Positions 1 to 64,000 of a DNA stretch of 64,000 bases are shown in pieces. Made by a program: the position numbers and the translations under genes. The number at the start of each line of letters is the position of its first letter. Position 1 is the stretch's first letter. This stretch comes from Jannaschia rubra (GTDB taxonomy: Bacteria > Pseudomonadota > Alphaproteobacteria > Rhodobacterales > Rhodobacteraceae), in contig NZ_CXPG01000020.1 of the NCBI RefSeq assembly GCF_001403735.1, forward strand, positions 434,001-498,000, given 5' to 3'. A model generated the notes under the pieces. That model saw only the letters and a list, made by a program, of their open reading frames with translations, was not told the DNA's origin and made no database searches.

Positions 1-187
1 AGGCCTGCGACCGGGCGGTCAGGGCGCGCACGGCATCGGCATGCGTCCAGAGCGGATGGGCGGGAATGGAGAGGTGCTGGCGCAGGACCCGGCCGCTGCG
101 GTTGCGGCGAATGGCGACGCCATCGACGCGCCCGGTCAGCGGGTCGAACCTTATGTCGGCGATCCGTATCAGACGGTGTGCGGTCAT
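1..187 (-). CDS. Partial conserved hypothetical protein (N-terminal part)
   Basis: An open frame starts at an ATG (185-187, minus) and runs off the left window edge after 62 codons. The visible residues are basic and polar with no membrane segment, and I recognise no domain. It lies 53 bp downstream of the EVE-domain gene on the same strand, so it may be the last gene of the tsaD-gpsA-YciI-EVE run. Function unknown; confidence rests only on the open frame, its position and the absence of a better frame. Confidence 0.5.
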   Translation of the reverse strand, partial: MTAHRLIRIADIRFDPLTGRVDGVAIRRNRSGRVLRQHLSIPAHPLWTHADAVRALTARSQA

Positions 188-240
188 CCCGGTCCTCCTT
201 TACCCAGGGGCAACGCCGGCCGAGACGAGATGGTTGCGAT

Positions 241-660
241 TCAGTTACGAAGGCCGGCCATCCGTCGGACAAGGCGCCATTCTTCGGGCGTCACGGGCTG
301 CACCGACAGGCGGCTGTTGCGGACCAGCGCCATGTCCGAAAGCTCCGGCGTGTCCTTGATGCGCGCCAGCGTGACGGGGCTGGGCAGGGGTTCGACCGCG
401 CGCAGGTCGACGCATTCCCACCGGGGGTCGTCGGTGGTGCTGTCGGGATGGACCGCCGCGCAGACCTCGACGATGCCGACGACGGCCTTCTCGTCCTGGC
501 TGTGGTAGAAGAAGCCGAGATCGCCCACGGCCATGTCGCGCATGAAGTTGCGGGCCTGATAATTGCGGACGCCGTCCCATTCCTCGCCCGCGTCGCCGCG
601 CGCCACCTGGTCGTCCCAGGACCAGACGCCGGGTTCCGACTTGAACAGCCAGTGATTCAC
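241..660 (-). CDS. EVE domain-containing protein
   Basis: A 139-residue single-domain protein of the EVE family (PUA-like fold that binds modified bases or RNA; exact substrate unknown). The N terminus NHWLFKSEP, the WDGVRNYQARNFMRDM segment and the FFYHSQ motif are the classic EVE signature. The frame is open farther upstream, but the GTG at 658-660 is chosen because it gives the family N terminus and forms a GTGA overlap with the stop of the YciI-like gene. It is the fourth gene of a run with overlapping junctions, so it is probably translationally coupled. Start moderately sure, family very sure. Confidence 0.9.
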   Translation of the reverse strand: MNHWLFKSEPGVWSWDDQVARGDAGEEWDGVRNYQARNFMRDMAVGDLGFFYHSQDEKAVVGIVEVCAAVHPDSTTDDPRWECVDLRAVEPLPSPVTLARIKDTPELSDMALVRNSRLSVQPVTPEEWRLVRRMAGLRN

Positions 661-938
661 CGCGACAGGACCCGGTTCCAGGTCACGATCCGCACTTCGG
701 CGAACAGGCCGGCGGTGGCATAGGGGTCGGCGGCGACGAAAGCCTCGACATGGGCGCGGCTGTCGGTGTCGAAGACGATGAGGGAGCCGCACATCTCGCC
801 CGTCGCGTCGAGCAGCGGCCCGGCCTGCACGATGCGCTCGTCGGCCTTGACGCGGGCCAGGTGGGCGTCGCGGTTCGCCTTGCGGACGTGCAGGTGGTTG
901 GGCTTGTCGGTGCAGATCAGGGCGTGGAGCATGGTCAT
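657..938 (-). CDS. YciI-like protein
   Basis: A 93-residue alpha/beta-barrel dimer protein of the YciI family (small proteins with a conserved His-Asp pair; physiological reaction mostly unknown). Seen: N-terminal MLHALICTDKPN, the HLARVKADERIVQAGPLL segment and the DPYATAGLF motif that carries the conserved Asp. The start ATG overlaps the gpsA stop (ATGA), and its own stop overlaps the EVE start. An ATG two codons later is an alternative. The neighbourhood with tsaD and gpsA is typical of Rhodobacterales but gives no clear function. Confidence 0.88.
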   Translation of the reverse strand: MTMLHALICTDKPNHLHVRKANRDAHLARVKADERIVQAGPLLDATGEMCGSLIVFDTDSRAHVEAFVAADPYATAGLFAEVRIVTWNRVLSR

Positions 939-1885
939 TCCTCGGTCAGGTCACGGTCCAGAAGGGCCTTCATCGCATCCTTGACCGTGACGCGCCCGGC
1001 GACAAGGGCCGCCGTGGCTTGGGTGACGGGCATGTCGACGCCGTGGGTTTCCGCCAGCCGCAGGGCGGCCGTGGCGGTGGCGGTGCCTTCGGTCGTGGCG
1101 TCGGGCGGGGCGTCGCCGTGGCCGATCGCATGCCCCAGGGCGAAGTTGCGCGACTGCGGCGACGCGCAGGTCAGCGCGAGGTCGCCCAGCCCCGAAAGGC
1201 CCATCAGCGTCTCGCGCCGGGCGCCCATGGCGGTGGCGAGGCGCATCATCTCGGCCATGCCCCGCGTCATCAGGGCCGCGCGGGCCGAATCGCCCAGGCC
1301 CGCGCCGATGGCCGCGCCGCAGGCGATGGCGACGACGTTCTTCAGCGCGCCGCCGAGTTCGACGCCCGCCACGTCCGTGGTGCGGTAGAGGCGCAGCGTC
1401 GGTGTGGAGAGGAGGGTCTGGAGCGCGGCACCCGCCGCTTCGTCGATGCACCCGAGCGAGAGGGCGGTGGGCAGGCCGCGCGCGATGTCGGTGGCGAAGC
1501 TGGGCCCCGAGAGGATGGCGGGAACGGCACCGGGAAGCGCCGCGCGCAGGATGGCGGTGGGTCCTTGCAGGGTGGTCAGGTCGACCCCCTTGCAGGCCGC
1601 GACCGCATGGCGCGGGGTCAGGCCGAGAGTGGGCAGCGTGGCGCCCAGCCTCTGCATCGGGATCGCCAGCAGCAGCGTGTCGCACTCGCGCAGGTCGGCG
1701 GGGTCGGCGGTGGGGTGGATGCCGGCCGGAAGAATCACGCCGGGCAGGCGCGGCAGGGTGCGGGTGCCGCGGGCCGCCGCCATCGTCCCCGCGTCGCGCC
1801 CCCAGAGCCGCACCTGCCGACCCGCGCGGGCCAGCGTGACGGCCAGGGCCGTCCCGAAGGCACCGGCACCCACGACGCCGATCAC
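935..1885 (-). CDS. gpsA: NAD(P)H-dependent glycerol-3-phosphate dehydrogenase
   Basis: A 316-residue cytoplasmic enzyme that reduces dihydroxyacetone phosphate to sn-glycerol 3-phosphate for phospholipid synthesis. The N-terminal Rossmann motif [10 protein letters not shown] is at about residues 7-16. The middle carries CKGVD and the [16 protein letters not shown] segment, and the C-terminal helical domain has [11 protein letters not shown] with the conserved Lys and the [18 protein letters not shown] block. The GTG start at 1883-1885 is chosen because it overlaps the tsaD stop (GTGA) and places the Rossmann motif at the usual distance. Length matches the family. Confidence 0.96.
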
Positions 1886-2961
1886 GCCTTGGCCCCGCGC
1901 TTGCCCGACCCCAGCATCGGCGTCGCGCCCTCGTCGAGCGGCCACCGCGGGCGGGCAGCCAGGGTCAGGTCGTCGCGGTGGCCCAGCACGAGCCTTTCCG
2001 CCCCCGCCCAGGCGATCATCGCGGCATTGTCGGTGCAAAGCGCCAGGGGGGGTGCCACGAAAGGCACGCCCGCCGCCCGGGCCACGTCGCGCAGTGCCGC
2101 GCGCAGGACGCCGTTCGCCGCCACCCCGCCCGCGACGGCGAAGGCGGTGACGGGCGCCCGTGCCAGCGCACGGCGGGATTTCTCGGCCAGGACGTCGCGC
2201 ACGGCGTCCTGGAACCCGGCGCAGATGTTCGCGCGGACGGCGCGCGGCAGGCCGCCGTGGTTCGACACCGCCGCATCGCGAGCGCGCAAAACGGCGGTCT
2301 TCAGGCCCGAGAACGACATGTCGCAGCCCGGCCGGTCAAGGAGCGGGCGGGGCAGGCGCAGGGGGGCCTCGGCCGTCATCGCGCAGGCTTCGACCGCGGG
2401 GCCGCCGGGCTGCGGCAGGGCCAGAAGGCGGGCGACCTTGTCGAAGGCCTCGCCCGGGGCGTCGTCGATGGTGCCGCCGAGGCGGGTGAAGGCATCCGGC
2501 CCCTCGACGCGCAGGAACTGGCAATGGCCGCCCGAGACGAGGAGCATCAGGTAGGGGAAGGCGAGCCCGTCGGTCAGCCGCGGCGTCAGCGCGTGGCCCG
2601 CAAGATGGTTCACCCCGATCAGCGGCAGGCCTGATGCCGCGGCCAGCCCCTTGGCGCACATCACCCCCGCCAGCACCCCGCCGATCAGGCCCGGCCCGGC
2701 CGTCACGGCGATGGCGTCGCAGTCGCGCAGGGCGAGGCCCGCTTCGGCAAGGGCCTGACGGACAGCGAGGTCGATCTTCTCGGCATGGGCGCGGGCGGCA
2801 ATCTCGGGGACGACCCCGCCGAAGGCCGCGTGCAGCGCGTCCTGCCGCAGCACCACGTCCGACAGGATCGTGCCGCGCCCGCCCGCCCCGCGCCGCACCA
2901 CGGCCGCCGCCGTGTCGTCGCAGGAGCTTTCGAGCCCCAGAACGGTCAGATCTTGTGCCAA
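1882..2961 (-). CDS. tsaD: tRNA N6-adenosine threonylcarbamoyltransferase TsaD
   Basis: A 359-residue ASKHA-fold protein (Kae1/Qri7/TsaD). It transfers the threonylcarbamoyl group onto A37 of ANN-decoding tRNAs with TsaB and TsaE. Seen: N-terminal [15 protein letters not shown], the metal-binding HLAGH pair (H119 and H123), LLVSGGHCQ, and near the C terminus the [11 protein letters not shown] and [12 protein letters not shown] motifs. It is the first gene of the minus-strand run (tsaD-gpsA-YciI-EVE) and is divergent from hemD across 98 bp. Confidence 0.97.
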
Positions 2962-3059
2962 GGGGCGTCCCGGTCCAGTGTCGCGGCCCGCGGGGAGCGG
3001 GGCGCATCGCCGACCCGTCTAGCGCGGGGCCCGTCCCGTCACAACGCCGGAGGCCCGCC
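2962..3059. promoter_or_regulatory. Divergent tsaD/hemD intergenic region
   Basis: The 98 bp between the tsaD start (minus) and the hemD start (plus) must hold both promoters or their proximal parts. No clear -35/-10 pair stands out by eye. A GGAGG-like stretch at about 3048-3053 precedes the hemD ATG and can act as its ribosome binding site. Confidence 0.45.
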
Positions 3060-3746
3060 ATGCCCGACCTGCCCGTCCTGCTGACCCGCCCGCAAGCCGA
3101 CAGCGAGCGTCTGGCCGGATCCCTGCGTGCGGCGGGCGTCGGGCGCGTGGTCGTGTCGCCCCTGTTGCGGATCGTGCCGGAGGGGACGCTGCCGGAGTTC
3201 TCGGGGGGCGTCCTCCTCACCTCGGCCAACGCGGTGGCGGCCTTCCGGGCGCTGGACGGGCCGCGAGGCCTGCCGGCCTGGGTCGTGGGGCCGCGCACGG
3301 CCGAGATGGCGCGCAGGGCCGGCTTCGACGTGCGGCTGGAGGCGCCCGATGCCGCGACGCTGCTGCCGCAGGTGCCGCAGGATGCGCCGCCGCTGGTGCA
3401 TCTGCGGGGCGCGGTGGCTCGGGTCGATCTGGCGGCGGCGCTGCGGAAGCGGGGGATCGCGGCGACGGATGCGGTGCTATACCGGCAGGACGCGCTTGAT
3501 CTGAGCAGCGAGGCGCGGGGGCTCCTGCGGGCGGGGCCGGTGCTGGTGCCGCTCTACTCCCCCCGCAGCGCGGCGCTGTTCGCGGCGGCCTGTCCGCCGG
3601 AGGCATGGCCGTCGGTACGCCTCGTCGCGCTGAGCCCCGCCGTGGCCGAAGCCGGGCCGGTGCCCCCCGTTGCGGTGGCGGATCGGCCGGACGGCGAGGC
3701 GATGATGCGCGCGATCCTCGCGAATTTGGCTGCGATGGAAGGTTGA
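3060..3746 (+). CDS. hemD: Uroporphyrinogen-III synthase
   Basis: A 228-residue HemD, which closes hydroxymethylbilane to uroporphyrinogen III in tetrapyrrole synthesis. The family is weakly conserved. Here the N terminus LPVLLTRPQADSERLA, the LTSANAV stretch at about residues 58-64, the WVVGPRTAEMARRAGF segment, and the C-terminal VPLYSPRSAALF motif identify it. The ATG at 3060 has a GGAGG upstream. hemC is not adjacent. mic60 and hemY follow on the same strand, making a heme/membrane-organisation group. Confidence 0.92.
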   Translation: MPDLPVLLTRPQADSERLAGSLRAAGVGRVVVSPLLRIVPEGTLPEFSGGVLLTSANAVAAFRALDGPRGLPAWVVGPRTAEMARRAGFDVRLEAPDAATLLPQVPQDAPPLVHLRGAVARVDLAAALRKRGIAATDAVLYRQDALDLSSEARGLLRAGPVLVPLYSPRSAALFAAACPPEAWPSVRLVALSPAVAEAGPVPPVAVADRPDGEAMMRAILANLAAMEG

Positions 3747-3829
3747 GGGGCGCGGGGGGACGGTCTAGGTATCGTTCCTATCGGTCTGATGCGGCAGTCG
3801 CGTCGGGTCAGCCAGCCGGGAGGGGTGCC

Positions 3830-5302
3830 GTGGCGCGCAAAACCAGACGATCCACGTCAGCGGACGAGACCGGCACGCCCGAGACCGGAAACCTGACCGA
3901 GGACAAGGCGGCCGACCGGGCGCTGCCCGACGACGTGCCCCCGCCCGACCCGCGAAAGGACGAGGCGCGGACCGAGGACGAGGATGCGACCGCCGAGGGG
4001 AAGCCCGACCTGCCCGACGACGTGCCCCCGCCGGACCCGCGACAGGACGAGGCGCGGCCCGAGGACGGGGAGGTGACCGCCGAGGGGAAGCCCGACCTGC
4101 CCGACGACGTGCCGCCGCCCGACCCGCGACAGGACGAGGCGCGGGCCGAGGACGGGGAGGCGACCGTCGAGGGGAAGCCCGACCTGCCCGACGATGTGCC
4201 CCCGCCGGACCCGCGACAGGACGAGGGGCGCCCAGAGAACGGGAATACGACCGCCGGCCAGGACGCGAAGGCGGACCGCCCGGCGGGCACGCTGCCTGCG
4301 CCGGTTCCGCCGACGGATGACGCGCGGCGCGGCCCGGGGTTCGTGCCTCTGGTCTTGGGCGGTCTCGTGGCGGGCGCCATCGGATATGCCGTCTCGGCCT
4401 TCGTCGTGCATCAGGACGAGGGGTTGGACCCCGCGCGGATCGACGCGTTGACGGCGGAAGTCGCCGCCCTGCAGGCGGTCGAGCCGCCGGAGCCGGTGGA
4501 CCTGTCGCCGCTGAAGCAGGGGCAGACCGACCTGTCGTCGCGTCTGGATGCATTGTCCGATCGCGTCGGCGCCCTGGAAGACCTGCCGGAGCCGCGCACC
4601 GAGGCGGAGGCCACGTCGACGGCCGAGGCAGTGGTCGACCCGCTCGAATCGACCCTGGACGACCTGTCGTCGCAGGTGGCGGACCTGTCGGACCGGCTGG
4701 ACGAGCGTGTCTCGACGCTGGAGACGGATCTGGGGGAGGCCACCTCCGGTCTGGACGACGTCCGGGCGCGTCTGTCCGAGGTCGAGGCCGGGCTGGAGGA
4801 AGCGCGGACGAATGCCGCCGCCGTGCGCGACCAGTCGCAGGCCCGCGCGGAGGAGACGGCGCGCAACCAGATCCGGCTCGCGCTGCAATCGGGCGCCCCC
4901 TATGTCGAGCCGCTGACCATGCTGGAGGGCGAGGCGCCCGCCGCGCTGGCCGGACCCGCCGAGACCGGGGTGGAGACGCAGGCGGCGCTGGCGCAGGCCT
5001 TTCCGCCGCTCGCGCGCGATGCCCTGCGCGTGGCGCGCCGTGCGCAGGAGGCGACCGGGGTGGGGTCGCTGTTCCGCAACACCTTCAACCCCCGCAGCCT
5101 CGAGCCGCGCGAGGGCGACGATCCGGACGCCGTGCTGAGCCGGGCCGAGGCCGACGTGCGCGCGGGCGACCTGGACGCGGCGCTGGCCGAGGTCGAGACA
5201 TTGCCGCCGGATGCCCAGGCCGTCCTCGAGGGATGGATGGAACGTGTTCGGACGCGGGCGGCGGCATTGTCGGCCGCCGACGATTACCTTCAGGACGGGT
5301 GA
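3830..5302 (+). CDS. Alphaproteobacterial Mic60/mitofilin-like inner-membrane protein
   Basis: A 490-residue protein with Mic60 architecture. The acidic Pro-rich cytoplasmic region (about 1-170) contains four 29-residue repeats. One membrane segment follows (about 180-205, GFVPLVLGGLVAGAIGYAVS), then a long coiled-coil periplasmic region (about 210-350) with heptads such as LDDLSSQVADLSDRL. The conserved C-terminal mitofilin signature covers about 400-490 (LFRNTFNPRSLEP). Known: alphaproteobacterial Mic60 is encoded beside hemY and shapes intracytoplasmic membranes. The GTG at 3830 is chosen for the preceding GGGAGGGG; the frame is open farther upstream. Confidence 0.87.
   Translation: MARKTRRSTSADETGTPETGNLTEDKAADRALPDDVPPPDPRKDEARTEDEDATAEGKPDLPDDVPPPDPRQDEARPEDGEVTAEGKPDLPDDVPPPDPRQDEARAEDGEATVEGKPDLPDDVPPPDPRQDEGRPENGNTTAGQDAKADRPAGTLPAPVPPTDDARRGPGFVPLVLGGLVAGAIGYAVSAFVVHQDEGLDPARIDALTAEVAALQAVEPPEPVDLSPLKQGQTDLSSRLDALSDRVGALEDLPEPRTEAEATSTAEAVVDPLESTLDDLSSQVADLSDRLDERVSTLETDLGEATSGLDDVRARLSEVEAGLEEARTNAAAVRDQSQARAEETARNQIRLALQSGAPYVEPLTMLEGEAPAALAGPAETGVETQAALAQAFPPLARDALRVARRAQEATGVGSLFRNTFNPRSLEPREGDDPDAVLSRAEADVRAGDLDAALAEVETLPPDAQAVLEGWMERVRTRAAALSAADDYLQDG
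3923..4270 (+). repeat. Four tandem 87-bp units inside mic60
   Basis: Units start at 3923, 4010, 4097 and 4184, each beginning CTGCCCGACGA and encoding LPDDVPPPDPR plus an acidic tail. Units 2 and 3 differ at only a few positions, while unit 4 is more degenerate at its 3' end. The exact 87-bp spacing keeps frame. This is coding expansion in the disordered cytoplasmic part of the protein, not a CRISPR array (no spacers). Confidence 0.95.
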
Positions 5303-5311
5303 GGATTTCAG

Positions 5312-6883
5312 ATGCTGTGGTCGCTTTTCAAGATCCTCCTGTTCGTGGCGCTGGTCGCGGCGCTGGCCTTCGGGGTGCAATGGGTATTGTCCGTCTCGGG
5401 CGAGGTCATCCTGACCTTCGACGGGTCGGAATACGTTTTGCCCCCGCTCGTCGTCGTGATCGGCGTGCTGGTGCTGATGCTGACGCTCTGGGTGGTGTTC
5501 AAGCTGGCCGGCCTGCTGCTGGCGACGCTGCGGTTCATCAACGGCGACGACACCGCGCTCAGCGCCTATTTCGACCGCCATCGGGAGCGGAAGGGCTATG
5601 CCGCGCTGTCCGACAGCCTGATCGCGCTGGCCTCGGGCGAGGCCCGGGAGGCCGCGGCCAAGGCGGAGAAGGCCGAGAAATACCTGCAGAATCCCGAGGT
5701 CACGACGCTGGTCGTGGCGCAGGCGGCCGAGGCCGCGGGCGAGAAGGACCGCGCGCGCGAGGCGTGGAAGACGCTCGTCACGCATGAGCGCACGCGCTTC
5801 GTCGGCGTGCGCGGCCTGATGCGCCAGAAGCTGGAGGAAGGCGATACCACGACTGCCATGAAGCTGGCCGAGAAGGCCTTTGCCCTGAAGCCTCGGCACG
5901 TCGAGACGCAGGACACGCTGCTGCGGTTGCAGGCCCAGGACGAGAACTGGGACGGCGCGCGGCGCGTCCTGACGGCCAAGCTGAAATCCGGGGCGCTGCC
6001 CAAGGATGTCTACAAACGGCGCGAGGCGGTGCTGTCGCTGGCCGACGCGCGCGACCAGCTCGCGTCGGGCAACGCCGAAAAGGCCCGCGCCGAGGTGCTG
6101 GAGGCGAACCGCCTGTCGCCGGAACTGGTCCCGGCCGCAGTGCTTGCGGCGCGGATGCACATCGAGGCGGGCGAGTTGCGCCGCGCGTCCAAGGTGCTGC
6201 GGGCCGCACGCGCGACAACGCGGCATCCGGACCTGGCTGCGGCCTTTGCCGACATCCAGCCCGACGAGACGCCGGAGGCGCGCATCAAGCGGTTCCAGCC
6301 GTTCCTGAAGGTCGCGCCGGATGCGCCGGAGACCAAGATGCTGGAGACTGAACTCTACCTCGCGGCGGAGGATTTCCCCGGCGCGCGGCGTGCCCTGGGA
6401 CAGCTTTACGAGACGCATCCGACGACCCGGTCGCTCAGCCTGATGGCCGCGATCGAGCGGGGCGAAGGCGCGTCGGAAGCGGTGGTGCGCGGCTGGCTGG
6501 CCAAGGCGCTGAGCGCGTCGCGGGGGCCGCAGTGGGTCTGCGACGTCTGCGGCACGGTCCATGGCGACTGGATCCCGGTCTGCACGAACTGCGAGGCCTT
6601 CGACAGCCTGACCTGGAAGGAGCCGCCGACGGGTGCCGCGTCGCGGACGGTGACGTCGGACATGCTGCCGCTGCTCATGGGCCCGCAGGCGGGGCCGCCC
6701 GCCCCGGCCGCGGCAGGTTCGGATGACGCGGCCGTGCCACAGGTCACGGAGCCCGAGGTTCCGGACGCGGAGGAGGTGGCCGAGGGACCGCCCGAGCCCG
6801 TCGTGACCTCGCCCCCCGTCAACCCGGCCGTCGTGGGCACGACCCGCGACGTGGACGAGCCGGTGACGCTGCCCCGCCGCTGA
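5312..6883 (+). CDS. hemY: HemY-type TPR membrane protein
   Basis: A 523-residue protein of the HemY N-terminal/TPR family. It is linked to late heme synthesis by gene neighbourhood; the molecular role is not settled. Two N-terminal membrane helices (about 6-28 and 43-67) flank the motif SGEVILTFDGSEYVLPP, followed by TPR-like helical repeats from about 85 to 400. Near 409-430 a zinc-ribbon-like CDVCGTVHGDW...CTNC segment appears, then an acidic, Pro-rich tail. It starts 9 bp after mic60 with a GAGGAT-type ribosome binding site. Confidence 0.92.
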   Translation: MLWSLFKILLFVALVAALAFGVQWVLSVSGEVILTFDGSEYVLPPLVVVIGVLVLMLTLWVVFKLAGLLLATLRFINGDDTALSAYFDRHRERKGYAALSDSLIALASGEAREAAAKAEKAEKYLQNPEVTTLVVAQAAEAAGEKDRAREAWKTLVTHERTRFVGVRGLMRQKLEEGDTTTAMKLAEKAFALKPRHVETQDTLLRLQAQDENWDGARRVLTAKLKSGALPKDVYKRREAVLSLADARDQLASGNAEKARAEVLEANRLSPELVPAAVLAARMHIEAGELRRASKVLRAARATTRHPDLAAAFADIQPDETPEARIKRFQPFLKVAPDAPETKMLETELYLAAEDFPGARRALGQLYETHPTTRSLSLMAAIERGEGASEAVVRGWLAKALSASRGPQWVCDVCGTVHGDWIPVCTNCEAFDSLTWKEPPTGAASRTVTSDMLPLLMGPQAGPPAPAAAGSDDAAVPQVTEPEVPDAEEVAEGPPEPVVTSPPVNPAVVGTTRDVDEPVTLPRR

Positions 6884-6960
6884 GCCCGCGATTTCGCGCG
6901 CGGTCTGTGCATTTCGGGGCTGGAAACGGCCCCGGACCCCTGCTAGGGACGCGCCACGGC

Positions 6961-7036
6961 GCCGCAGTAGCTCAGCTGGTAGAGCACCTCATTCGTAATG
7001 AGGGGGTCGGGGGTTCGAGTCCCTTCTGCGGCACCA
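6961..7036 (+). tRNA. tRNA-Thr (anticodon CGU)
   Basis: A 76-nt cloverleaf. Acceptor GCCGCAG pairs with CTGCGGC. The D arm is AGCTC...GAGC, the anticodon stem CCTCA/TGAGG encloses the loop TTCGTAA with anticodon CGT, and the T arm carries GGTTCGAGTCC. The discriminator is A and the 3' CCA is encoded. It reads ACG (Thr). No integrase or direct repeat marks it as an attachment site. The next 235 bp (7037-7271) contain no gene I can support. Confidence 0.97.
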
Positions 7037-7271
7037 TCTGTCATCTGGATGATCCCTCGGTTTCGGGCATATGTCCTGACGTTGCGTGGCAGAGTGCCGG
7101 TGCTACGGACGGAGGCTGTTGTTCCGGGAGGAACAGCGGTCCCTGACGGAAGCAGCCCCTGCGATCTGTTGCAGCGGCGCCAATGGACCCCGATCAGTAC
7201 CCGCGCCATCCGCGCATCGAAGGTCGTGCCGGGTCGGGTATCCGCAGAGGGATCCCGTCCGGCCCGGCGTC

Positions 7272-7817
7272 CTACAGATCCCGCGCGATCCGTTCCGCCA
7301 GCCTCAGCCAGGCGGCTTCGTGGGCGGCGATGATGGCGGGGTAGCTGGCGATGTCGGCGACGGGAACGGTGATGGCGAAGTTGCCGACGCGGTCGCGGCC
7401 GACCTCGGACTTTACGGCAAAGGTTCCGTTCAGGCGCAGTTGGCTGTTCGAGGAGACTATCATGTCGTCCACGAAGACCGACACCTCGGCTTCGGGAAAG
7501 CCCGACAGGGGCCAGGGTTCGGTGGCCACGCGGGCGTCGGTCATCGTGTTCAGGTGACGGGTCAGGGCGCCCTGCATCGCGCGGTCGGGCAGGTCGGCCC
7601 AGAGGCGCGACGTGTCCGTCAGCAGGCTTCCGTCGGGCTGCTGGATCGGGATTTCCTGGTTCAGCGCGTATTCCGGCACCGACACGCGATTCATCTGCAC
7701 CGTCTGGGCGGCCACGTTGACGCGGATGTCCGTGATCACGGGCGGCGGCGTGAAATACTGCGTCTGGCCGCAGGCGGCGAGCAGAAGGGGAAGGGCAAGG
7801 GGCAGCATCTTCGACAT
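7272..7817 (-). CDS. pqiC: PqiC-like outer-membrane lipoprotein (ABC-type transport auxiliary)
   Basis: A 181-residue lipoprotein. The N-terminal signal ends in the lipobox LLAAC (Cys16) and is followed by a single domain of the PqiC/DUF330 family. Known in E. coli: PqiC is an outer-membrane lipoprotein that docks the PqiB needle. It is the last gene of the tam-pqi operon and begins 4 nt after the pqiB stop. Two near-identical short basic segments are absent, so the family call rests on the lipobox, size, context and the TDTSRLWADLPDRAM block. Confidence 0.82.
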   Translation of the reverse strand: MSKMLPLALPLLLAACGQTQYFTPPPVITDIRVNVAAQTVQMNRVSVPEYALNQEIPIQQPDGSLLTDTSRLWADLPDRAMQGALTRHLNTMTDARVATEPWPLSGFPEAEVSVFVDDMIVSSNSQLRLNGTFAVKSEVGRDRVGNFAITVPVADIASYPAIIAAHEAAWLRLAERIARDL

Positions 7818-7821
7818 GGCA

Positions 7822-9954
7822 TCACCGTCCGAGCAAGAGGGAGTTGGGGTTGCGTTCGATCGTCCGCGAGAGGGAGCTTACGTCTTCGGCCGCCCGGACC
7901 GCGGCGCGAAGGGCGGAATAGAGTTCCGTGTTGATCCGGCTGCCCTGCCCGTAGGCTTCGAGCATGCCGCCGGCCTGATCGCCCAAGGCCGTGAAGCGCG
8001 CGACGAGGGCGGGAAGGTCGCCCGAGGCCACACGCAGGCTGTCGGCGGCAGAGGCGGTGGACCGCAGGGTGGAGTTGAGGTTGTCGAGCGTGCCGCCCGT
8101 GCGGATCGTCTCGAGCGTCAGGCGCATCTCCTCGAGCGTCTGGGCCAGCACGACGGGGACGTCGTCCGCCTCGTCCGAGGAAAGGAAGGCGTCGGCGGTC
8201 GTCATGAGCTGCGTCGTCGAATTGACGAGCCGGTCGAGCGCCAGGTCATTGGCCTTGACGGACAGGCGGTTGAGGTTCGCGCCCAGGGTCTCGGCCTCGG
8301 CCATGACCCGTTCGGCAGAGGCGGCGAGGGTGGGCAGGTTGGCGGTACCGTCGGCCAGGGACGCGGCCGCGGCGCCCGCCGTCTCGATCGTCTCCGCGAG
8401 GCTTGCGGCGACCCCGCTTTCGGTCAGGGTCTGCGTCAGGTCTCGCAGGTCGCCGGTGATCGTCTCGATGTCGAGAAGGACGGAGGCCACCTGCGGCGAA
8501 GCGACGATGGCGCGCCCGTCGCGGACGAGACCCAGCACCTCGGAGGGGATCTCGCGCGTGGCTTCGTCGGATGCGATGCGGTTCGCGCTGTCGAGGAGGT
8601 TGGTGGCGGAGGCCAGCAGTTCCTCGATCGGCAGGTCGTTGATCCGTTCCAGCACGGATTCCGCGCTGGCGGTCAGGCCCTGGATGTCGGCGGGAACGGT
8701 GGGAATGAGCGGGTTGGCGGCCACGCCGATCTCCAGCCCGGGGGCGGCCGCGACCTCCGGGTCGTCGACGAGCTCGATGGCAAGGTCGCCCCCGAGAAGC
8801 GACGTCGAGACCAGCTTGGCGCGCATCCCTTCGGCCACGAGGCCGTCGATGAAGTCGATGCCGTCCAGGTCGTTGCTCATCATCTCGAGGCCCATCTGCG
8901 CGGGCTGCAGCGCCAGGACGGCCAGAAGCTGCACCTGCCCGTCGGGATCGTCGGGACGGATGAAGCCGGTGATGGACGTGACCCGTCCCACGGTCACGCC
9001 CTGGTAGCGCACCGCCGCCCCGTCGGTCAGCCCCGAGGCCGCAGAGGGGAAGACAGCGCCCAGGAGGATGGACTTGCGGTCCGGCGTCTCGAACGTCGAG
9101 GCGCGGGCGGCGGTCTCGTCCTCGTAGATGTCGTAGACATGGCCCGGACGGATCGGCTCGCCCCCGGAGATGAGCGTGTCGAAGTTGACGCCGCCTTCGA
9201 GGATGGAGGCGATGGAGCCGATCCGCAGTTCGACCCCGCCCGCGCCCAGGGTGGCCGTCACGCCGGATGCGTCCCAGAAGCGGGTCGCGGTGGAAAGCTG
9301 CCGGTCGTAGGGCGCACGGATGAAGGCGTCGACGCGCACTTCGCTGCCGTCCGCGGTCAGGCGGGGGGCCGCGACCTCGCCCACCTCGATCCCGCGATAG
9401 AGGATCGGGGCGCCCGAGCCGAGGCGGGAGCTGTCCTGGGCCCGGAGCGTGATGGCCGTTCCGCGCACGCCCGGGGGGACGATCGGCGCGCGTTCGTCGC
9501 CGATGAAGGCGGTCTTGGCCTCATCCATGGTGCTGTCCCAGGTGCCCTGGATGTAGGTGCCCGACAGGATGGTGTTCAGGCCCTGCACGCCCCTGGCGCT
9601 GACCTCGGGCTGGACGACCCAGAAGCTCGCGTCGTCGTCGAGGTAGGGGGCGATGCTGTTGTTGACGCGGATGAAGACGTTGACCTGGCTCAGGTCGGCG
9701 GTGAAGCCCACGTCTTCGACCACGCCCACCGTCACGTCGCGATAGCGCAGCGTCGTCTGCCCCGCCGTGACGCCCGAGGCATCCGGAAAGGCCACCGATA
9801 TAAGCACGCCCCGGTCGGACCAGGATTGCCAGGCGATGGCGAGCGCCACGAGGATCGCCACGATCGGCACGAGCCAGACGGCCGAGACCATGCCGCCGCG
9901 GCGTCCGGTCCGTTCGGCGACGGGGGTGGCGGGGCGGTCGGAGGGGTCAGTCAT
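7822..9954 (-). CDS. pqiB: PqiB-like MCE-domain intermembrane transport protein
   Basis: A 710-residue protein anchored by one N-terminal helix (about 23-43, VWLVPIVAILVALAIAW). Three MCE domains follow (about 47-140, 160-270 and 285-390), each with the ..G..VRYQGVTVGRV-type core. A long helical, Ala/Leu/Thr-rich region (about 400-700) ends in NSLLLGR. Known: PqiB hexamers form a channel linking inner and outer membranes for lipid movement. The helical part is much longer than the E. coli needle (whole protein about 546 residues). ATGA overlap with pqiA2. Confidence 0.93.
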   Translation of the reverse strand: MTDPSDRPATPVAERTGRRGGMVSAVWLVPIVAILVALAIAWQSWSDRGVLISVAFPDASGVTAGQTTLRYRDVTVGVVEDVGFTADLSQVNVFIRVNNSIAPYLDDDASFWVVQPEVSARGVQGLNTILSGTYIQGTWDSTMDEAKTAFIGDERAPIVPPGVRGTAITLRAQDSSRLGSGAPILYRGIEVGEVAAPRLTADGSEVRVDAFIRAPYDRQLSTATRFWDASGVTATLGAGGVELRIGSIASILEGGVNFDTLISGGEPIRPGHVYDIYEDETAARASTFETPDRKSILLGAVFPSAASGLTDGAAVRYQGVTVGRVTSITGFIRPDDPDGQVQLLAVLALQPAQMGLEMMSNDLDGIDFIDGLVAEGMRAKLVSTSLLGGDLAIELVDDPEVAAAPGLEIGVAANPLIPTVPADIQGLTASAESVLERINDLPIEELLASATNLLDSANRIASDEATREIPSEVLGLVRDGRAIVASPQVASVLLDIETITGDLRDLTQTLTESGVAASLAETIETAGAAAASLADGTANLPTLAASAERVMAEAETLGANLNRLSVKANDLALDRLVNSTTQLMTTADAFLSSDEADDVPVVLAQTLEEMRLTLETIRTGGTLDNLNSTLRSTASAADSLRVASGDLPALVARFTALGDQAGGMLEAYGQGSRINTELYSALRAAVRAAEDVSSLSRTIERNPNSLLLGR

Positions 9955-10568
9955 GAAGCGCTTTCATCGGATATGATCTCGATCTCGTCCCAGATGCGGC
10001 GGCTGTCGAAGCTGAGCGCCGAAAGCATGGTGAAGACGACCGACAGGGCGAAGCAGACGGCCGCGATGCCGGGGTTGATCGTCGCGATCAGGTTGAATTG
10101 CACCAGCGCGACCAGGATGGCCACGACGAAGACGTCGATCATGGACCAGCGGCCGATGAACTCGACGATCTCGAACAGGTGGAGCATGTGGCGCGGGCGA
10201 TACCCACGGGAGCGGCGGACCATCACGGCGAGATAGCCGATGGCGATGAACTTGCCCACGGGGATCATCACCGAGGCGAAGAAGACGATGCCCGCGACCG
10301 CATAGGCCCCGTGGTGCATGAGCTCGATCACGCCGCCGACGATGGTGGCGTCGGAGGCGAGGCCGACGGTCCGGGTAATGAGCATGGGATAGAGGTTCGC
10401 GGGAATGTAGAACAGCAGGCCCACCAGCCACCATGCCCAGACCCGTTGCAGCGACGTGGGGTCGCGGCTTTGCAGCCCGCCGCCGCAGCGGGGGCAGACC
10501 TCCGTATCGGCGGGCCAGACGCGAGTGCAATGGCGGCATCCCACCAGTCCCGCGTCCAGCGCCGTCAA
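9951..10568 (-). CDS. pqiA: PqiA-like membrane protein, second half (PqiA2)
   Basis: A 205-residue PqiA domain. The N-terminal zinc ribbon CRHC...CPRC is followed by four membrane segments (for example about 38-58 VWAWWLVGLLFYIPANLYPML, then GIVFFASVMIPVGKFIAIGY and two more). PqiA is the inner-membrane partner of PqiB. Start choice is open. TTG at 10566-10568 gives a TTGA overlap with the pqiA1 stop, matching the other junctions. An in-frame ATG at 10605-10607 would add 13 residues and overlap pqiA1 by 43 nt. Confidence 0.88.
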   Translation of the reverse strand: MTALDAGLVGCRHCTRVWPADTEVCPRCGGGLQSRDPTSLQRVWAWWLVGLLFYIPANLYPMLITRTVGLASDATIVGGVIELMHHGAYAVAGIVFFASVMIPVGKFIAIGYLAVMVRRSRGYRPRHMLHLFEIVEFIGRWSMIDVFVVAILVALVQFNLIATINPGIAAVCFALSVVFTMLSALSFDSRRIWDEIEIISDESAS

Positions 10569-11209
10569 CGCGGCGAGTTTTTCGCTGCCGTGTCGAGCGC
10601 CGTCCATATCGAATGCTTGCTCATCTGCGTGTCCTGAAGCGCCGTTATGAAGACGATGGCGGCGAAAGACCAGAACGCAGGTCCCATCGACAGGGTGGCC
10701 AGATCGGCCAGCTTGACCAGCGCCACGGCCACGCCGACCATGAAGATCTCGGCCATGGCCCAGGGTTTCACCGTCTCGGACAGGCGCAGCATGAGGGCGG
10801 CGCAGGGCAGGGGCGCGCGCTCGATGGCGAGGGGGCCGAGCGCCCAGAGGATGGCGGCGAGGCGCCCGACGGGCAGGATGATGACGAAGAAGGCCACGGC
10901 GATCGACAGGGGCGCCATGATCCCTTCGGAAAAGCTCATGACCGTCTCGAAGACCGAGGCCCGGCTGGTGAAGACGCCGTTTCGCAGTTGCAGGAACGGG
11001 TAGAAGATCACGATGGTCATGAGCACCAGAGAAGTGGCGGCCAGCGTGACGATGCGGAGGATGGCCTCCGGCCGGCCGACGGCGATCACCGTCCGGCAAC
11101 GGACGCAGCGCAGCCGGATGCCGTCGGGGATCTCGTCCACCACATGCAGCGCGTCGCAGACCGGGCAGCAGATCAGGTCTTCCAGCGCAGCGGGGTCTGC
11201 CCCGTCCAT
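10565..11209 (-). CDS. pqiA: PqiA-like membrane protein, first half (PqiA1)
   Basis: A 214-residue PqiA domain with an N-terminal zinc ribbon (CCPVC...CVRC, about residues 14-41) and four membrane segments starting at about 52 (ILRIVTLAATSLVLMTIVIF). E. coli PqiA carries both halves in one 417-residue chain; here they are two genes. The start ATG shares one base with the tamB stop (TGATG), so translation is likely coupled. Confidence 0.9.
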   Translation of the reverse strand: MDGADPAALEDLICCPVCDALHVVDEIPDGIRLRCVRCRTVIAVGRPEAILRIVTLAATSLVLMTIVIFYPFLQLRNGVFTSRASVFETVMSFSEGIMAPLSIAVAFFVIILPVGRLAAILWALGPLAIERAPLPCAALMLRLSETVKPWAMAEIFMVGVAVALVKLADLATLSMGPAFWSFAAIVFITALQDTQMSKHSIWTALDTAAKNSPR

Positions 11210-14200
11210 CAGTAGTCCCGTTCGTAGAACAGGCCGAGCGCCGTTCCGCCCGCGGCGCCGGCCGACCCACGCACCGTCAGGTTCGGCGAGACGTCGAGGT
11301 TCAGCGAAATCGCAGCCTCGCCGTTCTGGTCGACCTGCACGTCCGTATAGACGTTGTCCGACAGGTACTTGCCTGCCCTCAGCGCCACGTTCCCGTCGTC
11401 GTCCGTGGTGATGTCGAGATCGTCGAGCCCCGCACTGCCGCGCAGGTTATCGAGCAGGCCGCCGCTGCTGCGTCCGGCGAGGACCGCGATGGAGTTGGCC
11501 AGTTGCAGGGCCTGCAACGGCGACAACTGGTCGAGCCCGCGACCGAAGAAGATCTGGGCCACGACTTCTTCCTGCGGGACTTCGGGCACCGACTCGAAGG
11601 TCACGCCGATGTCGTCCGCCGGCCCTTCGATCACGATGGATGCGGTGATCGTGTCCGTCTGCGTCGTCGCCACGAGGCGGATGTAGGGCACGAGGCTGCC
11701 CTGAAAGCTGATCCGACCTTCGTCGAGATCGAACCGCTGTTCCAGGATATCGAGGCGTCCGCGGACCAGCTCGAACCCGCCCGAGGTGATCGGGTTCTTC
11801 GTCGTTCCCATGAGGCGCAGCGTGCCCCCGAGTTCGGCGTCGAGTCCCCGGCCGCGCACGAAGATGCGGCCCGGCGCGTTGATCGTGAGGTCGAGGCCGT
11901 AGGCCGGCCCCGCACTTTCCGCACGGGCGGCCTCGGCGCGGGCTTCCTCGGTCTGGCCCGCGCGGGCGAGCGTGCGCTGGACGGGACGCGGCGTGCTCAG
12001 GTGCCGGATCTCGGGCAGATCGCCCACCGCCGTCAGGCCGGAGGATGGGACCGCGATTTCCGCGCCGTCGATATTGATGACCCCGCCGATCGTCGCCCCG
12101 CCGGTGAGCGGGCCGGTGACGGTCACGCGACCGTCGAGGTCGGCGGTATAAAGCGACGGATCCTCCAGCGTGATGTCGAAATCCGCCACCAGGTTGGCGT
12201 CGAACGGCGGCGACAGCGTGACCGGGCCGGTGACGGACAGGCGCCCCCCGGATTGGGGCGATGCGCTCAGGTCCACCTGGGCCCGACCCCCGGTCAGCGT
12301 CACCGTGGCGTCGATGGCCTCGAGGCCGTTGCGCAGCGTCGGCAACGACAGGGCCGCGCCCGAGGTGGTGATGCGCCCCGAGACGCTGTCGAGCGAGGGC
12401 GGGCCGTTCAGCGTCAGGTCGAAATTCGCGGTTCCGGCCAGCCGGCGCGGGGCCAGCGCCGCATTGGCGAGGCCGAGCGGCGCGGAGCCGTCGACCGACA
12501 GGTTCAGCGTTCCGTCGGTGCCGATGGTGCCGTCCACCGCCGCCTGCGTGCCGGAGGGACCTTGCAGGTCGATGTCGATGGCATAGGCATCGCCCTGGCC
12601 GCGCGCGGTGCCCGAAACGCGCAGCGGCCCGGAGATGCCGGTCAGCGGCCCGATGTCGGGCACGGCCAGCGTGAACTGCGCCTGCGGAGCCTGGCCGGTC
12701 AGCGTGCCGCTGGCCGTCAGGGTTGAACGGAGAGGGCCGGAAGCGTCGAGGTCGACCGCCCACTGTCCGTCCTGCTGGAACAGGCGGCCCGAGGCGGAGA
12801 GCGCGCCGTTCAGACCTGGAACGAAGGGCGAGACGTCAGCGGCCGACAGGCGGAAATCGAGCGCGGCATCCGGCCCCGTGGCAATGCCGTCCACGGCCGC
12901 CGACAGGCCCTGCGCGCCGTCGACCGTCGCATCGACCTGCCACTGGCCGTCGGTCTGGCTGGCGGTGACGGCATAGGTCAGCGGCCCGCGAAGCTGCGGC
13001 GCGAGCGCGGAGCTTTCGGGGATCCGGCCGCTGGCCTCGATCGCCGGCGCGTCGCCGGTCAGGTCGACCGTCGCATCCACCGTGGCCGCATAGGGGCCGG
13101 TGCCGTCCAGGTCGATGAGAAAGCCGTCGTCCGTCTGCACCGCCTGACCCGTGACCGACAGGCCGCCGGGCACGGGGGCAAGTTCGCTCAGGTCGGGCAC
13201 GTCGGCGGTGAAGTCGACGACGAGGGGCGAGGCCGTCAACACGGTCTCCGCCGTCACGACAGCGCCGAACGGCCCGCGTGCCGTGACCTGGGCCATCCAG
13301 TCGTCGGCCGTCTTCGCCACGCGGCCGTCGACATCGAGCCTGCCTTCGACGGCGGGCACGAAGTCGGAGATCTCGGGCACGGTGCCTGCGAACTCCACCT
13401 GCGCGGACTCGCCCGTCACCGGGCCTTCGGCGCGCAGCGTGATGCCGGAGGGGGCCTCGGCGCGCGTATCCAGCACCCAGGCGCCGTCTTGCTGCGCCAG
13501 CGTCCCGTCGAGCGTGACCGCGCCCCGAAGGGCCTCGATCGTCTCGACGGCGGGGACGGGTCCGCTCAGGTCGGGCAGGTTGGCCGAGAAGGCGATGCGC
13601 GCCGCCTCGCCCGTGACGGGGCCTTCGACGGTGGCGGTGGCGTTCCAGGGGCCGGTGGCGTCGGCGTCGAGCGACCAGATGCCATCCCGTGCGAAGGCCC
13701 GGCCTTCGAGGGTGACACCGCCCGGAACGCCCGGCGCGAAGGGTTCGAGATCGGGCACGGTGGCCGAGAACTCCACATCGGGGGCCTCGCCCGTCAGGGT
13801 GCCGGAGGCGCTGAGGGCGATGCCCTGAGGGGCCCGTCCCTCGACCGTGCCCTGCCAGACGCCTGCCGCATCCTGCGTCAGGTCCGCCGACAGGTCGACC
13901 GGGCCGTCGAGCCGCGGGTCGATCGCGGTCCCGTCGGCCAGACGGGCCGACAGGGTCGCGCGGCTGGTCTGTCCGTCCTGCCGCTGGGCGGCTTCCTCGG
14001 CAAGGAGGGCGGCACTGCCTTCGACGCTCAGTTGGGCGTTGGAGAGGTTCAGATCGTCGACGAAGGTTCCGTCCACCGTCCGCCGGGTTTCGAGCGCGAG
14101 CGTCGTCTCGCCCGACAGCACCGCGTCGGCTTGCGGGATCCCCAGGCCCAGATCCCGGGTCCGCGCCCCGAGGGTCAGGTCGAACGTTCCGGCCAGCGGG

Positions 14201-15759
14201 GAAAAGTCGCCCGTCACCGTCGCGTCGGCCGAGCCGGACAGGTCGCGGCCCGCGACGCCGGAAAGGCGGGCAAGGTCGTCGACCATGACGGAGAGGTCCA
14301 TGCCGATGTTCAGCGGATGCTCCGGATCGGCACCGGCGATGGTGACGCTGCCGTCGAGCCCGTAGCCCGCGCCGTCGAGCGACAGGTCGCCGAGCCGCAC
14401 CGGCTGGCCCCTGTCCCACGCGAGATCGGTGGAGAGCGTGACGGCGTCTCCCACGGCGCGGGCCAGATCGGGGTCGGCGAAGTCGAGCCCGTCGAGCGCC
14501 GCCTGGATCGCGGCGGTCGCGCCGGTGACGGCGCTGTCGGCACGTTCCAGCGTGCCCGTCGCGGTCAGGTTGGCGGTCTCCAGCGACAGCGCGGGGCTGT
14601 CGTAGTCCTGGAGCGAAAGATCGAACCGCCAGTCGTCGGAAACGCTTGCGTCCTGACGGACGGTAAGGCTGGCCTGACGTATGCGCGCGTCGGAGGAGGT
14701 CGGAAGCAGCACGGGCGTCCCGTCGTCGGAGGCGATGCTGCCGGTCAGGTCGATGTATTCGGGCCAGCCGTCCGCGCCGATCCGCGCTTCGCCCGAGAGG
14801 TCGAGCGCCTGCGTGTCCACCTGCAGCCAGTCGAGATCGATGCCGCCGCCGTCGCGTTGCAGGCCCTGCGCCACAAGCTGCACGTTCTCGCCGAAGAAGG
14901 GCTTGTAGCGCGGCGCGAAAAGCTCGGTCACGTCGCCGCCCAGATCGACGTCGAAGCGGCGGCCGTCCTCCGTGCCGGTCAGCGTGACCTGCCCGGCCAG
15001 CCGGTCCTGTCCGTCGGAGGCCAGCGCGATGTCGGCCGAGAAATCGTCGAGCGGCCCGTTTCCCTTGACCGTCAGGTCGATGGCCGGGTCGCCCGGCAGT
15101 TGCAGCAGGGTGGCCGCGACGCCTCCTTCGGGTTCGCTGATGTCGAGGTCGATGGACAGCGGCTGGCCCTCGCCACCGTAGGACGCCTGGATGGAGTAGC
15201 GGCCGGCGGTCTCGTCGATGCGCTGCGCCTCGATGCTGATCGATCCGGCGCCGTCGGCCAGTTGCGCCGTCGCGTCGAGCGTCAGGGCGAGATCCTGCCC
15301 CAGAAGCGGTGCGCCCAGTTCGATGCGGTCGGCATGGAGTGCCTCGATATCGACCGCGACCGGGAGTTCGGGCAGCGAGAAGCCCGAGGCGCCCGCGTCG
15401 GGCAGGCGGTCCACCCCCTCGGGCGGCAGGGGCGTGCGTTCGACCACGATGCGCGCGGCGGAGAGTTCCTCCACCTCCAGCCGCCCACGCAGGAGGGCCG
15501 AGCGGTTCCAGTCGAGGACCACGTCCTCCATCCGCAGCCAGGCGCCTTCCTCGTCGGAGATCTGCAAAAGGTCGATGGAAGCGCGGGACGACAGCGCCCC
15601 TTCGAACCCGTCGATGCGGATCTGCAGGCCCGGCGACGACAGGTTGTCCTCGATCAGGCCGGCGATGAACCCGCGGTCGCGATCCTCCTCGCTGTCCTGC
15701 GCGAGGGCCGGATGCGGGAGGGCGAGGGCGAGAGCCATGGAAAGCGTGCGTGTCTTCAT
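11209..15759 (-). CDS. tamB: Translocation and assembly module protein TamB
   Basis: A 1516-residue AsmA-like/TamB protein. A cleavable or anchoring signal (MKTRTLSMALALALPHPALA) is followed by a very long beta-strand-rich body and the conserved C-terminal TamB (DUF490) domain with GGFELVRGRLDILEQRFDL and the FFGRGLDQLSPLQALQLA segment. Known: TamB spans the periplasm as a hydrophobic groove, pairs with TamA, and is implicated in phospholipid transport and outer-membrane protein insertion. The ATG at 15757-15759 overlaps the tamA stop (TAATG). The middle carries about eight 60-residue repeats. Confidence 0.95.
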   Translation of the reverse strand: MKTRTLSMALALALPHPALAQDSEEDRDRGFIAGLIEDNLSSPGLQIRIDGFEGALSSRASIDLLQISDEEGAWLRMEDVVLDWNRSALLRGRLEVEELSAARIVVERTPLPPEGVDRLPDAGASGFSLPELPVAVDIEALHADRIELGAPLLGQDLALTLDATAQLADGAGSISIEAQRIDETAGRYSIQASYGGEGQPLSIDLDISEPEGGVAATLLQLPGDPAIDLTVKGNGPLDDFSADIALASDGQDRLAGQVTLTGTEDGRRFDVDLGGDVTELFAPRYKPFFGENVQLVAQGLQRDGGGIDLDWLQVDTQALDLSGEARIGADGWPEYIDLTGSIASDDGTPVLLPTSSDARIRQASLTVRQDASVSDDWRFDLSLQDYDSPALSLETANLTATGTLERADSAVTGATAAIQAALDGLDFADPDLARAVGDAVTLSTDLAWDRGQPVRLGDLSLDGAGYGLDGSVTIAGADPEHPLNIGMDLSVMVDDLARLSGVAGRDLSGSADATVTGDFSPLAGTFDLTLGARTRDLGLGIPQADAVLSGETTLALETRRTVDGTFVDDLNLSNAQLSVEGSAALLAEEAAQRQDGQTSRATLSARLADGTAIDPRLDGPVDLSADLTQDAAGVWQGTVEGRAPQGIALSASGTLTGEAPDVEFSATVPDLEPFAPGVPGGVTLEGRAFARDGIWSLDADATGPWNATATVEGPVTGEAARIAFSANLPDLSGPVPAVETIEALRGAVTLDGTLAQQDGAWVLDTRAEAPSGITLRAEGPVTGESAQVEFAGTVPEISDFVPAVEGRLDVDGRVAKTADDWMAQVTARGPFGAVVTAETVLTASPLVVDFTADVPDLSELAPVPGGLSVTGQAVQTDDGFLIDLDGTGPYAATVDATVDLTGDAPAIEASGRIPESSALAPQLRGPLTYAVTASQTDGQWQVDATVDGAQGLSAAVDGIATGPDAALDFRLSAADVSPFVPGLNGALSASGRLFQQDGQWAVDLDASGPLRSTLTASGTLTGQAPQAQFTLAVPDIGPLTGISGPLRVSGTARGQGDAYAIDIDLQGPSGTQAAVDGTIGTDGTLNLSVDGSAPLGLANAALAPRRLAGTANFDLTLNGPPSLDSVSGRITTSGAALSLPTLRNGLEAIDATVTLTGGRAQVDLSASPQSGGRLSVTGPVTLSPPFDANLVADFDITLEDPSLYTADLDGRVTVTGPLTGGATIGGVINIDGAEIAVPSSGLTAVGDLPEIRHLSTPRPVQRTLARAGQTEEARAEAARAESAGPAYGLDLTINAPGRIFVRGRGLDAELGGTLRLMGTTKNPITSGGFELVRGRLDILEQRFDLDEGRISFQGSLVPYIRLVATTQTDTITASIVIEGPADDIGVTFESVPEVPQEEVVAQIFFGRGLDQLSPLQALQLANSIAVLAGRSSGGLLDNLRGSAGLDDLDITTDDDGNVALRAGKYLSDNVYTDVQVDQNGEAAISLNLDVSPNLTVRGSAGAAGGTALGLFYERDY
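12485..13925 (-). repeat. About eight divergent ~60-residue tandem repeats in TamB
   Basis: The translated middle of TamB repeats a ~60-residue unit of the form VPDLxxFxPxxxG-xLxxxGxxxxxDGxWxxDxxAxGPxxxxxxxxGxxTGxAPxxxF. Successive copies measured by eye are 58-66 residues (about 180 bp) long. They are diverged at DNA level, so this is an old beta-groove expansion rather than a fresh duplication. Limits are approximate. Confidence 0.75.
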
Positions 15760-17537
15760 TAGAATGCCTGCCCTATGCCGATGTAGACCTGCACGCCGGA
15801 CGGATCGTCCGGCCCCGAGACGGGAAAGGCCACGTCGAAGCGGATCGGGCCGATGCCCGTGTCGTAGCGGATGCCGAGGCCCGCGCCCGACTGCGTGTCG
15901 CCGCCCGAAAAGTCGCTGTCGGGGCTGACGAGGCCGAAATCGGCGAAGCCCACGACACCGATCTTCTCGGTCACCTGCTGGCGCACCTCGGCCGAGAGGC
16001 CGGCGAAGGACTTGCCGCCGACGACCTCTCCACTGGGAAGCGTCACGCCGAGGGACTGGAACTCCTGCCCGCGCACGGTGCCGCCGCCGCCCGAGAAAAA
16101 CAATGTGTTCGCCGGCACTTCGTCGAGATCGGGGCCCACGACGCTGCCCAGTTGCAGCCTGGCGGCCAGGACGGTGCCGTTCTCGGCCCCGAACCCCTGA
16201 TAGCCGCGCAGGTCGCCCCTGAAGACCGCGCCGCTGCCGCCCGTCTGGAACCCCGCGAAGGGGCGCAGCCCGGCCTCGACGTAGTAGCCGTCGGCCGGGT
16301 TCAGAAGGTCGTCGCGCCGGTCGTAAGTCGCGGTCAGGGGCAGCGAAAGGATCGAGAACTCCCGCTCGCCGAAGGCATCGGTGTCGCGGCTGTATTCGTA
16401 GCCCACGCCGTAGGAATACTGGAACTCGTCGGACACGATGCGACGGGCGCCCGCCTCGATATAGGCGCGGTCGGTGGTGAACTTCGGCTCGTCCAGGCTT
16501 TCGACGCCCCCGTTCACGAAGAGGTCCGTTTCGGGATTGAAGGTCGCCGGGCGGTTGTAGGCGAAGTTGATGCCATAGTCGGCGCCGCCCTCGTCGGCGC
16601 CGATGTCGTTCACTCCGCCCTCGATCCGCAGGCTGTCGGCATAGCCGGTCAGGTTGCGGTGCAGCCAGTAGGCGGTGGTCGAGATCCCCTCGTTCGAGGA
16701 AACCTCGGCCCCGAACCCGAAGCGGCGGGGCAGGCGCTCGACCACCTGGACGGTCATGGGCAGGGTATCGCCGGGCCCGATATCGTCGGCTTCCGTGATC
16801 GAGACGGAGCTGAAGGCGCCGGTGCGTTGCAGGCGGCGGGCGGATTCCGCGACTTCCTCCGGGTCGAAGACGTGGCCCTGCCGCAGGTCGGCCAGGCGGG
16901 AAATCTGACGGGTGTAGACATCCTCGTTGCCCGTCACGGCGACGTTGCCATAGACGAGCCGCGGCCCGGGGGCGACCGTCAGCCGCGCGTCGAGGACGTC
17001 GGCTGCGTGGTCCGCGACGATGTCCTGGCCGGCAATCTCGGCCTTGGCGTGGCCGATGGCGCGCCACGCCTCGACCCCGGTGCGTGCGGTCCGCCGCAGG
17101 ATGTCCGTGCCGGCGGGCTGGCCTGTCGCGAAGCCTTCGGGAAGTTCCGTGCCGGGCGCCAGGGGGGCGATCTGCGTGGTGCGGAACAGGAACCGCGGCC
17201 CTTCCTGCACGCTGATCGTGACGGTGCCGACGGGATCGGTCGATCCGATGGTCGGCAGGTTCGCGGCCTCTACCCCGTCCACCTGAATCGAGATGACAGG
17301 GCCGAAATGCCCGGCCTCGAACAACACGGCCAGCAATCGGCGGTAATCCGCCTGCGCGGCCGCGACCAGGTCGCGCCGCTCGGTCTGGCCGTCTTCGACG
17401 GCGCCGACGACGAGCGACGCATTCCGCAGGCTGTCCCGCAGGTCATCGTCTTCGGGGAAGGCAAGATTGACGGTCGCAGCCCGAAGGGGCACCGCAAGCA
17501 GCAGCAGGGCAAGCCCGGTGGCAGTCACAAATCTCAC
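15759..17537 (-). CDS. tamA: Outer-membrane assembly protein TamA (Omp85 family)
   Basis: A 592-residue Omp85 protein. A signal peptide (about 1-20, LALLLLAVPLRAA) precedes three POTRA-like domains (about 25-260) and a 16-strand-type C-terminal barrel, with the family motif VRGQEFQSLG and the closing strand ending in QVYIGIGQAF (terminal Phe). Directly upstream of, and overlapping, tamB. First gene of the six-gene minus-strand operon ending in pqiC; divergent from the ATP-grasp gene across 310 bp. Confidence 0.95.
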   Translation of the reverse strand: MRFVTATGLALLLLAVPLRAATVNLAFPEDDDLRDSLRNASLVVGAVEDGQTERRDLVAAAQADYRRLLAVLFEAGHFGPVISIQVDGVEAANLPTIGSTDPVGTVTISVQEGPRFLFRTTQIAPLAPGTELPEGFATGQPAGTDILRRTARTGVEAWRAIGHAKAEIAGQDIVADHAADVLDARLTVAPGPRLVYGNVAVTGNEDVYTRQISRLADLRQGHVFDPEEVAESARRLQRTGAFSSVSITEADDIGPGDTLPMTVQVVERLPRRFGFGAEVSSNEGISTTAYWLHRNLTGYADSLRIEGGVNDIGADEGGADYGINFAYNRPATFNPETDLFVNGGVESLDEPKFTTDRAYIEAGARRIVSDEFQYSYGVGYEYSRDTDAFGEREFSILSLPLTATYDRRDDLLNPADGYYVEAGLRPFAGFQTGGSGAVFRGDLRGYQGFGAENGTVLAARLQLGSVVGPDLDEVPANTLFFSGGGGTVRGQEFQSLGVTLPSGEVVGGKSFAGLSAEVRQQVTEKIGVVGFADFGLVSPDSDFSGGDTQSGAGLGIRYDTGIGPIRFDVAFPVSGPDDPSGVQVYIGIGQAF

Positions 17538-17847
17538 GATGGTCTCGTCCCGTTAGCTTGCCGGCACTTGCGCCCGGTCAGGGTGTGCAATGCCTGCGCA
17601 TCCTCGCAGGTTCCCTATCATCCTGAAAGACGCAGTGAAAGTTCGGCGCAGGTCCGCAATGTTGCAAACGTGCACGGACGGGAACCCGATGGCCCACCCG
17701 GTGTTTCGCAGCCACGACGTCCCGGCCGTCGGACATACCGCGCAAGGAGGCGCGCGTCCGGCGGAACGGGACGTCGGATCGCCGCGCCTGTCCTGCCAGA
17801 CTTACGCAACGGTTGCGCGTTGGCCTTTCAATCGACATCGTGTGCCG
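17538..17847. promoter_or_regulatory. 310-bp divergent region between tamA and the ATP-grasp gene
   Basis: No gene seen. Contents worth noting: a hairpin CCTGCG-6 nt-CGCAGG at 17594-17611, and a near-perfect palindrome CGCAAC-G-GTTGCG at 17805-17817, 30 bp before the ATP-grasp start. The palindrome has the size and place of a regulator binding site, but no factor can be named. A frame continuous with the ATP-grasp gene is open upstream, but nothing in it looks like protein. Confidence 0.5.
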
Positions 17848-19275
17848 ATGGACGATACTTCCCCCTTCGACGAGATGCTGCGCCCGGACGGATCGGTGCG
17901 CGACGCCTATCGCGCCTTCGAGGCGTGGTTCTCCTCCGAACGACCGGGCGATCTGCGCGCCAAGGCCCGCGAGGCCGAGGCCGTGTTCCGCCTGACCGGG
18001 ATCACCTTCAACGTCTACGGCCAGGCCGAAGCGGGCGAGCGCCTGATCCCCTTCGACATCGTGCCGCGCATCATCGCCGCCCGCGAGTGGGCACGCCTCT
18101 CGAAAGGGATCGAGCAGCGGGTGCGCGCGCTGAATGCCTTCCTCCACGACATCTACCACCGTCAGGAAATCGTGCGCGCCGGGCGCCTGCCGGTCGGGAT
18201 GATCGCGCGCAACGACGCCTATCTGAGCGGGATGATCGGGGTGGAGCCGCCGGGCGGCATCTATACCCACATCGTCGGCATCGACCTGGTGCGGACGGGG
18301 CCGGACCAGTTCTACGTGCTCGAAGACAACGCACGCTGCCCCTCGGGCGTCAGCTACATGCTCGAAAACCGCGAGACGATGCTGCACATGTTCCCCGAGC
18401 TGTTCTCGGCCAACAGGGTGCAGCGCGTCAGCCGCTATCCCGAGACGCTGCACGCAAGCCTTGCCGCCTGCGCGCCGAGGATGTGCGAGGGTGACCCGAC
18501 GGTCGCGGTGCTGACGCCCGGCATCCACAATTCCGCCTATTACGAGCACAGCTTCCTGGCCGACCAGATGGGCGTCGAACTGGTCGAGGGGCACGACCTG
18601 CGGGTCGTGGACGGCCGCATCGCCATGCGGACGACGCAGGGGTATCGCGCGATCGACGTGCTCTATCGCCGGGTCGACGACGATTTCCTCGACCCGCTGA
18701 ACTTCCGCCCCGACAGCCAGCTGGGCGTGCCGGGCATCTTCGACGTCTACCGCGCGGGCGGCATCACGATCGCGAACGCGCCGGGAACCGGGGTGTCCGA
18801 CGACAAGGCGATCTACAGTTACATGCCCGAGATCGTGGAGTTCTACACCGGCGAGAAGCCCCTGCTGGAGAACGTGCCGACGTGGCGCTGCTCCGACCCC
18901 GACAGCCTGGCCCATGTCCTCGACAACCTGGAGGAGCTTGTGGTCAAGGAGGTGCATGGATCGGGCGGCTACGGCATGCTGATCGGCCCCACCGCGTCGA
19001 AGAAGGACATTCGGGAGTTCCGTCGCAAGCTGGAGGCGCGGCCCGGCAACTACATCGCGCAGCCGACGCTGGCCCTGTCGACGACGCCCATCTTCACTAG
19101 GGCCGGTCTGGCGCCCCGGCATGTGGACCTGCGGCCCTTCGTGCTCGTCAATCCGAACGGTATCGAGATCACGCCGGGCGGGCTGACGCGCGTGGCGCTG
19201 AAAAAGGGGTCGCTGGTCGTCAACTCCTCGCAGGGGGGAGGCACCAAGGACACCTGGGTGCTGGAGGACGAATGA
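17848..19275 (+). CDS. Circularly permuted ATP-grasp protein (Anbu-cluster)
   Basis: A 475-residue protein of the circularly permuted ATP-grasp type 2 family (DUF404/DUF407). Seen: FDIVPRIIAAREWARLSKG, RALNAFLHDIYH, the DLVR..DQFYVLEDNARCPSG core at about residues 150-170, VLTPGIHNSAYYEH, and the C-terminal VVKEVHGSGGYGML and SSQGGGTKDTW motifs. Such proteins are predicted to join an amino group to a carboxylate at ATP cost; the substrate is unknown. It overlaps the alpha-E gene by 4 nt. A GTG two codons upstream (17842) is an alternative start. Confidence 0.93.
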   Translation: MDDTSPFDEMLRPDGSVRDAYRAFEAWFSSERPGDLRAKAREAEAVFRLTGITFNVYGQAEAGERLIPFDIVPRIIAAREWARLSKGIEQRVRALNAFLHDIYHRQEIVRAGRLPVGMIARNDAYLSGMIGVEPPGGIYTHIVGIDLVRTGPDQFYVLEDNARCPSGVSYMLENRETMLHMFPELFSANRVQRVSRYPETLHASLAACAPRMCEGDPTVAVLTPGIHNSAYYEHSFLADQMGVELVEGHDLRVVDGRIAMRTTQGYRAIDVLYRRVDDDFLDPLNFRPDSQLGVPGIFDVYRAGGITIANAPGTGVSDDKAIYSYMPEIVEFYTGEKPLLENVPTWRCSDPDSLAHVLDNLEELVVKEVHGSGGYGMLIGPTASKKDIREFRRKLEARPGNYIAQPTLALSTTPIFTRAGLAPRHVDLRPFVLVNPNGIEITPGGLTRVALKKGSLVVNSSQGGGTKDTWVLEDE

Positions 19276-20216
19276 TGCTGGGCAAGACCGCAGGCGGGCT
19301 CACCTGGCTGTTCCGCTACATGGAGCGGTGCGAAAACCTCGCCCGGCTGGTCGAGACCGGCCAGAGGATCGCGCTGACCCGGCCCGACCGGGCCGAGAGC
19401 GAATGGGCCGGCGTGCTGAAGACCGCCTGGGCCAAGCCCGGCTTCGACGCCCACAACGATGCCGTGACGGGCGAGGCGGCGGTGGACTGGCTGCTGCGAA
19501 GCCCCGACAACCCCTCCTCGGTGCTCAGCTGCATCGAGAACGCGCGCATGAACGCCCGGCTGGTCCGCACGGCCCTGACGCGAGAGGTCTGGGAGGCGGT
19601 CAACGAATGCTGGATGACCCTGCGCCGCGAGTTGCAGCGCAAGGTCGCGCCCCGCGACCTGCCCCGCGTGCTCGGCGTCATCCGGCAGCGGTCGGCCTTC
19701 GTTCGCGGATCGCTGACCGGGACGATGCTGCGCAATGACATTTATAACTTCGCACGGCTCGGCACCTTTCTGGAACGCGCCGATGCGACGGCCCGGCTGC
19801 TCGACGTGAAATACTACGTTTTGCTGCCCTCGGCCGCCGGCGTGGGCTCGACCCTCGACAACGCGCAGTGGGAGATGATCCTGCGGTCCGTCTCGGCGGA
19901 GGGGGCGTTCCGCATGATCCACGGGCGTACCCGCCGGCCCGCGGCCATCGCGCGGTTCCTCATCCTCGACGGACGGCAACCGCGCGGGTTGTCGTTCTGC
20001 TATTCCAAGATCGGAAGCAATTTGAACCATCTGGAACGGGACTACGGGGCCCGGTTGCCAAGTCACGACATGGCAGACGCCATGTGCGAGGATCTGGAGC
20101 GCGCGACGATCGAGGACATCTTCGATACCGGCCTGCACGAATTCCTGCAGGACTTTCTGAAACGCAACGCCGAACTGGGCGCGCAGATCGAGCGCGACTA
20201 CAGGTTCTTCGCATGA
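19272..20216 (+). CDS. Alpha-E domain protein
   Basis: A 314-residue all-helical alpha-E (DUF403) protein. Family marks are the N-terminal LFRYMERCENLARLV, the central FNDIYNFARLGTFLERADATARLLD-like block (about 155-180), and the repeated Glu-rich helices. Function unknown. It almost always occurs beside a circularly permuted ATP-grasp and a transglutaminase, and is thought to act with them. It overlaps both neighbours by 4 nt (ATGA), so the three are translated as one unit. Confidence 0.93.
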   Translation: MMLGKTAGGLTWLFRYMERCENLARLVETGQRIALTRPDRAESEWAGVLKTAWAKPGFDAHNDAVTGEAAVDWLLRSPDNPSSVLSCIENARMNARLVRTALTREVWEAVNECWMTLRRELQRKVAPRDLPRVLGVIRQRSAFVRGSLTGTMLRNDIYNFARLGTFLERADATARLLDVKYYVLLPSAAGVGSTLDNAQWEMILRSVSAEGAFRMIHGRTRRPAAIARFLILDGRQPRGLSFCYSKIGSNLNHLERDYGARLPSHDMADAMCEDLERATIEDIFDTGLHEFLQDFLKRNAELGAQIERDYRFFA

Positions 20217-21025
20217 CCGCGCGCCTGTCCATCCGCCACACCACTACCTATCGCTGGTCGGAGCCGGTGACCTATGCGCTGCAACAGCTTCGCCTGACGC
20301 CGAAAAGCCGGGCAGGCCAGACCGTGCTGGACTGGACCACCGAGGTCGAGGGCGGCCGGGTCGAGGCGACCTTCGATGACGCCCATGCCAACCAGACCCA
20401 GCTCGTGTCCGTCGATGCCGGCCAGCGCGAGGTGACCATCACGGCGCGCGGCACAGTCGAGGTCGAAGCCCGCAACGGCGTGGTCGGCGCGCAGAAGGGG
20501 TTCATGCCGCTGTGGATGTTCCTGCGACCCACCGATCTGACGCGGCGGGGGCCGGGGACCATGGCGCTGGCGCGCGAGGTGCGCGACGTGGCCGACCCGC
20601 TCGAGCGGATGCACGCGCTCTCGGCGGCGATCCGCGACCGGGTGGCCTTCGACACCACGGCCGCCGAAGTGACGCGTACGGCCGAGGATGCCGTCGCGGC
20701 CGGCGCCGGCGTCTGCCAGGACCATGCCCACATCTTCCTGACCTGCGCGCGCCTTCTCGAGGTGCCGGCGCGCTATGTCTCGGGCTACCTCAAGATGGAC
20801 GACCGCGACGAGCAGGACGCCACCCACGCCTGGGCCGAGGCGCATCTGGAGGGTCTCGGCTGGACCGGGTTCGACGTCTCGAACGTGATCGCGCCCGACG
20901 ACCGCTACGTTCGCGTGGCGACGGGGTCGGACTATTCGGACGCGGCCCCCGTGACGGGCGTCCGCCAGGGCGCGGGGGAAGAGACGCTGGACGTCCACCT
21001 GTCCGTCCGCCAGGCCCAGCAATAG
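20213..21025 (+). CDS. Transglutaminase-like cysteine protease family protein
   Basis: A 270-residue protein with an N-terminal bacterial transglutaminase-associated beta region (SIRHTTTYRWSEPV, about 6-19) and a papain-like transglutaminase core. The catalytic triad is visible as Cys168 (GAGVCQDHA), His205 (ATHAWAEA) and Asp221 (GFDVSN). It may cleave or transfer isopeptide/amide bonds made by the ATP-grasp partner; this is inference from the conserved gene set. ATGA overlap with the alpha-E gene; 86 bp separate it from the Anbu gene. Confidence 0.93.
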   Translation: MTARLSIRHTTTYRWSEPVTYALQQLRLTPKSRAGQTVLDWTTEVEGGRVEATFDDAHANQTQLVSVDAGQREVTITARGTVEVEARNGVVGAQKGFMPLWMFLRPTDLTRRGPGTMALAREVRDVADPLERMHALSAAIRDRVAFDTTAAEVTRTAEDAVAAGAGVCQDHAHIFLTCARLLEVPARYVSGYLKMDDRDEQDATHAWAEAHLEGLGWTGFDVSNVIAPDDRYVRVATGSDYSDAAPVTGVRQGAGEETLDVHLSVRQAQQ

Positions 21026-21056
21026 CGTCGCCTGTTCCCGAGTCCCCGGCCGGACA

Positions 21057-21085
21057 TTGACACGGCGCCGTGCGGGGCAGACATC
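21057..21085 (+). promoter_or_regulatory. Possible promoter of the Anbu gene
   Basis: A perfect TTGACA (21057-21062) is followed after 17 bp by GACATC, a poor -10. It sits 50 bp before the Anbu ATG, in the only real gap of the cluster. It may give the peptidase extra, independent transcription. Weak evidence because the -10 is poor. Confidence 0.3.
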
Positions 21086-21111
21086 GGGCCTTCACATCAG
21101 CGGAACCCCCA

Positions 21112-21843
21112 ATGACCTATTGCGTCGGCATGCAACTTCGCCAAGGCCTCGTCTTTCTGTCTGACACGCGGACGAATGCCGGGCTCGACAACATCTCCAG
21201 CTATTGCAAGATGACCACCTGGGAGGTTCCCGGCGACCGGGTGATGATGCTCATGACGGCGGGCAACCTCGCCACCACACAGGCCGTCGTCAGCCTGCTG
21301 GAGGAGCGCAATCTCGCCCCTTCGGACCGCGATCCCACCCTGCTGGGGGTGCCGTCGATGTTCCAGGCCGCGCGCCTGATCGGACAGACGCTTCGCGACG
21401 TGATCGCCGAACAGGCGCGGACGGGGCCGACCGCCGCGTCGACCTTCAACGCGACGATGATCTTCGGTGGGCAGGTCAAGGGCGGGCCGCCGCGTCTCTA
21501 CATGATCTATCCCGAAGGCAACTTCGTCGAGGCGCAGTCGGATACGCCTTTCTTCCAGATCGGCGAGACGAAATACGGCCGCCCCATCCTCGTGCGCGCC
21601 TACGACCCGGACATGGATTTCGCGCGGGCCGTCAAGCTTCTGATGGTGAGCTTCGATTCCACCATCCGCGCGAACCTGTCGGTCGGCACCCCGCTCGACC
21701 TGCGGATCTACGAGGCCGACAGCATGAAGATCGGCTACTCGCGCCGGATCGAGGATACGGACGCCGACTGGCGCGCGGTATCCGACGGCTGGTCCGATGC
21801 CCTGCGACAGGCTTTCGACAGCTTGCCGGACGTGACGCTCTGA
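21112..21843 (+). CDS. Proteasome-type peptidase (Anbu, ancestral beta subunit)
   Basis: A 243-residue Ntn-hydrolase of the Anbu/COG3484 proteasome-like family. After removal of Met1 the nucleophile would be Thr2 (M-T-Y-C-V-G). The N terminus continues QGLVFLSDTRTNAGLDNI, the standard Anbu signature with its conserved Asp. Length and the C-terminal ADWRAVSDGWSDALRQAF block fit. Known: Anbu forms open-helix or ring assemblies; natural substrates are unknown. Together with the three upstream genes it forms the widespread ATP-grasp/alpha-E/transglutaminase/Anbu set. Confidence 0.95.
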   Translation: MTYCVGMQLRQGLVFLSDTRTNAGLDNISSYCKMTTWEVPGDRVMMLMTAGNLATTQAVVSLLEERNLAPSDRDPTLLGVPSMFQAARLIGQTLRDVIAEQARTGPTAASTFNATMIFGGQVKGGPPRLYMIYPEGNFVEAQSDTPFFQIGETKYGRPILVRAYDPDMDFARAVKLLMVSFDSTIRANLSVGTPLDLRIYEADSMKIGYSRRIEDTDADWRAVSDGWSDALRQAFDSLPDVTL

Positions 21844-21895
21844 CGCGGTCGGGCGGGGCATTGAATGTCGTGGGGGTCCGCCTAGGCTCTGCCCC

Positions 21896-22549
21896 ATGCT
21901 GCTGACCGTTCGCGATGTCGAGAAGAGCTTTGAGACGGCGGACGGCCCCCAGCCGGTCCTGCGCGGAGTATCGCTGTCGCTCGGGACGGGGCGGACGCTG
22001 GCGCTGACGGGGGAAAGCGGCTCGGGGAAATCCACGCTTATGCACCTCATTGCCGGGCTCGACACGCCCGACGCAGGCCGGATCGAGATCGACGGGCAGG
22101 ACATCGGCGCCATGGGCGATGCCGCGCGGGCGGCGATGCGGCGCGATGCCGTGGGCCTGATCTTCCAGCAGTTCAACCTGATCCCCTCGCTGAACGTGGC
22201 CGACAACCTGACCTTCCACGCCCGTCTGGCCGGCCGCGATCCGGGCGAGGTTGGCGATCTGGCCGCGCGCCTGGGCCTGTCCGATCATCTGCATCGCTAT
22301 CCCGAACAGCTGTCGGGCGGGCAGCAGCAGCGGGTCGCCATCGGCCGCACCCTGGCCGCGCGGCCCCGGCTGGTGCTGGCGGATGAACCGACGGGCAACC
22401 TCGACGAGGCGACGGGCGACGCCATGATGGCCCTGATGCGCGACCTCGCGCGCGACACGGGGGCGGGGCTGCTCATGGTGACCCATTCGACGCGACTGGC
22501 CGACATGCTCGACGAACGCCTGCACCTGCGGGCGGGGCGGATCGCGTGA
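21896..22549 (+). CDS. ABC transporter ATP-binding protein (LolD/MacB type)
   Basis: A 217-residue ABC ATPase. Walker A is GESGSGKST (about 40-48), the Q-loop is IFQQFNLIPSL, the signature is LSGGQQQRVAIGR, Walker B is LVLADEPTGNLD, and the switch His is in VTHSTRLAD. The FQQFNLIP sequence is typical of LolD/FtsE/MacB-like exporters of lipids or lipoproteins. It overlaps the permease gene by 4 nt (GTGA). Probably powers the FtsX-type permease encoded next. Confidence 0.95.
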   Translation: MLLTVRDVEKSFETADGPQPVLRGVSLSLGTGRTLALTGESGSGKSTLMHLIAGLDTPDAGRIEIDGQDIGAMGDAARAAMRRDAVGLIFQQFNLIPSLNVADNLTFHARLAGRDPGEVGDLAARLGLSDHLHRYPEQLSGGQQQRVAIGRTLAARPRLVLADEPTGNLDEATGDAMMALMRDLARDTGAGLLMVTHSTRLADMLDERLHLRAGRIA

Positions 22550-24921
22550 ACCGGGCGGCCCTCAAGGCCCTGACGGCCCATTGGTGGCGCCACCCCCTGC
22601 AACTCGTGACGCTGGTCGTGGGGCTGGCGCTGGCGACCGGGCTCTGGACCGGGGTGCAGGCGATCAACGCGCAGGCGCGGCTGAGCTACGACCGCGCGGC
22701 GGCGACGCTCGGGCAATCCGACCTGCCGCGCCTCGAAGGGGCGCTGACGCTCGCCGATTTCGCCACAGCCCGGCGCGCTGGCTGGCGCGTCACGCCGGTG
22801 CTGGAGGGGCGCTTGCCGGACAGCACGCTGCGGATCCTCGGCATCGACCCCTTTACCGCGCCGCCGTCGGGCGGGACGCCCGATCTGTCGCAGGGCGACG
22901 ACCTGACGGGGTTCCTCGCCGGCAACGTCATCTTCGCTGCGCCGGATGCGCGCCTTCCCGACGGCCTGCCGCCCGCGCGCGTGTCGGAGGCGCTCGCCCC
23001 CGGCATCGTTCTGGCCGACATCGCAGCGGCGCAGGGCATCCTCGGCACTGACACCGTGACACGCCTGCTGGTCCTGCCGGACCAGCGCACGGGCCTTCCG
23101 CCGCTGACCGAGCTTCTGCCCGGCACGCGCCTGGTCGAGCCGCAAATGGGCGCCAACATCGCCCGGCTGACCGACAGCTTCCACCTGAACCTGACGGCTT
23201 TCGGCCTGCTCGCCTTCGTCGTCGGCCTGTTCATCGTACACGCGGCCATCGGCCTCGCCTTCGAACAGCGCCGCCCCCTGTTCCGAACCCTGCGCGCCCT
23301 GGGCCTGCCCGCATCGCGGCTGACGCTGCTGCTTGCGGTGGAGCTGCTGGGGTTCACGCTGGTGTCGGGGGCGCTGGGCATCCTGCTGGGGTACGTCGTG
23401 GCGGCGCTGCTGCTGCCCGGTGTCGCGGCGACGCTGGCCGGGCTTTACGGCGCGGGCGTCGCCGGCAGCCTGTCGCTGTCGCCGGTGTGGTGGCTGTCGG
23501 GCTTCGCGATGGCCGGCGCGGGGCTGGCGCTCGCGGGAGGGCAGAGCCTCTGGCAACTGGCGCATCTTCCGGTGCTGGCGCCCGCCATGCCGCGCGCCTG
23601 GGCCCGCGCCCGTGCCGCGACCCTGCGGCGGCAGGCGGTGGGCGGCGGTGTTCTTCTGCTGTTGGCAGGCGCGATCGCGGTTCTGGGCGACGGTCTGGTT
23701 GCCGGTTTCGCCTGCCTTGGGGCGCTGCTTCTGGGCGCGGCCCTGCTGCTGCCGCCGCTGCTGTCGATTGTGCTCGATCTCGGCACGGGCCGGGCGAAGG
23801 GAGCCGTGGCGCAATGGCTCTGGGCCGATGCCCGCCAGCAGGTCCCGGGGCTCAGCCTCGCGCTTATGGCGCTGCTCCTGGCGCTGGCGGCCAATATCGG
23901 TGTAGGCACCATGGTCGGCAGCTTCCGCGCCACCTTCACCGGCTTTCTCGACCAGCGCCTTGCGGCGGAACTCTATGTCTACGCCGCCGATCCCGGCGAA
24001 GCGCAGGCGATCCGCGCCTTCGTCGCCCCGCGGGTCGACGCCGTGCTGCCGGTGGTCTCGGTCGACTCCACGCTCGAGGGGGCTCCGGGGCAGATCTACG
24101 GTCAGGCCGACCATGCGACCTTCCGCGACAACTGGCCGCTGCTCGACGCGGCGCCCGGCGTTTGGGACCGCCTGGCCGCAGGCGAGGGTGCGCTGATCAA
24201 CGAGCAGCTGGCCCGCCGGACCGACCTCTGGTCCGGCGAACGCGTCGATCTGGGCAGCGGAGGAATGCGGGACATTCTGGGTGTCTATTCGGACTACGGC
24301 AATCCCCTGGGACAGGCGATCCTGACCGACGCTCTGTTCCGAGAGGTCTTCCCCGGCATTCCGACATTGCGGTTCGGCCTGCGTCTCGACCCCGCCGACG
24401 TGCCTGCCCTGTCGCGCGACCTGACCGAGCGGTTCGACCTGCCGTCCGATCGTGTGGTCGATCAGGCACGCATCAAGGCCTTCTCGCTCGGGGTGTTCGA
24501 GCAGACCTTCGCGGTGACCGCCGCGCTGAACGTGCTGACGCTGGGGGTCGCGGCCTTTGCGCTCTGGGCTTCGCTCACGACATTGGGCACGATGCGGGTG
24601 CCGCAGGTGGCGCCGGTCTGGGCGCTGGGTCTGACACGGGCGCGGCTGGCAGTGGCCGATCTTGTCCGCGCGTTGCTGCTCGCGGCGTTCACCGCGGCGC
24701 TGGCCGTGCCTACCGGCATCGCGCTGGCCTGGGTTCTTCTCGCGGTGGTCAACGTGCAGGCCTTCGGCTGGCGCCTGCCGCTGCTGCCGGACCCGGCGGG
24801 GTGGGCAGGCCTCGTCCTCTGGTCGCTGATGGCGGCGGGGCTTGCGGCGGCCTTCCCGGCCTGGCGTCTCTGGCGCATGGCCCCCGCCGATCTGGTCAAG
24901 GTGTTCGTCAATGAACGTTAG
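22546..24921 (+). CDS. FtsX-like (MacB/AttFG-type) ABC transporter permease
   Basis: A 791-residue permease. One N-terminal membrane helix (about 18-36) is followed by a periplasmic domain to about 215, then several helices (about 220-420), a second periplasmic domain (about 465-635) and three or four C-terminal helices. This is two FtsX modules in one chain. GTG start at 22546 overlaps the ATPase stop. In att-type systems the two modules are often separate proteins (AttF, AttG). The substrate is unknown. Confidence 0.9.
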   Translation: MNRAALKALTAHWWRHPLQLVTLVVGLALATGLWTGVQAINAQARLSYDRAAATLGQSDLPRLEGALTLADFATARRAGWRVTPVLEGRLPDSTLRILGIDPFTAPPSGGTPDLSQGDDLTGFLAGNVIFAAPDARLPDGLPPARVSEALAPGIVLADIAAAQGILGTDTVTRLLVLPDQRTGLPPLTELLPGTRLVEPQMGANIARLTDSFHLNLTAFGLLAFVVGLFIVHAAIGLAFEQRRPLFRTLRALGLPASRLTLLLAVELLGFTLVSGALGILLGYVVAALLLPGVAATLAGLYGAGVAGSLSLSPVWWLSGFAMAGAGLALAGGQSLWQLAHLPVLAPAMPRAWARARAATLRRQAVGGGVLLLLAGAIAVLGDGLVAGFACLGALLLGAALLLPPLLSIVLDLGTGRAKGAVAQWLWADARQQVPGLSLALMALLLALAANIGVGTMVGSFRATFTGFLDQRLAAELYVYAADPGEAQAIRAFVAPRVDAVLPVVSVDSTLEGAPGQIYGQADHATFRDNWPLLDAAPGVWDRLAAGEGALINEQLARRTDLWSGERVDLGSGGMRDILGVYSDYGNPLGQAILTDALFREVFPGIPTLRFGLRLDPADVPALSRDLTERFDLPSDRVVDQARIKAFSLGVFEQTFAVTAALNVLTLGVAAFALWASLTTLGTMRVPQVAPVWALGLTRARLAVADLVRALLLAAFTAALAVPTGIALAWVLLAVVNVQAFGWRLPLLPDPAGWAGLVLWSLMAAGLAAAFPAWRLWRMAPADLVKVFVNER

Positions 24922-25927
24922 GGCGCTCCTCATCCTTCTCTGGCTCGCCTTTCCGGCGCAGGGCCAGGGTTTCGCCGGGCTGGGCCAGGGGGGCGAGGGG
25001 TTCGCGCTGCCGCGGCCCGATCCCACCTTCGCCTTTCCCGCCGACCACGGCCCCCATCCCGACTACCGCATCGAATGGTGGTACCTGACGGCGACGCTGA
25101 CGGGCGATGACGGCCGTCCTTATGGCATCCAGTGGACGCTGTTTCGCTCGGCCCTGACGCCCGCGGGGCCGCAGGTCTGGATGGGGCATTTCGGCCTTAC
25201 CACCCCCGACGCGCATTTCTCGGGCGAGCGTCTGGCCCGTGGCGGGGTCGGGCAGGCCGGCGTGACCCCGGACCCCTTCGCGGCCTGGATCGACGACTGG
25301 TCGCTGGCGGGCCCTGACATCGACACCCTGACCCTGCAGGCGCGGACGGGGGAAGCGGGCTACGACCTGACGCTCCGCGCCGAGGGGCCGCTCGTCCTGC
25401 ACGGTGACGGGGGGTTCTCGCGCAAGTCGGCGGCGGGGCAGGCGAGCTATTACTATTCGCAGCCTTTCTACCGCGTTTCCGGGACGTTGCACCTGCCTGA
25501 CGGGCCGGTGGAGGTGACGGGCAGCGGATGGCTCGACCGCGAATGGTCGTCGCAGCCCCTGCAGGACGACCAGGATGGCTGGGATTGGTTCTCGCTCCAT
25601 CTGGACGATGGCAGCCGGGTGATGGCCTTCTCGCTGCGCGGCGGATCGCCTTTTCACTACGCAAGCTGGATCGAACCGGACGGAACGCTTCGACCCTACT
25701 ACGGCGATGCGCTGACCGTCGCGCCGCTGGCCGTGACGGAGGTCGCCGGCCGTGAGGTGCCCGTGCGCTGGCGCGTGGCCCTGCCGGCGGAGGGGCTGGA
25801 CGTCACGGTCGCGGCGATGAACCCGCATAGCTGGCAGCCGACGCTCTTTCCCTATTGGGAAGGCCCGGTGACGGCATCGGGCAGTCACGCGGGCGCGGGC
25901 TATCTGGAGATGACCGGCTATGAGTGA
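24911..25927 (+). CDS. Secreted AttH/carotenoid-hydratase-like lipocalin-fold protein
   Basis: A 338-residue exported protein. The signal peptide is about 1-17 (ALLILLWLAFPAQG). The body is a double lipocalin-like AttH/CrtC fold: DYRIEWWYLTATLTG near residue 45, ASYYYSQPFYRVSGTL, then SGWLDREWSSQPL and WDWFSLHLDDGS. Family members are called carotenoid 1,2-hydratase or predicted secreted hydrolase, but no carotenoid genes are nearby. Context suggests it is the extracytoplasmic partner of the ABC permease. Overlaps the permease by 11 nt. Confidence 0.87.
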   Translation: MNVRALLILLWLAFPAQGQGFAGLGQGGEGFALPRPDPTFAFPADHGPHPDYRIEWWYLTATLTGDDGRPYGIQWTLFRSALTPAGPQVWMGHFGLTTPDAHFSGERLARGGVGQAGVTPDPFAAWIDDWSLAGPDIDTLTLQARTGEAGYDLTLRAEGPLVLHGDGGFSRKSAAGQASYYYSQPFYRVSGTLHLPDGPVEVTGSGWLDREWSSQPLQDDQDGWDWFSLHLDDGSRVMAFSLRGGSPFHYASWIEPDGTLRPYYGDALTVAPLAVTEVAGREVPVRWRVALPAEGLDVTVAAMNPHSWQPTLFPYWEGPVTASGSHAGAGYLEMTGYE

Positions 25928-26462
25928 TCCTTTCGCCGATCTGGGCTGGCTGCTCGACCATGTCTGGACGCGGCTCGAACGCGGGGCACGCGACGCCTCC
26001 GACCCGTTCCGCCTGGTGACGCTGGCGACGACAGGCCCGCATGGCGCCGAGGCGCGGATGGTCGGTCTGCGCGTGGCCGACCGGATGGCGCGCACCGTCG
26101 AGGTCCATACCGACCTGCGGACGGCCAAGGTGCGGGCGGCGATGCACGACCCGCGCGCGGCGCTGTTGGCCTGGGACACCGGGGCGCAGGTGCAACTGCG
26201 CCTGTCGGTAATGCTTGAGGTGATTGCCGCGGATGCCGATCGCTGGTCGCGGATCCCGGCGGAGGCGCGGCTCAACTACGGCACCGATCCCGCCCCCGGG
26301 GCGCCGGTCGATGCACCGCGCCAGGTCACGCGGACACCGGACATGGCCCGGTTCGCCGCGCTTCAGGGCAAGGTTTTCGCGATCGACATCCTGTCGCTCG
26401 CGCACGATCCCCACCGGCGCGCACGGTTCGACGGGACCGGGGGGCGCTGGATCGCGCCCTGA
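25920..26462 (+). CDS. Pyridoxamine 5'-phosphate oxidase-like FMN-binding protein
   Basis: A 180-residue split-barrel flavoprotein of the Alr4036/PNPOx-like group. Seen: DPFRLVTLATTG..GAEARMVGLR, VEVHTDLRTAKVRAAMHDPRAALL, and the C-terminal HRRARFDGTGGRWIAP that matches PNPOx tails. It probably binds FMN; the substrate cannot be named. The start overlaps the AttH-like stop by 8 nt, so it is the last gene of the ABC operon. Confidence 0.85.
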   Translation: MSDPFADLGWLLDHVWTRLERGARDASDPFRLVTLATTGPHGAEARMVGLRVADRMARTVEVHTDLRTAKVRAAMHDPRAALLAWDTGAQVQLRLSVMLEVIAADADRWSRIPAEARLNYGTDPAPGAPVDAPRQVTRTPDMARFAALQGKVFAIDILSLAHDPHRRARFDGTGGRWIAP

Positions 26463-26464
26463 CG

Positions 26465-26480
26465 CTAACGGATTCTTCAC
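26465..26480 (+). promoter_or_regulatory. Weak CtrA-like box upstream of motB
   Basis: CTAA-7 nt-TTCACC, two mismatches from the CtrA pattern TTAA-N7-TTAA, 37-52 bp before the motB start. Noted because a better copy lies before flgE. Alone it would not be convincing. Confidence 0.25.
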
Positions 26481-26516
26481 CTCCGCCTCCTAGACCCGCG
26501 GGGCGGAGGGCCGGAC

Positions 26517-27323
26517 ATGGCAGGCAAGAAAGACAACCAGCGTCCCATCATCATCAAGCGCAAGAAGGTGGTCGAAGGGGGGCATCACGGCGGCGCCTGG
26601 AAAGTCGCCTATGCCGACTTCGTCACCGCGATGATGGCGTTCTTCATGCTGATGTGGCTGCTCAACGCGACCACGGAGAAACAGCGAAAGGGTCTCGCGG
26701 ACTACTTCAGCCCTACCATCGCCGTCAGTCGCGCGTCCGGCGGCGGCGACGGCGCCCTGGGCGGACGCTCCATGAGCACCGATGCAAGTCAGGTCCAGCT
26801 CGGGCGCGGCGGCATCACCCCGTCCGAAGCCAACGGAACCGCGGCGGAGGATGCCACGCTGGCCGCGATCGAAGCGGCGATCATGGGCAAGGGCGGCGAC
26901 AGCCTGGTGGACGAGGAGCTGTTGCGCCACGTTACGGTCCGCCTGACGGACGAGGGTCTGGTCATCGAGTTCTTCGACCTGCCCGGATCCCCCCTGTTCG
27001 AGGGAGAAGAGCCGACGCACCTCATGAGCCGCCTTCTCGCCTCGGTGGCGCCGGCCCTGCGCGAACATCCCAACGCCCTGGCCATCGAGGCCTATACCGC
27101 GGCCGAACCCGTGGTTACCCGCGAACCCATGGTCTGGCCCCTGTCGTCTGCGCGCGCCGACGCGATCCGGCGCGCCCTGCCCGAGGCCGACGTGGTGGAC
27201 GGCCGGGTGGTGCGCGTCACCGGTCATGCGGACCGGCGGCCCGCCGCATCGGACCCCTTGTCGTCGCGCAACAACCGCATCGAGATCGTGGTGATCCGCG
27301 ACCGCGTGGCGCCCCGCCGATGA
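26517..27323 (+). CDS. motB: Flagellar motor protein MotB
   Basis: A 268-residue stator protein. The N-terminal KKVVEGGHHGGAWKVAYADF leads into one membrane helix (about 32-52) with the proton-binding Asp34 (YADFVTAMMAFFMLMWLLNA). After a linker the C-terminal OmpA-like peptidoglycan-binding domain (about 130-265) ends with VTGHADRRP and SSRNNRIEIVV. motA is not next to it in this window. First gene of the motility block. Confidence 0.94.
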   Translation: MAGKKDNQRPIIIKRKKVVEGGHHGGAWKVAYADFVTAMMAFFMLMWLLNATTEKQRKGLADYFSPTIAVSRASGGGDGALGGRSMSTDASQVQLGRGGITPSEANGTAAEDATLAAIEAAIMGKGGDSLVDEELLRHVTVRLTDEGLVIEFFDLPGSPLFEGEEPTHLMSRLLASVAPALREHPNALAIEAYTAAEPVVTREPMVWPLSSARADAIRRALPEADVVDGRVVRVTGHADRRPAASDPLSSRNNRIEIVVIRDRVAPRR

Positions 27324-27348
27324 CCGTCGCCCCAAAAGAACCGCCGCG

Positions 27349-27363
27349 TTAGGCCGCTCTTAA
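27349..27363 (+). promoter_or_regulatory. CtrA-like box upstream of flgE
   Basis: TTAG-GCCGCTC-TTAA followed by CC: one mismatch from the CtrA consensus TTAA-N7-TTAA. It ends 68 bp before the flgE ATG, in the 108-bp motB/flgE gap. CtrA control of flagellar genes is established in Rhodobacterales; this particular site is inference. Confidence 0.5.
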
Positions 27364-27431
27364 CCCCCGTGCCCCATGGTCGGCACAGACGACTCGCGTC
27401 GCTTCATGATGAGATCCCGAAAGGACCGCCG

Positions 27432-28733
27432 ATGACGATTTCTTCTTCCCTCAATGCCGGCGTCACGGGCCTCAATGTGAATGCCAGCAAGCTTGCCACG
27501 ATCTCCGACAACATCGCGAACTCGGCGACCTTCGGCTACAAGCGGTCGGTGGCCGACTTCCACTCCCTGGTCCTCGACCAGACTCGGGGCGCCTATTCGG
27601 CGGGGGGCGTCCGTGTGACCACCGGCCGGGCGGTGGAGCAGCGGGGCACCCTGATCACCACGAACAATCCCACCGACCTGTCGGTCACCGGCCGTGGCAT
27701 GCTGCCGGTCACGTCCGTCACCGCCGTCAACAGCACCTCCGGCGAGCTTCCGCTGCGTCTGACGTCCACAGGCTCCTTCCGGGCCGACGCGAACGGCATC
27801 CTCCGCACCTCCAGCGGCCAGGCTCTGCTCGGCTGGCCGGCCAACCAGGACGGCACGATCCCCGGCTATCCCCGCGACGCGGTCGGCGGCCTCGTTCCCG
27901 TGCGCGTGGACGCCAACCAGTTCGAGGGCGACGCGACCACGCGCATGTCGCTGGGACTGAACCTGCCTGCGACCGATACCGCCGCCGGGGCGTCCGGGGC
28001 GCCGCGCAACCTGACGCTCGAATATTTCGGCAACCTGGGCCAGGCGGAAAACCTCGACATCACCTTCACGCCGACGGTCCCGGCCGCGGGGGCGAGCAAC
28101 GAGTGGACCGTCCGGATCGCCGATCAGGCCCAGGCCGGCGCCCTCGTCGGGGAATTCACCGTGGTCTTCGACGACTCGCGCGATGCCGGCGGCACCATCG
28201 CCAGCGTGACACCGCTTTCAGCCGGAACCTACGATCCTGCGACCGGCATGATCGGCATCGCCGCGCAGAGCGGCCCCATCTCCATCGAGGTCGGGCGCGA
28301 ACGCGTGCCCGGCGGCCTGTCGCAGCTTTCGGACACCTTCGCACCGCTCGCCATTACCAAGAACGGGTCGCCCGTGGGCACGCTCGCCTCGATCGAGGTG
28401 GATGCGCTCGGCATGCTCACCGCGATCTACGACAGCGGTTTCACCAAGACGCTCTACCAGATTCCGATCGTCGACGTCCCCAACGCGAATGGGCTCAAGC
28501 CTTTGGCGAACCAGACCTATCAGGTCTCCGCCGAGAGCGGTCCCTTCTATCTGTGGAACGCGGGCGAGGGGCCGGTGGGCGACATCATCGGTTTCTCGCG
28601 GGAGGAAAGTGCGACCGACGTGGCCTCCGAACTCACGCAGCTGATCCAGACGCAACGCGCCTACAACTCGAACGCGAAGGTCATCCAGACCGTCGACGAG
28701 ATGTTGCAGGAAACCACGAACATCAAGCGCTGA
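27432..28733 (+). CDS. flgE: Flagellar hook protein FlgE
   Basis: A 433-residue rod/hook-family protein. The N-terminal SLNAGVTGLNVNASKLATIS followed by DNIANSATFGYKRS is the hook/rod signature. The C-terminal helix ASELTQLIQTQRAYNSNAKV with VDEMLQETTNIKR closes the protein. The central domain has GNLGQAENLDITFTP. The ATG at 27432 is preceded by GAAAGGACC. flgK follows after 25 bp. Confidence 0.95.
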   Translation: MTISSSLNAGVTGLNVNASKLATISDNIANSATFGYKRSVADFHSLVLDQTRGAYSAGGVRVTTGRAVEQRGTLITTNNPTDLSVTGRGMLPVTSVTAVNSTSGELPLRLTSTGSFRADANGILRTSSGQALLGWPANQDGTIPGYPRDAVGGLVPVRVDANQFEGDATTRMSLGLNLPATDTAAGASGAPRNLTLEYFGNLGQAENLDITFTPTVPAAGASNEWTVRIADQAQAGALVGEFTVVFDDSRDAGGTIASVTPLSAGTYDPATGMIGIAAQSGPISIEVGRERVPGGLSQLSDTFAPLAITKNGSPVGTLASIEVDALGMLTAIYDSGFTKTLYQIPIVDVPNANGLKPLANQTYQVSAESGPFYLWNAGEGPVGDIIGFSREESATDVASELTQLIQTQRAYNSNAKVIQTVDEMLQETTNIKR

Positions 28734-28758
28734 TCGCGCCAGAACGCCGGAGCCCGAC

Positions 28759-30198
28759 ATGAGCCTCACCTCATCCCTAAATTTCGCCGTCGCGGGGCTG
28801 GATCTCGCCTCGCGCCGGGCCGAAGTCGTCTCGCGGAACGTCGCGAACGCGGACCGCGCGGGTTACGCCACTCGCAATGTGGAGACGGGCGGTGTCGGGC
28901 AGCCCGGAGCGGTCGCAACGATCGCCCGCGGCACGGATCCGCAACTCGTCCTGCTCCGCCGCGACGCGCAATCACGGTTGGGCGGCAACGAAGTCTTGCA
29001 GTCATTCCATACCGCCCTCGATGCAGCGATCGGCGACCCGGACACGCCGGGCGGGCTTCAGGACCGTCTCGCGCGCCTCGACGCGGCCTTCGTCTCGGCA
29101 GCAGCCGATCCGTCGTCCAGTCAGGGGCTGGCCGGTATCTCTCGGGCGGCGAGCGATCTCGCGACCGCGTTCAACGGATTGGGCGACCTCGTCGACCGGC
29201 ACAGGCAGGACGCCGACGGCGCCATCGGCAAGGCCGTAACGCAGATCAACCAGGATCTGGAAGATGTGGCACGTCTCAACACCGACATCCGCAGGCTCCA
29301 TTCGTCGGGTCACGATACCGCGGACCTGCTCGATCAGCGGGGCGTCCTCATCGACCGGATTTCCGGACAGATCCCCCTGCGCGAGATGCCGCGCGACGGT
29401 GGCGCGGTCGCGCTCGTGTCCCGGGGCGGGGTGATGCTGCTCGACGGCAAACCCGCCACGCTCGGATTCGCGGCGCGCGCGCCGATCACTGCCGCGATGA
29501 CCTTTCCGACCCATCTGTCGGGTCTCGAGGTCAATGGCCGGCCAGTCAATGTGACAGAGGGGTCCGGCGGGATCCCCGGCGGCAAGCTCGAGGCGCTCTT
29601 CGCGCTGCGCGACGATACCGCGCCTGAAGCCATGCGCCGTCTAGACGGTCTGGCAGGCGATCTCATCGCCCGGTTCGAGGCGGGCGGACTCGACGCCACG
29701 AGACCTGTCGGCGCCCCGGGTCTGTTCACCGATGCCGGGAACGCGTCATCGCCCACGGCACCGTCAGGTCTGGCCGGGCGGATCTCGATCAACGCGCTGG
29801 TCGCTCCGGACAATTCCGCCAATCTCTGGCGGCTGCGCGACGGGCTGGGCGCGACGGCGCCCGGGACGGGGGCCGACGGCAATCTCCTGCTCCGCTACGG
29901 TGCGGCGCTGGCCGAGCGACGGACACCGGCGGTACCGGGCCTGCCCGATGTTCCCGAAGACGTCGCCGGCCATGCCGCGACCCTGCGTTCGCTCGTCTCC
30001 GGCGCCCGTGTGCGCTTCGACGATGCGGTCGCCTTCGGGACGACGGAAGCCCAAGCGCTGGTCGAGGGCCGCGACGGCGGCAAGGTCGACGTAGATGGCG
30101 AGATGCGCCGCCTGATCGAGATCGAACAGGCCTATGCCGCGAACGCCCGGATCGTACAGGCGGTGAGCGACATGATGAACCGACTGACGGAGATTTGA
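28759..30198 (+). CDS. flgK: Flagellar hook-associated protein 1 FlgK
   Basis: A 479-residue HAP1. The N terminus SLNFAVAGLDLASRRAEVVS then RNVANADRAGYATRNVE is the hook-family coiled-coil start. Also seen are DLLDQRGVLIDRISGQIPL (a FlgK landmark, about 192-210) and the C-terminal RLIEIEQAYAANARIVQAVS helix. It joins the hook to the filament with FlgL. The flgL start follows one base after its stop. Confidence 0.94.
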   Translation: MSLTSSLNFAVAGLDLASRRAEVVSRNVANADRAGYATRNVETGGVGQPGAVATIARGTDPQLVLLRRDAQSRLGGNEVLQSFHTALDAAIGDPDTPGGLQDRLARLDAAFVSAAADPSSSQGLAGISRAASDLATAFNGLGDLVDRHRQDADGAIGKAVTQINQDLEDVARLNTDIRRLHSSGHDTADLLDQRGVLIDRISGQIPLREMPRDGGAVALVSRGGVMLLDGKPATLGFAARAPITAAMTFPTHLSGLEVNGRPVNVTEGSGGIPGGKLEALFALRDDTAPEAMRRLDGLAGDLIARFEAGGLDATRPVGAPGLFTDAGNASSPTAPSGLAGRISINALVAPDNSANLWRLRDGLGATAPGTGADGNLLLRYGAALAERRTPAVPGLPDVPEDVAGHAATLRSLVSGARVRFDDAVAFGTTEAQALVEGRDGGKVDVDGEMRRLIEIEQAYAANARIVQAVSDMMNRLTEI

Positions 30199-30199
30199 C

Positions 30200-31201
30200 A
30201 TGCTGACCAAGCCTCCCCTCCTGCCGATGATCACCCCCCGCGACCATTCGGCCGAAACCCGCGCCCGTCTCGACGTCCTCACGGAAGAACTCTCGAGCGG
30301 CAGGGTTGCGGATGCCGGCCGCGCGGTCGGCAGCGAATTCTCGACGGTATCGCGCGTCTCGCACCTGCTGCGAACGCATGACGCGCGCGCCGCGGCTCTC
30401 GGGCAGGCTTCGACGTGGCTGGAGGTGGCGCAGAGCGCCTTGGCCGTGGTGAGCGAAGCCGGGGATCGGGTATCCTCCGAACTCGTAAGCGCGCTCACCC
30501 CCGGAAGCAGGGCTCAGATCGACGGTATCGCCCGGACGGCGCTCGGGGCCCTGTCCGACATCGCCTCGACGTTGGGACAGACGATGAACGGCCGTGCGGT
30601 CTTCGGCAACGGCGATCCGTCAGGCGAACCCCTGATCGACGTCGACCGGATGATCGCGGAGACTTCGGCGCTGGCCGCCACGGCTACGGATGTCGCCAGC
30701 CTGACGCAGGCTTTCGACGCATATTTCGCATCCGGTGGTGGCATCGATGCGGGCGTCTTGCGGTCTTATCCGGCCGACCCTGTCCGGTTCCCCCTGGGTG
30801 ACGGCACCGCGGTGGAGGTGCCGGTTTCGGTGGGCGACGCATCGATTCGCCATGCGCTCCGACAGGCGGCGCTCGTCGCCGCCCTGCCGGACGTGGGATT
30901 CCCGATCGACGCGGATGTGCGCGGCCGCCTGACGAGCGATCTGGTCGGTCGGGCGGGAACGGCGGCCGCCGGACTGGTCGCGACGCGTGCGGATCTCGGT
31001 AGCACGGAGGAACGCGTTTCCGCTCTCTCCGACCAGCTTGCGGATGAGCGGATGCGCCTCGAAGCTCGCCGGTCGGACGCCCTTGCCGCCGATCCTTTCG
31101 AGACTGCGACGCGCCTGAAGGATGAGATGAGCCGGTTGGAGACGATCTATACGGTCACCGCCCGGCGGTCGCGGTTGCGGCTGACGGATTTTCTCCGTTG
31201 A
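30200..31201 (+). CDS. flgL: Flagellar hook-filament junction protein FlgL (flagellin-like)
   Basis: A 333-residue flagellin/HAP3-family protein. The N-terminal ARLDVLTEELSSGRVAD fits the heptad of HAP3, and the C-terminal helix EMSRLETIYTVTARRSRLRLTDFLR ends the protein, as in flagellins. Role inferred from position next to flgK. Overall sequence is less conserved than in neighbours. Confidence 0.88.
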   Translation: MLTKPPLLPMITPRDHSAETRARLDVLTEELSSGRVADAGRAVGSEFSTVSRVSHLLRTHDARAAALGQASTWLEVAQSALAVVSEAGDRVSSELVSALTPGSRAQIDGIARTALGALSDIASTLGQTMNGRAVFGNGDPSGEPLIDVDRMIAETSALAATATDVASLTQAFDAYFASGGGIDAGVLRSYPADPVRFPLGDGTAVEVPVSVGDASIRHALRQAALVAALPDVGFPIDADVRGRLTSDLVGRAGTAAAGLVATRADLGSTEERVSALSDQLADERMRLEARRSDALAADPFETATRLKDEMSRLETIYTVTARRSRLRLTDFLR

Positions 31202-31218
31202 GGCTGGTCCGTCGCGTC

Positions 31219-32328
31219 ATGACCGCGCTGCGAAGCGGATTGATCGCGCTGGCGCTGGCGGGCATTGCCATGTCCGCTTCGGCGCAGACCATCCGGATCA
31301 AGGATCTGGTGGAGTTCGACGGCGTCCGGGGCAACGACCTGGTCGGCTACGGGCTCGTGGTCGGCCTGAACGGCACCGGTGACGGATTGCGGAACGCGCC
31401 CTTCACCGAAGAGATCATGTCGAACATCCTGGAGCGTCTCGGCGTCAACGTCACAGGAGAGCAGTTTCGACCGCGAAACGTCGCCGCGGTGATCGTCACG
31501 GCCGCCCTTCCGCCCTTTTCCCGGAGCGGGGCGCGGATCGACGTGACCGTGTCCGCCATCGGAGATGCCAACAGCCTGCTCGGAGGAACGCTGGTGATGA
31601 CCCCGCTGACCGCAGCGGACGGGGAAATCTACGCCGTGGCCCAGGGGACGATCATCGCGGGTGGCGTGTCTGCGACGGGTGATGCGGCGACAGTGGTGGA
31701 GGGGGTTCCGACCTCTGGCGTCGTCCCGGCCGGGGCGCGGGTGGAGCGGGAAGTCGACTTCGACTTTTCCTCCATGACGCAGATCCGGCTGGCGTTGCGT
31801 GATCCGGATTTCACCACGGCCTCCCGCGTTGAAGGGGCCATCAACCGCGAGATCGGAAGCGGCGTCGCGCGCATGCTCGACGCGGGAACGGTCCTTCTGG
31901 ACATCTCTCGCACGGGAACCTCCTCGCCGGCGCATGCCCTGAGCGCCATCGAGAACGTCACCATCACGCCGGAGCAGCGCGCGAGGGTGGTCGTGGATCA
32001 GGCCTCCGGAACCATCGTGATGGGGAGCAACGTCCGAATTTCCGAAGTCGCGGTATCGCAGAACAATCTGACGCTGCGAATCGAGGAAGCACCGCTGGTC
32101 GTCCAGCCAAACCCGTTCACCGAGGGCCAGACCGTCGTGGTGCCCCGGACCGGCGTGGCCCTTCAGGAGGACGCGGGTCCAGGTCTTGCGCTGGTGCAGG
32201 GAGGGACGACGCTGTCGGATGTGATTGCGGGACTGAACGCACTCGGGGTGTCGGCCCGCGACATGATCGACATTCTCAAGAGCATCAAGGCTGCAGGTGC
32301 CCTCCATGCGGAATTCGTCGTGCGATAG
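31219..32328 (+). CDS. flgI: Flagellar P-ring protein FlgI
   Basis: A 369-residue periplasmic protein with a signal peptide (about 1-22, SGLIALALAGIAMSASAQ) and the strongly conserved FlgI body: IRIKDLVEFDGVRGNDLVGY, GLVVGLNGTGDG, MLDAGTVLLDISRTGT-like region and IVMGSNVRISEVAVSQNNL. It assembles the P ring in the peptidoglycan. An in-frame TTG at 31198, forming TTGA with the flgL stop, is an alternative start adding seven residues. Confidence 0.95.
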   Translation: MTALRSGLIALALAGIAMSASAQTIRIKDLVEFDGVRGNDLVGYGLVVGLNGTGDGLRNAPFTEEIMSNILERLGVNVTGEQFRPRNVAAVIVTAALPPFSRSGARIDVTVSAIGDANSLLGGTLVMTPLTAADGEIYAVAQGTIIAGGVSATGDAATVVEGVPTSGVVPAGARVEREVDFDFSSMTQIRLALRDPDFTTASRVEGAINREIGSGVARMLDAGTVLLDISRTGTSSPAHALSAIENVTITPEQRARVVVDQASGTIVMGSNVRISEVAVSQNNLTLRIEEAPLVVQPNPFTEGQTVVVPRTGVALQEDAGPGLALVQGGTTLSDVIAGLNALGVSARDMIDILKSIKAAGALHAEFVVR

Positions 32329-32629
32329 TGTGGCGACGGGCGCTGTCTCGCTGGCGGCAGACGCGTCCGGCGGAGGTCCGGTGGCGACTGCGCCGGCAGG
32401 CGGGGCACGGATTGTCGGGGGGAGCGGACAACGGATTGGCCGCGCCGTCCGATCCGACCGATGACCTCCGGCGATCCATGCGGCCTATCGGCGTGGGGCC
32501 CGATCACGGTTACGGTCCGCGACGCTTTGACAATGCCCGGCCAGCGCCAGCGGCATGCGTCCCTCGTTCGGACCGCGAAGATTGCGGCCTTGGCTTGTTC
32601 CCGGTGGGGGAGGGCTATACATCCCCCCC
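32329..32629. other. 301-bp stretch without a supported gene
   Basis: Between flgI and the S49 peptidase. Short open frames exist (for example 32306-32464, 52 codons, and 32461 onward), but they are rich in Arg/Gly/Pro/Ser without domains and two of them run into the peptidase gene in the wrong frame. A C-rich/G-rich pair (GGTGGGGGAGGG and CCCCCCCA) lies just before the peptidase start. No clear terminator of the flg block was seen. Confidence 0.55.
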
Positions 32630-33436
32630 ATGGCGCGCCGCTTTCCCATTCCGTTCCGTCCGAAGGGCGCCCGCGTCTGCATGTTGCGTCTTCAAGGCGT
32701 GATCAGCGCCGGCGGAGGGCGCGGAACGCTCGGCCACGCGACGCTCGCCCCGTTGATCGAGCGGGCGTTCCGCAAGGGAAAGCCGGACGCCGTTGCTCTG
32801 GCCATCAACTCGCCCGGTGGATCGCCGGTGCAGTCTGCATTGATCGGCGCGCACGTCCGGCGGCTGGCCGAGGATCTGAAGGTGCCGGTCCACGCCTTCG
32901 TCGAGGATGTGGCAGCCTCCGGCGGCTACTGGCTGGCCGCGGCCGCCGATGATGTCTGGGTCGATGCCAGTTCGATCACGGGCAGCATCGGGGTCATTTC
33001 CGCGGGTTTCGGATTTCAGGACTTCATCGCACGCTACGGAATCGAACGCAGGGTGCATACTGCGGGGACCGACAAGTCCATGCTCGACCCATTCAGGCAG
33101 GAGCGTCCCGAGGACGTCGAGCGGCTCAAGGCGATCCAGTCGCGCATCCACGACCATTTCATCGCGCATGTGACCGAGCGTCGGGGCGCGCGGCTCGACA
33201 CGGCGCGCGACCTGTTCAGCGGGGACGTGTTCGTCGGAGCGGAGGCGGTGGAGGCGGGCCTTGCCGACGGTCTGGCTCACGCAGGGCCCAAGCTGCGCGA
33301 GCTTTACGGCGACAAGGTCCGGATCACCCAGCTGGGCCAGCGAAAGCCTTTGTTGCAGCGTCTCGTGCCCGGTATCCTCGATGCGGCACTGACCTCGCTC
33401 GAAGAGCGGGCGAGTTGGGCACGCTATGGCCTCTGA
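32630..33436 (+). CDS. S49 family (SppA/SohB-like) signal peptide peptidase
   Basis: A 268-residue serine peptidase. Seen: LALAINSPGGSPVQS-type substrate-binding motif (about 60-72), the nucleophile Ser in DVAASGGYWLAAAADD, the SSITGSIGVISAGF motif, and the general-base Lys in TAGTDKSMLDPF. Short SppA form with no clear membrane helix. Start ATG at 32630; the upstream extension in frame lacks family similarity. Confidence 0.92.
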   Translation: MARRFPIPFRPKGARVCMLRLQGVISAGGGRGTLGHATLAPLIERAFRKGKPDAVALAINSPGGSPVQSALIGAHVRRLAEDLKVPVHAFVEDVAASGGYWLAAAADDVWVDASSITGSIGVISAGFGFQDFIARYGIERRVHTAGTDKSMLDPFRQERPEDVERLKAIQSRIHDHFIAHVTERRGARLDTARDLFSGDVFVGAEAVEAGLADGLAHAGPKLRELYGDKVRITQLGQRKPLLQRLVPGILDAALTSLEERASWARYGL

Positions 33437-33451
33437 GTTGGGAGGCGTTCA

Positions 33452-33613
33452 ATGATCGTCAAGATCGTCACGCTTTTCCTGATCGGCATGGCCGTTCTGG
33501 CCATGTTCGGCCGCCTGCGATTTCCGGGTCGGGCGCGGCTTGCCCGGGCCAGATGCGCGCATTGCGGCGCGGTCTGTGCCGGACGCGGTCCATGCCCCTG
33601 CGGAAAGTCCTGA
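33452..33613 (+). CDS. 53-residue membrane-anchored zinc-ribbon-like protein
   Basis: A small protein with an N-terminal membrane helix (about 3-20, VKIVTLFLIGMAVLAMFG), a basic linker RLRFPGRARLARARC and a Cys pattern CAHCGAVC...CPCGKS that looks like a tiny zinc ribbon. A strong GGGAGG ribosome binding site is at 33440-33445. The antiporter starts four bases after its stop. Function unknown. Confidence 0.78.
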   Translation: MIVKIVTLFLIGMAVLAMFGRLRFPGRARLARARCAHCGAVCAGRGPCPCGKS

Positions 33614-33617
33614 TCCG

Positions 33618-34544
33618 ATGACCGTCGATTTCCTGATGGTGGCCATTGGTCTCCTCATTCTGATCTTCGCGGGTGACGCGCTGGTCAAGGGAGCGGTGAA
33701 CCTTGCGCTGCGCCTTGGCATTCCCGCCCTCGTGGTCAGCCTGACGGTGGTGGCCTTCGGCACCTCGGCGCCGGAACTTCTGGTCAGCGTGCAGGCCATC
33801 CTGAACGGGGCGCCCGGCCTGGCGCTGGGCAACGTCGTCGGATCGAACACCGCGAACGTCCTTCTCGTGCTGGGCATTCCCGCGCTGATCGCCACGCTGC
33901 ACACGTCGGGGTGCGATACGCGGCGGGACTTTTTCTACATGCTCGGGGCGACGGTCCTGTTCATCGGCCTTTGCCTGACAGGTGAGCTGGTCTGGTGGAA
34001 CGGGCTGATCCTGCTCGCGGTGTTGGGGGGGGTCCTGGTCGCCACTTTCCTGAGTAGTCGCGGCGAGAAGGTCGAGGTCGAAGGCGCCCAGCCGGGGCTT
34101 CCGGGCTGGAGGGTCACGGTCTATCTGCTGATCGGCCTTATCGGCCTGCCGCTCGGGGCGAACTTGCTGGTGAACGGGGCGACGTCGATCGCGCGGTCGG
34201 TGGGGGTGAGCGAGACGGTGATCGGCCTGACGCTGGTGGCGGTCGGCACCTCGCTGCCGGAACTCGCGACGACCGTGATGGCTGCGATCCGGCGCCACGC
34301 GGACGTGGCACTGGGCAACGTCATCGGGTCGAACCTCTTCAACCTGCTCGGGATCATGGGCGTTGCCGTACTCGTCGGCCCGGTCCCGGTCGAGGCGACG
34401 TTCCTGTCCAAGGATCTCTGGGTCATGCTGGCGGCGACGCTCATGCTGGTGCCCTTCGTGTTCTGGGGGCGCGACATCACGCGTCTTTGGGGGGTCGCGC
34501 TGTCGGCTCTCTATTGCGGGTATCTCTGGTGGGCGCTCGCATGA
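33618..34544 (+). CDS. Calcium/sodium (CaCA family) antiporter, YrbG-like
   Basis: A 308-residue inner-membrane protein of ten hydrophobic segments in two inverted halves. Each half carries the alpha-repeat motif: GTSAPELLVSVQA with GNVVGSNTANV, and GTSLPELATTVMA with GNVIGSNLFNL. These acidic Glu/Asn/Ser clusters form the cation site. Exchanges Ca2+ for Na+ or H+; the ion pair is inferred. Its stop overlaps the next start (ATGA). Confidence 0.94.
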   Translation: MTVDFLMVAIGLLILIFAGDALVKGAVNLALRLGIPALVVSLTVVAFGTSAPELLVSVQAILNGAPGLALGNVVGSNTANVLLVLGIPALIATLHTSGCDTRRDFFYMLGATVLFIGLCLTGELVWWNGLILLAVLGGVLVATFLSSRGEKVEVEGAQPGLPGWRVTVYLLIGLIGLPLGANLLVNGATSIARSVGVSETVIGLTLVAVGTSLPELATTVMAAIRRHADVALGNVIGSNLFNLLGIMGVAVLVGPVPVEATFLSKDLWVMLAATLMLVPFVFWGRDITRLWGVALSALYCGYLWWALA

Positions 34545-35317
34545 CGGGACGGGCGCTTGTCACCGGGGGCGGCGCGCGTCTGGGAGCCGCGATGGCGGTC
34601 GAGCTTGCCCGGATGGGGCACGACGTCGCGATCCATTATGCCCACAGCCGGGACGGCGCCGAGGCGGTGGCGGAGGCCGTGCGCGCCGAGGGCCGGAGGG
34701 CAGCGACCCTTCGTGCGGATCTGCTGGACCTCGACGCCTGCGACGGGTTGGTGCCGGCGGCGGCCGAGGCGCTCGGCGGGCCGCTGAACGTCCTCGTCAA
34801 CAACGCGTCCATCTTCGAGCATGACGACATCGCCACGGCCACGCGCGAAAGCTGGGACCGGCACGTCGGGTCGAACCTGCGGGCGCCCTTCATCCTGACG
34901 CAGGCCTTCGCGTCTCAGGCTCCCCCGGTGGCAAGCGACGGCGAGCCGCTGAGCACCGGCGTCATCGTCAACATGATCGACCAGCGTGTTCGCAAGCTGA
35001 CGCCCGAGTTCATGACCTACACTTTGGCCAAGGCCGGATTGTGGACGCTGACGCAGACCGCGGCGCAGGCGTTGGCGCCCGCGATCCGGGTCAACGCGAT
35101 CGCGCCCGGCCCCACGCTGCGCGGCAGCCGGCAATCGGTCCGCCACTTCGACGCGCAGCGGGCCGCGACGATCCTTGAACGCGGCGCGGACGCGGACGAT
35201 ATCTGCGGGGCGCTGCGCTATATCCTGACGGCCAAGGCGGTGACGGGGCAGCTTTTCTGCGTCGACGGCGGCCAGCATCTGGGCTGGCGCACGCCCGATG
35301 TGCAGGGCGTCGAATAG
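34541..35317 (+). CDS. SDR oxidoreductase, pteridine-reductase/FolM-like
   Basis: A 258-residue short-chain dehydrogenase. The cofactor motif TGGGARLGAAMA has the Arg typical of pteridine reductases (TGxxxRLG), and NADPH use is suggested by HYAHSRDGA. Further: LVNNASIFEHD, the catalytic YTLAKAGL (Tyr and Lys), and a C-terminal VDGGQHLGW close to PTR1/FolM ends. Probable dihydromonapterin or dihydropterin reductase (inferred). Overlaps the antiporter gene. Confidence 0.82.
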   Translation: MTGRALVTGGGARLGAAMAVELARMGHDVAIHYAHSRDGAEAVAEAVRAEGRRAATLRADLLDLDACDGLVPAAAEALGGPLNVLVNNASIFEHDDIATATRESWDRHVGSNLRAPFILTQAFASQAPPVASDGEPLSTGVIVNMIDQRVRKLTPEFMTYTLAKAGLWTLTQTAAQALAPAIRVNAIAPGPTLRGSRQSVRHFDAQRAATILERGADADDICGALRYILTAKAVTGQLFCVDGGQHLGWRTPDVQGVE

Positions 35318-35622
35318 ACGGTCCGCCACTGACCCTGGGTCAGGTCGGCGGAATTTCTCCACCAGCAGTCCAAGGGAAACGCAAGTTCAGGATTTCGTGT
35401 GAAATATTCGGTTCGATTGAAAAAATCGCTTTTGGAATCATATAGTTGAAATTAACCCATCCCGACGTTGCGATGGGTCCGGGGTCGAGATTTCCCCTTA
35501 TGGAGCAAGCCGATGGCAAATCCACTCCCAAGTTTATCCACATCGGGATCGCCGGCATGCGTCATCGTGCGGCCCTTGATCCGCCTTCGCATCCGAGGCA
35601 GCGCATCGGAGAATCGCGCGAG
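35318..35622. other. 305-bp intergenic region with an AT-rich island and hairpins
   Basis: Upstream of uvrC. Bases about 35385-35460 are far richer in A/T than anything else nearby. Two stem-loops are visible: CGATT-5 nt-AATCG at 35414-35428 and ACCCATC-10 nt-GATGGGT at 35455-35478. A promoter for uvrC or a small RNA is possible. A 72-codon minus-strand frame (35340-35558) crosses the region but has no ribosome binding site. Confidence 0.6.
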
Positions 35623-37491
35623 ATGACCGAACCGACGATCCGGACGCCGCGGCAGACCGGCCCGGAGGTCATAAAGCGCTTCCTGCGCACCCTCGACGGA
35701 TCGCCCGGCGTCTATCGGATGCTGGATGCGGAAAACCGCGTTCTCTACGTCGGGAAGGCGCGCAACCTGAAGAACAGGGTTGCGAACTACACCCGCTTGC
35801 AGGGCCATTCTGCCCGGATCGCCCGCATGATCCGCGAGACGGCATCGATGATGGTGCTGACGACCGGCACGGAGCTTGAGGCGCTGCTGCTGGAGCAGAA
35901 CCTCATCAAGCAGCTCAAGCCGCGCTACAACGTGCTGCTGCGCGACGACAAATCGTTTCCGAACATCGAGGTCACGACCTCCCACGCCTTTCCGCAGATC
36001 CGCAAGCATCGCGGTCGCAAGGGGGACGGGCTGTACTTCGGGCCGTTCGCCAGCGCCGGGGCGGTCAACCGCGTCCTCAACCAGTTGCAGCGGGTCTTCC
36101 TGCTGCGCAACTGCTCCGACAGCGACTTCGAGGCGCGGACGCGGCCCTGTCTCAACTATCAGATCAAGCGGTGCAGCGGCCCCTGCGTCGGCCTGATCGA
36201 CGCCGCAGCCTATGGGGCCAGCGTCCGGGACGCGGAGCGGTTCCTGCGGGGCGAGACAACCAGCATTCAGGAAAAGCTGGCCGCCGAAATGGAAAAGGCC
36301 AGCGAGGACATGGAGTTCGAGCGGGCCGCGGCGCTGCGCGACCGCATCAAGGCCCTGACCAACGTGCAGGCGGTGCAGGGGGTGAACCCGAAGGGCGTGC
36401 CGGAGGCCGATGTGATCGGCCTGCACATGGAGGGCGGGCAGGCCTGCATCCAGGTGTTCTTCATCCGCGCCAACCAGAACTGGGGCAACCGCGACTTCTA
36501 TCCCCGCGTGGCCGAGGACATGTCGCCCGCCGAGGTGATGGAAGGCTTCATCGGCCAGTTCTACGACGGCAAGGAGCCGCCGCGGACCCTTCTTCTGTCG
36601 CATGGCGTCGAGGAGGGCGACCTGATGACGGCGGCGCTGTCCGACCGCGCCGGGCGCAAGGTGCAGATCCTGGTCCCGCAGAAGGGCGAGAAGTTCGATC
36701 TGGTGCAGGGTGCGGTGCGGAACGCCCGCGAAAGCCTGGGGCGCCGGATGTCGGAGACGGCCACGCAGACACGGCTTCTGGCCGGGCTGGCCGAGGCGTT
36801 CGAGCTGCCCGCCCCGCCGAAACGGATCGAGGTCTACGACAACTCCCACATCCAGGGCAGCTATGCGGTCGGCGCGATGATCGTCAGCGGGCCGGAGGGG
36901 CTGGAGAAATCCCAGTACCGCAAGTTCAACATCCGGGGCGACGACCTGACGCCGGGCGACGACTTCGGCATGATGTCCGAGGTGCTGACGCGGCGGTTCA
37001 AGAGGCTGCTGAAGGAAGACCCCGACCGGACCTCCGGCCTCTGGCCCGACCTTCTGCTGATCGACGGCGGCGCGGGACAAGTCAGCGCGGTCCGCAAGAT
37101 CATGACCGACATGGGCGTGGGCGACATCGCGATGGTCGGTGTGGCCAAGGGCGTCGACCGCGACCATGGCAAGGAGGAGTTCCACCGCACGGGCCATCGC
37201 CCCATGGCTCTGCGGCGCAACGATCCGGTGCTTTATTTCATTCAGCGTCTGCGGGACGAGGCGCACCGCTTCGCCATCGGGACCCACCGGGCCAAGCGCG
37301 CGAAGGCCTTCGTGTCGAACCCGCTCGACGACATCGCGGGCGTGGGACCGGGCCGCAAACGCGCGCTGCTGGCACATTTCGGCAGCGCGAAGGCCGTGTC
37401 GCGGGCAGGGCTCGTCGATCTGAAGGCGGTGGACGGTATTTCCGATGCCCTTGCCGAGACCATTCACCGGCACTTTCATGAACGCGGCTAG
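35623..37491 (+). CDS. uvrC: Excinuclease ABC subunit C
   Basis: A 622-residue nucleotide-excision-repair nuclease. The GIY-YIG domain (about 25-105) begins [20 protein letters not shown]. The UVR motif is [16 protein letters not shown] (about 227-242). The RNase H-like nuclease has the motifs [13 protein letters not shown] and [13 protein letters not shown]. The C-terminal helix-hairpin-helix pair is [16 protein letters not shown]. The ATG at 35623 is chosen over an earlier in-frame ATG at 35446 because the extra residues do not resemble UvrC. Confidence 0.96.
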
Positions 37492-37524
37492 CGGGTCCGG
37501 GCAACCCGCGCTAGAACCGCCTGC

Positions 37525-38193
37525 ATGACCTGGACGGTACCGAACATCCTGACGGTGATCCGACTGCTCGCCGCGCCCGGCGTGGCGGTGATGTTCCTGT
37601 TCTTCGCGCGTCCCTGGGCCGACTGGTTCGCGCTCGTGCTGTTCGTCACGGCCGCCGTCACCGACTGGTTCGACGGCTATCTGGCGCGCGAATGGCAACA
37701 GGAGACGCGGTTCGGCGCCATGCTCGACCCGATCGCGGACAAGGCGATGGTGGTCATCGCGCTTCTGGTGATCACCGGCTTTTCGGGCATGAACCCCTGG
37801 ATCCTGCTGCCGGCGACGATCATCCTGTTCCGCGAGGTCTTCGTCAGCGGGCTGCGGGAGTTCCTGGGCAATACTGCCGGGCTCCTGAAGGTCACGAAAC
37901 TCGCCAAGTGGAAGACGACGGCGCAGATGATCGCCATCGCCGTCCTTTTCGCGCAGGGCGTATTCGAGCATTACCTGATCCTGCAATCCACCGGCATGGG
38001 CGACGACGTGCTGGACCGGGTCCTGCGGGGCGACATTCCCGACCAGCTCGGTCTCAAGTGGAAGTACATCGGAATGCAGGCGAGCTTCGTCCTCGGCACC
38101 GTCATCCTGTGGTTGGCGGCGGCGTTGACCGCGCTCACCGGCTGGGACTATTTCGTCAAGGCCAAGCCCTATCTCAAGGATCGACCGTCATGA
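37525..38193 (+). CDS. pgsA: CDP-diacylglycerol--glycerol-3-phosphate 3-phosphatidyltransferase
   Basis: A 222-residue inner-membrane enzyme that makes phosphatidylglycerol phosphate. The CDP-alcohol phosphotransferase motif DWFDGYLAREWQ...GAMLDPIADK holds all Asp/Gly/Arg residues of DG-x2-AR-x8-G-x3-D-x3-D. The N-terminal VPNILTVIRLLAAP is typical. Five to six membrane segments. It starts 33 bp after uvrC and overlaps moaD (ATGA). Confidence 0.96.
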   Translation: MTWTVPNILTVIRLLAAPGVAVMFLFFARPWADWFALVLFVTAAVTDWFDGYLAREWQQETRFGAMLDPIADKAMVVIALLVITGFSGMNPWILLPATIILFREVFVSGLREFLGNTAGLLKVTKLAKWKTTAQMIAIAVLFAQGVFEHYLILQSTGMGDDVLDRVLRGDIPDQLGLKWKYIGMQASFVLGTVILWLAAALTALTGWDYFVKAKPYLKDRPS

Positions 38194-38441
38194 CGCTGGA
38201 CGTCCTCTATTTCGCCTGGCTGCGCGAACGCATCGGTCTGGGCCGCGAGGTGATCGAGACCGAGGCGGCGACGGTGGCCGACCTCGTGGCGGAGCTTCGC
38301 ACGCGCGAGGAACGCTATGCCCTCGCCTTTTCGGACATGACGACGGTGCGCTGCGCCGTCGATCAGGATCTTGTCCCCCTCGACACGCCTCTGACCGGCG
38401 CGCGGGAGGTGGCCTTTTTTCCCCCGATGACAGGTGGCTGA
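38190..38441 (+). CDS. moaD: Molybdopterin synthase small subunit MoaD
   Basis: An 83-residue ubiquitin-fold sulfur carrier. N-terminal VLYFAWLRERIGL and the C-terminal AFFPPMTGG with the essential terminal Gly-Gly that is thiocarboxylated. ATGA overlap with pgsA and 8-nt overlap with moaE. Confidence 0.96.
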   Translation: MTLDVLYFAWLRERIGLGREVIETEAATVADLVAELRTREERYALAFSDMTTVRCAVDQDLVPLDTPLTGAREVAFFPPMTGG

Positions 38442-38907
38442 GGGCCCGACCCCGCGTATCGTCGTGGCCGAGGCGGATTTCGACCTCGGGACCGAGGCCG
38501 GGCGGCTCGAGGACGGCCCCGACACGGGCGCCGTCGTGACCTTCACCGGCCGGGTGCGCGACGTGCCGGGCGACGCGGACGCATCGCTCGACCACATGCT
38601 GATCGAGCATTATCCCGGCATGACCGAACGTGCCCTGACCGATATGGCCCGTCAGGCGGCCGAACGCTGGCCCCTGTCGGGCGTGACGATCATCCACCGG
38701 CACGGGCGCCTGGCCCCCGGCGACCGCATCATGATGGTCGCCACGGCGTCGCGGCACCGAGATGCCGCCTTCGACGCGGCGGCCTTCCTGATGGACTATC
38801 TCAAGTCGCGCGCCCCTTTCTGGAAAAAGGAAGTGACGGCCGACGGCGCCATCTGGGTCGACGCACGCGAAACCGACGAGGCGGCGCTGGATCGCTGGAT
38901 CGACTGA
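38434..38907 (+). CDS. moaE: Molybdopterin synthase catalytic subunit MoaE
   Basis: A 157-residue protein that inserts two sulfurs into precursor Z with MoaD. Seen: VTFTGRVRDVPG, LDHMLIEHYPGMTE, VTIIHRHGRLAPGDRIMMV, and the catalytic Lys region LKSRAPFWKKE. GTG start inside the moaD end. Its stop is 7 bp from the convergent Hint-gene stop. Confidence 0.96.
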   Translation: MAEGPTPRIVVAEADFDLGTEAGRLEDGPDTGAVVTFTGRVRDVPGDADASLDHMLIEHYPGMTERALTDMARQAAERWPLSGVTIIHRHGRLAPGDRIMMVATASRHRDAAFDAAAFLMDYLKSRAPFWKKEVTADGAIWVDARETDEAALDRWID

Positions 38908-38914
38908 CCGCGCG

Positions 38915-39907
38915 TCAGCGGGCCGAGGCGCGGCGCAGGATCTCGGCCGCGTTCAGCCCGTCCAGATCGGCGGCATTCGGTTCCACCCCATGATGATGTC
39001 TGTGCGTGCGTCCGCGCATGCTGCGGGTCAGGTCGCGGGCCAGATCCTCACCCATCCCGGCGAGGTTCTCGGGCGAGACCAGCAGGCTCTCGGCCGGGAT
39101 GCCTTCGACATAGATGATCTCATGGGCGTCGAACAGCAGATGGAAATAGTCGACGTGCCCATCCTCGTCGCGGACGATGGTGTCGCCGTTGACCAGATGC
39201 CGGGCCCGCAGCAAAACCTCCGCCCGGCCCGCCCCGATGGCATCGTGCCGCTGATAGATGAACAGCCGGTGGTCGGGCGACAGCCGCAGGTCGTTCGTGT
39301 TGTTGAGCGCGCCGGCCGCGATCACCACCGGCGCGTTGGAGCCTTCGGCCCGCACGGTCTGCGTGCCGATCCAGCGGACCGGCTGCGCCCCGTTGTCGCG
39401 GGTCAGGACGCGGTCGCCCGGCGCCAGATCCTCGACCCGGACCTGAAGCCCGTTCGCCATCGTGACCCGCGTGCCGCGCGCGAAACTGACCTGCGAGACA
39501 TGTCCCAATTCGCCCGCGACCGGTTTGGACGCGATGAGTGTGTACTCGTCCGACGATGACAACGGACCCAGCGGCAGGGCCAGTCGCGCCCCGCCCACGT
39601 CGAGCACCAGAACCTCGACCGTGGCCCCCCGCTCGCCCATGATCTGGTGACGCGCGAGCGGCAGGACGGCCTGCCCGGGGACGCCAACCGATGACCCGCC
39701 GGTCACCGCCATACCCGCGCCTTGTCGGGCGATCACGAGTTCCCGCGACACCGATCCGGGACGGAGGACATAGACGTCGCCTGCCACGACATCCCCCATC
39801 CCACCCATGGGGTCGCCCATCAGCGCGCCGGTTTCAACGCGGAGCGCATCGGCCGGGTAGACCATGCAGCGGCTGAGGCCGGTGCGGGGGGACGCGGAAC
39901 TTGCCAT
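38915..39907 (-). CDS. Hint-domain protein with a Ser at the usual Cys1 position
   Basis: A 330-residue protein. The N-terminal part (about 1-165) resembles repeats found in Rhodobacterales Hint proteins. A Hint/Hedgehog-intein-type domain begins near residue 130: SFARGTRVTMANG, VEDLAPGDRVLTRDNG, QPVRWIGTQTV, LSPDHRLFIYQ and LVNGDTIVRD. The expected nucleophile Cys of CFxxGTxI is replaced by Ser. The C terminus is His-rich. Start uncertain: ATG at 39905-39907 or 39989-39991; neither has a good ribosome binding site. Confidence 0.8.
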   Translation of the reverse strand: MASSASPRTGLSRCMVYPADALRVETGALMGDPMGGMGDVVAGDVYVLRPGSVSRELVIARQGAGMAVTGGSSVGVPGQAVLPLARHQIMGERGATVEVLVLDVGGARLALPLGPLSSSDEYTLIASKPVAGELGHVSQVSFARGTRVTMANGLQVRVEDLAPGDRVLTRDNGAQPVRWIGTQTVRAEGSNAPVVIAAGALNNTNDLRLSPDHRLFIYQRHDAIGAGRAEVLLRARHLVNGDTIVRDEDGHVDYFHLLFDAHEIIYVEGIPAESLLVSPENLAGMGEDLARDLTRSMRGRTHRHHHGVEPNAADLDGLNAAEILRRASAR

Positions 39908-40051
39908 ACGCGCAGTATGCGCCCGAAAGCCGGGCGAAAACAGGGCAGGCGCGGTCCCGTGGCGGCCATAGTTCGCCCACGCGCGGATCATTGCCGGTGA
40001 TCCCCGCGTCGCCCGGTGCTAGGTCTGCGGGGACAATCAGGGGAGGTAGCG

Positions 40052-40831
40052 ATGGATCTGGGAATCAGGGGCAAACGGGCGCTGGTCTGCGCTTCGTCCA
40101 AGGGGCTGGGGCTGGGCTGTGCCGCCGGCTTGGCCGAAGCGGGGGTGGATCTGGTGATGAACGCGCGCGGGGCCGATGCGCTGGAATCCGCTGCCGAAGA
40201 CCTGCGGGCGCGTCACGGCGTCCGCATCGTCACCGTCGCCGCCGACATCACCACGGCCGATGGCCGGGCCGAGGTGCTGGAGGCCGCAGCCTCGCCCGAC
40301 ATCCTGATCACCAATGCGGGCGGCCCGCCGCCGGGCAACTGGTCCGACTGGGACCGCGACGATTTCATCGCGGCGCTGGATGCCAACATGTTGACGCCCA
40401 TCGCGCTGATGAAAGCCTGCCTGCCCGCGATGATGGACCGGGGCTGGGGCAGGGTGGTCAATATCACCTCGCAATCGGTCAAGGCGCCGATCGCCGCACT
40501 GGGCCTGTCGAACACGGCGCGCACGGGTCTCACCGGTTATGTCGCGGGGACCGCGCGGCAGGTGGCGCCGTCGGGGGTGACGATCAACAACCTGCTGCCG
40601 GGCATTCACGCGACCAGCCGGGCCGACAGCCTGGACCGGGGCGTGGCCGAGGCGCAGGGATTGTCGCTGGAAGATGCGCGGGCACAGCGCGAGAAGACGA
40701 TCCCCGCGCGGCGCTACGGCACGCCGGAGGAGTTCGGCGCGGCCTGCGCGTTCCTCTGCTCCCGGCACGCAGGGTTTATCGTGGGGCAGAACGTCCTGCT
40801 GGACGGGGGCGCGACGAACGCAACGATCTGA
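40052..40831 (+). CDS. Atypical SDR oxidoreductase (BKR-like, catalytic Tyr/Lys not conserved)
   Basis: A 259-residue SDR-fold protein. The nucleotide motif is CASSKGLGLG, and NAGGPPPG follows the fourth strand. Where YxxxK is expected the sequence is LSNTARTGLTG, so Tyr becomes Ser and Lys becomes Arg. This matches an atypical BKR-like SDR subgroup. Named 3-oxoacyl-ACP reductase by similarity, but activity is doubtful. A perfect GGGAGGT ribosome binding site at 40041-40047 fixes the ATG. Its 3' end overlaps the convergent TspO-like gene by 56 bp. Confidence 0.88.
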   Translation: MDLGIRGKRALVCASSKGLGLGCAAGLAEAGVDLVMNARGADALESAAEDLRARHGVRIVTVAADITTADGRAEVLEAAASPDILITNAGGPPPGNWSDWDRDDFIAALDANMLTPIALMKACLPAMMDRGWGRVVNITSQSVKAPIAALGLSNTARTGLTGYVAGTARQVAPSGVTINNLLPGIHATSRADSLDRGVAEAQGLSLEDARAQREKTIPARRYGTPEEFGAACAFLCSRHAGFIVGQNVLLDGGATNATI

Positions 40832-41516
40832 GGCGGAGAAGCGTCAGGGCGGCCACGAGAACGGCCGCACCCACGGCCAGCATCCCTACGAGGGTCGCCC
40901 CGTCGCGCACCGTCACGGCGATCAGCGCCCAGACCACCGCCGCTCCGTACATCAGCGACGGCCGGGCACGCAGCAGGACGACGGTGATGGCGAGGGCCAG
41001 GGCCAGCATGGCGACCGACCAGCCCACCGGACCGAAGGGTGGAATCGCGAAACCGATAAGCAGCGTGCCGAGCGACACGCAGGACGCCGCCGTCAGCCAT
41101 CCGGCGTAGAGGCCGACCGGCGCGCGAAGCAGCCAGAGGTCGCGCTGCGGCGTGCGGATCAGCCCGGCCAGCGCCGCGGCCAGCATCGCCCAGATAAGCA
41201 CCGTTGCCCAGAGCGGCGACACCAGCGCCACCGGCAGCCAGACCGAGCCGATGCCGATGCTGATGATGAGTGGCAGGCGTGTCGCGTCCCACTCCGCGTC
41301 GAGATCGCGCCGGATGAGCCCGAACCCCGCCATCACGATGAGCCAGAGATAGATCACCCCCCACAGCGCAAAGGCGTAGCCCGCGGGCAGGATCGGGGGG
41401 TCCTGTTCCAGGGCCGGGAACTGCGACGGCTCGTAGCCGCCGAAGCCGGGGACCATGAGGGGCGAGGCCGCGAAGGCCAGCGCCACGACGAGGAGGAGGA
41501 CGGCTTTGATCTTCAT
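40776..41516 (-). CDS. TspO/MBR-like membrane protein
   Basis: A 246-residue integral membrane protein with about eight hydrophobic segments and many Trp residues. AGYAFALWGVIYLWLIVMAG resembles the TspO W-x-P-x-W/ALW-IY core, and LYAGWLTAA fits a later helix. Bacterial TspO is usually about 160 residues; this longer form is common in Rhodobacterales and often called tryptophan-rich sensory protein. Function (tetrapyrrole or light response) is only inferred. The C-terminal Arg-rich tail lies over the SDR gene. Confidence 0.68.
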   Translation of the reverse strand: MKIKAVLLLVVALAFAASPLMVPGFGGYEPSQFPALEQDPPILPAGYAFALWGVIYLWLIVMAGFGLIRRDLDAEWDATRLPLIISIGIGSVWLPVALVSPLWATVLIWAMLAAALAGLIRTPQRDLWLLRAPVGLYAGWLTAASCVSLGTLLIGFAIPPFGPVGWSVAMLALALAITVVLLRARPSLMYGAAVVWALIAVTVRDGATLVGMLAVGAAVLVAALTLLRLRSLRSSRPRPAGRSAPR

Positions 41517-41578
41517 CCCCCGGACCTAGGCCGGCCGTTCGTCGGGCCAAGGGGCGCCGCGCGGGCGCCTCCGCCGCG

Positions 41579-43036
41579 TCATTCGGTCCAGCGGACTTCC
41601 GACAGGTCGTTCGCCTGCGTCGGCGCATTCTCCCAAAGCCCTTCCAGACGTGCATCGGCCACGCCGGTCTTGGCAAGCTGGAACAGGAAGGCGTTGACGT
41701 GGTCGTCCGCGATCATCTCCTGCGCCTGCTGCAGGAGGGCGCTGCGCTCGGCCGGGTCGGTGGCGGTCTCGGCGTTCTCCATCAGGGCCTGGAACTCCGG
41801 GTTGTCGTACTGGAAATAATAATCCGGCCGGGCATAGATGTTGATGTCCATGGGTTCGGTGTGGCTGACAATGGTCAGGTCGAAGTCCTTCCCCTTGAAA
41901 ACCTGCTCCAGCCATTGCGCCCATTCGAGGTTCGTCACCTCGGTCTCGATCCCGACCTCGCGCAGCTGGCTCGCCACGATCTCGCCGCCCCGACGGGCAT
42001 AGCTGGGCGGCGGCAGGGCCAGGCGCAGCTTCAGGTCGCTCGCCCCCGCCTCCTCCAGCAGGGCGCGGGCCCTGTCGGGGTCATGGGGCGCCCGGCCGGT
42101 CAGATCGACGTAGTCGGGGTTGTGGGGGGCGAAATGGCTGCCGATGGGGGTGCCATAGCCGAACATGGCGCCGTCGATTATTTCCTGCCGGTCGACGGCG
42201 CGGGCGATGGCCTCGCGGATGCGCGGATCGGTGACGACGGCGTTGTTGATGGCCAGGATCGTCTCGCCCTCGGTCGATCCGACGATGACGGTGAAGCGCG
42301 GATCCGCTGCAAAGCTGCTCAGCGTCTCGGGGGCGGGAAAGTTCGGAAAGGCATCGATGTCGCCTGCCATCATCGCCGAAAAGGCCGCATTGGGATCGGA
42401 GATGAACCGGAACACCGCGCTCTCCAGCGCCGGTGCCTCGCCCCAGTAGTCGTCGTAGCGCGTCAGTTCCACCCGGTCGCCCTGCACCCAGTTGGCAAAG
42501 CGGAACGGGCCGGTGCCCACGGGATCGGTCGCGTTCGTCTCTGCGCTTTCGGGCGCCACGATCACCGCATCGCCCCACGCCAGGTTGAAGCCAAGGTTTC
42601 CGTTGGGCGCGCCGAGTGTGATGCGGACGGTCTGGGGGTCGACGGCCTCGACCGTCTCGATCCCCTCGAACAGGGCCTTCTGCGCGTTGACGGAGTCCTC
42701 CGCCCGCGCCCGGCCGAGCGAGAAGACCACGTCGTCGGCGTCCATGGAGGTGCCGTCATGGAACGTCACGCCCTCGCGGAGGTGAAATGTCCAGACGGTG
42801 CCGTCTTCGGACACGTCCCAGCTTTCGGCGAGGCCGGGCTGGATCGAGCCGTCGGGGCCGAAGCGGGTCAGCCCCTCGAACACGTTGGCATAGACGACCT
42901 CGTCGATGGCGGCGGCGGCGCCTGCCGTGGGGTCGAGGTTCGGCGGCTCCAGCACCATGCCGATGGCGATGTCCGTCTGTTGGGCCATCGCGGTTGTGGT
43001 CATCAGCGCAAGCGCCGCGGCGGTTCTGAGCAGCAT
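41579..43036 (-). CDS. ABC transporter substrate-binding protein (peptide/DppA family)
   Basis: A 485-residue extracytoplasmic binding protein of family 5. The signal peptide is about 1-18 (LLRTAAALALMTTTAMAQ). Body motifs: LDPTAGAAAAIDEVVYANVF, GLAESWDVSEDGTVWTFHLR, and the C-terminal MDINIYARPDYYFQYDNPE. The ATG at 43034-43036 has GGAGGAT upstream. No permease or ATPase is adjacent, so its transporter must be elsewhere. Confidence 0.93.
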   Translation of the reverse strand: MLLRTAAALALMTTTAMAQQTDIAIGMVLEPPNLDPTAGAAAAIDEVVYANVFEGLTRFGPDGSIQPGLAESWDVSEDGTVWTFHLREGVTFHDGTSMDADDVVFSLGRARAEDSVNAQKALFEGIETVEAVDPQTVRITLGAPNGNLGFNLAWGDAVIVAPESAETNATDPVGTGPFRFANWVQGDRVELTRYDDYWGEAPALESAVFRFISDPNAAFSAMMAGDIDAFPNFPAPETLSSFAADPRFTVIVGSTEGETILAINNAVVTDPRIREAIARAVDRQEIIDGAMFGYGTPIGSHFAPHNPDYVDLTGRAPHDPDRARALLEEAGASDLKLRLALPPPSYARRGGEIVASQLREVGIETEVTNLEWAQWLEQVFKGKDFDLTIVSHTEPMDINIYARPDYYFQYDNPEFQALMENAETATDPAERSALLQQAQEMIADDHVNAFLFQLAKTGVADARLEGLWENAPTQANDLSEVRWTE

Positions 43037-43105
43037 GTCGGTATCCTCCCCCGTTGTCGGCGCCACGTTAGGCGCGGGGACGGGCGGGGGGCAAGCGTCC
43101 GATCC

Positions 43106-43750
43106 TCAATCGAGGATTGCGGGAAAGGCTTCGCACAGGTCGCGCAGCACGCAGGTCGGGCAGAGCGGCGCCCGCGCGCGGCAGGTCCGCTTGCCATGGG
43201 TCAGGAGGAGCAGGTGCCCGTCCGACAGAAATCCGTCCGGGATGCGCGCTTCGAGCGATGCGGCCGTCTGCGCCTCGGTCTTGCCATGGGCCAGGCCCGT
43301 GCGGTTGCAGACGCGGTGAACGTGCGTGTCGACGGCCACGGTGTCCTGACCGAAGGTGAAGTGCAGCACGATGTCCGCGCATTTCCGGCCCACGCCCGGC
43401 AGCGACATCAGCCCCTTGCGCGTCTGCGGAACGGTCCCGCCGTGCTCGTCGATCAGCGCACGGCACATCCGGCGCAGGTTGCGCGCCTTGACGTTATAAA
43501 GCCCGGCGGGACGGATCGCGTCGACGATCCGCTCCTCAGGCAGGTCGAGGATGCCTTGCGGCGTATCGGCCAGCGCGAACAGCGCCTTCGAGGCGGCCGC
43601 CGTGTTGCGGTCGAGGCTCTGCGCCGACAGCAGGCAGGACACGACCGACCGGAACGCGTCGCGACCGCCCTTGGCCTGCGGTTTGGGCGCATCGGGCAGT
43701 TCGGCGCGCAGCCGTTTCATCAACTCGAACCGTTGGTCTTCGTCCAGCAT
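43106..43750 (-). CDS. nth: Endonuclease III (DNA glycosylase/AP lyase)
   Basis: A 214-residue HhH-GPD enzyme. The helix-hairpin-helix LPGVGRKCADIVL contains the catalytic Lys, and VDTHVHRVCNRTGL the catalytic Asp. The [4Fe-4S] loop is Cys190-x6-Cys197-x2-Cys200-x5-Cys206. The AQSLDRNT segment replaces the usual AQATDxxV. Removes oxidised pyrimidines in base excision repair. Confidence 0.95.
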   Translation of the reverse strand: MLDEDQRFELMKRLRAELPDAPKPQAKGGRDAFRSVVSCLLSAQSLDRNTAAASKALFALADTPQGILDLPEERIVDAIRPAGLYNVKARNLRRMCRALIDEHGGTVPQTRKGLMSLPGVGRKCADIVLHFTFGQDTVAVDTHVHRVCNRTGLAHGKTEAQTAASLEARIPDGFLSDGHLLLLTHGKRTCRARAPLCPTCVLRDLCEAFPAILD

Positions 43751-43756
43751 CCCGCC

Positions 43757-44119
43757 TCAGCTAGCACCGTGGCCTATCGCGTCGAGATAGGTCCGAACGG
43801 CGGTCTGGACATGGCGAAACCGGTCGCCGCCCAGATGCTTGCCGCCGAACCATCGCGTCACCACGACGACATGATTGCGCAGCCCCTCGCGCTCCAGCAT
43901 CCGCAGGATCACCATGCCGGCACCCGCCTCGCCGTCGTCGGCCTTGACCGGGCCGTTCGCGCCGATAAGCGCCCAGGTATTGTGCGTGGCGCGCGCGAAC
44001 TTCTTGTCGCCGCAGAGGTCGCGCACCAGATCGCGGGCCGCATCGGCGTCGTGAGCCGGGCCGCCCGTCACGGCATAGCGGCTGCCCCGGTCGTTGATGT
44101 CGAGGTGGATCGTCCGCAC
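43757..44119 (-). CDS. Short YigZ/IMPACT-domain protein
   Basis: A 120-residue protein with only the UPF0029 (IMPACT N-terminal) domain: ATHNTWALIGANG, ADDGEAGAGMVILRML, VVVVTRWFGGKHLGGDRF, and VQTAVRTYL. Classical YigZ proteins are about 200 residues with a second domain. GTG start; lies 3 bp after the M20 gene and 6 bp before nth in reading order, so they may be co-transcribed. Confidence 0.85.
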   Translation of the reverse strand: MRTIHLDINDRGSRYAVTGGPAHDADAARDLVRDLCGDKKFARATHNTWALIGANGPVKADDGEAGAGMVILRMLEREGLRNHVVVVTRWFGGKHLGGDRFRHVQTAVRTYLDAIGHGAS

Positions 44120-44122
44120 ACC

Positions 44123-45394
44123 TCAGCCCAGCAGGTCGTGCAGCGCCAGCGCCATGACCTGCCCCGACTGCACCATGTCCCGCACCCCGATCCATTCGTC
44201 CGGCTGATGGGCGAGGTCGAGGATGCCCGGCCCGTAGGCGATGCAGTTCCTGAGCCGCCCGATCCGGTCGATGTGCTTCTGGTCGTAGGTTCCGGGGCTG
44301 ACGACGAATTCGGCCGACTTGCCCAGGACGCGATGCACCGCGTCCTGCACCGTGCGGACGACGGGGGCGTCCTGCGCGGTCATGGTGGGCAATACCTCGA
44401 ACAGATCACGGATCTCGTAGCGGAAATCGGGCCGGACCGCGCGGATACGCTCCATCATCGCCACGACCTCGGCCTTCACCTCGGCGATGTCCTCCTCGAT
44501 CAGGAAGCGGCGGTCGATAGTCAGGATGCAGCGATCGGGCACGCAGGCGGAGGGCAGGCCGGTGTAGTCGGCCTCCTGCACCGGCTCGCCGCCATGTATC
44601 GAATTGAGGTTCATCGTCGAGGACCGCGCGCCTTCGGGCACGACGGGCATGTCGGTACGTCGCCCGGCGAGCACCGGAAACAGCGTCCGCGCCATCTCGT
44701 CCAGCACGGCGCCCATGTGACGCACCGCGCAGTCGCCGAGAAACGGCATGGAGCCGTGGGCGATGTGGCCCTTCGTCTCGATCTCGGCCCACCAGACGCC
44801 CCGGTGGCCCAGGCATATGCGATCCTTGTTGAGCGGCTCGGGAATGATGACATGCTGCACGCGGTCCGGGTCGAAGAAGCCCTTCTCGGCCAGATAGGCC
44901 ACGCCGCCGAAGCCGCCCGATTCCTCGTCGGCGGTTGCGGAAATCTCGATGGCGCCGCGGAACCCGGGGGTCAGGGCGGCGAAGGCCTCGGCCGCGACGA
45001 TGGAGGTGGCGATGCCGCCCTTCATGTCGCAGGCGCCGCGCCCGTAGACCCGGCCTCCGGCCAGTTCGCCGCCGAAGGGATCGCGCGTCCAGCCGTCGCC
45101 CACGGTGACGACGTCGTGGTGCCCGTTGAAGTGGACGCAGTCGCCGGGGCCGCCACGCCCCTCCAGCCGGCAGACGACGTTCCAGCGCGGATGGCTTTCG
45201 CTGTCTCCGATGGCGCCTTCGGCCCGGATCAGGCGCACGTCCCAGCCCTGCGCCTTCATCCGGGCGCCCACCAGATCGCAGATGTCGCGGTAATGCAGGC
45301 CCGGCGGGTTCAGCGTCGGAATGCGGATCAGCTCCTGCGTGAGCGACACGAGATCGCCTTCGCGCCGTTCGATTTCCGCAAGCAACGCATCCAT
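44123..45394 (-). CDS. M20 family deacylase (acetylornithine deacetylase/ArgE-like)
   Basis: A 423-residue metallopeptidase. Metal ligands and active-site motifs are visible: FNGHHDVVTVG, GRGACDMKGGIA, SATADEESGGFGG, and the late SPGTYDQKHI with ligand His. The insert dimerisation domain is about 180-300 (GHIAHGSMPFLGDCAVRH). Substrate may be N-acyl-amino acids; ArgE is only the closest named type. The ATG at 45392-45394 follows a GGGGA-type ribosome binding site. Confidence 0.9.
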   Translation of the reverse strand: MDALLAEIERREGDLVSLTQELIRIPTLNPPGLHYRDICDLVGARMKAQGWDVRLIRAEGAIGDSESHPRWNVVCRLEGRGGPGDCVHFNGHHDVVTVGDGWTRDPFGGELAGGRVYGRGACDMKGGIATSIVAAEAFAALTPGFRGAIEISATADEESGGFGGVAYLAEKGFFDPDRVQHVIIPEPLNKDRICLGHRGVWWAEIETKGHIAHGSMPFLGDCAVRHMGAVLDEMARTLFPVLAGRRTDMPVVPEGARSSTMNLNSIHGGEPVQEADYTGLPSACVPDRCILTIDRRFLIEEDIAEVKAEVVAMMERIRAVRPDFRYEIRDLFEVLPTMTAQDAPVVRTVQDAVHRVLGKSAEFVVSPGTYDQKHIDRIGRLRNCIAYGPGILDLAHQPDEWIGVRDMVQSGQVMALALHDLLG

Positions 45395-45607
45395 GGCCGT
45401 CCCCTTTTTCACGCTTAGGTCCTTCGGGGAGGCACCATGGTCCGAAACCGCGCCGGACGCCAGTTGGCCGGCCGCGGCCTCCGGAGCCGACGGCGCTTGA
45501 TCTTGCCCCTCGGATCGGCCCCTATCGCACCGTCGAACGGGGAACGGGGGAGCCGACATGGGACGTGTTGGCAAAGGGGATGGAATGGCCAGCCCGTCGG
45601 TCAGGGC

Positions 45608-45919
45608 ATGGGGTTGAGCGTCTGGGCGCCCGTCATCGGCCTCGCGCTGGTTTCCTGGGTGGTGCCATGGCTCTGGTCGAGGATCCTGCCCGAAGGGGTG
45701 GGCTGGCTCCTGGTCATCGGCCTTCTGTCCACCGCGGTGCTCGCACTGGTTTCGGCGGTGGGCTTCTATGTCCTCTACGGCGAGGCGGGGGCGACCGTCC
45801 TGCGCGGCGCGCCGCTGCACTTCGCCCTGCTGTCCGCCAAGTCGGGCCTGCTCTGGGGGCCGGTGATGGTGCTGTCGCTGGCGAACCTGCCGCGTGGCTG
45901 GAAGACGATGAAGTGGTGA
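45608..45919 (+). CDS. Small hypothetical membrane protein
   Basis: A 103-residue protein with two or three hydrophobic segments (about 5-25 and 32-55, and a weaker one at about 72-90) and a C-terminal basic PRGWKTMKW. I do not recognise a family. An earlier in-frame start (45437) would add a low-complexity basic extension, which I reject. No strong ribosome binding site. Next to another small membrane protein. Confidence 0.55.
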   Translation: MGLSVWAPVIGLALVSWVVPWLWSRILPEGVGWLLVIGLLSTAVLALVSAVGFYVLYGEAGATVLRGAPLHFALLSAKSGLLWGPVMVLSLANLPRGWKTMKW

Positions 45920-45999
45920 GGTCGCCGTCCGACGGCTCGTCTCCGGACCCGATGCGGGGTATGATCCCCCAGGGTCGGGTATTCGGTCAAGGGGACGCG

Positions 46000-46263
46000 A
46001 TGGCACTGCTCAAGCTGACGATTCCGGTGCTGGCGGGACTGACCGTGATCTACTGGTGCCTGACCATGTGGTTCCGCGCCGGCGAGCGGCAGCGGCTGGA
46101 AGCCCGGTGGGAGCGCGACCGCCCGCCCCTGCCGCAGCACACCTATGTGCGGAACGGCATCCGCGACTATGACGCGGGGCTGCGGCGCCGGCTGGTGCTG
46201 GGGGTCTATGTGGTGCCGATCGCCTGCCTCGCCGTGCTGATCTATGCGATCAACGCGACCTGA
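46000..46263 (+). CDS. Small two-helix membrane protein
   Basis: An 87-residue protein with two membrane segments (about 6-25 and 66-84) flanking a charged loop (RAGERQRLEARWERDRPP). A GGGGAC-type ribosome binding site is 8 bp upstream. It resembles uncharacterised conserved Rhodobacterales proteins. Its stop is 8 bp from the convergent mnhG stop. Function unknown. Confidence 0.7.
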   Translation: MALLKLTIPVLAGLTVIYWCLTMWFRAGERQRLEARWERDRPPLPQHTYVRNGIRDYDAGLRRRLVLGVYVVPIACLAVLIYAINAT

Positions 46264-46271
46264 CGGGACGC

Positions 46272-46634
46272 TCAGGGCCGGTCGTTTTCCGGTGGTTTTT
46301 TTACCCCGAGCTTGATGTGCGCATCCGGGTCGATGCGGGTCGGCGGCCAGAGCGGCACGCCCGAGCGGAAAGCCGCGCGCCCGATCATGTGCGCGCCGAC
46401 GGGCGCCGTCAGCAAAAGGAAGACCACGATGGCCACCGCCCGCGCGACGGTGGAGGCATCGCCGAACCCCGCCGCCACCGCCAGCATGATGAGGCCCGAG
46501 GCCAGCGTGCCGGCCTTGGCCGTCGCGTGCATGCGGATCAGCACGTCCGGCAGGCGCAGGATGCCAAGGCCCGCCACGAAGGCGAAGAACCCGCCCGACA
46601 GGACGCAGACCGACATGAAGATCTCCAAGATCAC
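46272..46634 (-). CDS. mnhG: Mnh/Mrp antiporter subunit G
   Basis: A 120-residue subunit with three membrane helices. Hallmarks: GGFFAFVAGLGILRLPDVLIRMHA, TLASGLIML and LTAPVGAHMIGRAAFRSG. Last gene of the seven-gene Na+(K+)/H+ antiporter operon. Overlaps mnhF by 4 nt. Confidence 0.94.
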   Translation of the reverse strand: MILEIFMSVCVLSGGFFAFVAGLGILRLPDVLIRMHATAKAGTLASGLIMLAVAAGFGDASTVARAVAIVVFLLLTAPVGAHMIGRAAFRSGVPLWPPTRIDPDAHIKLGVKKPPENDRP

Positions 46635-46981
46635 GGCCCCTCCTCCGGCGGGTGGTCCGCGCGAAGCAGATCCTCCGGCGCGGGCCTGCGCCGCTTGCGC
46701 TCCACGAACCGGGCCAGCGCGACCGTGGCCAGAAACCCGATGAGCGCCAGCACGACCGCCACGTCGAGGAACGCGGTCGACCCCGCGTCGATGGCGAACA
46801 ACCCGCAGAAGGCCACGATCAGCACCGTCATCGTATCGAGCGCGACCACCCGGTCGGGCAGCGACGGCCCCTTGATGAGGCGGACCATCGCCAGAAGGAC
46901 CCCCGCCATCACCATGACGAAGGCGATCTGGACGCAGATGTTCAGGATCGGCATTTGCTCGGTCAGGGTCGGGGACATCAT
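46631..46981 (-). CDS. mnhF: Mnh/Mrp antiporter subunit F
   Basis: A 116-residue subunit with three helices and the family motif RLIKGPSLPDRVVALDTM, then FLDVAVVLALIGFLATVALAR. Two consecutive ATG codons occur; the first (46979-46981) overlaps the mnhE stop. Confidence 0.93.
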   Translation of the reverse strand: MMSPTLTEQMPILNICVQIAFVMVMAGVLLAMVRLIKGPSLPDRVVALDTMTVLIVAFCGLFAIDAGSTAFLDVAVVLALIGFLATVALARFVERKRRRPAPEDLLRADHPPEEGP

Positions 46982-47457
46982 TCCAGCGCCTCCCGCACGC
47001 GGCGCTCGATTCCGTTCTCGATCTGGCGGGCGATGGCCTTGGGGTCGTCGGCGAACATGGCGTGGACCACCAGGGTGTTGCAATCCTCGGTCACGTCGAG
47101 GCTGAGCGTGCCGGGGGTCAGCGAGATCAGGTTCGTGACCAGCAGCACCTCCGCCTCGCCCCGCGCCTTGAGCGGGATGCAGATGATACCCGGCCGGGCG
47201 CGGTGACGAGGGGTCAGGACGTCGCGGGCGACCTGGAACGAGGAGACGACCAGTTCGTAGTGAAACAGGACGAGGAGCCTGATCCAACGGTAGACCCGCA
47301 CGAAATAGCCCCCGCCCCGGTTCTCGAACAGGGGCTGCACCAGCCAGAGCGCGCCGAACCCCACGGCAAAGCCGATGGCGAGGCCCGGCAGGGTGAACTG
47401 CCCCGTGAGCGCCGCCCAGGCCAACGCGAGCAGGAGGTTCAGCAGGAACAGGCTCAT
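46978..47457 (-). CDS. mnhE: Mnh/Mrp antiporter subunit E
   Basis: A 159-residue subunit with two N-terminal helices (about 3-40) and a cytoplasmic domain: LVVSSFQVARDVLTPRHR, LLVTNLISLTPGTLSLDV and LVVHAMFADDPKAI, all typical of MnhE. Overlaps mnhF and mnhD by 4 nt. Confidence 0.94.
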   Translation of the reverse strand: MSLFLLNLLLALAWAALTGQFTLPGLAIGFAVGFGALWLVQPLFENRGGGYFVRVYRWIRLLVLFHYELVVSSFQVARDVLTPRHRARPGIICIPLKARGEAEVLLVTNLISLTPGTLSLDVTEDCNTLVVHAMFADDPKAIARQIENGIERRVREALE

Positions 47458-48953
47458 GACCTCTCTCCCAGAACGGCGGTCAGATAGGCGGTCGGGTCAA
47501 ACAGTTCCTCGGCTGCGCGAGTGGCTATCCGCAGGAACGGCTCGGGGAACAGGCCGATCGCCACGGTCAGCGCCGCCAGCCCCGCGATGGGGACGAGCAG
47601 CGCGACCCGATCCCCCGGCGGCAGCGACGACAGGCGCGGCACGACGGCGCCCGGATGCGGCGCCCAGAACGCGCGGCCCCAGATCTTGGTCATCGAATAG
47701 ATCGTCATCAGCCCGACGGCCAGCGCGATGCCCGCGACGACCCACATCCGCAGATCCATCGCAGCGGCCACGAGGACGTATTTCGCCCAGAACCCCGACA
47801 GCGGCGGAAATCCGGCGAGCGAGAACGCCGGGATCAGGAACAGGAACGCCAGAACCGGCGCCCCGCGATAGAGGCCCCCGATCCGGTCGATCTCGGTATC
47901 GCCGGCGATCCGCTTGACCACGCCCGCGACGAGGAAAAGGTTGGCCTTCACGATGATGTGGTGGACGAGGTAGAAGACCGCCCCCGCCAGCGCCAGGGGC
48001 GTCAGAAGCGCGAGCCCCAGCACCATGTATCCGATCTGGCTGACGATGTGGAACGACAGGATGCGGCGGAAGTCCGATTGTGCCGCCGCACCCAGGACCC
48101 CCGTCACCATGGTGGCGCAGGCGACCCAGAGCAGGAGCCCGTGGGTGAAGCCCGTGTCCTGCGTGAAGACCAGCGTGAACATCCGCATCATCGCGTAGAC
48201 CCCCACCTTGGTCAGCAGGCCCGCGAAGACCGCCGAAACCGAGAAGGCCGGGGTATGATAGGCGGCGGGCAGCCAGAAGAACAACGGGAAGACCGCGGCC
48301 TTTACCCCGAAGCCCACGAGGAACATGCAGGCGATCACGGTCACGAGGCCCTCGTCGGCCCCGGCCACGGCATAATGCAGGTCCGCGAGGTTGAGCGTGC
48401 CCGTGACCCCGTAAAGGAGCCCGATGCCCGACAGGAACAGCACCGTCGAGATGAGGTTCAGGGTCACGTACTTGATGCCCGCGTCCATCTGCACCCGCCG
48501 TCCGCCCATGACCAGCAGGCCGAACGAGGAGATCAGCATGACCTCGAACCAGACGTAGAGGTTGAACAGGTCCCCCGTCAGGAACGCCCCCGTGACCCCC
48601 GCGATCAGGACCTGGAACAGGGTGTGATAGCCCAGGTCCTCCATCTCGGCCGTGATGTCCGACAGGGCGTAGACGCTGACCGCCAGTGCGGTGATGCCGG
48701 TGATGACGACCATGACGGCCGAGAGCGTGTCGGCCACCAGCGTGATGCCGAAGGGCGCGGGCCAATTGCCCATCTGCGCGGCCTGCGGCCCCTCGGCCAG
48801 CACGCGCACCAGCAGGATCGACCCCGCGACCAGCATGACAGCGGAGCCCGCGACCGAGATCCAGCGTCCTTCGCGCCCGCCGCGGAACAGGAACGCGAGG
48901 ATCGCCGTGGCGAAGGCGATCAGGATGGGGGCCGGCAGCAGAAGGGCGGTCAA
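47454..48953 (-). CDS. mnhD: Mnh/Mrp antiporter subunit D
   Basis: A 499-residue proton-translocating subunit of the NuoN/MrpD type with about 14 helices. The transmembrane Lys regions FGVKAAVFPLFFWLPAAYHT and LLTKVGVYAMMRMF and the conserved Glu in YVWFEVMLISSFGLLVMGG are present. Pumps cations with subunit A. Overlaps mnhC by 4 nt. Confidence 0.95.
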   Translation of the reverse strand: MTALLLPAPILIAFATAILAFLFRGGREGRWISVAGSAVMLVAGSILLVRVLAEGPQAAQMGNWPAPFGITLVADTLSAVMVVITGITALAVSVYALSDITAEMEDLGYHTLFQVLIAGVTGAFLTGDLFNLYVWFEVMLISSFGLLVMGGRRVQMDAGIKYVTLNLISTVLFLSGIGLLYGVTGTLNLADLHYAVAGADEGLVTVIACMFLVGFGVKAAVFPLFFWLPAAYHTPAFSVSAVFAGLLTKVGVYAMMRMFTLVFTQDTGFTHGLLLWVACATMVTGVLGAAAQSDFRRILSFHIVSQIGYMVLGLALLTPLALAGAVFYLVHHIIVKANLFLVAGVVKRIAGDTEIDRIGGLYRGAPVLAFLFLIPAFSLAGFPPLSGFWAKYVLVAAAMDLRMWVVAGIALAVGLMTIYSMTKIWGRAFWAPHPGAVVPRLSSLPPGDRVALLVPIAGLAALTVAIGLFPEPFLRIATRAAEELFDPTAYLTAVLGERS

Positions 48954-49309
48954 TCGCGACCCTCCGGCTCGGCCAGGCGCATCCGGTCGGAGTCGAGCGT
49001 GCCCATCGTCTGATAGCTGCGGTAGATCAGGATCAACGCGAAGGCGAACAGGCCGAAGCCGATGACGATGGCCGTCAGCACCAGCGCCTGCGGCAGCGCG
49101 TTCGCCACGTCGGGCGGCGGTGCCTTGAGCCCCTCGGGGACGAGCGGCGGCGCCTCGGGCGTCAGCCCGCCGGAGGCGAAGATCAGCAGGTTCGCCGCGT
49201 TCGAGACCAGCACGAGACCGAAGAGGAAGCGCAGCACGTCGCGCGCCAGCATCAGGTAGACCGCCGCCGAGACCAGCGCGCCGACCATGAGGGCCATCAG
49301 GAACTCCAT
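48950..49309 (-). CDS. mnhC: Mnh/Mrp antiporter subunit C
   Basis: A 119-residue NuoK-like subunit of three helices: MLARDVLRFLFGLVLVSNAA, then NLLIFASG, and DVANALPQALVLTAIVIGFG. One base separates it from mnhB. Confidence 0.94.
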   Translation of the reverse strand: MEFLMALMVGALVSAAVYLMLARDVLRFLFGLVLVSNAANLLIFASGGLTPEAPPLVPEGLKAPPPDVANALPQALVLTAIVIGFGLFAFALILIYRSYQTMGTLDSDRMRLAEPEGRD

Positions 49310-49310
49310 G

Positions 49311-49730
49311 TCAGACCTCCTCCTCCAACGCGAAGACGATGGTCAGAACGGCGCCGAGCACCACGAGGTAGACCCCCAGGTCGAACAGCAGGATCGTCGA
49401 CAGCGGCAGGCCCTTCTCGCCCTCCGCCCCGCCGAGGAACAGCCACTGCCCGGTAAAGATCGCATCGCCGGCCAGAAGGCCCGCCACCCCCGCCAGAAGC
49501 GCCACGCCCAGCCCCGCGACCGCGATGGACCGGGGATCGGCCCGCAGCGCGCCCCGCGCGGCCGCGCAGCCATGGGCGATGGCATAGAGGATGAACCCCG
49601 TCGCGCCGATCAGCCCGCCGATGAAGCCGCCGCCCGGTTCGTTGTGCCCGCGCAGCAGCATGAAGATCGAGAACACCAGCAAGAGGCCTACGAGAACCCG
49701 CGTCGCCGCCCGGACGATGAGAGACGTCAT
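49311..49730 (-). CDS. mnhB: Mnh/Mrp antiporter subunit B
   Basis: A 139-residue subunit. Family motifs: [20 protein letters not shown] and [20 protein letters not shown]. Four helices. The ATG at 49728-49730 overlaps the mnhA stop by 4 nt. Confidence 0.94.
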
Positions 49731-51967
49731 GGCCGTGCCCCCCGCGTGCCACGCAGCACCGCCCATGCGCCGAGGGCGGCGACGGCGACCACCGCGATCT
49801 CGCCGAAGGTATCGAGCGCGCGGAAGTCGACCAGGATCACGTTCACGATGTTGCGCCCATGGGCGAGGGGCACCGAGGCCGCTTCGAAGAAGGCGGTGAG
49901 GCGCAGGTCCAGCGGCGTCGCCATGACCGCGATCAGGATCGTCGCGGTCAGCCCGCCGATGGCGAGCGCCAGCACCGCATCCCAGGCCCGCGGCCGGGTG
50001 TTCATGTCCCGCCCGAGGTGCGGCAGCTTGAGCATGGCGACCGCGAACAGGACGACCTGGAGAACCTCGATCAGAAGCTGGGTGATGGCGACGTCGGGTG
50101 CGCCGAACATGATGAAGATCAGCGCGACCCCGATGCCCACCACCCCGAGCGCGGCCACCGCGGTCATACGCGATCTGGTGAAGGCGGTCAGCAGGGCGCC
50201 GGCCATGATGAAGATCAGGACGGACCAGTGCTTGGCCCTCAGGTCGTCGAAATCGGGCGCGGCCAGCGTGACTTCCGCCCGCCAGAGCGCGACGGAGAGG
50301 ACCGCCGCGAGGGTCGCGAAGGTCACGAAGATGTAGCGCCGGAGCCGTCCCGTCTGGATCGCGCCCGTCAGCGCAGTCGACCCCGCCGCCACCAGGTCCA
50401 TGAGCCGATCCCACCCCGGATCGAACAGCTTGGGCGTGCGCGAGAGCCCGGCCCGGAGCCGCGCGTGGGACAGATAGAGCGCAAACCCCGCCGCGAAGGT
50501 CAGAAGCGACAGGACGAAGGCCGCATTGACCGTTCGGAACAGGTAGAGGTCCACCTTGGCCGCCACGCCGAGGACGGCCGCCGTTGCCGGGCGCACGAGC
50601 GGTTCGGCCAGGTCCGGCATGATGCCCAGGGCAAGCCCCAGGAGCGCCAGCACAAGCGGCCCGGCCAGCATGGGCCAGGGTCCTTCGTGCGGGGCCGTGG
50701 GCGTGTCCGCGGGCTTGCCCATGAAAGGTCGCCAGGCCACGATCCCCGCGGCCGCGAACATCAGGGCCGAGGCCGCGAAAGCGCATCCCGTGACCCAGAG
50801 CCGTCCGACGTCGAGGTCGAGCGCGGCCTTGTAGAGGAACTCCTTGCCGACGAACCCGAACAGGGGCGGCACCCCCGCCATGGACAGGGCCGCCAGCATC
50901 GCGGCGACCATCGTCACCGGCATCGCCCGGCCGAGGCCGCGCAAAACCCGCGCATCCCGCGTGCCCGTGCCGTGGTCCACGACCCCGATCATCAGGAACA
51001 GCGCAGCCTTGTAGAGGCTGTGGACCACGAGGAAAGCCATCGCCGCCTGGACGGCGTATTCGGTACCGACACCTATGAACATGATGAGCGTGCCGAGAGC
51101 CATGAGCGTCGTGTAGGCCAGCACCTGCTTGATGTCGGTCTGCCGCAGCGCCATGACCGAGGCGAAGACGGCGGTGACGCCCCCGAACAGGACCAGCGTC
51201 CAGAACCACGGGTCGGTCCCGCCCAGCGACGGGTTCATCCGCGCCAGAAGGTAGACGCCACCCTTCACCATCGTGGCCGAGTGGAGATAGGCGCTGACCG
51301 GGGTGGGGGCGGCCATGGCGTTGGGCAGCCAGAAGTGGAACGGCACCTGCGCCGACTTGGTGAAGGCGCCGGCCACCACCAGCAGGAAGATCGGCAGGTA
51401 CAGGGGATGCGAGGCCAGCGGCTCTCCGATGCCCGAGATGTCGAAGGTGCCGGCCGCCATGCCGATGAGGATGATGCCCGCGAGGAACGCCAGACCCCCC
51501 GTGGCGGTGACGAGCAGCGCCTGAAGCGCGTTGCGCCGCGCCGTGCCGCGGTCGGCGTCGAAGCCGATCAGCAGGTAGCTGGAGATCGTGGTGACTTCCC
51601 AGAAGACGAACAGCGACAGCAGGTTGTCCGACAGCACGAGCCCCAGCATCCCGCCCATGAAGGCGAGGATGTAGCAGACGAACCGGCCATAGTCGCGATG
51701 CCCGCCGAGATAGGACGTGGAATAGAGCGTGACCAGCGCCCCGATCCCCGTGATGAGGAGCGCGAAGGTCAGCGACAGCCCGTCGAGCAGGACGCCGAGC
51801 CCAACTTCAAGCGAGGGGACCCAGTCGATGCGGTAGACGACCGTGCCGCCCGCCGCGATCTCGGGCAGGAATTGCAGGAACCAGCCGAACAGCGCCAGCG
51901 GCACGGCGACCGAGATCAGCCCCGCGGGCCGGGTCAGAGCGCGGCTGTCTGTCTGTGTCGCGGCCAT
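49727..51967 (-). CDS. mnhA: Mnh/Mrp antiporter subunit A
   Basis: A 746-residue NuoL-like subunit with the C-terminal MrpB-like extension (about 590-740, with [20 protein letters not shown]). Conserved proton channel segments: [38 protein letters not shown] and [15 protein letters not shown]. The ATG at 51965-51967 is used because it has an AAAGGGGGG ribosome binding site; 29 more in-frame residues upstream are not needed. First gene of the operon, divergent from the OxyR-like regulator. Confidence 0.95.
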
Positions 51968-52009
51968 CGGCCCCCCTTTGGAGTTCGGTGAGAGACATAA
52001 CAGGGCGGG

Positions 52010-52060
52010 TTGATTGTTCAATACATCCGTTGTCATATATTCGATAGTCAACACCTATCG
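52010..52060. promoter_or_regulatory. Operator-like palindromes between mnhA and the OxyR-like gene
   Basis: Two palindromes lie in the 101-bp divergent gap: TTGA-4 nt-TCAA at 52010-52021 and CGATAG-7 nt-CTATCG at 52042-52060. The second contains ATAG-N7-CTAT, the half-unit spacing of the E. coli OxyR box. It ends 8 bp before the regulator start, a usual place for LysR-type autorepression. Confidence 0.55.
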
Positions 52061-52068
52061 GAACCGCC

Positions 52069-52995
52069 ATGCCGACCCTGCAACAATTCCGCTATCTCGT
52101 GGCGGTCGCGGAAACGCTCCACTTCCGCAAGGCCGCCGAGAGCGTCCACGTCACCCAACCCACCCTGAGCACCCAACTGCGCGAGCTGGAGGAGAAGCTG
52201 GGCGTCCAGCTTGTCGAGCGGTCGCGCTCCGGCGTGACGCTGACCCCTGTGGGGTCGCAGGTCGCCGCCCGCGCGCGGGGCGTGCTGCGTGACGTGGCCG
52301 ATATCGCGGCGCTGGCGCGCAGCGGGTCCGACCCGTTGGCGGCGACGGTGCGGGTGGGGGTCGTGGGTTCGCTCGGCAGCTACTTCCTGCCGCTGGTCAT
52401 CCCGGCGCTGCACGCCCGCTTTCCCGACCTGAAGTTCTATGTGCGCGAGGGCACCGCCACCGACCTGCTGGGGCGGCTGCGGGACGGGACGCTCGACCTT
52501 TTGTTCTTCCCCACGCCCGTCGAAGGCGCCGACCTGCATGTCGAGCCGCTGTTCCACGAGCCGCTTCTGGTTGTCCTGCCGGTGGACCATCCGCTGTCGG
52601 CGCACGATGTCGTCGACCGCGCCGCGTTGAGGGGCGAGACGGTGATGACGCTGGAAGCCGGGCACCGGCTGCACGATACGGTCGCCGCCCTTTGCGAGGA
52701 GACGGGCGCGCGGCTGTCGCTCGATTACGAGGGGACGTCGCTCGATACGCTGCGGCAGATGGTGGCGACGGGGCTCGCGCTGTCGGTACTGCCTGCGCTC
52801 TACGTCCGCTCGGAGGTCGCGCGCGAGGCGCTGGTGACGGCGCGGCCCCTGTCGGACCCGGCGCCGGGGCGTGACATCGGCATCGTGTCGCGCAAGACGG
52901 CGGCGCAACGGGCCGCCTTCGGCAGGCTTGCCGCGACCATCCGCGACACGCTTGCCGCGACGGCGCCGGAAGTGCGGGTCATCGACCCGGACTGA
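52069..52995 (+). CDS. LysR-type regulator, OxyR-like
   Basis: A 308-residue LysR regulator. The HTH is at about 18-37 (HFRKAAESVHVTQPTLSTQL) and the effector domain includes GTSLDTLRQMVATGLALSVL, both very close to OxyR. Position 200 (GHRLHD) is Arg where OxyR has the peroxidatic Cys199 (GHCLRD). Cys209 matches the resolving Cys208. So peroxide sensing by a disulfide is unlikely. Divergent from mnhA, so control of the antiporter is a reasonable guess. Confidence 0.9.
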   Translation: MPTLQQFRYLVAVAETLHFRKAAESVHVTQPTLSTQLRELEEKLGVQLVERSRSGVTLTPVGSQVAARARGVLRDVADIAALARSGSDPLAATVRVGVVGSLGSYFLPLVIPALHARFPDLKFYVREGTATDLLGRLRDGTLDLLFFPTPVEGADLHVEPLFHEPLLVVLPVDHPLSAHDVVDRAALRGETVMTLEAGHRLHDTVAALCEETGARLSLDYEGTSLDTLRQMVATGLALSVLPALYVRSEVAREALVTARPLSDPAPGRDIGIVSRKTAAQRAAFGRLAATIRDTLAATAPEVRVIDPD

Positions 52996-53003
52996 TCGGG
53001 GCG

Positions 53004-55313
53004 TCAGGTGCCGAAGGGGATCCAGATCGTCTGCGTCTCGGTCGCATGGGCGAGCCAGGGACCGGGATCGTGCGCCGCCCAGTCGCGGCCGCGACCGTGG
53101 TTCACCCAGGTCCGTTTCAGGTCGTGCGCCGCCTCGCGCTCAATCGTGCCCGAGATGTCGACCGAGGAAAACGACCAGACCGCATCGACGTTCGCGTGCC
53201 CGGCCATCTGCGCGGCAAGATCCTCGTGGCCGCCGGTCAGGATGTTGACCACCCCGCTGGGCACGTCGGACGTGTCGAGCAGTTGGTAGAAGTCGGTGGC
53301 CGTCAGCGGCGCCCCCTCCGGTGCGACCAGCACAAGGCGATTGCCCATGGCCAGCGCCGCGCCGACGATCTGCGCCAGACCCGAGAGCGGCGCCTCCTCC
53401 GGTGCGAAGGCCCCGATGACGCCGACCGGCGTGTTGAGCGCCAGCGCCAGCCCCCCGATGGGCACGCCAAGCGTCCGCCCGTCGTGCTTGTCGGCCCAGG
53501 CGGCCCAGCGGAACAGGTTGCGGACGGCTCGTTCGGCCTCGCCCTTGCCGCCGGTCTGGGCGGTAAGCCGGGCGTCGAACTCCGCCGCGCGGGCCGACAG
53601 GTTCTCGGCCAGGTAATAGAGGATCTGCGCGCGCATGTGTCCCGTGCTGCGCGACCAGGAGGCGGCGCCGGCGGCCGCCTCGACCGCGTTGCGAAGGTCC
53701 TTGCGGTTGGCGATGCCCACCTCGCCCACTGGCCCCTTCGGGCCCGCCACGAGGCGGGTATAGCCGCCGTCGGGGCGCGCCTGCTTGCCGCCGATGTACA
53801 TCTTGGCGGTGCGGTCGATGGCATCGGAAGGCGCGACGTCCGCGTCGAAGGTGCGCCGGGGGCCGAGCTTCGCAGCCGCCGCAGGCCGCACATAGGCGCG
53901 TAGGCCAGCAATGCCGCCTTCGCGGCCGAAGCCCGATTCCTTCATGCCCCCGAAGGGTGCGGCGGCATCCAGCATGTTGGCGCCGTTGACCCAGACGACC
54001 CCCGCCCGGATCTTCGGCGCGGTGTCCAGCGCCACGTCGATGTCCTGCGACCAGACCGATCCGGCGAGGCCGTAGCGCGTGTCGTTGGCAAGTTGCACCG
54101 CCTCGGCCGGGGTGCGGAAGGTGGTCATGGCGAGGACGGGGCCGAACACCTCCTCCTGCATCAGGGGGTCGGCGCCGTGCAGGTCCGTCACCAGCGTCGG
54201 CGGCAGGAAGCAGCCCTCCGGTGCCGATCCGCGGTGGACGGTGCCCGAGGTGCGCGCCAGCAACGCCTCGACCCGCGCCTTGTGCTCGGGATGGACGAGG
54301 GCGCCCATGTCCACCGCCTTGTCGAGCGGATCGCCCACGCGGATGCGCGCCATGCGGTCCTTCAGCCGCGCCGTGAAATCGTCGGCGATCCCCTCCTGCA
54401 CCAGAAGGCGCGCACCGGCGCAGCAGACCTGCCCGCCGTTGAACCAGATCGCGTCGATCAACCCCTCGATCGCGCCGTCGATGTCGGCATCCTCGAAGAC
54501 GACGTAGGGGGACTTGCCGCCCAGCTCCAGCGTCAGGCCCATGCCGCGCCCTGCCGTCGCGCGCCGCAGGATGCGCCCCACCTCGGTCGAGCCGGTGAAG
54601 GCCAGCTTGTCGATCTCGGCCGCGACCAGCGCGGCGCCTGTGTCGCCGTCACCCGTGACGATGTTGACCACGCCCGGCGGCACGCCGGCCGCGTCGCAGA
54701 CGTCGGCGAAGGCCAGCGCGGTGAGCGGCGTCCATTCGGCGGGTTTCAGGACCACCGTGTTGCCCATCGCCAGCGCCGGCGCGATCTTCCACGACAGCAT
54801 CAGGAGCGGAAAGTTCCACGGCACGATCTGGCCGCAGACGCCCCAGGGCTCCGCATCCGGCAAGGTCTCGGCGCGCAATTCGGCGTGGCCCGCATGGTGA
54901 TAGAAATGCCGCGCGGCCAGCGCCACGTCGATGTCGCGCGACTCGCGGATGGGCTTGCCGGTGTCCAGCGTTTCCAGCACCGCGAAAAGGCGCGCATGTT
55001 TCTGCAAGCCCCGCGCGATGGCATAGAGGACGCGCGCGCGGTCATGGTCCGGCGTCGCCGCCCAGCCCTTCGCGGCCTTGCGCGCCGCCTTGACCGCGGC
55101 CTCCACGTCGGCCGGCGTCCCCTGTGTCACCCGCGCCAGTTCCGCGCCGGTGGCCGGGTTCATTGTGGCGAAGGTGTCGCCCGGTGACAGCCGCTTGCCG
55201 CCGATGAAATGGCCGAAGGTCCGGCCATGGGCGTCGAGCCAGGCATCCGCTTCGGCGCGGCTTTCGGGGGCGGGGCCCCAGTCCATGCTCTCGAATATCT
55301 CGGCCACGGTCAT
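53004..55313 (-). CDS. Aldehyde dehydrogenase 16 (two-domain, second domain inactive)
   Basis: A 769-residue protein. The N-terminal ALDH (about 25-500) is complete: catalytic Glu263 (LELGGKSP) and Cys297 (GGQVCCAG), and EEVFGPVLAM. The C-terminal part (about 510-769) is ALDH-like (TPVGVIGAFAPEEAPLSG, ALAMGNRLVLV, PSGVVNILTGG) but holds no Cys at all. This matches the ALDH16 family, known from Rhodobacteraceae. Likely oxidises acetaldehyde from the DeoC reaction. 66 bp after deoC. Confidence 0.93.
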   Translation of the reverse strand: MTVAEIFESMDWGPAPESRAEADAWLDAHGRTFGHFIGGKRLSPGDTFATMNPATGAELARVTQGTPADVEAAVKAARKAAKGWAATPDHDRARVLYAIARGLQKHARLFAVLETLDTGKPIRESRDIDVALAARHFYHHAGHAELRAETLPDAEPWGVCGQIVPWNFPLLMLSWKIAPALAMGNTVVLKPAEWTPLTALAFADVCDAAGVPPGVVNIVTGDGDTGAALVAAEIDKLAFTGSTEVGRILRRATAGRGMGLTLELGGKSPYVVFEDADIDGAIEGLIDAIWFNGGQVCCAGARLLVQEGIADDFTARLKDRMARIRVGDPLDKAVDMGALVHPEHKARVEALLARTSGTVHRGSAPEGCFLPPTLVTDLHGADPLMQEEVFGPVLAMTTFRTPAEAVQLANDTRYGLAGSVWSQDIDVALDTAPKIRAGVVWVNGANMLDAAAPFGGMKESGFGREGGIAGLRAYVRPAAAAKLGPRRTFDADVAPSDAIDRTAKMYIGGKQARPDGGYTRLVAGPKGPVGEVGIANRKDLRNAVEAAAGAASWSRSTGHMRAQILYYLAENLSARAAEFDARLTAQTGGKGEAERAVRNLFRWAAWADKHDGRTLGVPIGGLALALNTPVGVIGAFAPEEAPLSGLAQIVGAALAMGNRLVLVAPEGAPLTATDFYQLLDTSDVPSGVVNILTGGHEDLAAQMAGHANVDAVWSFSSVDISGTIEREAAHDLKRTWVNHGRGRDWAAHDPGPWLAHATETQTIWIPFGT

Positions 55314-55354
55314 TTTGCGCCTTCTTTGCTTGTCCAGTTTCCCAAGGAGCGCGA

Positions 55355-55366
55355 GGGGCCGGCCCC
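55355..55366. repeat. GC palindrome between deoC and ALDH16
   Basis: GGGGCCGGCCCC, a perfect 12-bp palindrome inside GCGAGGGGCCGGCCCCTGA. Such G/C-rich palindromes are often dispersed extragenic repeats in this order; it could also pause transcription between the two genes. Confidence 0.45.
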
Positions 55367-55379
55367 TGACCCCCGCCCG

Positions 55380-56333
55380 TCAGCCGACCGCATGCCGGTA
55401 GGCGGCCGAATACCGCCCCGTCACATGATGTTCCAACTGCCGCTCGATATCCCCCAAAAGGGACGAGGCGCCGAAGCGGAACAAGTCGGGGCGCAACCAG
55501 CGGTCCCCCAACTCGTCCTTCAGAAGCGCCAGATAGGTGATCGCATCCTTCGCCTTGCTCACGCCGCCCGCGGGCTTGTAGCCCACCTTGAAGCCGCTCA
55601 TCGCCTCATAGGCCCGGATCGCCCGCATCATGGTGAGCGAGACGGGCAGGGTGGCGTTCACCGCCTCCTTCCCTGTGGAGGTCTTGATGAAGTCCGATCC
55701 CGCCATCATAGCGACGAGGCTGGCCTTCATCACGTTCTTGAGCGTCCCCAGCTCCCCCGTCGCGAGGATCGCCTTCATGTGCGCGTCGCCGCAGGCCGCT
55801 CGCATCTGCGCCGTCTCGTCATAAAGTGCCGCCCAGTCGCCGGTCAGGACGTGGCGGCGCGAGATGACGATGTCGATCTCGTTGGCCCCGGCCGCGACCG
55901 ACCGCTCGATTTCCCGCAGGCGGAGGTCGAAGGGCGACAGTCCGGCGGGGAAGCCGGTCGAGACGGCCGCGACGGGCAGCCGCCCGTCCAGCGCCTCGAC
56001 CGCCACGGGCACCATCTCGTGATAGACGCAGACCGCGCCCACCGTCAGGTCGGGCAGGCCGATTGCTTCCAGGATGTCGGGGCGTACCGGCGACAGTGCC
56101 TTGGCGCAGAGCCTGCGGACCCGGCCCGGGGTGTCGTCCCCCGACAGCGTGGTCAGGTCGATCATGCTGATCGCGCGGGCGAGCCAGGCCGCCTGCCACT
56201 CCTTCTTGAGCGACCGCCGTGCCGGGATCGTGGCGGCCCGGCGCAGGGTCGCGGGCGTGTTCACGCGGACGGCTGCGACCAAGGCGGGGTCGAAGGGCAG
56301 GCCGGCGTTCCGGGGCAGGGCGTGTGAAGTCAC
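55380..56333 (-). CDS. deoC: Deoxyribose-phosphate aldolase
   Basis: A 317-residue class I aldolase cleaving deoxyribose 5-phosphate to glyceraldehyde 3-phosphate and acetaldehyde. Key segments: MIDLTTLSGDDT, VAAGANEIDIVI, MKAILATGELG, the Schiff-base Lys in SDFIKTSTGK, and FKVGYKPAGGVS. It is the long (about 320-residue) form. Start taken at GTG 56331-56333; a longer ATG frame exists upstream, and no clear ribosome binding site decides. Confidence 0.94.
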   Translation of the reverse strand: MTSHALPRNAGLPFDPALVAAVRVNTPATLRRAATIPARRSLKKEWQAAWLARAISMIDLTTLSGDDTPGRVRRLCAKALSPVRPDILEAIGLPDLTVGAVCVYHEMVPVAVEALDGRLPVAAVSTGFPAGLSPFDLRLREIERSVAAGANEIDIVISRRHVLTGDWAALYDETAQMRAACGDAHMKAILATGELGTLKNVMKASLVAMMAGSDFIKTSTGKEAVNATLPVSLTMMRAIRAYEAMSGFKVGYKPAGGVSKAKDAITYLALLKDELGDRWLRPDLFRFGASSLLGDIERQLEHHVTGRYSAAYRHAVG

Positions 56334-56452
56334 AGGCGGTCCGTTGCTGGAAGGAGGACATCGGCAAAAACCGTGACATGGGGTCCGGCCGAGTGCAACC
56401 GTGCCCATGCGGCGCCTCCGGCCTCGGGGAGCGGTCCGGCCGCGCCGATGGG

Positions 56453-56668
56453 TCAGCGATAACGGTCGAAGTCGGAAAAGCTGCCGGTCACGCGGATCTC
56501 GCCCAGCGTATCGCTCAGGTCCTGCGCCAGATGGCGGGTGGCGGCGGCCACTTCCTCGAACAGGAAGTTCCCGGTGACGATGACGGCGACGGTCAGGATC
56601 GCCCAGTCGACGAGGACGGCGCCGCGCTCATCGGCGAGGAAGGACCCAATCGGGATGCGGTGAGCCAT
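56453..56668 (-). CDS. Small Flp/Fap-type pilin-like protein
   Basis: A 71-residue protein. After a short N terminus (MAHRIPIGSFLAD) comes ERGAVLVDWAILTVAVIVTG, similar to the Flp pilin processing site and hydrophobic helix, then an acidic amphipathic tail ending DFDRYR. No cpa/tad genes are near. May be secreted or a membrane peptide; the Flp call is by pattern only. Confidence 0.6.
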   Translation of the reverse strand: MAHRIPIGSFLADERGAVLVDWAILTVAVIVTGNFLFEEVAAATRHLAQDLSDTLGEIRVTGSFSDFDRYR

Positions 56669-56714
56669 ACTGGCACCGCCTGTCCCGGCCAAATCCGACC
56701 GGATTGTGGTTCCC

Positions 56715-57509
56715 TCAGTCGGAAGTGCGGATGATTTTGGCGAACTTTTCGAAGATCGCGCTGGACCCGGCGACGACGTGCCCGTCTTCGAGCAGGGTCT
56801 GACCCTCGCGGATCGGCTCGCAGAAACCGCCTGCCTCGCGTACGAGCAGGATGCCGGCGGCAATGTCCCAAGGCTTGAGCCCGCGTTCCCAATAGCCGTC
56901 GTAGCGCCCGGCCGCGACATAGGCGAGGTCGAGCGATGCCGCCCCCCACCGGCGCACCCCCGCGCAGACCGGCAGGATGCGGCCAAGGTCGCGCAGGGCC
57001 GCCGGAAGATACTTGTTACCCGCGAACGGCAGGCCGGTGGCATGCACCGTCTCGATCATCGACGTGCGGCCCGACACACGCAGCCGCACCCGTCCGTCGA
57101 GCCAGGCGCCGGTGCCCTTCTCGGCCCAGAACAGCTCGTCCTTGACCGGGTCGTAGACGACCGCCGACGTCACCTCGCCCTTGTGTTCGAGCGCGATGGA
57201 CACGGCCCAATGCGGCATTCCGTGGAGGAAATTCGTCGTCCCGTCCAGCGGATCGACGATCCAGCGGCGGGTGGGGTCCTTGCCTTCCACGGGCTCCGAC
57301 TCCTCGGCCAGCCAGCCGTAGTTCGGGCGCGCCTCGGTCAGTTCCTCGCGGATGATCTCCTCGGCCTTGCGGTCGGCGCGGCTGACGAAGTCGCCGGGGC
57401 CCTTGGAGGAGACCTGAAGGTTCTCGACCTCGCCGAAATCCTTGACCAGCGACCGGCCGGCCTTGCGCGCGGCCTTGATCATCACGTTGAGGTTGGCACT
57501 GCCTTGCAT
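56715..57509 (-). CDS. suhB: Inositol monophosphatase family protein (SuhB-like)
   Basis: A 264-residue Mg2+-dependent phosphatase. Metal motifs: LAEESEP, WIVDPLDGTTNFLHG and WDIAAGILLVREAGG. Dephosphorylates inositol-1-phosphate or related sugar phosphates; SuhB also acts in rRNA antitermination in E. coli. Single-gene unit between the pilin-like gene and radC. Confidence 0.94.
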   Translation of the reverse strand: MQGSANLNVMIKAARKAGRSLVKDFGEVENLQVSSKGPGDFVSRADRKAEEIIREELTEARPNYGWLAEESEPVEGKDPTRRWIVDPLDGTTNFLHGMPHWAVSIALEHKGEVTSAVVYDPVKDELFWAEKGTGAWLDGRVRLRVSGRTSMIETVHATGLPFAGNKYLPAALRDLGRILPVCAGVRRWGAASLDLAYVAAGRYDGYWERGLKPWDIAAGILLVREAGGFCEPIREGQTLLEDGHVVAGSSAIFEKFAKIIRTSD

Positions 57510-57601
57510 CGGTCCGCTCCATTCGGTCAGGCCGGGCGTCTAGCGCGGGATGGCGCGCGGGTGAAGGGGAAAGACAGGGGCCCGCCGCTTCGGCCTTTGC
57601 G

Positions 57602-57616
57602 TTAACCGTCCGTTTA
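57602..57616 (+). promoter_or_regulatory. CtrA-like box upstream of radC
   Basis: TTAA-CCGTCCG-TTTA followed by CC, one mismatch from TTAA-N7-TTAA. It ends 50 bp before the radC start. It matches the flgE box in quality and shares the TTNACC end with the flgE and motB copies. Confidence 0.5.
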
Positions 57617-57666
57617 CCACTGGCTGGCTAGCTGGATGCGACATCGAACGGCAGGGCGGACAGGCA

Positions 57667-58644
57667 GTGAAGACACCATCCCTCGACCTGGCAAGGCTGC
57701 GCGACCGGGTGCTGGAGCGTCTGCCGGGAAAATCCGCGCCGCCCGAGATTCCCGTCTATGCGGCGCCGGAGCCGACCGCCGCGCGCGGGTTCGCCGAAGC
57801 GGCGCAGGGCGGGTTGGCGGACCTTGAGGCGCGGATACCGCCGATGGGCACCCCTACGGAGCCCGCTTTCGCCCCCCGCTGGCAGAAGACCGACCGCCTG
57901 TCGCCCGAGGCGAGCGCGGGCGGCGGTCTGGTGCGCGGCGCCGATGGCAATGCGCGGCCCCACTACTGGGGGCACCGCGAACGGCTGCGGGCGCGGTTCC
58001 TGACCGGGGGGCACAAGCCCATGCCGGAGTACGAGTTGCTGGAGCTTCTGCTGTTCAACGCGATCCCCCGCATCGACGTGAAGCCCCTGGCCAAGCGTCT
58101 GCTGGCGGCCTTCGGCGACCTGAACGGCGTCGTCGCCGCCTCCGAGCGCAACATCCTGCGGATCGACGGGGCGACCGACAAGGTCTGGCTGCAACTCCGG
58201 ATAGCCGAGGCCTTCGCCCATCGCATGGGCCAGGCCAAGGTGCTGAACCGCGAGGTGCTGTCGTCCTGGTCAGACGTGGTTTCATACTGCCGTACCACCA
58301 TGGCCCACCGCGACACGGAGCAGTTCCGCATCCTGTTCCTCGACCGCAAGAACGTCGTCATCGCCGACGAGGAGCAGGCGACAGGCACCGTCGATCATGT
58401 GCCCGTCTACCCGCGTGAGGTGGCGCGCCGGGCGCTGGAGCTGAATGCAAGCGCTCTCATCCTGATTCACAACCATCCGTCGGGCGATCCGACTCCCAGC
58501 GGCGCGGACCTCGACATGACGCGGCGCATCGTCGCGTCCTGCGGCGCGCTCGACATCGTGATCCACGACCACATGATCATCGGTAAGGATCAGGAGGTGT
58601 CGTTCCGGGCGCTTGGCCTTATCGACGACCCTGTCGCGGGCTGA
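57667..58644 (+). CDS. radC: RadC family JAB-domain protein
   Basis: A 325-residue protein with an unusually long N terminus (about 95 residues, Pro/Ala-rich). Then comes the RadC core: RERLRARFLTGG, MPEYELLELLLFNAIPR, a helix-hairpin-helix, and the JAB metal motif HNHPSGDPTPSGAD starting at His268 (His-x-His plus Asp). GTG start. Function in cells is unclear despite the historical name; the motif suggests a metalloprotease fold. Confidence 0.93.
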   Translation: MKTPSLDLARLRDRVLERLPGKSAPPEIPVYAAPEPTAARGFAEAAQGGLADLEARIPPMGTPTEPAFAPRWQKTDRLSPEASAGGGLVRGADGNARPHYWGHRERLRARFLTGGHKPMPEYELLELLLFNAIPRIDVKPLAKRLLAAFGDLNGVVAASERNILRIDGATDKVWLQLRIAEAFAHRMGQAKVLNREVLSSWSDVVSYCRTTMAHRDTEQFRILFLDRKNVVIADEEQATGTVDHVPVYPREVARRALELNASALILIHNHPSGDPTPSGADLDMTRRIVASCGALDIVIHDHMIIGKDQEVSFRALGLIDDPVAG

Positions 58645-58653
58645 CCGGACCGA

Positions 58654-59604
58654 TCAGGCGGACGCGTCCTGACGCTGAAGTTTCAGCGGCTCGGTCCGCA
58701 TCAGACGCAGGACATGGGCCATGAAGGGCCGCGCCGCATCCGTCTCGCGCACCGCCGCATAGAGCCTGCGGGTCAGCCCGCCGGCGGTCAGCGGACGGGT
58801 GACGTAGTCGGCGTTGTATCGCACCTCGCGCACCACCCAGTCGGGCAGGACCGAGACACCCCGGTTCGACGCCACCAGCAGCAGGATGACGGCCGTCAAC
58901 TCCACCTGCCGGATCGCGGCGGGTTCCACCCCAGCGGGCGTCAGGAGCTGGCTGAAGACGTCGAGCCGGGCGCGGTCGACGGGATAGGTGATGAGGGTCT
59001 CGCCCGCGAAATCCTGCGCCTCGATATGGTCGCGGGCCGCGAGGGGATGGCTGGCGGAGGCGAGGAAGACCGGCTCGTAGTCGAAGAGCGGCGCGAACTC
59101 GACGCCCGGCAGCTTCTCGGGGTCGGAGGAGACGACGAGGTCGATCTCCTCCTTCTGCAATGCCGGCAAGGCCTGGAACTGGAGACCGGGGCGAATATCC
59201 ACGTCGACGTCCGGCCAGGCGCGGCGGAACTGTTCCAGCACGGGAAACAGCCATTCGAAGCAGGCGTGACACTCGATGGCGATGTGCAGCCGCCCGGTCT
59301 TGCCGGTCTTGATGCCGGCGAAATCCTGCTCGACCGCCTCGACCTGCGGCAGAACCTGTTCGGCCAGCCGGAGCAGGCGCTGACCGGCGGCAGAAAGGGT
59401 CATGGGGCGCGAGCGACGGACGAACAGCTCGACCCCGATCTGATCCTCGAGGTTCTTGACCTGATGCGACAGGGCCGACTGGGTGATGTTCAGCCGATCC
59501 GCCGCGCGCGCGAGCCCGCCGCATTCGCTGATGGCACGGATTGTCCGCAGGTGTCGGAATTCGAGATGCAGCTTCGGGGCCATGTCTTTCGCAACCTGCC
59601 TCAT
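58654..59604 (-). CDS. metR: LysR-type methionine regulator MetR
   Basis: A 316-residue LysR protein. HTH at about 32-52 (GLARAADRLNITQSALSHQV). The effector domain has the MetR mark IECHACFEWLFPVLEQF (about 106-122), and LYAAVRETDAARPFM near the end. It is divergent from metF, the expected target. The start may instead be the ATG at 59581-59583, seven codons later. Confidence 0.9.
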   Translation of the reverse strand: MRQVAKDMAPKLHLEFRHLRTIRAISECGGLARAADRLNITQSALSHQVKNLEDQIGVELFVRRSRPMTLSAAGQRLLRLAEQVLPQVEAVEQDFAGIKTGKTGRLHIAIECHACFEWLFPVLEQFRRAWPDVDVDIRPGLQFQALPALQKEEIDLVVSSDPEKLPGVEFAPLFDYEPVFLASASHPLAARDHIEAQDFAGETLITYPVDRARLDVFSQLLTPAGVEPAAIRQVELTAVILLLVASNRGVSVLPDWVVREVRYNADYVTRPLTAGGLTRRLYAAVRETDAARPFMAHVLRLMRTEPLKLQRQDASA

Positions 59605-59621
59605 GTTGATCTTGAAGATTA

Positions 59622-59634
59622 TGAGCCTGTCTCA
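59622..59634. promoter_or_regulatory. MetR-like operator between metR and metF
   Basis: TGAG-CCTGT-CTCA: a perfect palindrome with the 4-5-4 spacing of the MetR site TGAA-N5-TTCA, differing only at the innermost arm bases. It lies 18 bp before the metR start and 47 bp before metF. Confidence 0.5.
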
Positions 59635-59681
59635 CGAAACCCGATTGCGGCACAAGGGTTCAACGCCAGAGGAATCGCATC

Positions 59682-60551
59682 ATGCCCAGCCGCAAGCCCA
59701 CCGTCTCGTTCGAGTTCTTTCCGCCCAAGTCGCTGGAAGGCAGCTTCCGCCTGTGGGACTGCGTCAGCACGCTGGCCCCGCTGGGGCCCGAGTGGGTGTC
59801 GGTCACCTACGGCGCCGGCGGCAGCACGCGGGAGTTGACGCGCGAGGCGGTCGCAACGCTGGGTCGACAGTTCGACCTGCGGGTGGCGGGGCACCTGACC
59901 TGCGTCGATGCCAGCCGCGAGGAGACGATGGAGGTCGCGCGCGGCTTCCGCGAGGCGGGCGTCACCGACATCGTGGCATTGCGGGGCGATGCGCCGAAGG
60001 GATCCGAAGGCTTCGTCGCCCACCCCGACGGCTTCGCGGATTCGGTCGAGCTGATCACCGCGCTGGCAGGCAACGGCTTCAACGTGCGCGTGGGATGCTA
60101 TCCGGACGTGCACCCGGAGGCCGCGTCGGCAAAGGCGGACATCGACTGGCTGAAGCGCAAGATCGACGCGGGCGCGTCCGAGGCGATCACGCAGTTCTTC
60201 TTCGACGCCGAGACCTTCCTGCGGTTCCGCGACCGCTGCGTGGCCGCCGGGATCGACGCGCCGATCGTGCCCGGCATCCTGCCGATCGAGAACTGGAAGA
60301 ACGCGTCGCGCTTCGCCGCCAGTTGCGGCGCCGTCATCCCCGACGATCTGGCGGCAGCGTTCGAGGTGGCGACCCGTGACGACCGCGCCGACCTTCTGGC
60401 CATCGCGCAGGCCGCCGAACTGGCCGATACGCTGATCGGCGAGGGCTGCGGACACCTGCACTTCTATACGCTGAACCGGCCCGAGTTGACGCGTGACGTC
60501 TGCGTGGCGCTGGGTCTGGCCGCCCGACCGGCGCTGAGCCAGGTCGCCTGA
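59682..60551 (+). CDS. metF: Methylenetetrahydrofolate reductase
   Basis: A 289-residue FAD enzyme making 5-methyl-THF for methionine synthesis. Motifs: VSFEFFPPKS with the active Glu, WVSVTYGAGGSTRE, GHLTCVDASREE, IVALRGDAP, and the C-terminal GCGHLHFYTLNRPELT. Divergent from metR. Confidence 0.96.
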   Translation: MPSRKPTVSFEFFPPKSLEGSFRLWDCVSTLAPLGPEWVSVTYGAGGSTRELTREAVATLGRQFDLRVAGHLTCVDASREETMEVARGFREAGVTDIVALRGDAPKGSEGFVAHPDGFADSVELITALAGNGFNVRVGCYPDVHPEAASAKADIDWLKRKIDAGASEAITQFFFDAETFLRFRDRCVAAGIDAPIVPGILPIENWKNASRFAASCGAVIPDDLAAAFEVATRDDRADLLAIAQAAELADTLIGEGCGHLHFYTLNRPELTRDVCVALGLAARPALSQVA

Positions 60552-60614
60552 CGGGGCTTTCGGAGCGGAGGAGTCGGCTCTAGGGTCGACGCCGACCGCT
60601 GCGAGAGATTGCCC

Positions 60615-61019
60615 ATGACGCCGACCGCCAGCCGCATTGCCGACAGTTTCGCCCTTCAAGGCATGATGCGGACCTTCGGCGCCGTGCTGGAGCATGTGGG
60701 CGATGGCGTCGTGCGGATCGCCTGCGACGTGACCCCCGCGACGAGCCAGCAGCACGGGCACGGCCATGCCGGCTTGACGTTCAGCCTGGCGGATTCGGCC
60801 GCTGGTTACGCGGCGCTGACGCTGATCGACCCGGAGTTCGAGGTGGTGACCTCCGAATTCCGCATATCGCTGCTCGCCCCCGCGCGGGGCCGGCTGGTGG
60901 CGGAGGGGCGGGTGATCCGGCCCGGACGGCGTCTGATCGCGGTGGCGGCAGACGTATTGGGGCCGGACGGCACCCATGTCGCCACCGCGCTCGGCACGAT
61001 GGTGCCCGTCCGGTCCTGA
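60615..61019 (+). CDS. PaaI family hotdog-fold thioesterase
   Basis: A 134-residue hotdog protein. Seen: QQHGHGHAGLTFSLADSAAGYAA, with the conserved His-Gly and Asp (Leu-Ala-Asp), and FRISLLAPARGRLVAEGRVI. Probably hydrolyses an acyl-CoA. ATG at 60615 preferred to an upstream TTG. Convergent with the DsbA gene, 9 bp apart. Confidence 0.9.
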   Translation: MTPTASRIADSFALQGMMRTFGAVLEHVGDGVVRIACDVTPATSQQHGHGHAGLTFSLADSAAGYAALTLIDPEFEVVTSEFRISLLAPARGRLVAEGRVIRPGRRLIAVAADVLGPDGTHVATALGTMVPVRS

Positions 61020-61028
61020 CCGGAGCCG

Positions 61029-61757
61029 TCAGCCGCCGTCGCGGACCGCCTCGACCATCTCCTGCAGCTGGTCCGCATCGACCAGTCCCGGCGCACGCAT
61101 GTCGCCGATGACGAAGCTGGGCGTGCCCGAAAAGCCGAGGGACTGGGCCAGCTCCATCGAGGTGTCGATATGGGCCTGCACCTCGGGCGCCTCCATGTCG
61201 GCGCGCAGCCTGTCGGTGTCGAGGCCGATCCCGTCCGCGATCGCCATGACGGATGCTTCGTCCAGACGCCCGGTCGCGCCCATCAACGCCTCGTGGAACT
61301 CCGCGTAGCGATCCTGTTCCCGCGAAGCGAGGGCCGCCTTGGTGGCGAAGACGGAGGCTTCGCCCAGGATCGGCCATTCGCGGTAGACGACGCGAACCTG
61401 ATCGTCGGCATCGAGCAGCCTGGCGACCTCGCCGCCCGCGCGACGGCAATAGGGGCAGTTGTAGTCGAAGAACTCCACCACGGTGACATCGCCGTCGGGG
61501 TTGCCAAGCACGGGGGCGTTCGGGTCGCGCTCCAGCCTGTCGCGGCTGTTGCCCAGCGTGGCCTGCGCCTGTGCCTCGGCTTCTTCGGCGTCGCGCTGCT
61601 GCAGGATTGCGACGGCCTCCATCACGACCTGGGGGTTCTCCAGGATGGCCTCGAGCGCAAGTTCCTTGATCCGGGCGTCCGAAACGTCCTGGGCCGCTGC
61701 GGGCAGGACCGTCAGGGCCAGGGTCGAGGACAGCAGAAGGGGGGTGAGGGCACGCAT
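61029..61757 (-). CDS. DsbA family periplasmic thiol-disulfide protein (ScsC/Com1-like)
   Basis: A 242-residue exported protein: signal peptide about 1-22 (LLLSSTLALTVLPAAAQ), an N-terminal helical stalk (about 25-75) as in trimeric ScsC/Com1, then a thioredoxin domain with Cys101-Pro-Tyr-Cys104 (FFDYNCPYC) and the cis-Pro loop GTPSFVIGD. Oxidises or isomerises disulfides. A GGAG ribosome binding site fixes the start. Divergent from the DsbD-like gene. Confidence 0.92.
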   Translation of the reverse strand: MRALTPLLLSSTLALTVLPAAAQDVSDARIKELALEAILENPQVVMEAVAILQQRDAEEAEAQAQATLGNSRDRLERDPNAPVLGNPDGDVTVVEFFDYNCPYCRRAGGEVARLLDADDQVRVVYREWPILGEASVFATKAALASREQDRYAEFHEALMGATGRLDEASVMAIADGIGLDTDRLRADMEAPEVQAHIDTSMELAQSLGFSGTPSFVIGDMRAPGLVDADQLQEMVEAVRDGG

Positions 61758-61896
61758 TCGGGGCTCCTGATCGTCGCGGGTCGGCGGCAGGGTGACGTGC
61801 CGCGCCGCCCGGCGCAAGGCAGGGCGGCAGTCACGTTCGCGTCAAGGGGTCGCGGGGGTCTCGCCCAAGGCGCGCGGCTGGCTTAAAGGGTGGCCC

Positions 61897-63909
61897 ATGT
61901 CGCGGATCCTGACCCTCCTGTTCTGTCTGTTGGCCACGCCGCTGGCGGCGGCCGTCTCGGACCCGGCCTCGGGAAGCGCGCTGACCGCACGGCTCCTGTC
62001 GGCTGAGGACGGCATCGGGCCGGGGGGGGAGACGGTCTCGGCCGGGTTGCAGGTCGATCTGCAGGATGGCTGGAAGACCTACTGGCGTTCGCCGGGCGAG
62101 GTGGGTCTGCCCCCCGAGATCTCGTGGGAGGGCAGCGACAACATCGCCTCGGTCGAGCTGTCCTATCCCGCGCCGTCGCGGTTCGATGCCTTCGACATCC
62201 AGAATTTCGGCTATTCGCACCGGGTCGTCTATCCACTGACCGTGCTGCTGCGCGACGCGGGGGCGCCCGCGACGTTGCGGCTGCGGGCCGACCTTCTGGT
62301 CTGCGCCGAGATCTGCGTGCCCGAGACGGTGGAGATGGCGCTGGACCTGCCACGCGGCGGGGGGCTCGACGCGGACTCCGCCGCGACCCTGGCCGAGTGG
62401 ATCGGCCGGGTGCCGGGCAACGCGGAGGACGCGGGGGTCACGCTGGAGCAGGTGCATCTGGACGAGACCGCGCTGACGCTGACGGCCCGCGCCGACATGC
62501 CGTTCGAGGCGCCGGATGTCTTTCCCGAACACGGCGACCGGGGCGCCTTCGATGCGCCGGAGATCGTGCTGTCGGACGGAGGGCGGAGCCTCTGGGCGCG
62601 GCTTCCCGTCGTGGGCGCGGGGGAGGGGCCGCTCGACCTGACGCTGGTGGACGGCGCCCGCGCGGCCACCGTCCGCGCCGATCTGGCCGATGCGCCACCG
62701 TCCGCGCCGCGCGGCGGGGGCGCGGGTGGCGGGCTTCTGGCCATGCTTCTGGTCGCGGTGCTGGGGGGGCTGATCCTCAACGTGATGCCCTGCGTCCTGC
62801 CGGTGCTGTCGATCAAGCTCGCCGCTGCGCTGCAGGCGGGAGAGCAATCGGCGACGCGGGTCCGGGCGGGGTTCCTCGCCTCGGCCGCGGGGGTGATGGC
62901 GTTCTTTCTGGGCCTTGCCGCCGTGATCGTGGCGCTGCGTGCCGCCGGGGTCGCCGTGGGCTGGGGCATCCAGTTCCAGAGTCCGGTGTTCCTCGCCCTG
63001 ATGATCGGGCTGATCGCCGTCTTCGCAGCGAACATGATGGGGTTCTTCTCGCTCTCGCTCGGGCAGGGAGCGATGACCGGGATGGCCCGCGCCGGATCGC
63101 GCGGGGGCTGGGGCGGCGATTTCGCGACCGGCGCCTTTGCCGCCGTCATGGCCACGCCCTGCTCGGCGCCCTTCATCGGGACGGCCGTGACCTATGCGCT
63201 GACCTCCGGACCCGCGCAGATCGTGGCGGTCTTTGCGGCGATGGGGCTCGGGCTCGCCACGCCCTATCTGGCGGTGGCGGCGCGGCCCGGCATCGTCCGG
63301 CGGCTGCCCCGTCCGGGACGCTGGATGCGGACCGTGCAGATGGTGCTGGGGGGGCTTCTCCTCCTGACGGCGGTGTGGCTCCTCACGGTGCTGGCGGCCA
63401 GCGCGGGCGCGCGGGTGGCCGTTCTGGTGGCAGTGCTGACCGGGGCGATGCTGGTGGCGCTGGCGGCGCGGCGCCGCACCGCAGTCGTCATCGCGGCGGG
63501 ACTGGCCTGCGTCGTGGCCGGGGCCGCGGTCATGCCCGCACCGCCTGCGGCGCCCGCTGCTGTCGCGCAGGGGTGGGAAGCGTTCGAGCGGGAGCGCATC
63601 GCCATCGAAGTCGCGGCGGGCAACACGGTCTTCGTCGACGTCACCGCCGACTGGTGCCTGACCTGCAAGGCCAACAAGCGGCTGGTGCTGGAGCGGGGCG
63701 CGGTGCCAGATGCGCTGGCCGGGCTGGTCGCGCTGCAGGCGGACTGGACGCGGCCGGATGACCGGATCGCGACGTTCCTGTCGGACAACGGGCGTTTCGG
63801 CATTCCCTTTGACGCGGTTTATGGACCGGCCGCGCCCGAGGGGATCGTCCTGCCGGAACTGCTGACCGAATCGATGGTGCTGGAGGCGATCGACCGGGCG
63901 GGGGGCTAG
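61897..63909 (+). CDS. DsbD/ScsB-like thiol-disulfide interchange protein
   Basis: A 670-residue three-part protein. Signal peptide about 1-19. The N-terminal periplasmic domain has a CAEIC pair. About eight membrane helices (about 280-560) carry Cys residues in NVMPCVLPVLSIK and MATPCSAPFIGTA. The C-terminal thioredoxin domain (about 580-670) has Cys587-x2-Cys590 (DWCLTCK). Moves electrons from cytoplasm to periplasm. The long N-terminal domain is ScsB-like rather than DsbD. Partner is probably the divergent DsbA-like protein. Confidence 0.93.
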   Translation: MSRILTLLFCLLATPLAAAVSDPASGSALTARLLSAEDGIGPGGETVSAGLQVDLQDGWKTYWRSPGEVGLPPEISWEGSDNIASVELSYPAPSRFDAFDIQNFGYSHRVVYPLTVLLRDAGAPATLRLRADLLVCAEICVPETVEMALDLPRGGGLDADSAATLAEWIGRVPGNAEDAGVTLEQVHLDETALTLTARADMPFEAPDVFPEHGDRGAFDAPEIVLSDGGRSLWARLPVVGAGEGPLDLTLVDGARAATVRADLADAPPSAPRGGGAGGGLLAMLLVAVLGGLILNVMPCVLPVLSIKLAAALQAGEQSATRVRAGFLASAAGVMAFFLGLAAVIVALRAAGVAVGWGIQFQSPVFLALMIGLIAVFAANMMGFFSLSLGQGAMTGMARAGSRGGWGGDFATGAFAAVMATPCSAPFIGTAVTYALTSGPAQIVAVFAAMGLGLATPYLAVAARPGIVRRLPRPGRWMRTVQMVLGGLLLLTAVWLLTVLAASAGARVAVLVAVLTGAMLVALAARRRTAVVIAAGLACVVAGAAVMPAPPAAPAAVAQGWEAFERERIAIEVAAGNTVFVDVTADWCLTCKANKRLVLERGAVPDALAGLVALQADWTRPDDRIATFLSDNGRFGIPFDAVYGPAAPEGIVLPELLTESMVLEAIDRAGG

Positions 63910-64000
63910 CCCCCGATGCCCCCCGAAGTATTTTCGACAGGAAGAAGGGGGGCCTCGTGGAGTTGACGCAGCCAGTCGTCCACGAGCCCCGTCTCCTGCA
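63906..64000 (-). CDS. Possible C-terminal end of a minus-strand gene
   Basis: On the minus strand an open frame enters from the right edge and ends at TAG (63906-63908), reading ETGLVDDWLRQLHEAPLLPV then ENTSGGIGG. It could be the tail of a gene beyond the window, with a conserved GC-rich motif as its last codons, or the codons may be chance. Confidence 0.3.
   Translation of the reverse strand, partial: QETGLVDDWLRQLHEAPLLPVENTSGGIGG
63918..63953. terminator. Stem-loop with Rhodobacterales-type extragenic motif after the DsbD-like gene
   Basis: GCCCCCC (63918-63924) pairs with GGGGGGC (63947-63953) around a 22-nt loop with GAAGTATTTTCGACAGGAAG. I recall related sequences (CTTC-x-TCTG..AAAATACTTC) as frequent between genes of this order. 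It may terminate the upstream gene. Confidence 0.45.

Follow-up and report, generated by a model that had tools for sequence, protein, structure and literature searches.

The question raised by this locus of Jannaschia rubra is whether the proteasome-like protein Anbu acts as an equal member of a set of four with the enzymes encoded beside it, or whether it depends on them and is controlled apart. The window analysed, a stretch of 64,000 nucleotides, carries an intact Anbu operon of four genes, all on the plus strand between positions 17848 and 21843, as defined by open reading frame coordinates and Pfam matches (Table 1). A sequence-only reading of the same DNA had claimed a four-gene Anbu set here, and the families, their order and their strand all bear this out. 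It had also claimed three ATGA-type overlaps or near-overlaps; two ATGA overlaps are indeed present, but the third junction is a gap of 86 nt. Profile searches of the Jannaschia rubra genome gave a single match each to Alpha-E, Anbu, ATP-grasp and the transglutaminase N-domain, and no second core cluster was found by the Alpha-E, CP_ATPgrasp and transglutaminase N-domain profiles (the core being ATP-grasp together with Alpha-E). Passages of PMC6376114 and PMC5666114 already describe an Anbu operon with these four genes and a conserved gene order, and the locus is a typical member of this known, functionally unsolved operon.

Table 1. Features of the Anbu operon in the window, with positions counted from the first letter of the window
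Feature	Position	Strand	Evidence and remarks
Circularly permuted ATP-grasp	17848..19275	+	475 aa; Pfam CP_ATPgrasp_2 E 9.3e-164; solved relative PDB 3n6x E 3e-191
ATGA overlap, ATP-grasp stop/Alpha-E start	19272..19275	+	sequence
Alpha-E	19272..20216	+	314 aa; Pfam Alpha-E E 4.9e-83
ATGA overlap, Alpha-E stop/transglutaminase start	20213..20216	+	sequence
Transglutaminase-like protein	20213..21025	+	270 aa; Bact_transglu_N E 1.1e-20, Transglut_core E 8.6e-20
86-nt gap, transglutaminase gene to Anbu gene	21026..21111	+	sequence; relatives compared
TTGACA, -35-like element (putative)	21057..21062	+	55 nt before Anbu ATG; position conserved in genus
Anbu, proteasome-like N-terminal-threonine protein	21112..21843	+	243 aa; Pfam Proteasome E 7e-08; PDB 5loy E 9.6e-91

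Judged from its sequence, the ATP-grasp protein is probably a ligase that forms amide bonds; its CP_ATPgrasp_2 domain is full-length (profile positions 1-374 of 374), and a relative releases phosphate from ATP, as reported in part of PMC6376114. Alpha-E is modelled by AlphaFold2 as an all-helical protein (pLDDT 88.7, pTM 0.89) and is a tandem duplication, its N- and C-terminal halves aligning in hhalign with a probability of 97.8 and an E-value of 8e-13. Two Glu-Arg (ER) motifs, E18-R19 and E168-R169, one in each half, are invariant in 32 aligned sequences. A sequence search of the PDB found no solved relative of Alpha-E, and a Foldseek comparison of the model with the PDB gave no match at E <= 0.001 (best 0.25), which is no proof of a new fold. 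For the transglutaminase-like protein there is a weaker solved relative (3isr, E 4e-12), and its triad of C168, H205 and D221 within Transglut_core is invariant in 33 aligned sequences.

The Anbu gene starts with ATG-ACC at 21112, placing a threonine at residue 2, directly after the methionine and with no propeptide. This residue, together with D18 and K33 (Thr1, Asp17 and Lys32 after removal of the methionine), is invariant in 38 aligned proteins, so that the catalytic residues which the earlier reading took to be intact in Anbu (Thr2) and in the transglutaminase-like protein (Cys168/His205/Asp221) are conserved throughout both alignments. Besides the structure given in Table 1, Anbu matches the solved Anbu structures 5nyj (1.2e-77), 5nyf (4.4e-77), 5lox (8.9e-67) and 5nyw (3.1e-66); there are five distinct sequences among the structures matched. 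According to passages of PMC5666114 and PMC6376114, Anbu assembles into an open-ring or lock-washer 12-14-mer; Thr1 reacts with proteasome inhibitors (PMC5666114), and the portion of PMC6376114 drawn on here describes test peptides that were never hydrolysed and no detectable complexes among the operon proteins.

To see which of the four families travel together, we counted them in 299 Pseudomonadota genomes drawn evenly across the phylum. ATP-grasp and Alpha-E behave as an inseparable core, and the transglutaminase-like protein accompanies it in almost every genome. Alpha-E is found in 171 of the 299 genomes and ATP-grasp in exactly the same 171, three ATP-grasp genomes (G080, G193 and G354, E about 1e-4) having been dropped as below the curated cut-off (174 with them). 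The copy numbers of the two agree in 164 of the 171. The transglutaminase N-domain occurs in 168 of 299 genomes at E <= 0.001 (167 over the cut-off); it went undetected in 6 of the 171 core genomes, and three genomes have it without the core. That ATP-grasp and Alpha-E form a unit, as the sequence-only reading held, is supported by their identical distribution (171/171), and also by two natural fusions of CP_ATPgrasp and Alpha-E in one frame (L086:6013-8721, 902 aa; L092:8901-11519, 872 aa). Among the matches listed, 35 of 38 Anbu-lacking genomes (a hand count) have an Alpha-E frame of at most 500 aa, which is too short for such a fusion.

Anbu itself occurs almost only where the core is, and the core often occurs without Anbu. 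In the same sample Anbu is present in 115 genomes, 113 of which also have the core, and 58 of the 171 core genomes have no Anbu; all four families are found together in 107 of 299 (Fisher p for co-occurrence 1.4e-35, which, like all the counts, ignores shared ancestry). A second phylum sample, of 296 genomes, contains Anbu in 6 and Alpha-E in 62 (61 over the cut-off); all six Anbu genomes have Alpha-E, and 56 others have Alpha-E and no Anbu. This sample is centred on a record titled as a MAG of Acidimicrobiaceae, in which the contig carrying Anbu is possibly misbinned. The two Anbu genomes without the core (G152 and G306) belong to one genus, and no core gene was found near Anbu in either; its neighbours in G152 are histidine kinases, HPPK, a dehydrogenase and a methyltransferase. 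In archaea, other genes of the operon occur without Anbu (part of PMC5666114). Co-occurrence had been set beforehand as the test on which the earlier proposal could fail, and it proved strong (113/115; 6/6): the proposal came through it, and a shared pathway is supported. The same numbers, set beside the 58 cores that lack Anbu, argue that Anbu depends on the core and not the reverse.

Gene linkage was compared in named loci, the best 80 of 597 candidates among the matches listed, which lean to close relatives. Standard gene order is kept in 74 of these best 80 (of 597 candidates), with a median distance between transglutaminase and Anbu of about 35 nt (measured between match ends); the gap in the window is longer. 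Within the genus of the window, 11 relatives have 78-144 nt between the two genes and 7 have 590-2072 nt; in one further genome (G009) Anbu is encoded on the opposite strand, some 19 kb away from the core. With the window counted, 8 of 20 genomes of the genus thus separate Anbu from the transglutaminase gene by 590 nt or more or place it far off, and Anbu stands apart from the core in several lineages. We considered whether a gene lying within the gap might be a fifth component and rejected this; in two loci (L036 and L044) the intervening gene is of the 2'-5' RNA ligase superfamily and on the opposite strand, the others having been judged by eye. Of the genus relatives, 18 of 19 have a match to the downstream ABC transporter next to the operon, against 0 of 18 other loci, and the transporter is therefore taken as a neighbour and not as part of the system.

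The gap before Anbu holds a putative -35-like element, TTGACA, which we consider probably to be part of a promoter of Anbu's own. In 16 of 19 genus relatives, and likewise in the window, TTG[AC] occurs at positions -62 to -51 relative to Anbu, this range of positions having been picked after the Anbu gap sequences were inspected; at matching positions before ATP-grasp, Alpha-E and the transglutaminase gene it occurs in 2/17, 4/17 and 0/18. The element is also kept in a locus where Anbu has moved (L040). At a spacing of 17 the second base of the putative -10 is A in 13 of 18 aligned sequences; no canonical -10 was seen behind TTGACA in these 18, and a standard promoter scan did not call the element.

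For the core, control was approached by scoring sigma-54 -24/-12 sites in the 400 nt before ATP-grasp at a threshold of 16 of 17.5, which was fixed after a background run in which the 99th percentile of 990 random pieces was 16. For both sigma-54 and NtrC, the patterns and weights are our own; a published form, as printed in part of PMC5491218, is GGcacg-N4-ttGC. Many cores carry sigma-54-like sites and Anbu genes do not. Among 40 genomes scored from other families, 20 have such a site before ATP-grasp (shuffles: mean 0.54, at most 5), representing 11 of 22 genera by hand count, as do 3 of 7 further cores outside the window's family; genomes without Anbu have it before the core in 8 of 20 cases (shuffle mean 0.24, maximum 3). 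Before Anbu it was found in 0 of 37 genes (0/30 and 0/7), and no match came from one additional locus (L239) in the Anbu scoring. As a tightly linked Anbu may share the promoter of the core, only unlinked Anbu genes are telling here. In eight genomes of one family (f60) with unlinked Anbu, the core reaches at least 15.5 in six of the eight, and none of their nine Anbu genes scores above 14; a further genome (G224) resembles them, with 16 for the core against 13.5 for Anbu. Outside this family and the window's relatives, 3 of the 5 unlinked genomes that could be paired (G090, G276 and G153) have no sigma-54-like site before the core.

NtrC-like dyads are present in 16 of the 40 genomes of other families (shuffle mean 6.0, maximum 10). 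The core looks to be turned on by nitrogen shortage in many beta- and gammaproteobacteria and some alphaproteobacteria. For the window and its 35 relatives the picture is a different one: none of the 36 reaches 16 of 17.5 before ATP-grasp (the window scores 13), NtrC-like dyads are present in 4 of 36, under the shuffle mean of 5.7, and no conserved regulatory motif upstream of the operon rose above background among the relatives. With no sigma-54 sites and with dyads not above chance, nitrogen control is not supported for the window locus.

Published expression data agree in part with separate control of Anbu. Under nitrogen limitation in wild-type P. putida the core genes rise 11-15-fold and Anbu 1.12-fold (part of PMC7801951). 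In B. cenocepacia an ntrC mutation lowers the core cluster 6-9-fold; this cluster has a large transglutaminase protein, and the passages of PMC5491218 drawn on here mention no proteasome. Two results speak against it: in a P. putida rpoN mutant the core is induced as much as in the wild type, 14-20-fold (part of PMC7801951), and another P. putida study has Anbu up 11.1-fold (part of PMC3325844).

The reading that best fits these observations, to which we give a probability of about one half, is that the core makes an amide-linked product, and that Anbu is a separately controlled, dependent enzyme acting on that product. ATP-grasp, obligately partnered by Alpha-E, would use ATP to activate a carboxylate and would couple this to an amine; amide bonds of the product may be transferred or trimmed by the transglutaminase-like enzyme. 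Anbu would then be a dependent hydrolase, acting on the core product or on proteins that bear it, and would be expressed from its own signals, out of lockstep with synthesis. In a more specific form, which we regard as unlikely, the core is a synthase of an amide-linked compound induced by nitrogen starvation, and Anbu is its dedicated, separately expressed breaker, much as cyanophycinase stands to cyanophycin synthetase. A breaker dedicated to the compound of the core would explain why proteasome test peptides are never cut.

A rather doubtful alternative is that the four proteins form one closed tagging cycle, ATP-grasp and Alpha-E tagging proteins and Anbu with the transglutaminase-like protein removing or processing the tags, an idea of tagging and removal that had been proposed before (Iyer 2009, as cited in PMC6376114). 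The intact catalytic residues, the standard order kept by 74 of the best 80 loci (of 597 candidates) and the 107 of 299 genomes with all four families would fit such a cycle. A tightly coupled cycle, as drawn from the sequence alone in the earlier reading, is nevertheless not borne out, as 58 of the 171 genomes with a core contain no Anbu, several lineages have it standing apart from the core (including 8 of 20 genomes in the genus, at 590 nt or more or far off, the window counted), and where unlinked it is without the sigma-54-like site of the core.

Two further alternatives, both of which we hold to be improbable, concern the chemistry of Anbu. It could be a general protease for protein turnover during nitrogen starvation, with the other genes in support, as put forward in part of PMC5666114; binding of proteasome inhibitors to Thr1 (PMC5666114) and the link of P. 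putida expression to nitrogen (passages of PMC5666114 and PMC3325844) agree with this. A protease of such general function would be expected to do without the core, but the core accompanies Anbu in 113 of 115 and in 6 of 6 genomes; the sigma-54-like site is absent before unlinked Anbu genes, and peptidase activity was not detected in the work described in part of PMC6376114. Alternatively Anbu could be a connectase-like acyl transferase or ligase which finishes or attaches the product of the core instead of hydrolysing it. Connectase is a homologue of the proteasome that ligates proteins (part of PMC8665760), and Thr1 of Anbu reacts with inhibitors, yet hydrolysis has never been observed (passages of PMC5666114 and PMC6376114); the dependence of Anbu on the core also fits. 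The 58 core genomes without Anbu would, however, be left making an unfinished product. An anti-phage defence system was also considered and rejected, as PADLOC assigned 0 families to the four proteins; 6 pattern matches to Anbu in viral contigs were seen, none of which was confirmed.

What these comparisons suggest as new is an asymmetry of dependence and control between Anbu and the core, of which no statement was found in the literature searched. Anbu comes up in discussions of proteasome origins, as a living relative of the proteasome's ancestor. If it needs the core and not the reverse, and is controlled apart, the thing to seek is the product of ATP-grasp and Alpha-E and not protein substrates, and bacteria with Anbu unlinked from the core would be natural test cases.

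Among known systems, the 20S proteasome beta subunit shares with the window Anbu the Pfam Proteasome family and a threonine at position 2; Anbu differs in scoring 19-25 bits against archaeal proteasome models of NCBIfam, whose cut-offs are 219-287, and its relatives of solved structure proved to be Anbu proteins. Core clusters with TG-DUF2126 and a fused ATP-grasp/Alpha-E (L086 and L092) have the CP_ATPgrasp, Alpha-E and transglutaminase domains in common with the window, whereas the window proteins are unfused and, by Pfam, none of the four has a DUF2126 domain. The Anbu operon of Yersinia bercovieri and Pseudomonas, as described in passages of PMC6376114 and PMC5666114, differs from the window locus, which has the 86-nt gap with its -35-like element and no upstream sigma-54-like site, and matches it in gene families, in gene order and in the Anbu residues.

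An ABC transporter ATPase lies directly after Anbu in 18 of the 19 relatives from the window's own genus when neighbouring genes are compared. In the same comparison an Omp85 match adjoins the operon only in some of these genomes.

Genes on either side of the Anbu operon in the window
Genes	Position	Strand	Location
Omp85/POTRA and TamB-like genes (Tam-type pair)	11209-17537	-	upstream of the operon, divergent from it
ABC transporter ATPase, FtsX-like permease, CrtC-type lipocalin protein, pyridoxamine-oxidase-like protein	21896-26462	+	downstream of the operon

At one comparison locus (L062, genome G033), identity to the window is 31% for ATP-grasp and 27% for Alpha-E, compared to 45% for the transglutaminase and 55% for Anbu, a pattern of identities that looks as if the core pair of ATP-grasp and Alpha-E had been replaced. 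Loci L057 and L063 each have a remote transglutaminase-like match (23–24% identity) upstream of ATP-grasp on the opposite strand, and the locus comparison gave no transglutaminase match before Anbu in either. Locus L092 (genome G077, 5528–15919) is a mixed cluster: besides unfused core genes it holds Anbu, a TG-DUF2126 gene directly behind Anbu, and a gene in which ATP-grasp and Alpha-E are fused.

The Anbu match in genome G238 (contig C7, 212650–213369) contains a single in-frame TAA, and the gene may be decaying there. Genome G262 (locus L085) has two Anbu genes, neither near the core, one of which has a transglutaminase-like match nearby. Among the matches listed, three Anbu proteins that are 60–63% identical to the window's are encoded on MAG contigs whose titles name Sulfopaludibacter (L105), Acidimicrobiales (L153) and Acidimicrobiaceae (L172); these are possibly misbinned alphaproteobacterial contigs. 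In the window, Anbu residue 32 (21205–21207), immediately N-terminal of the catalytic Lys33, is a Cys, compared to Arg, Lys, Gln or Gly in all 15 of the other aligned proteins.
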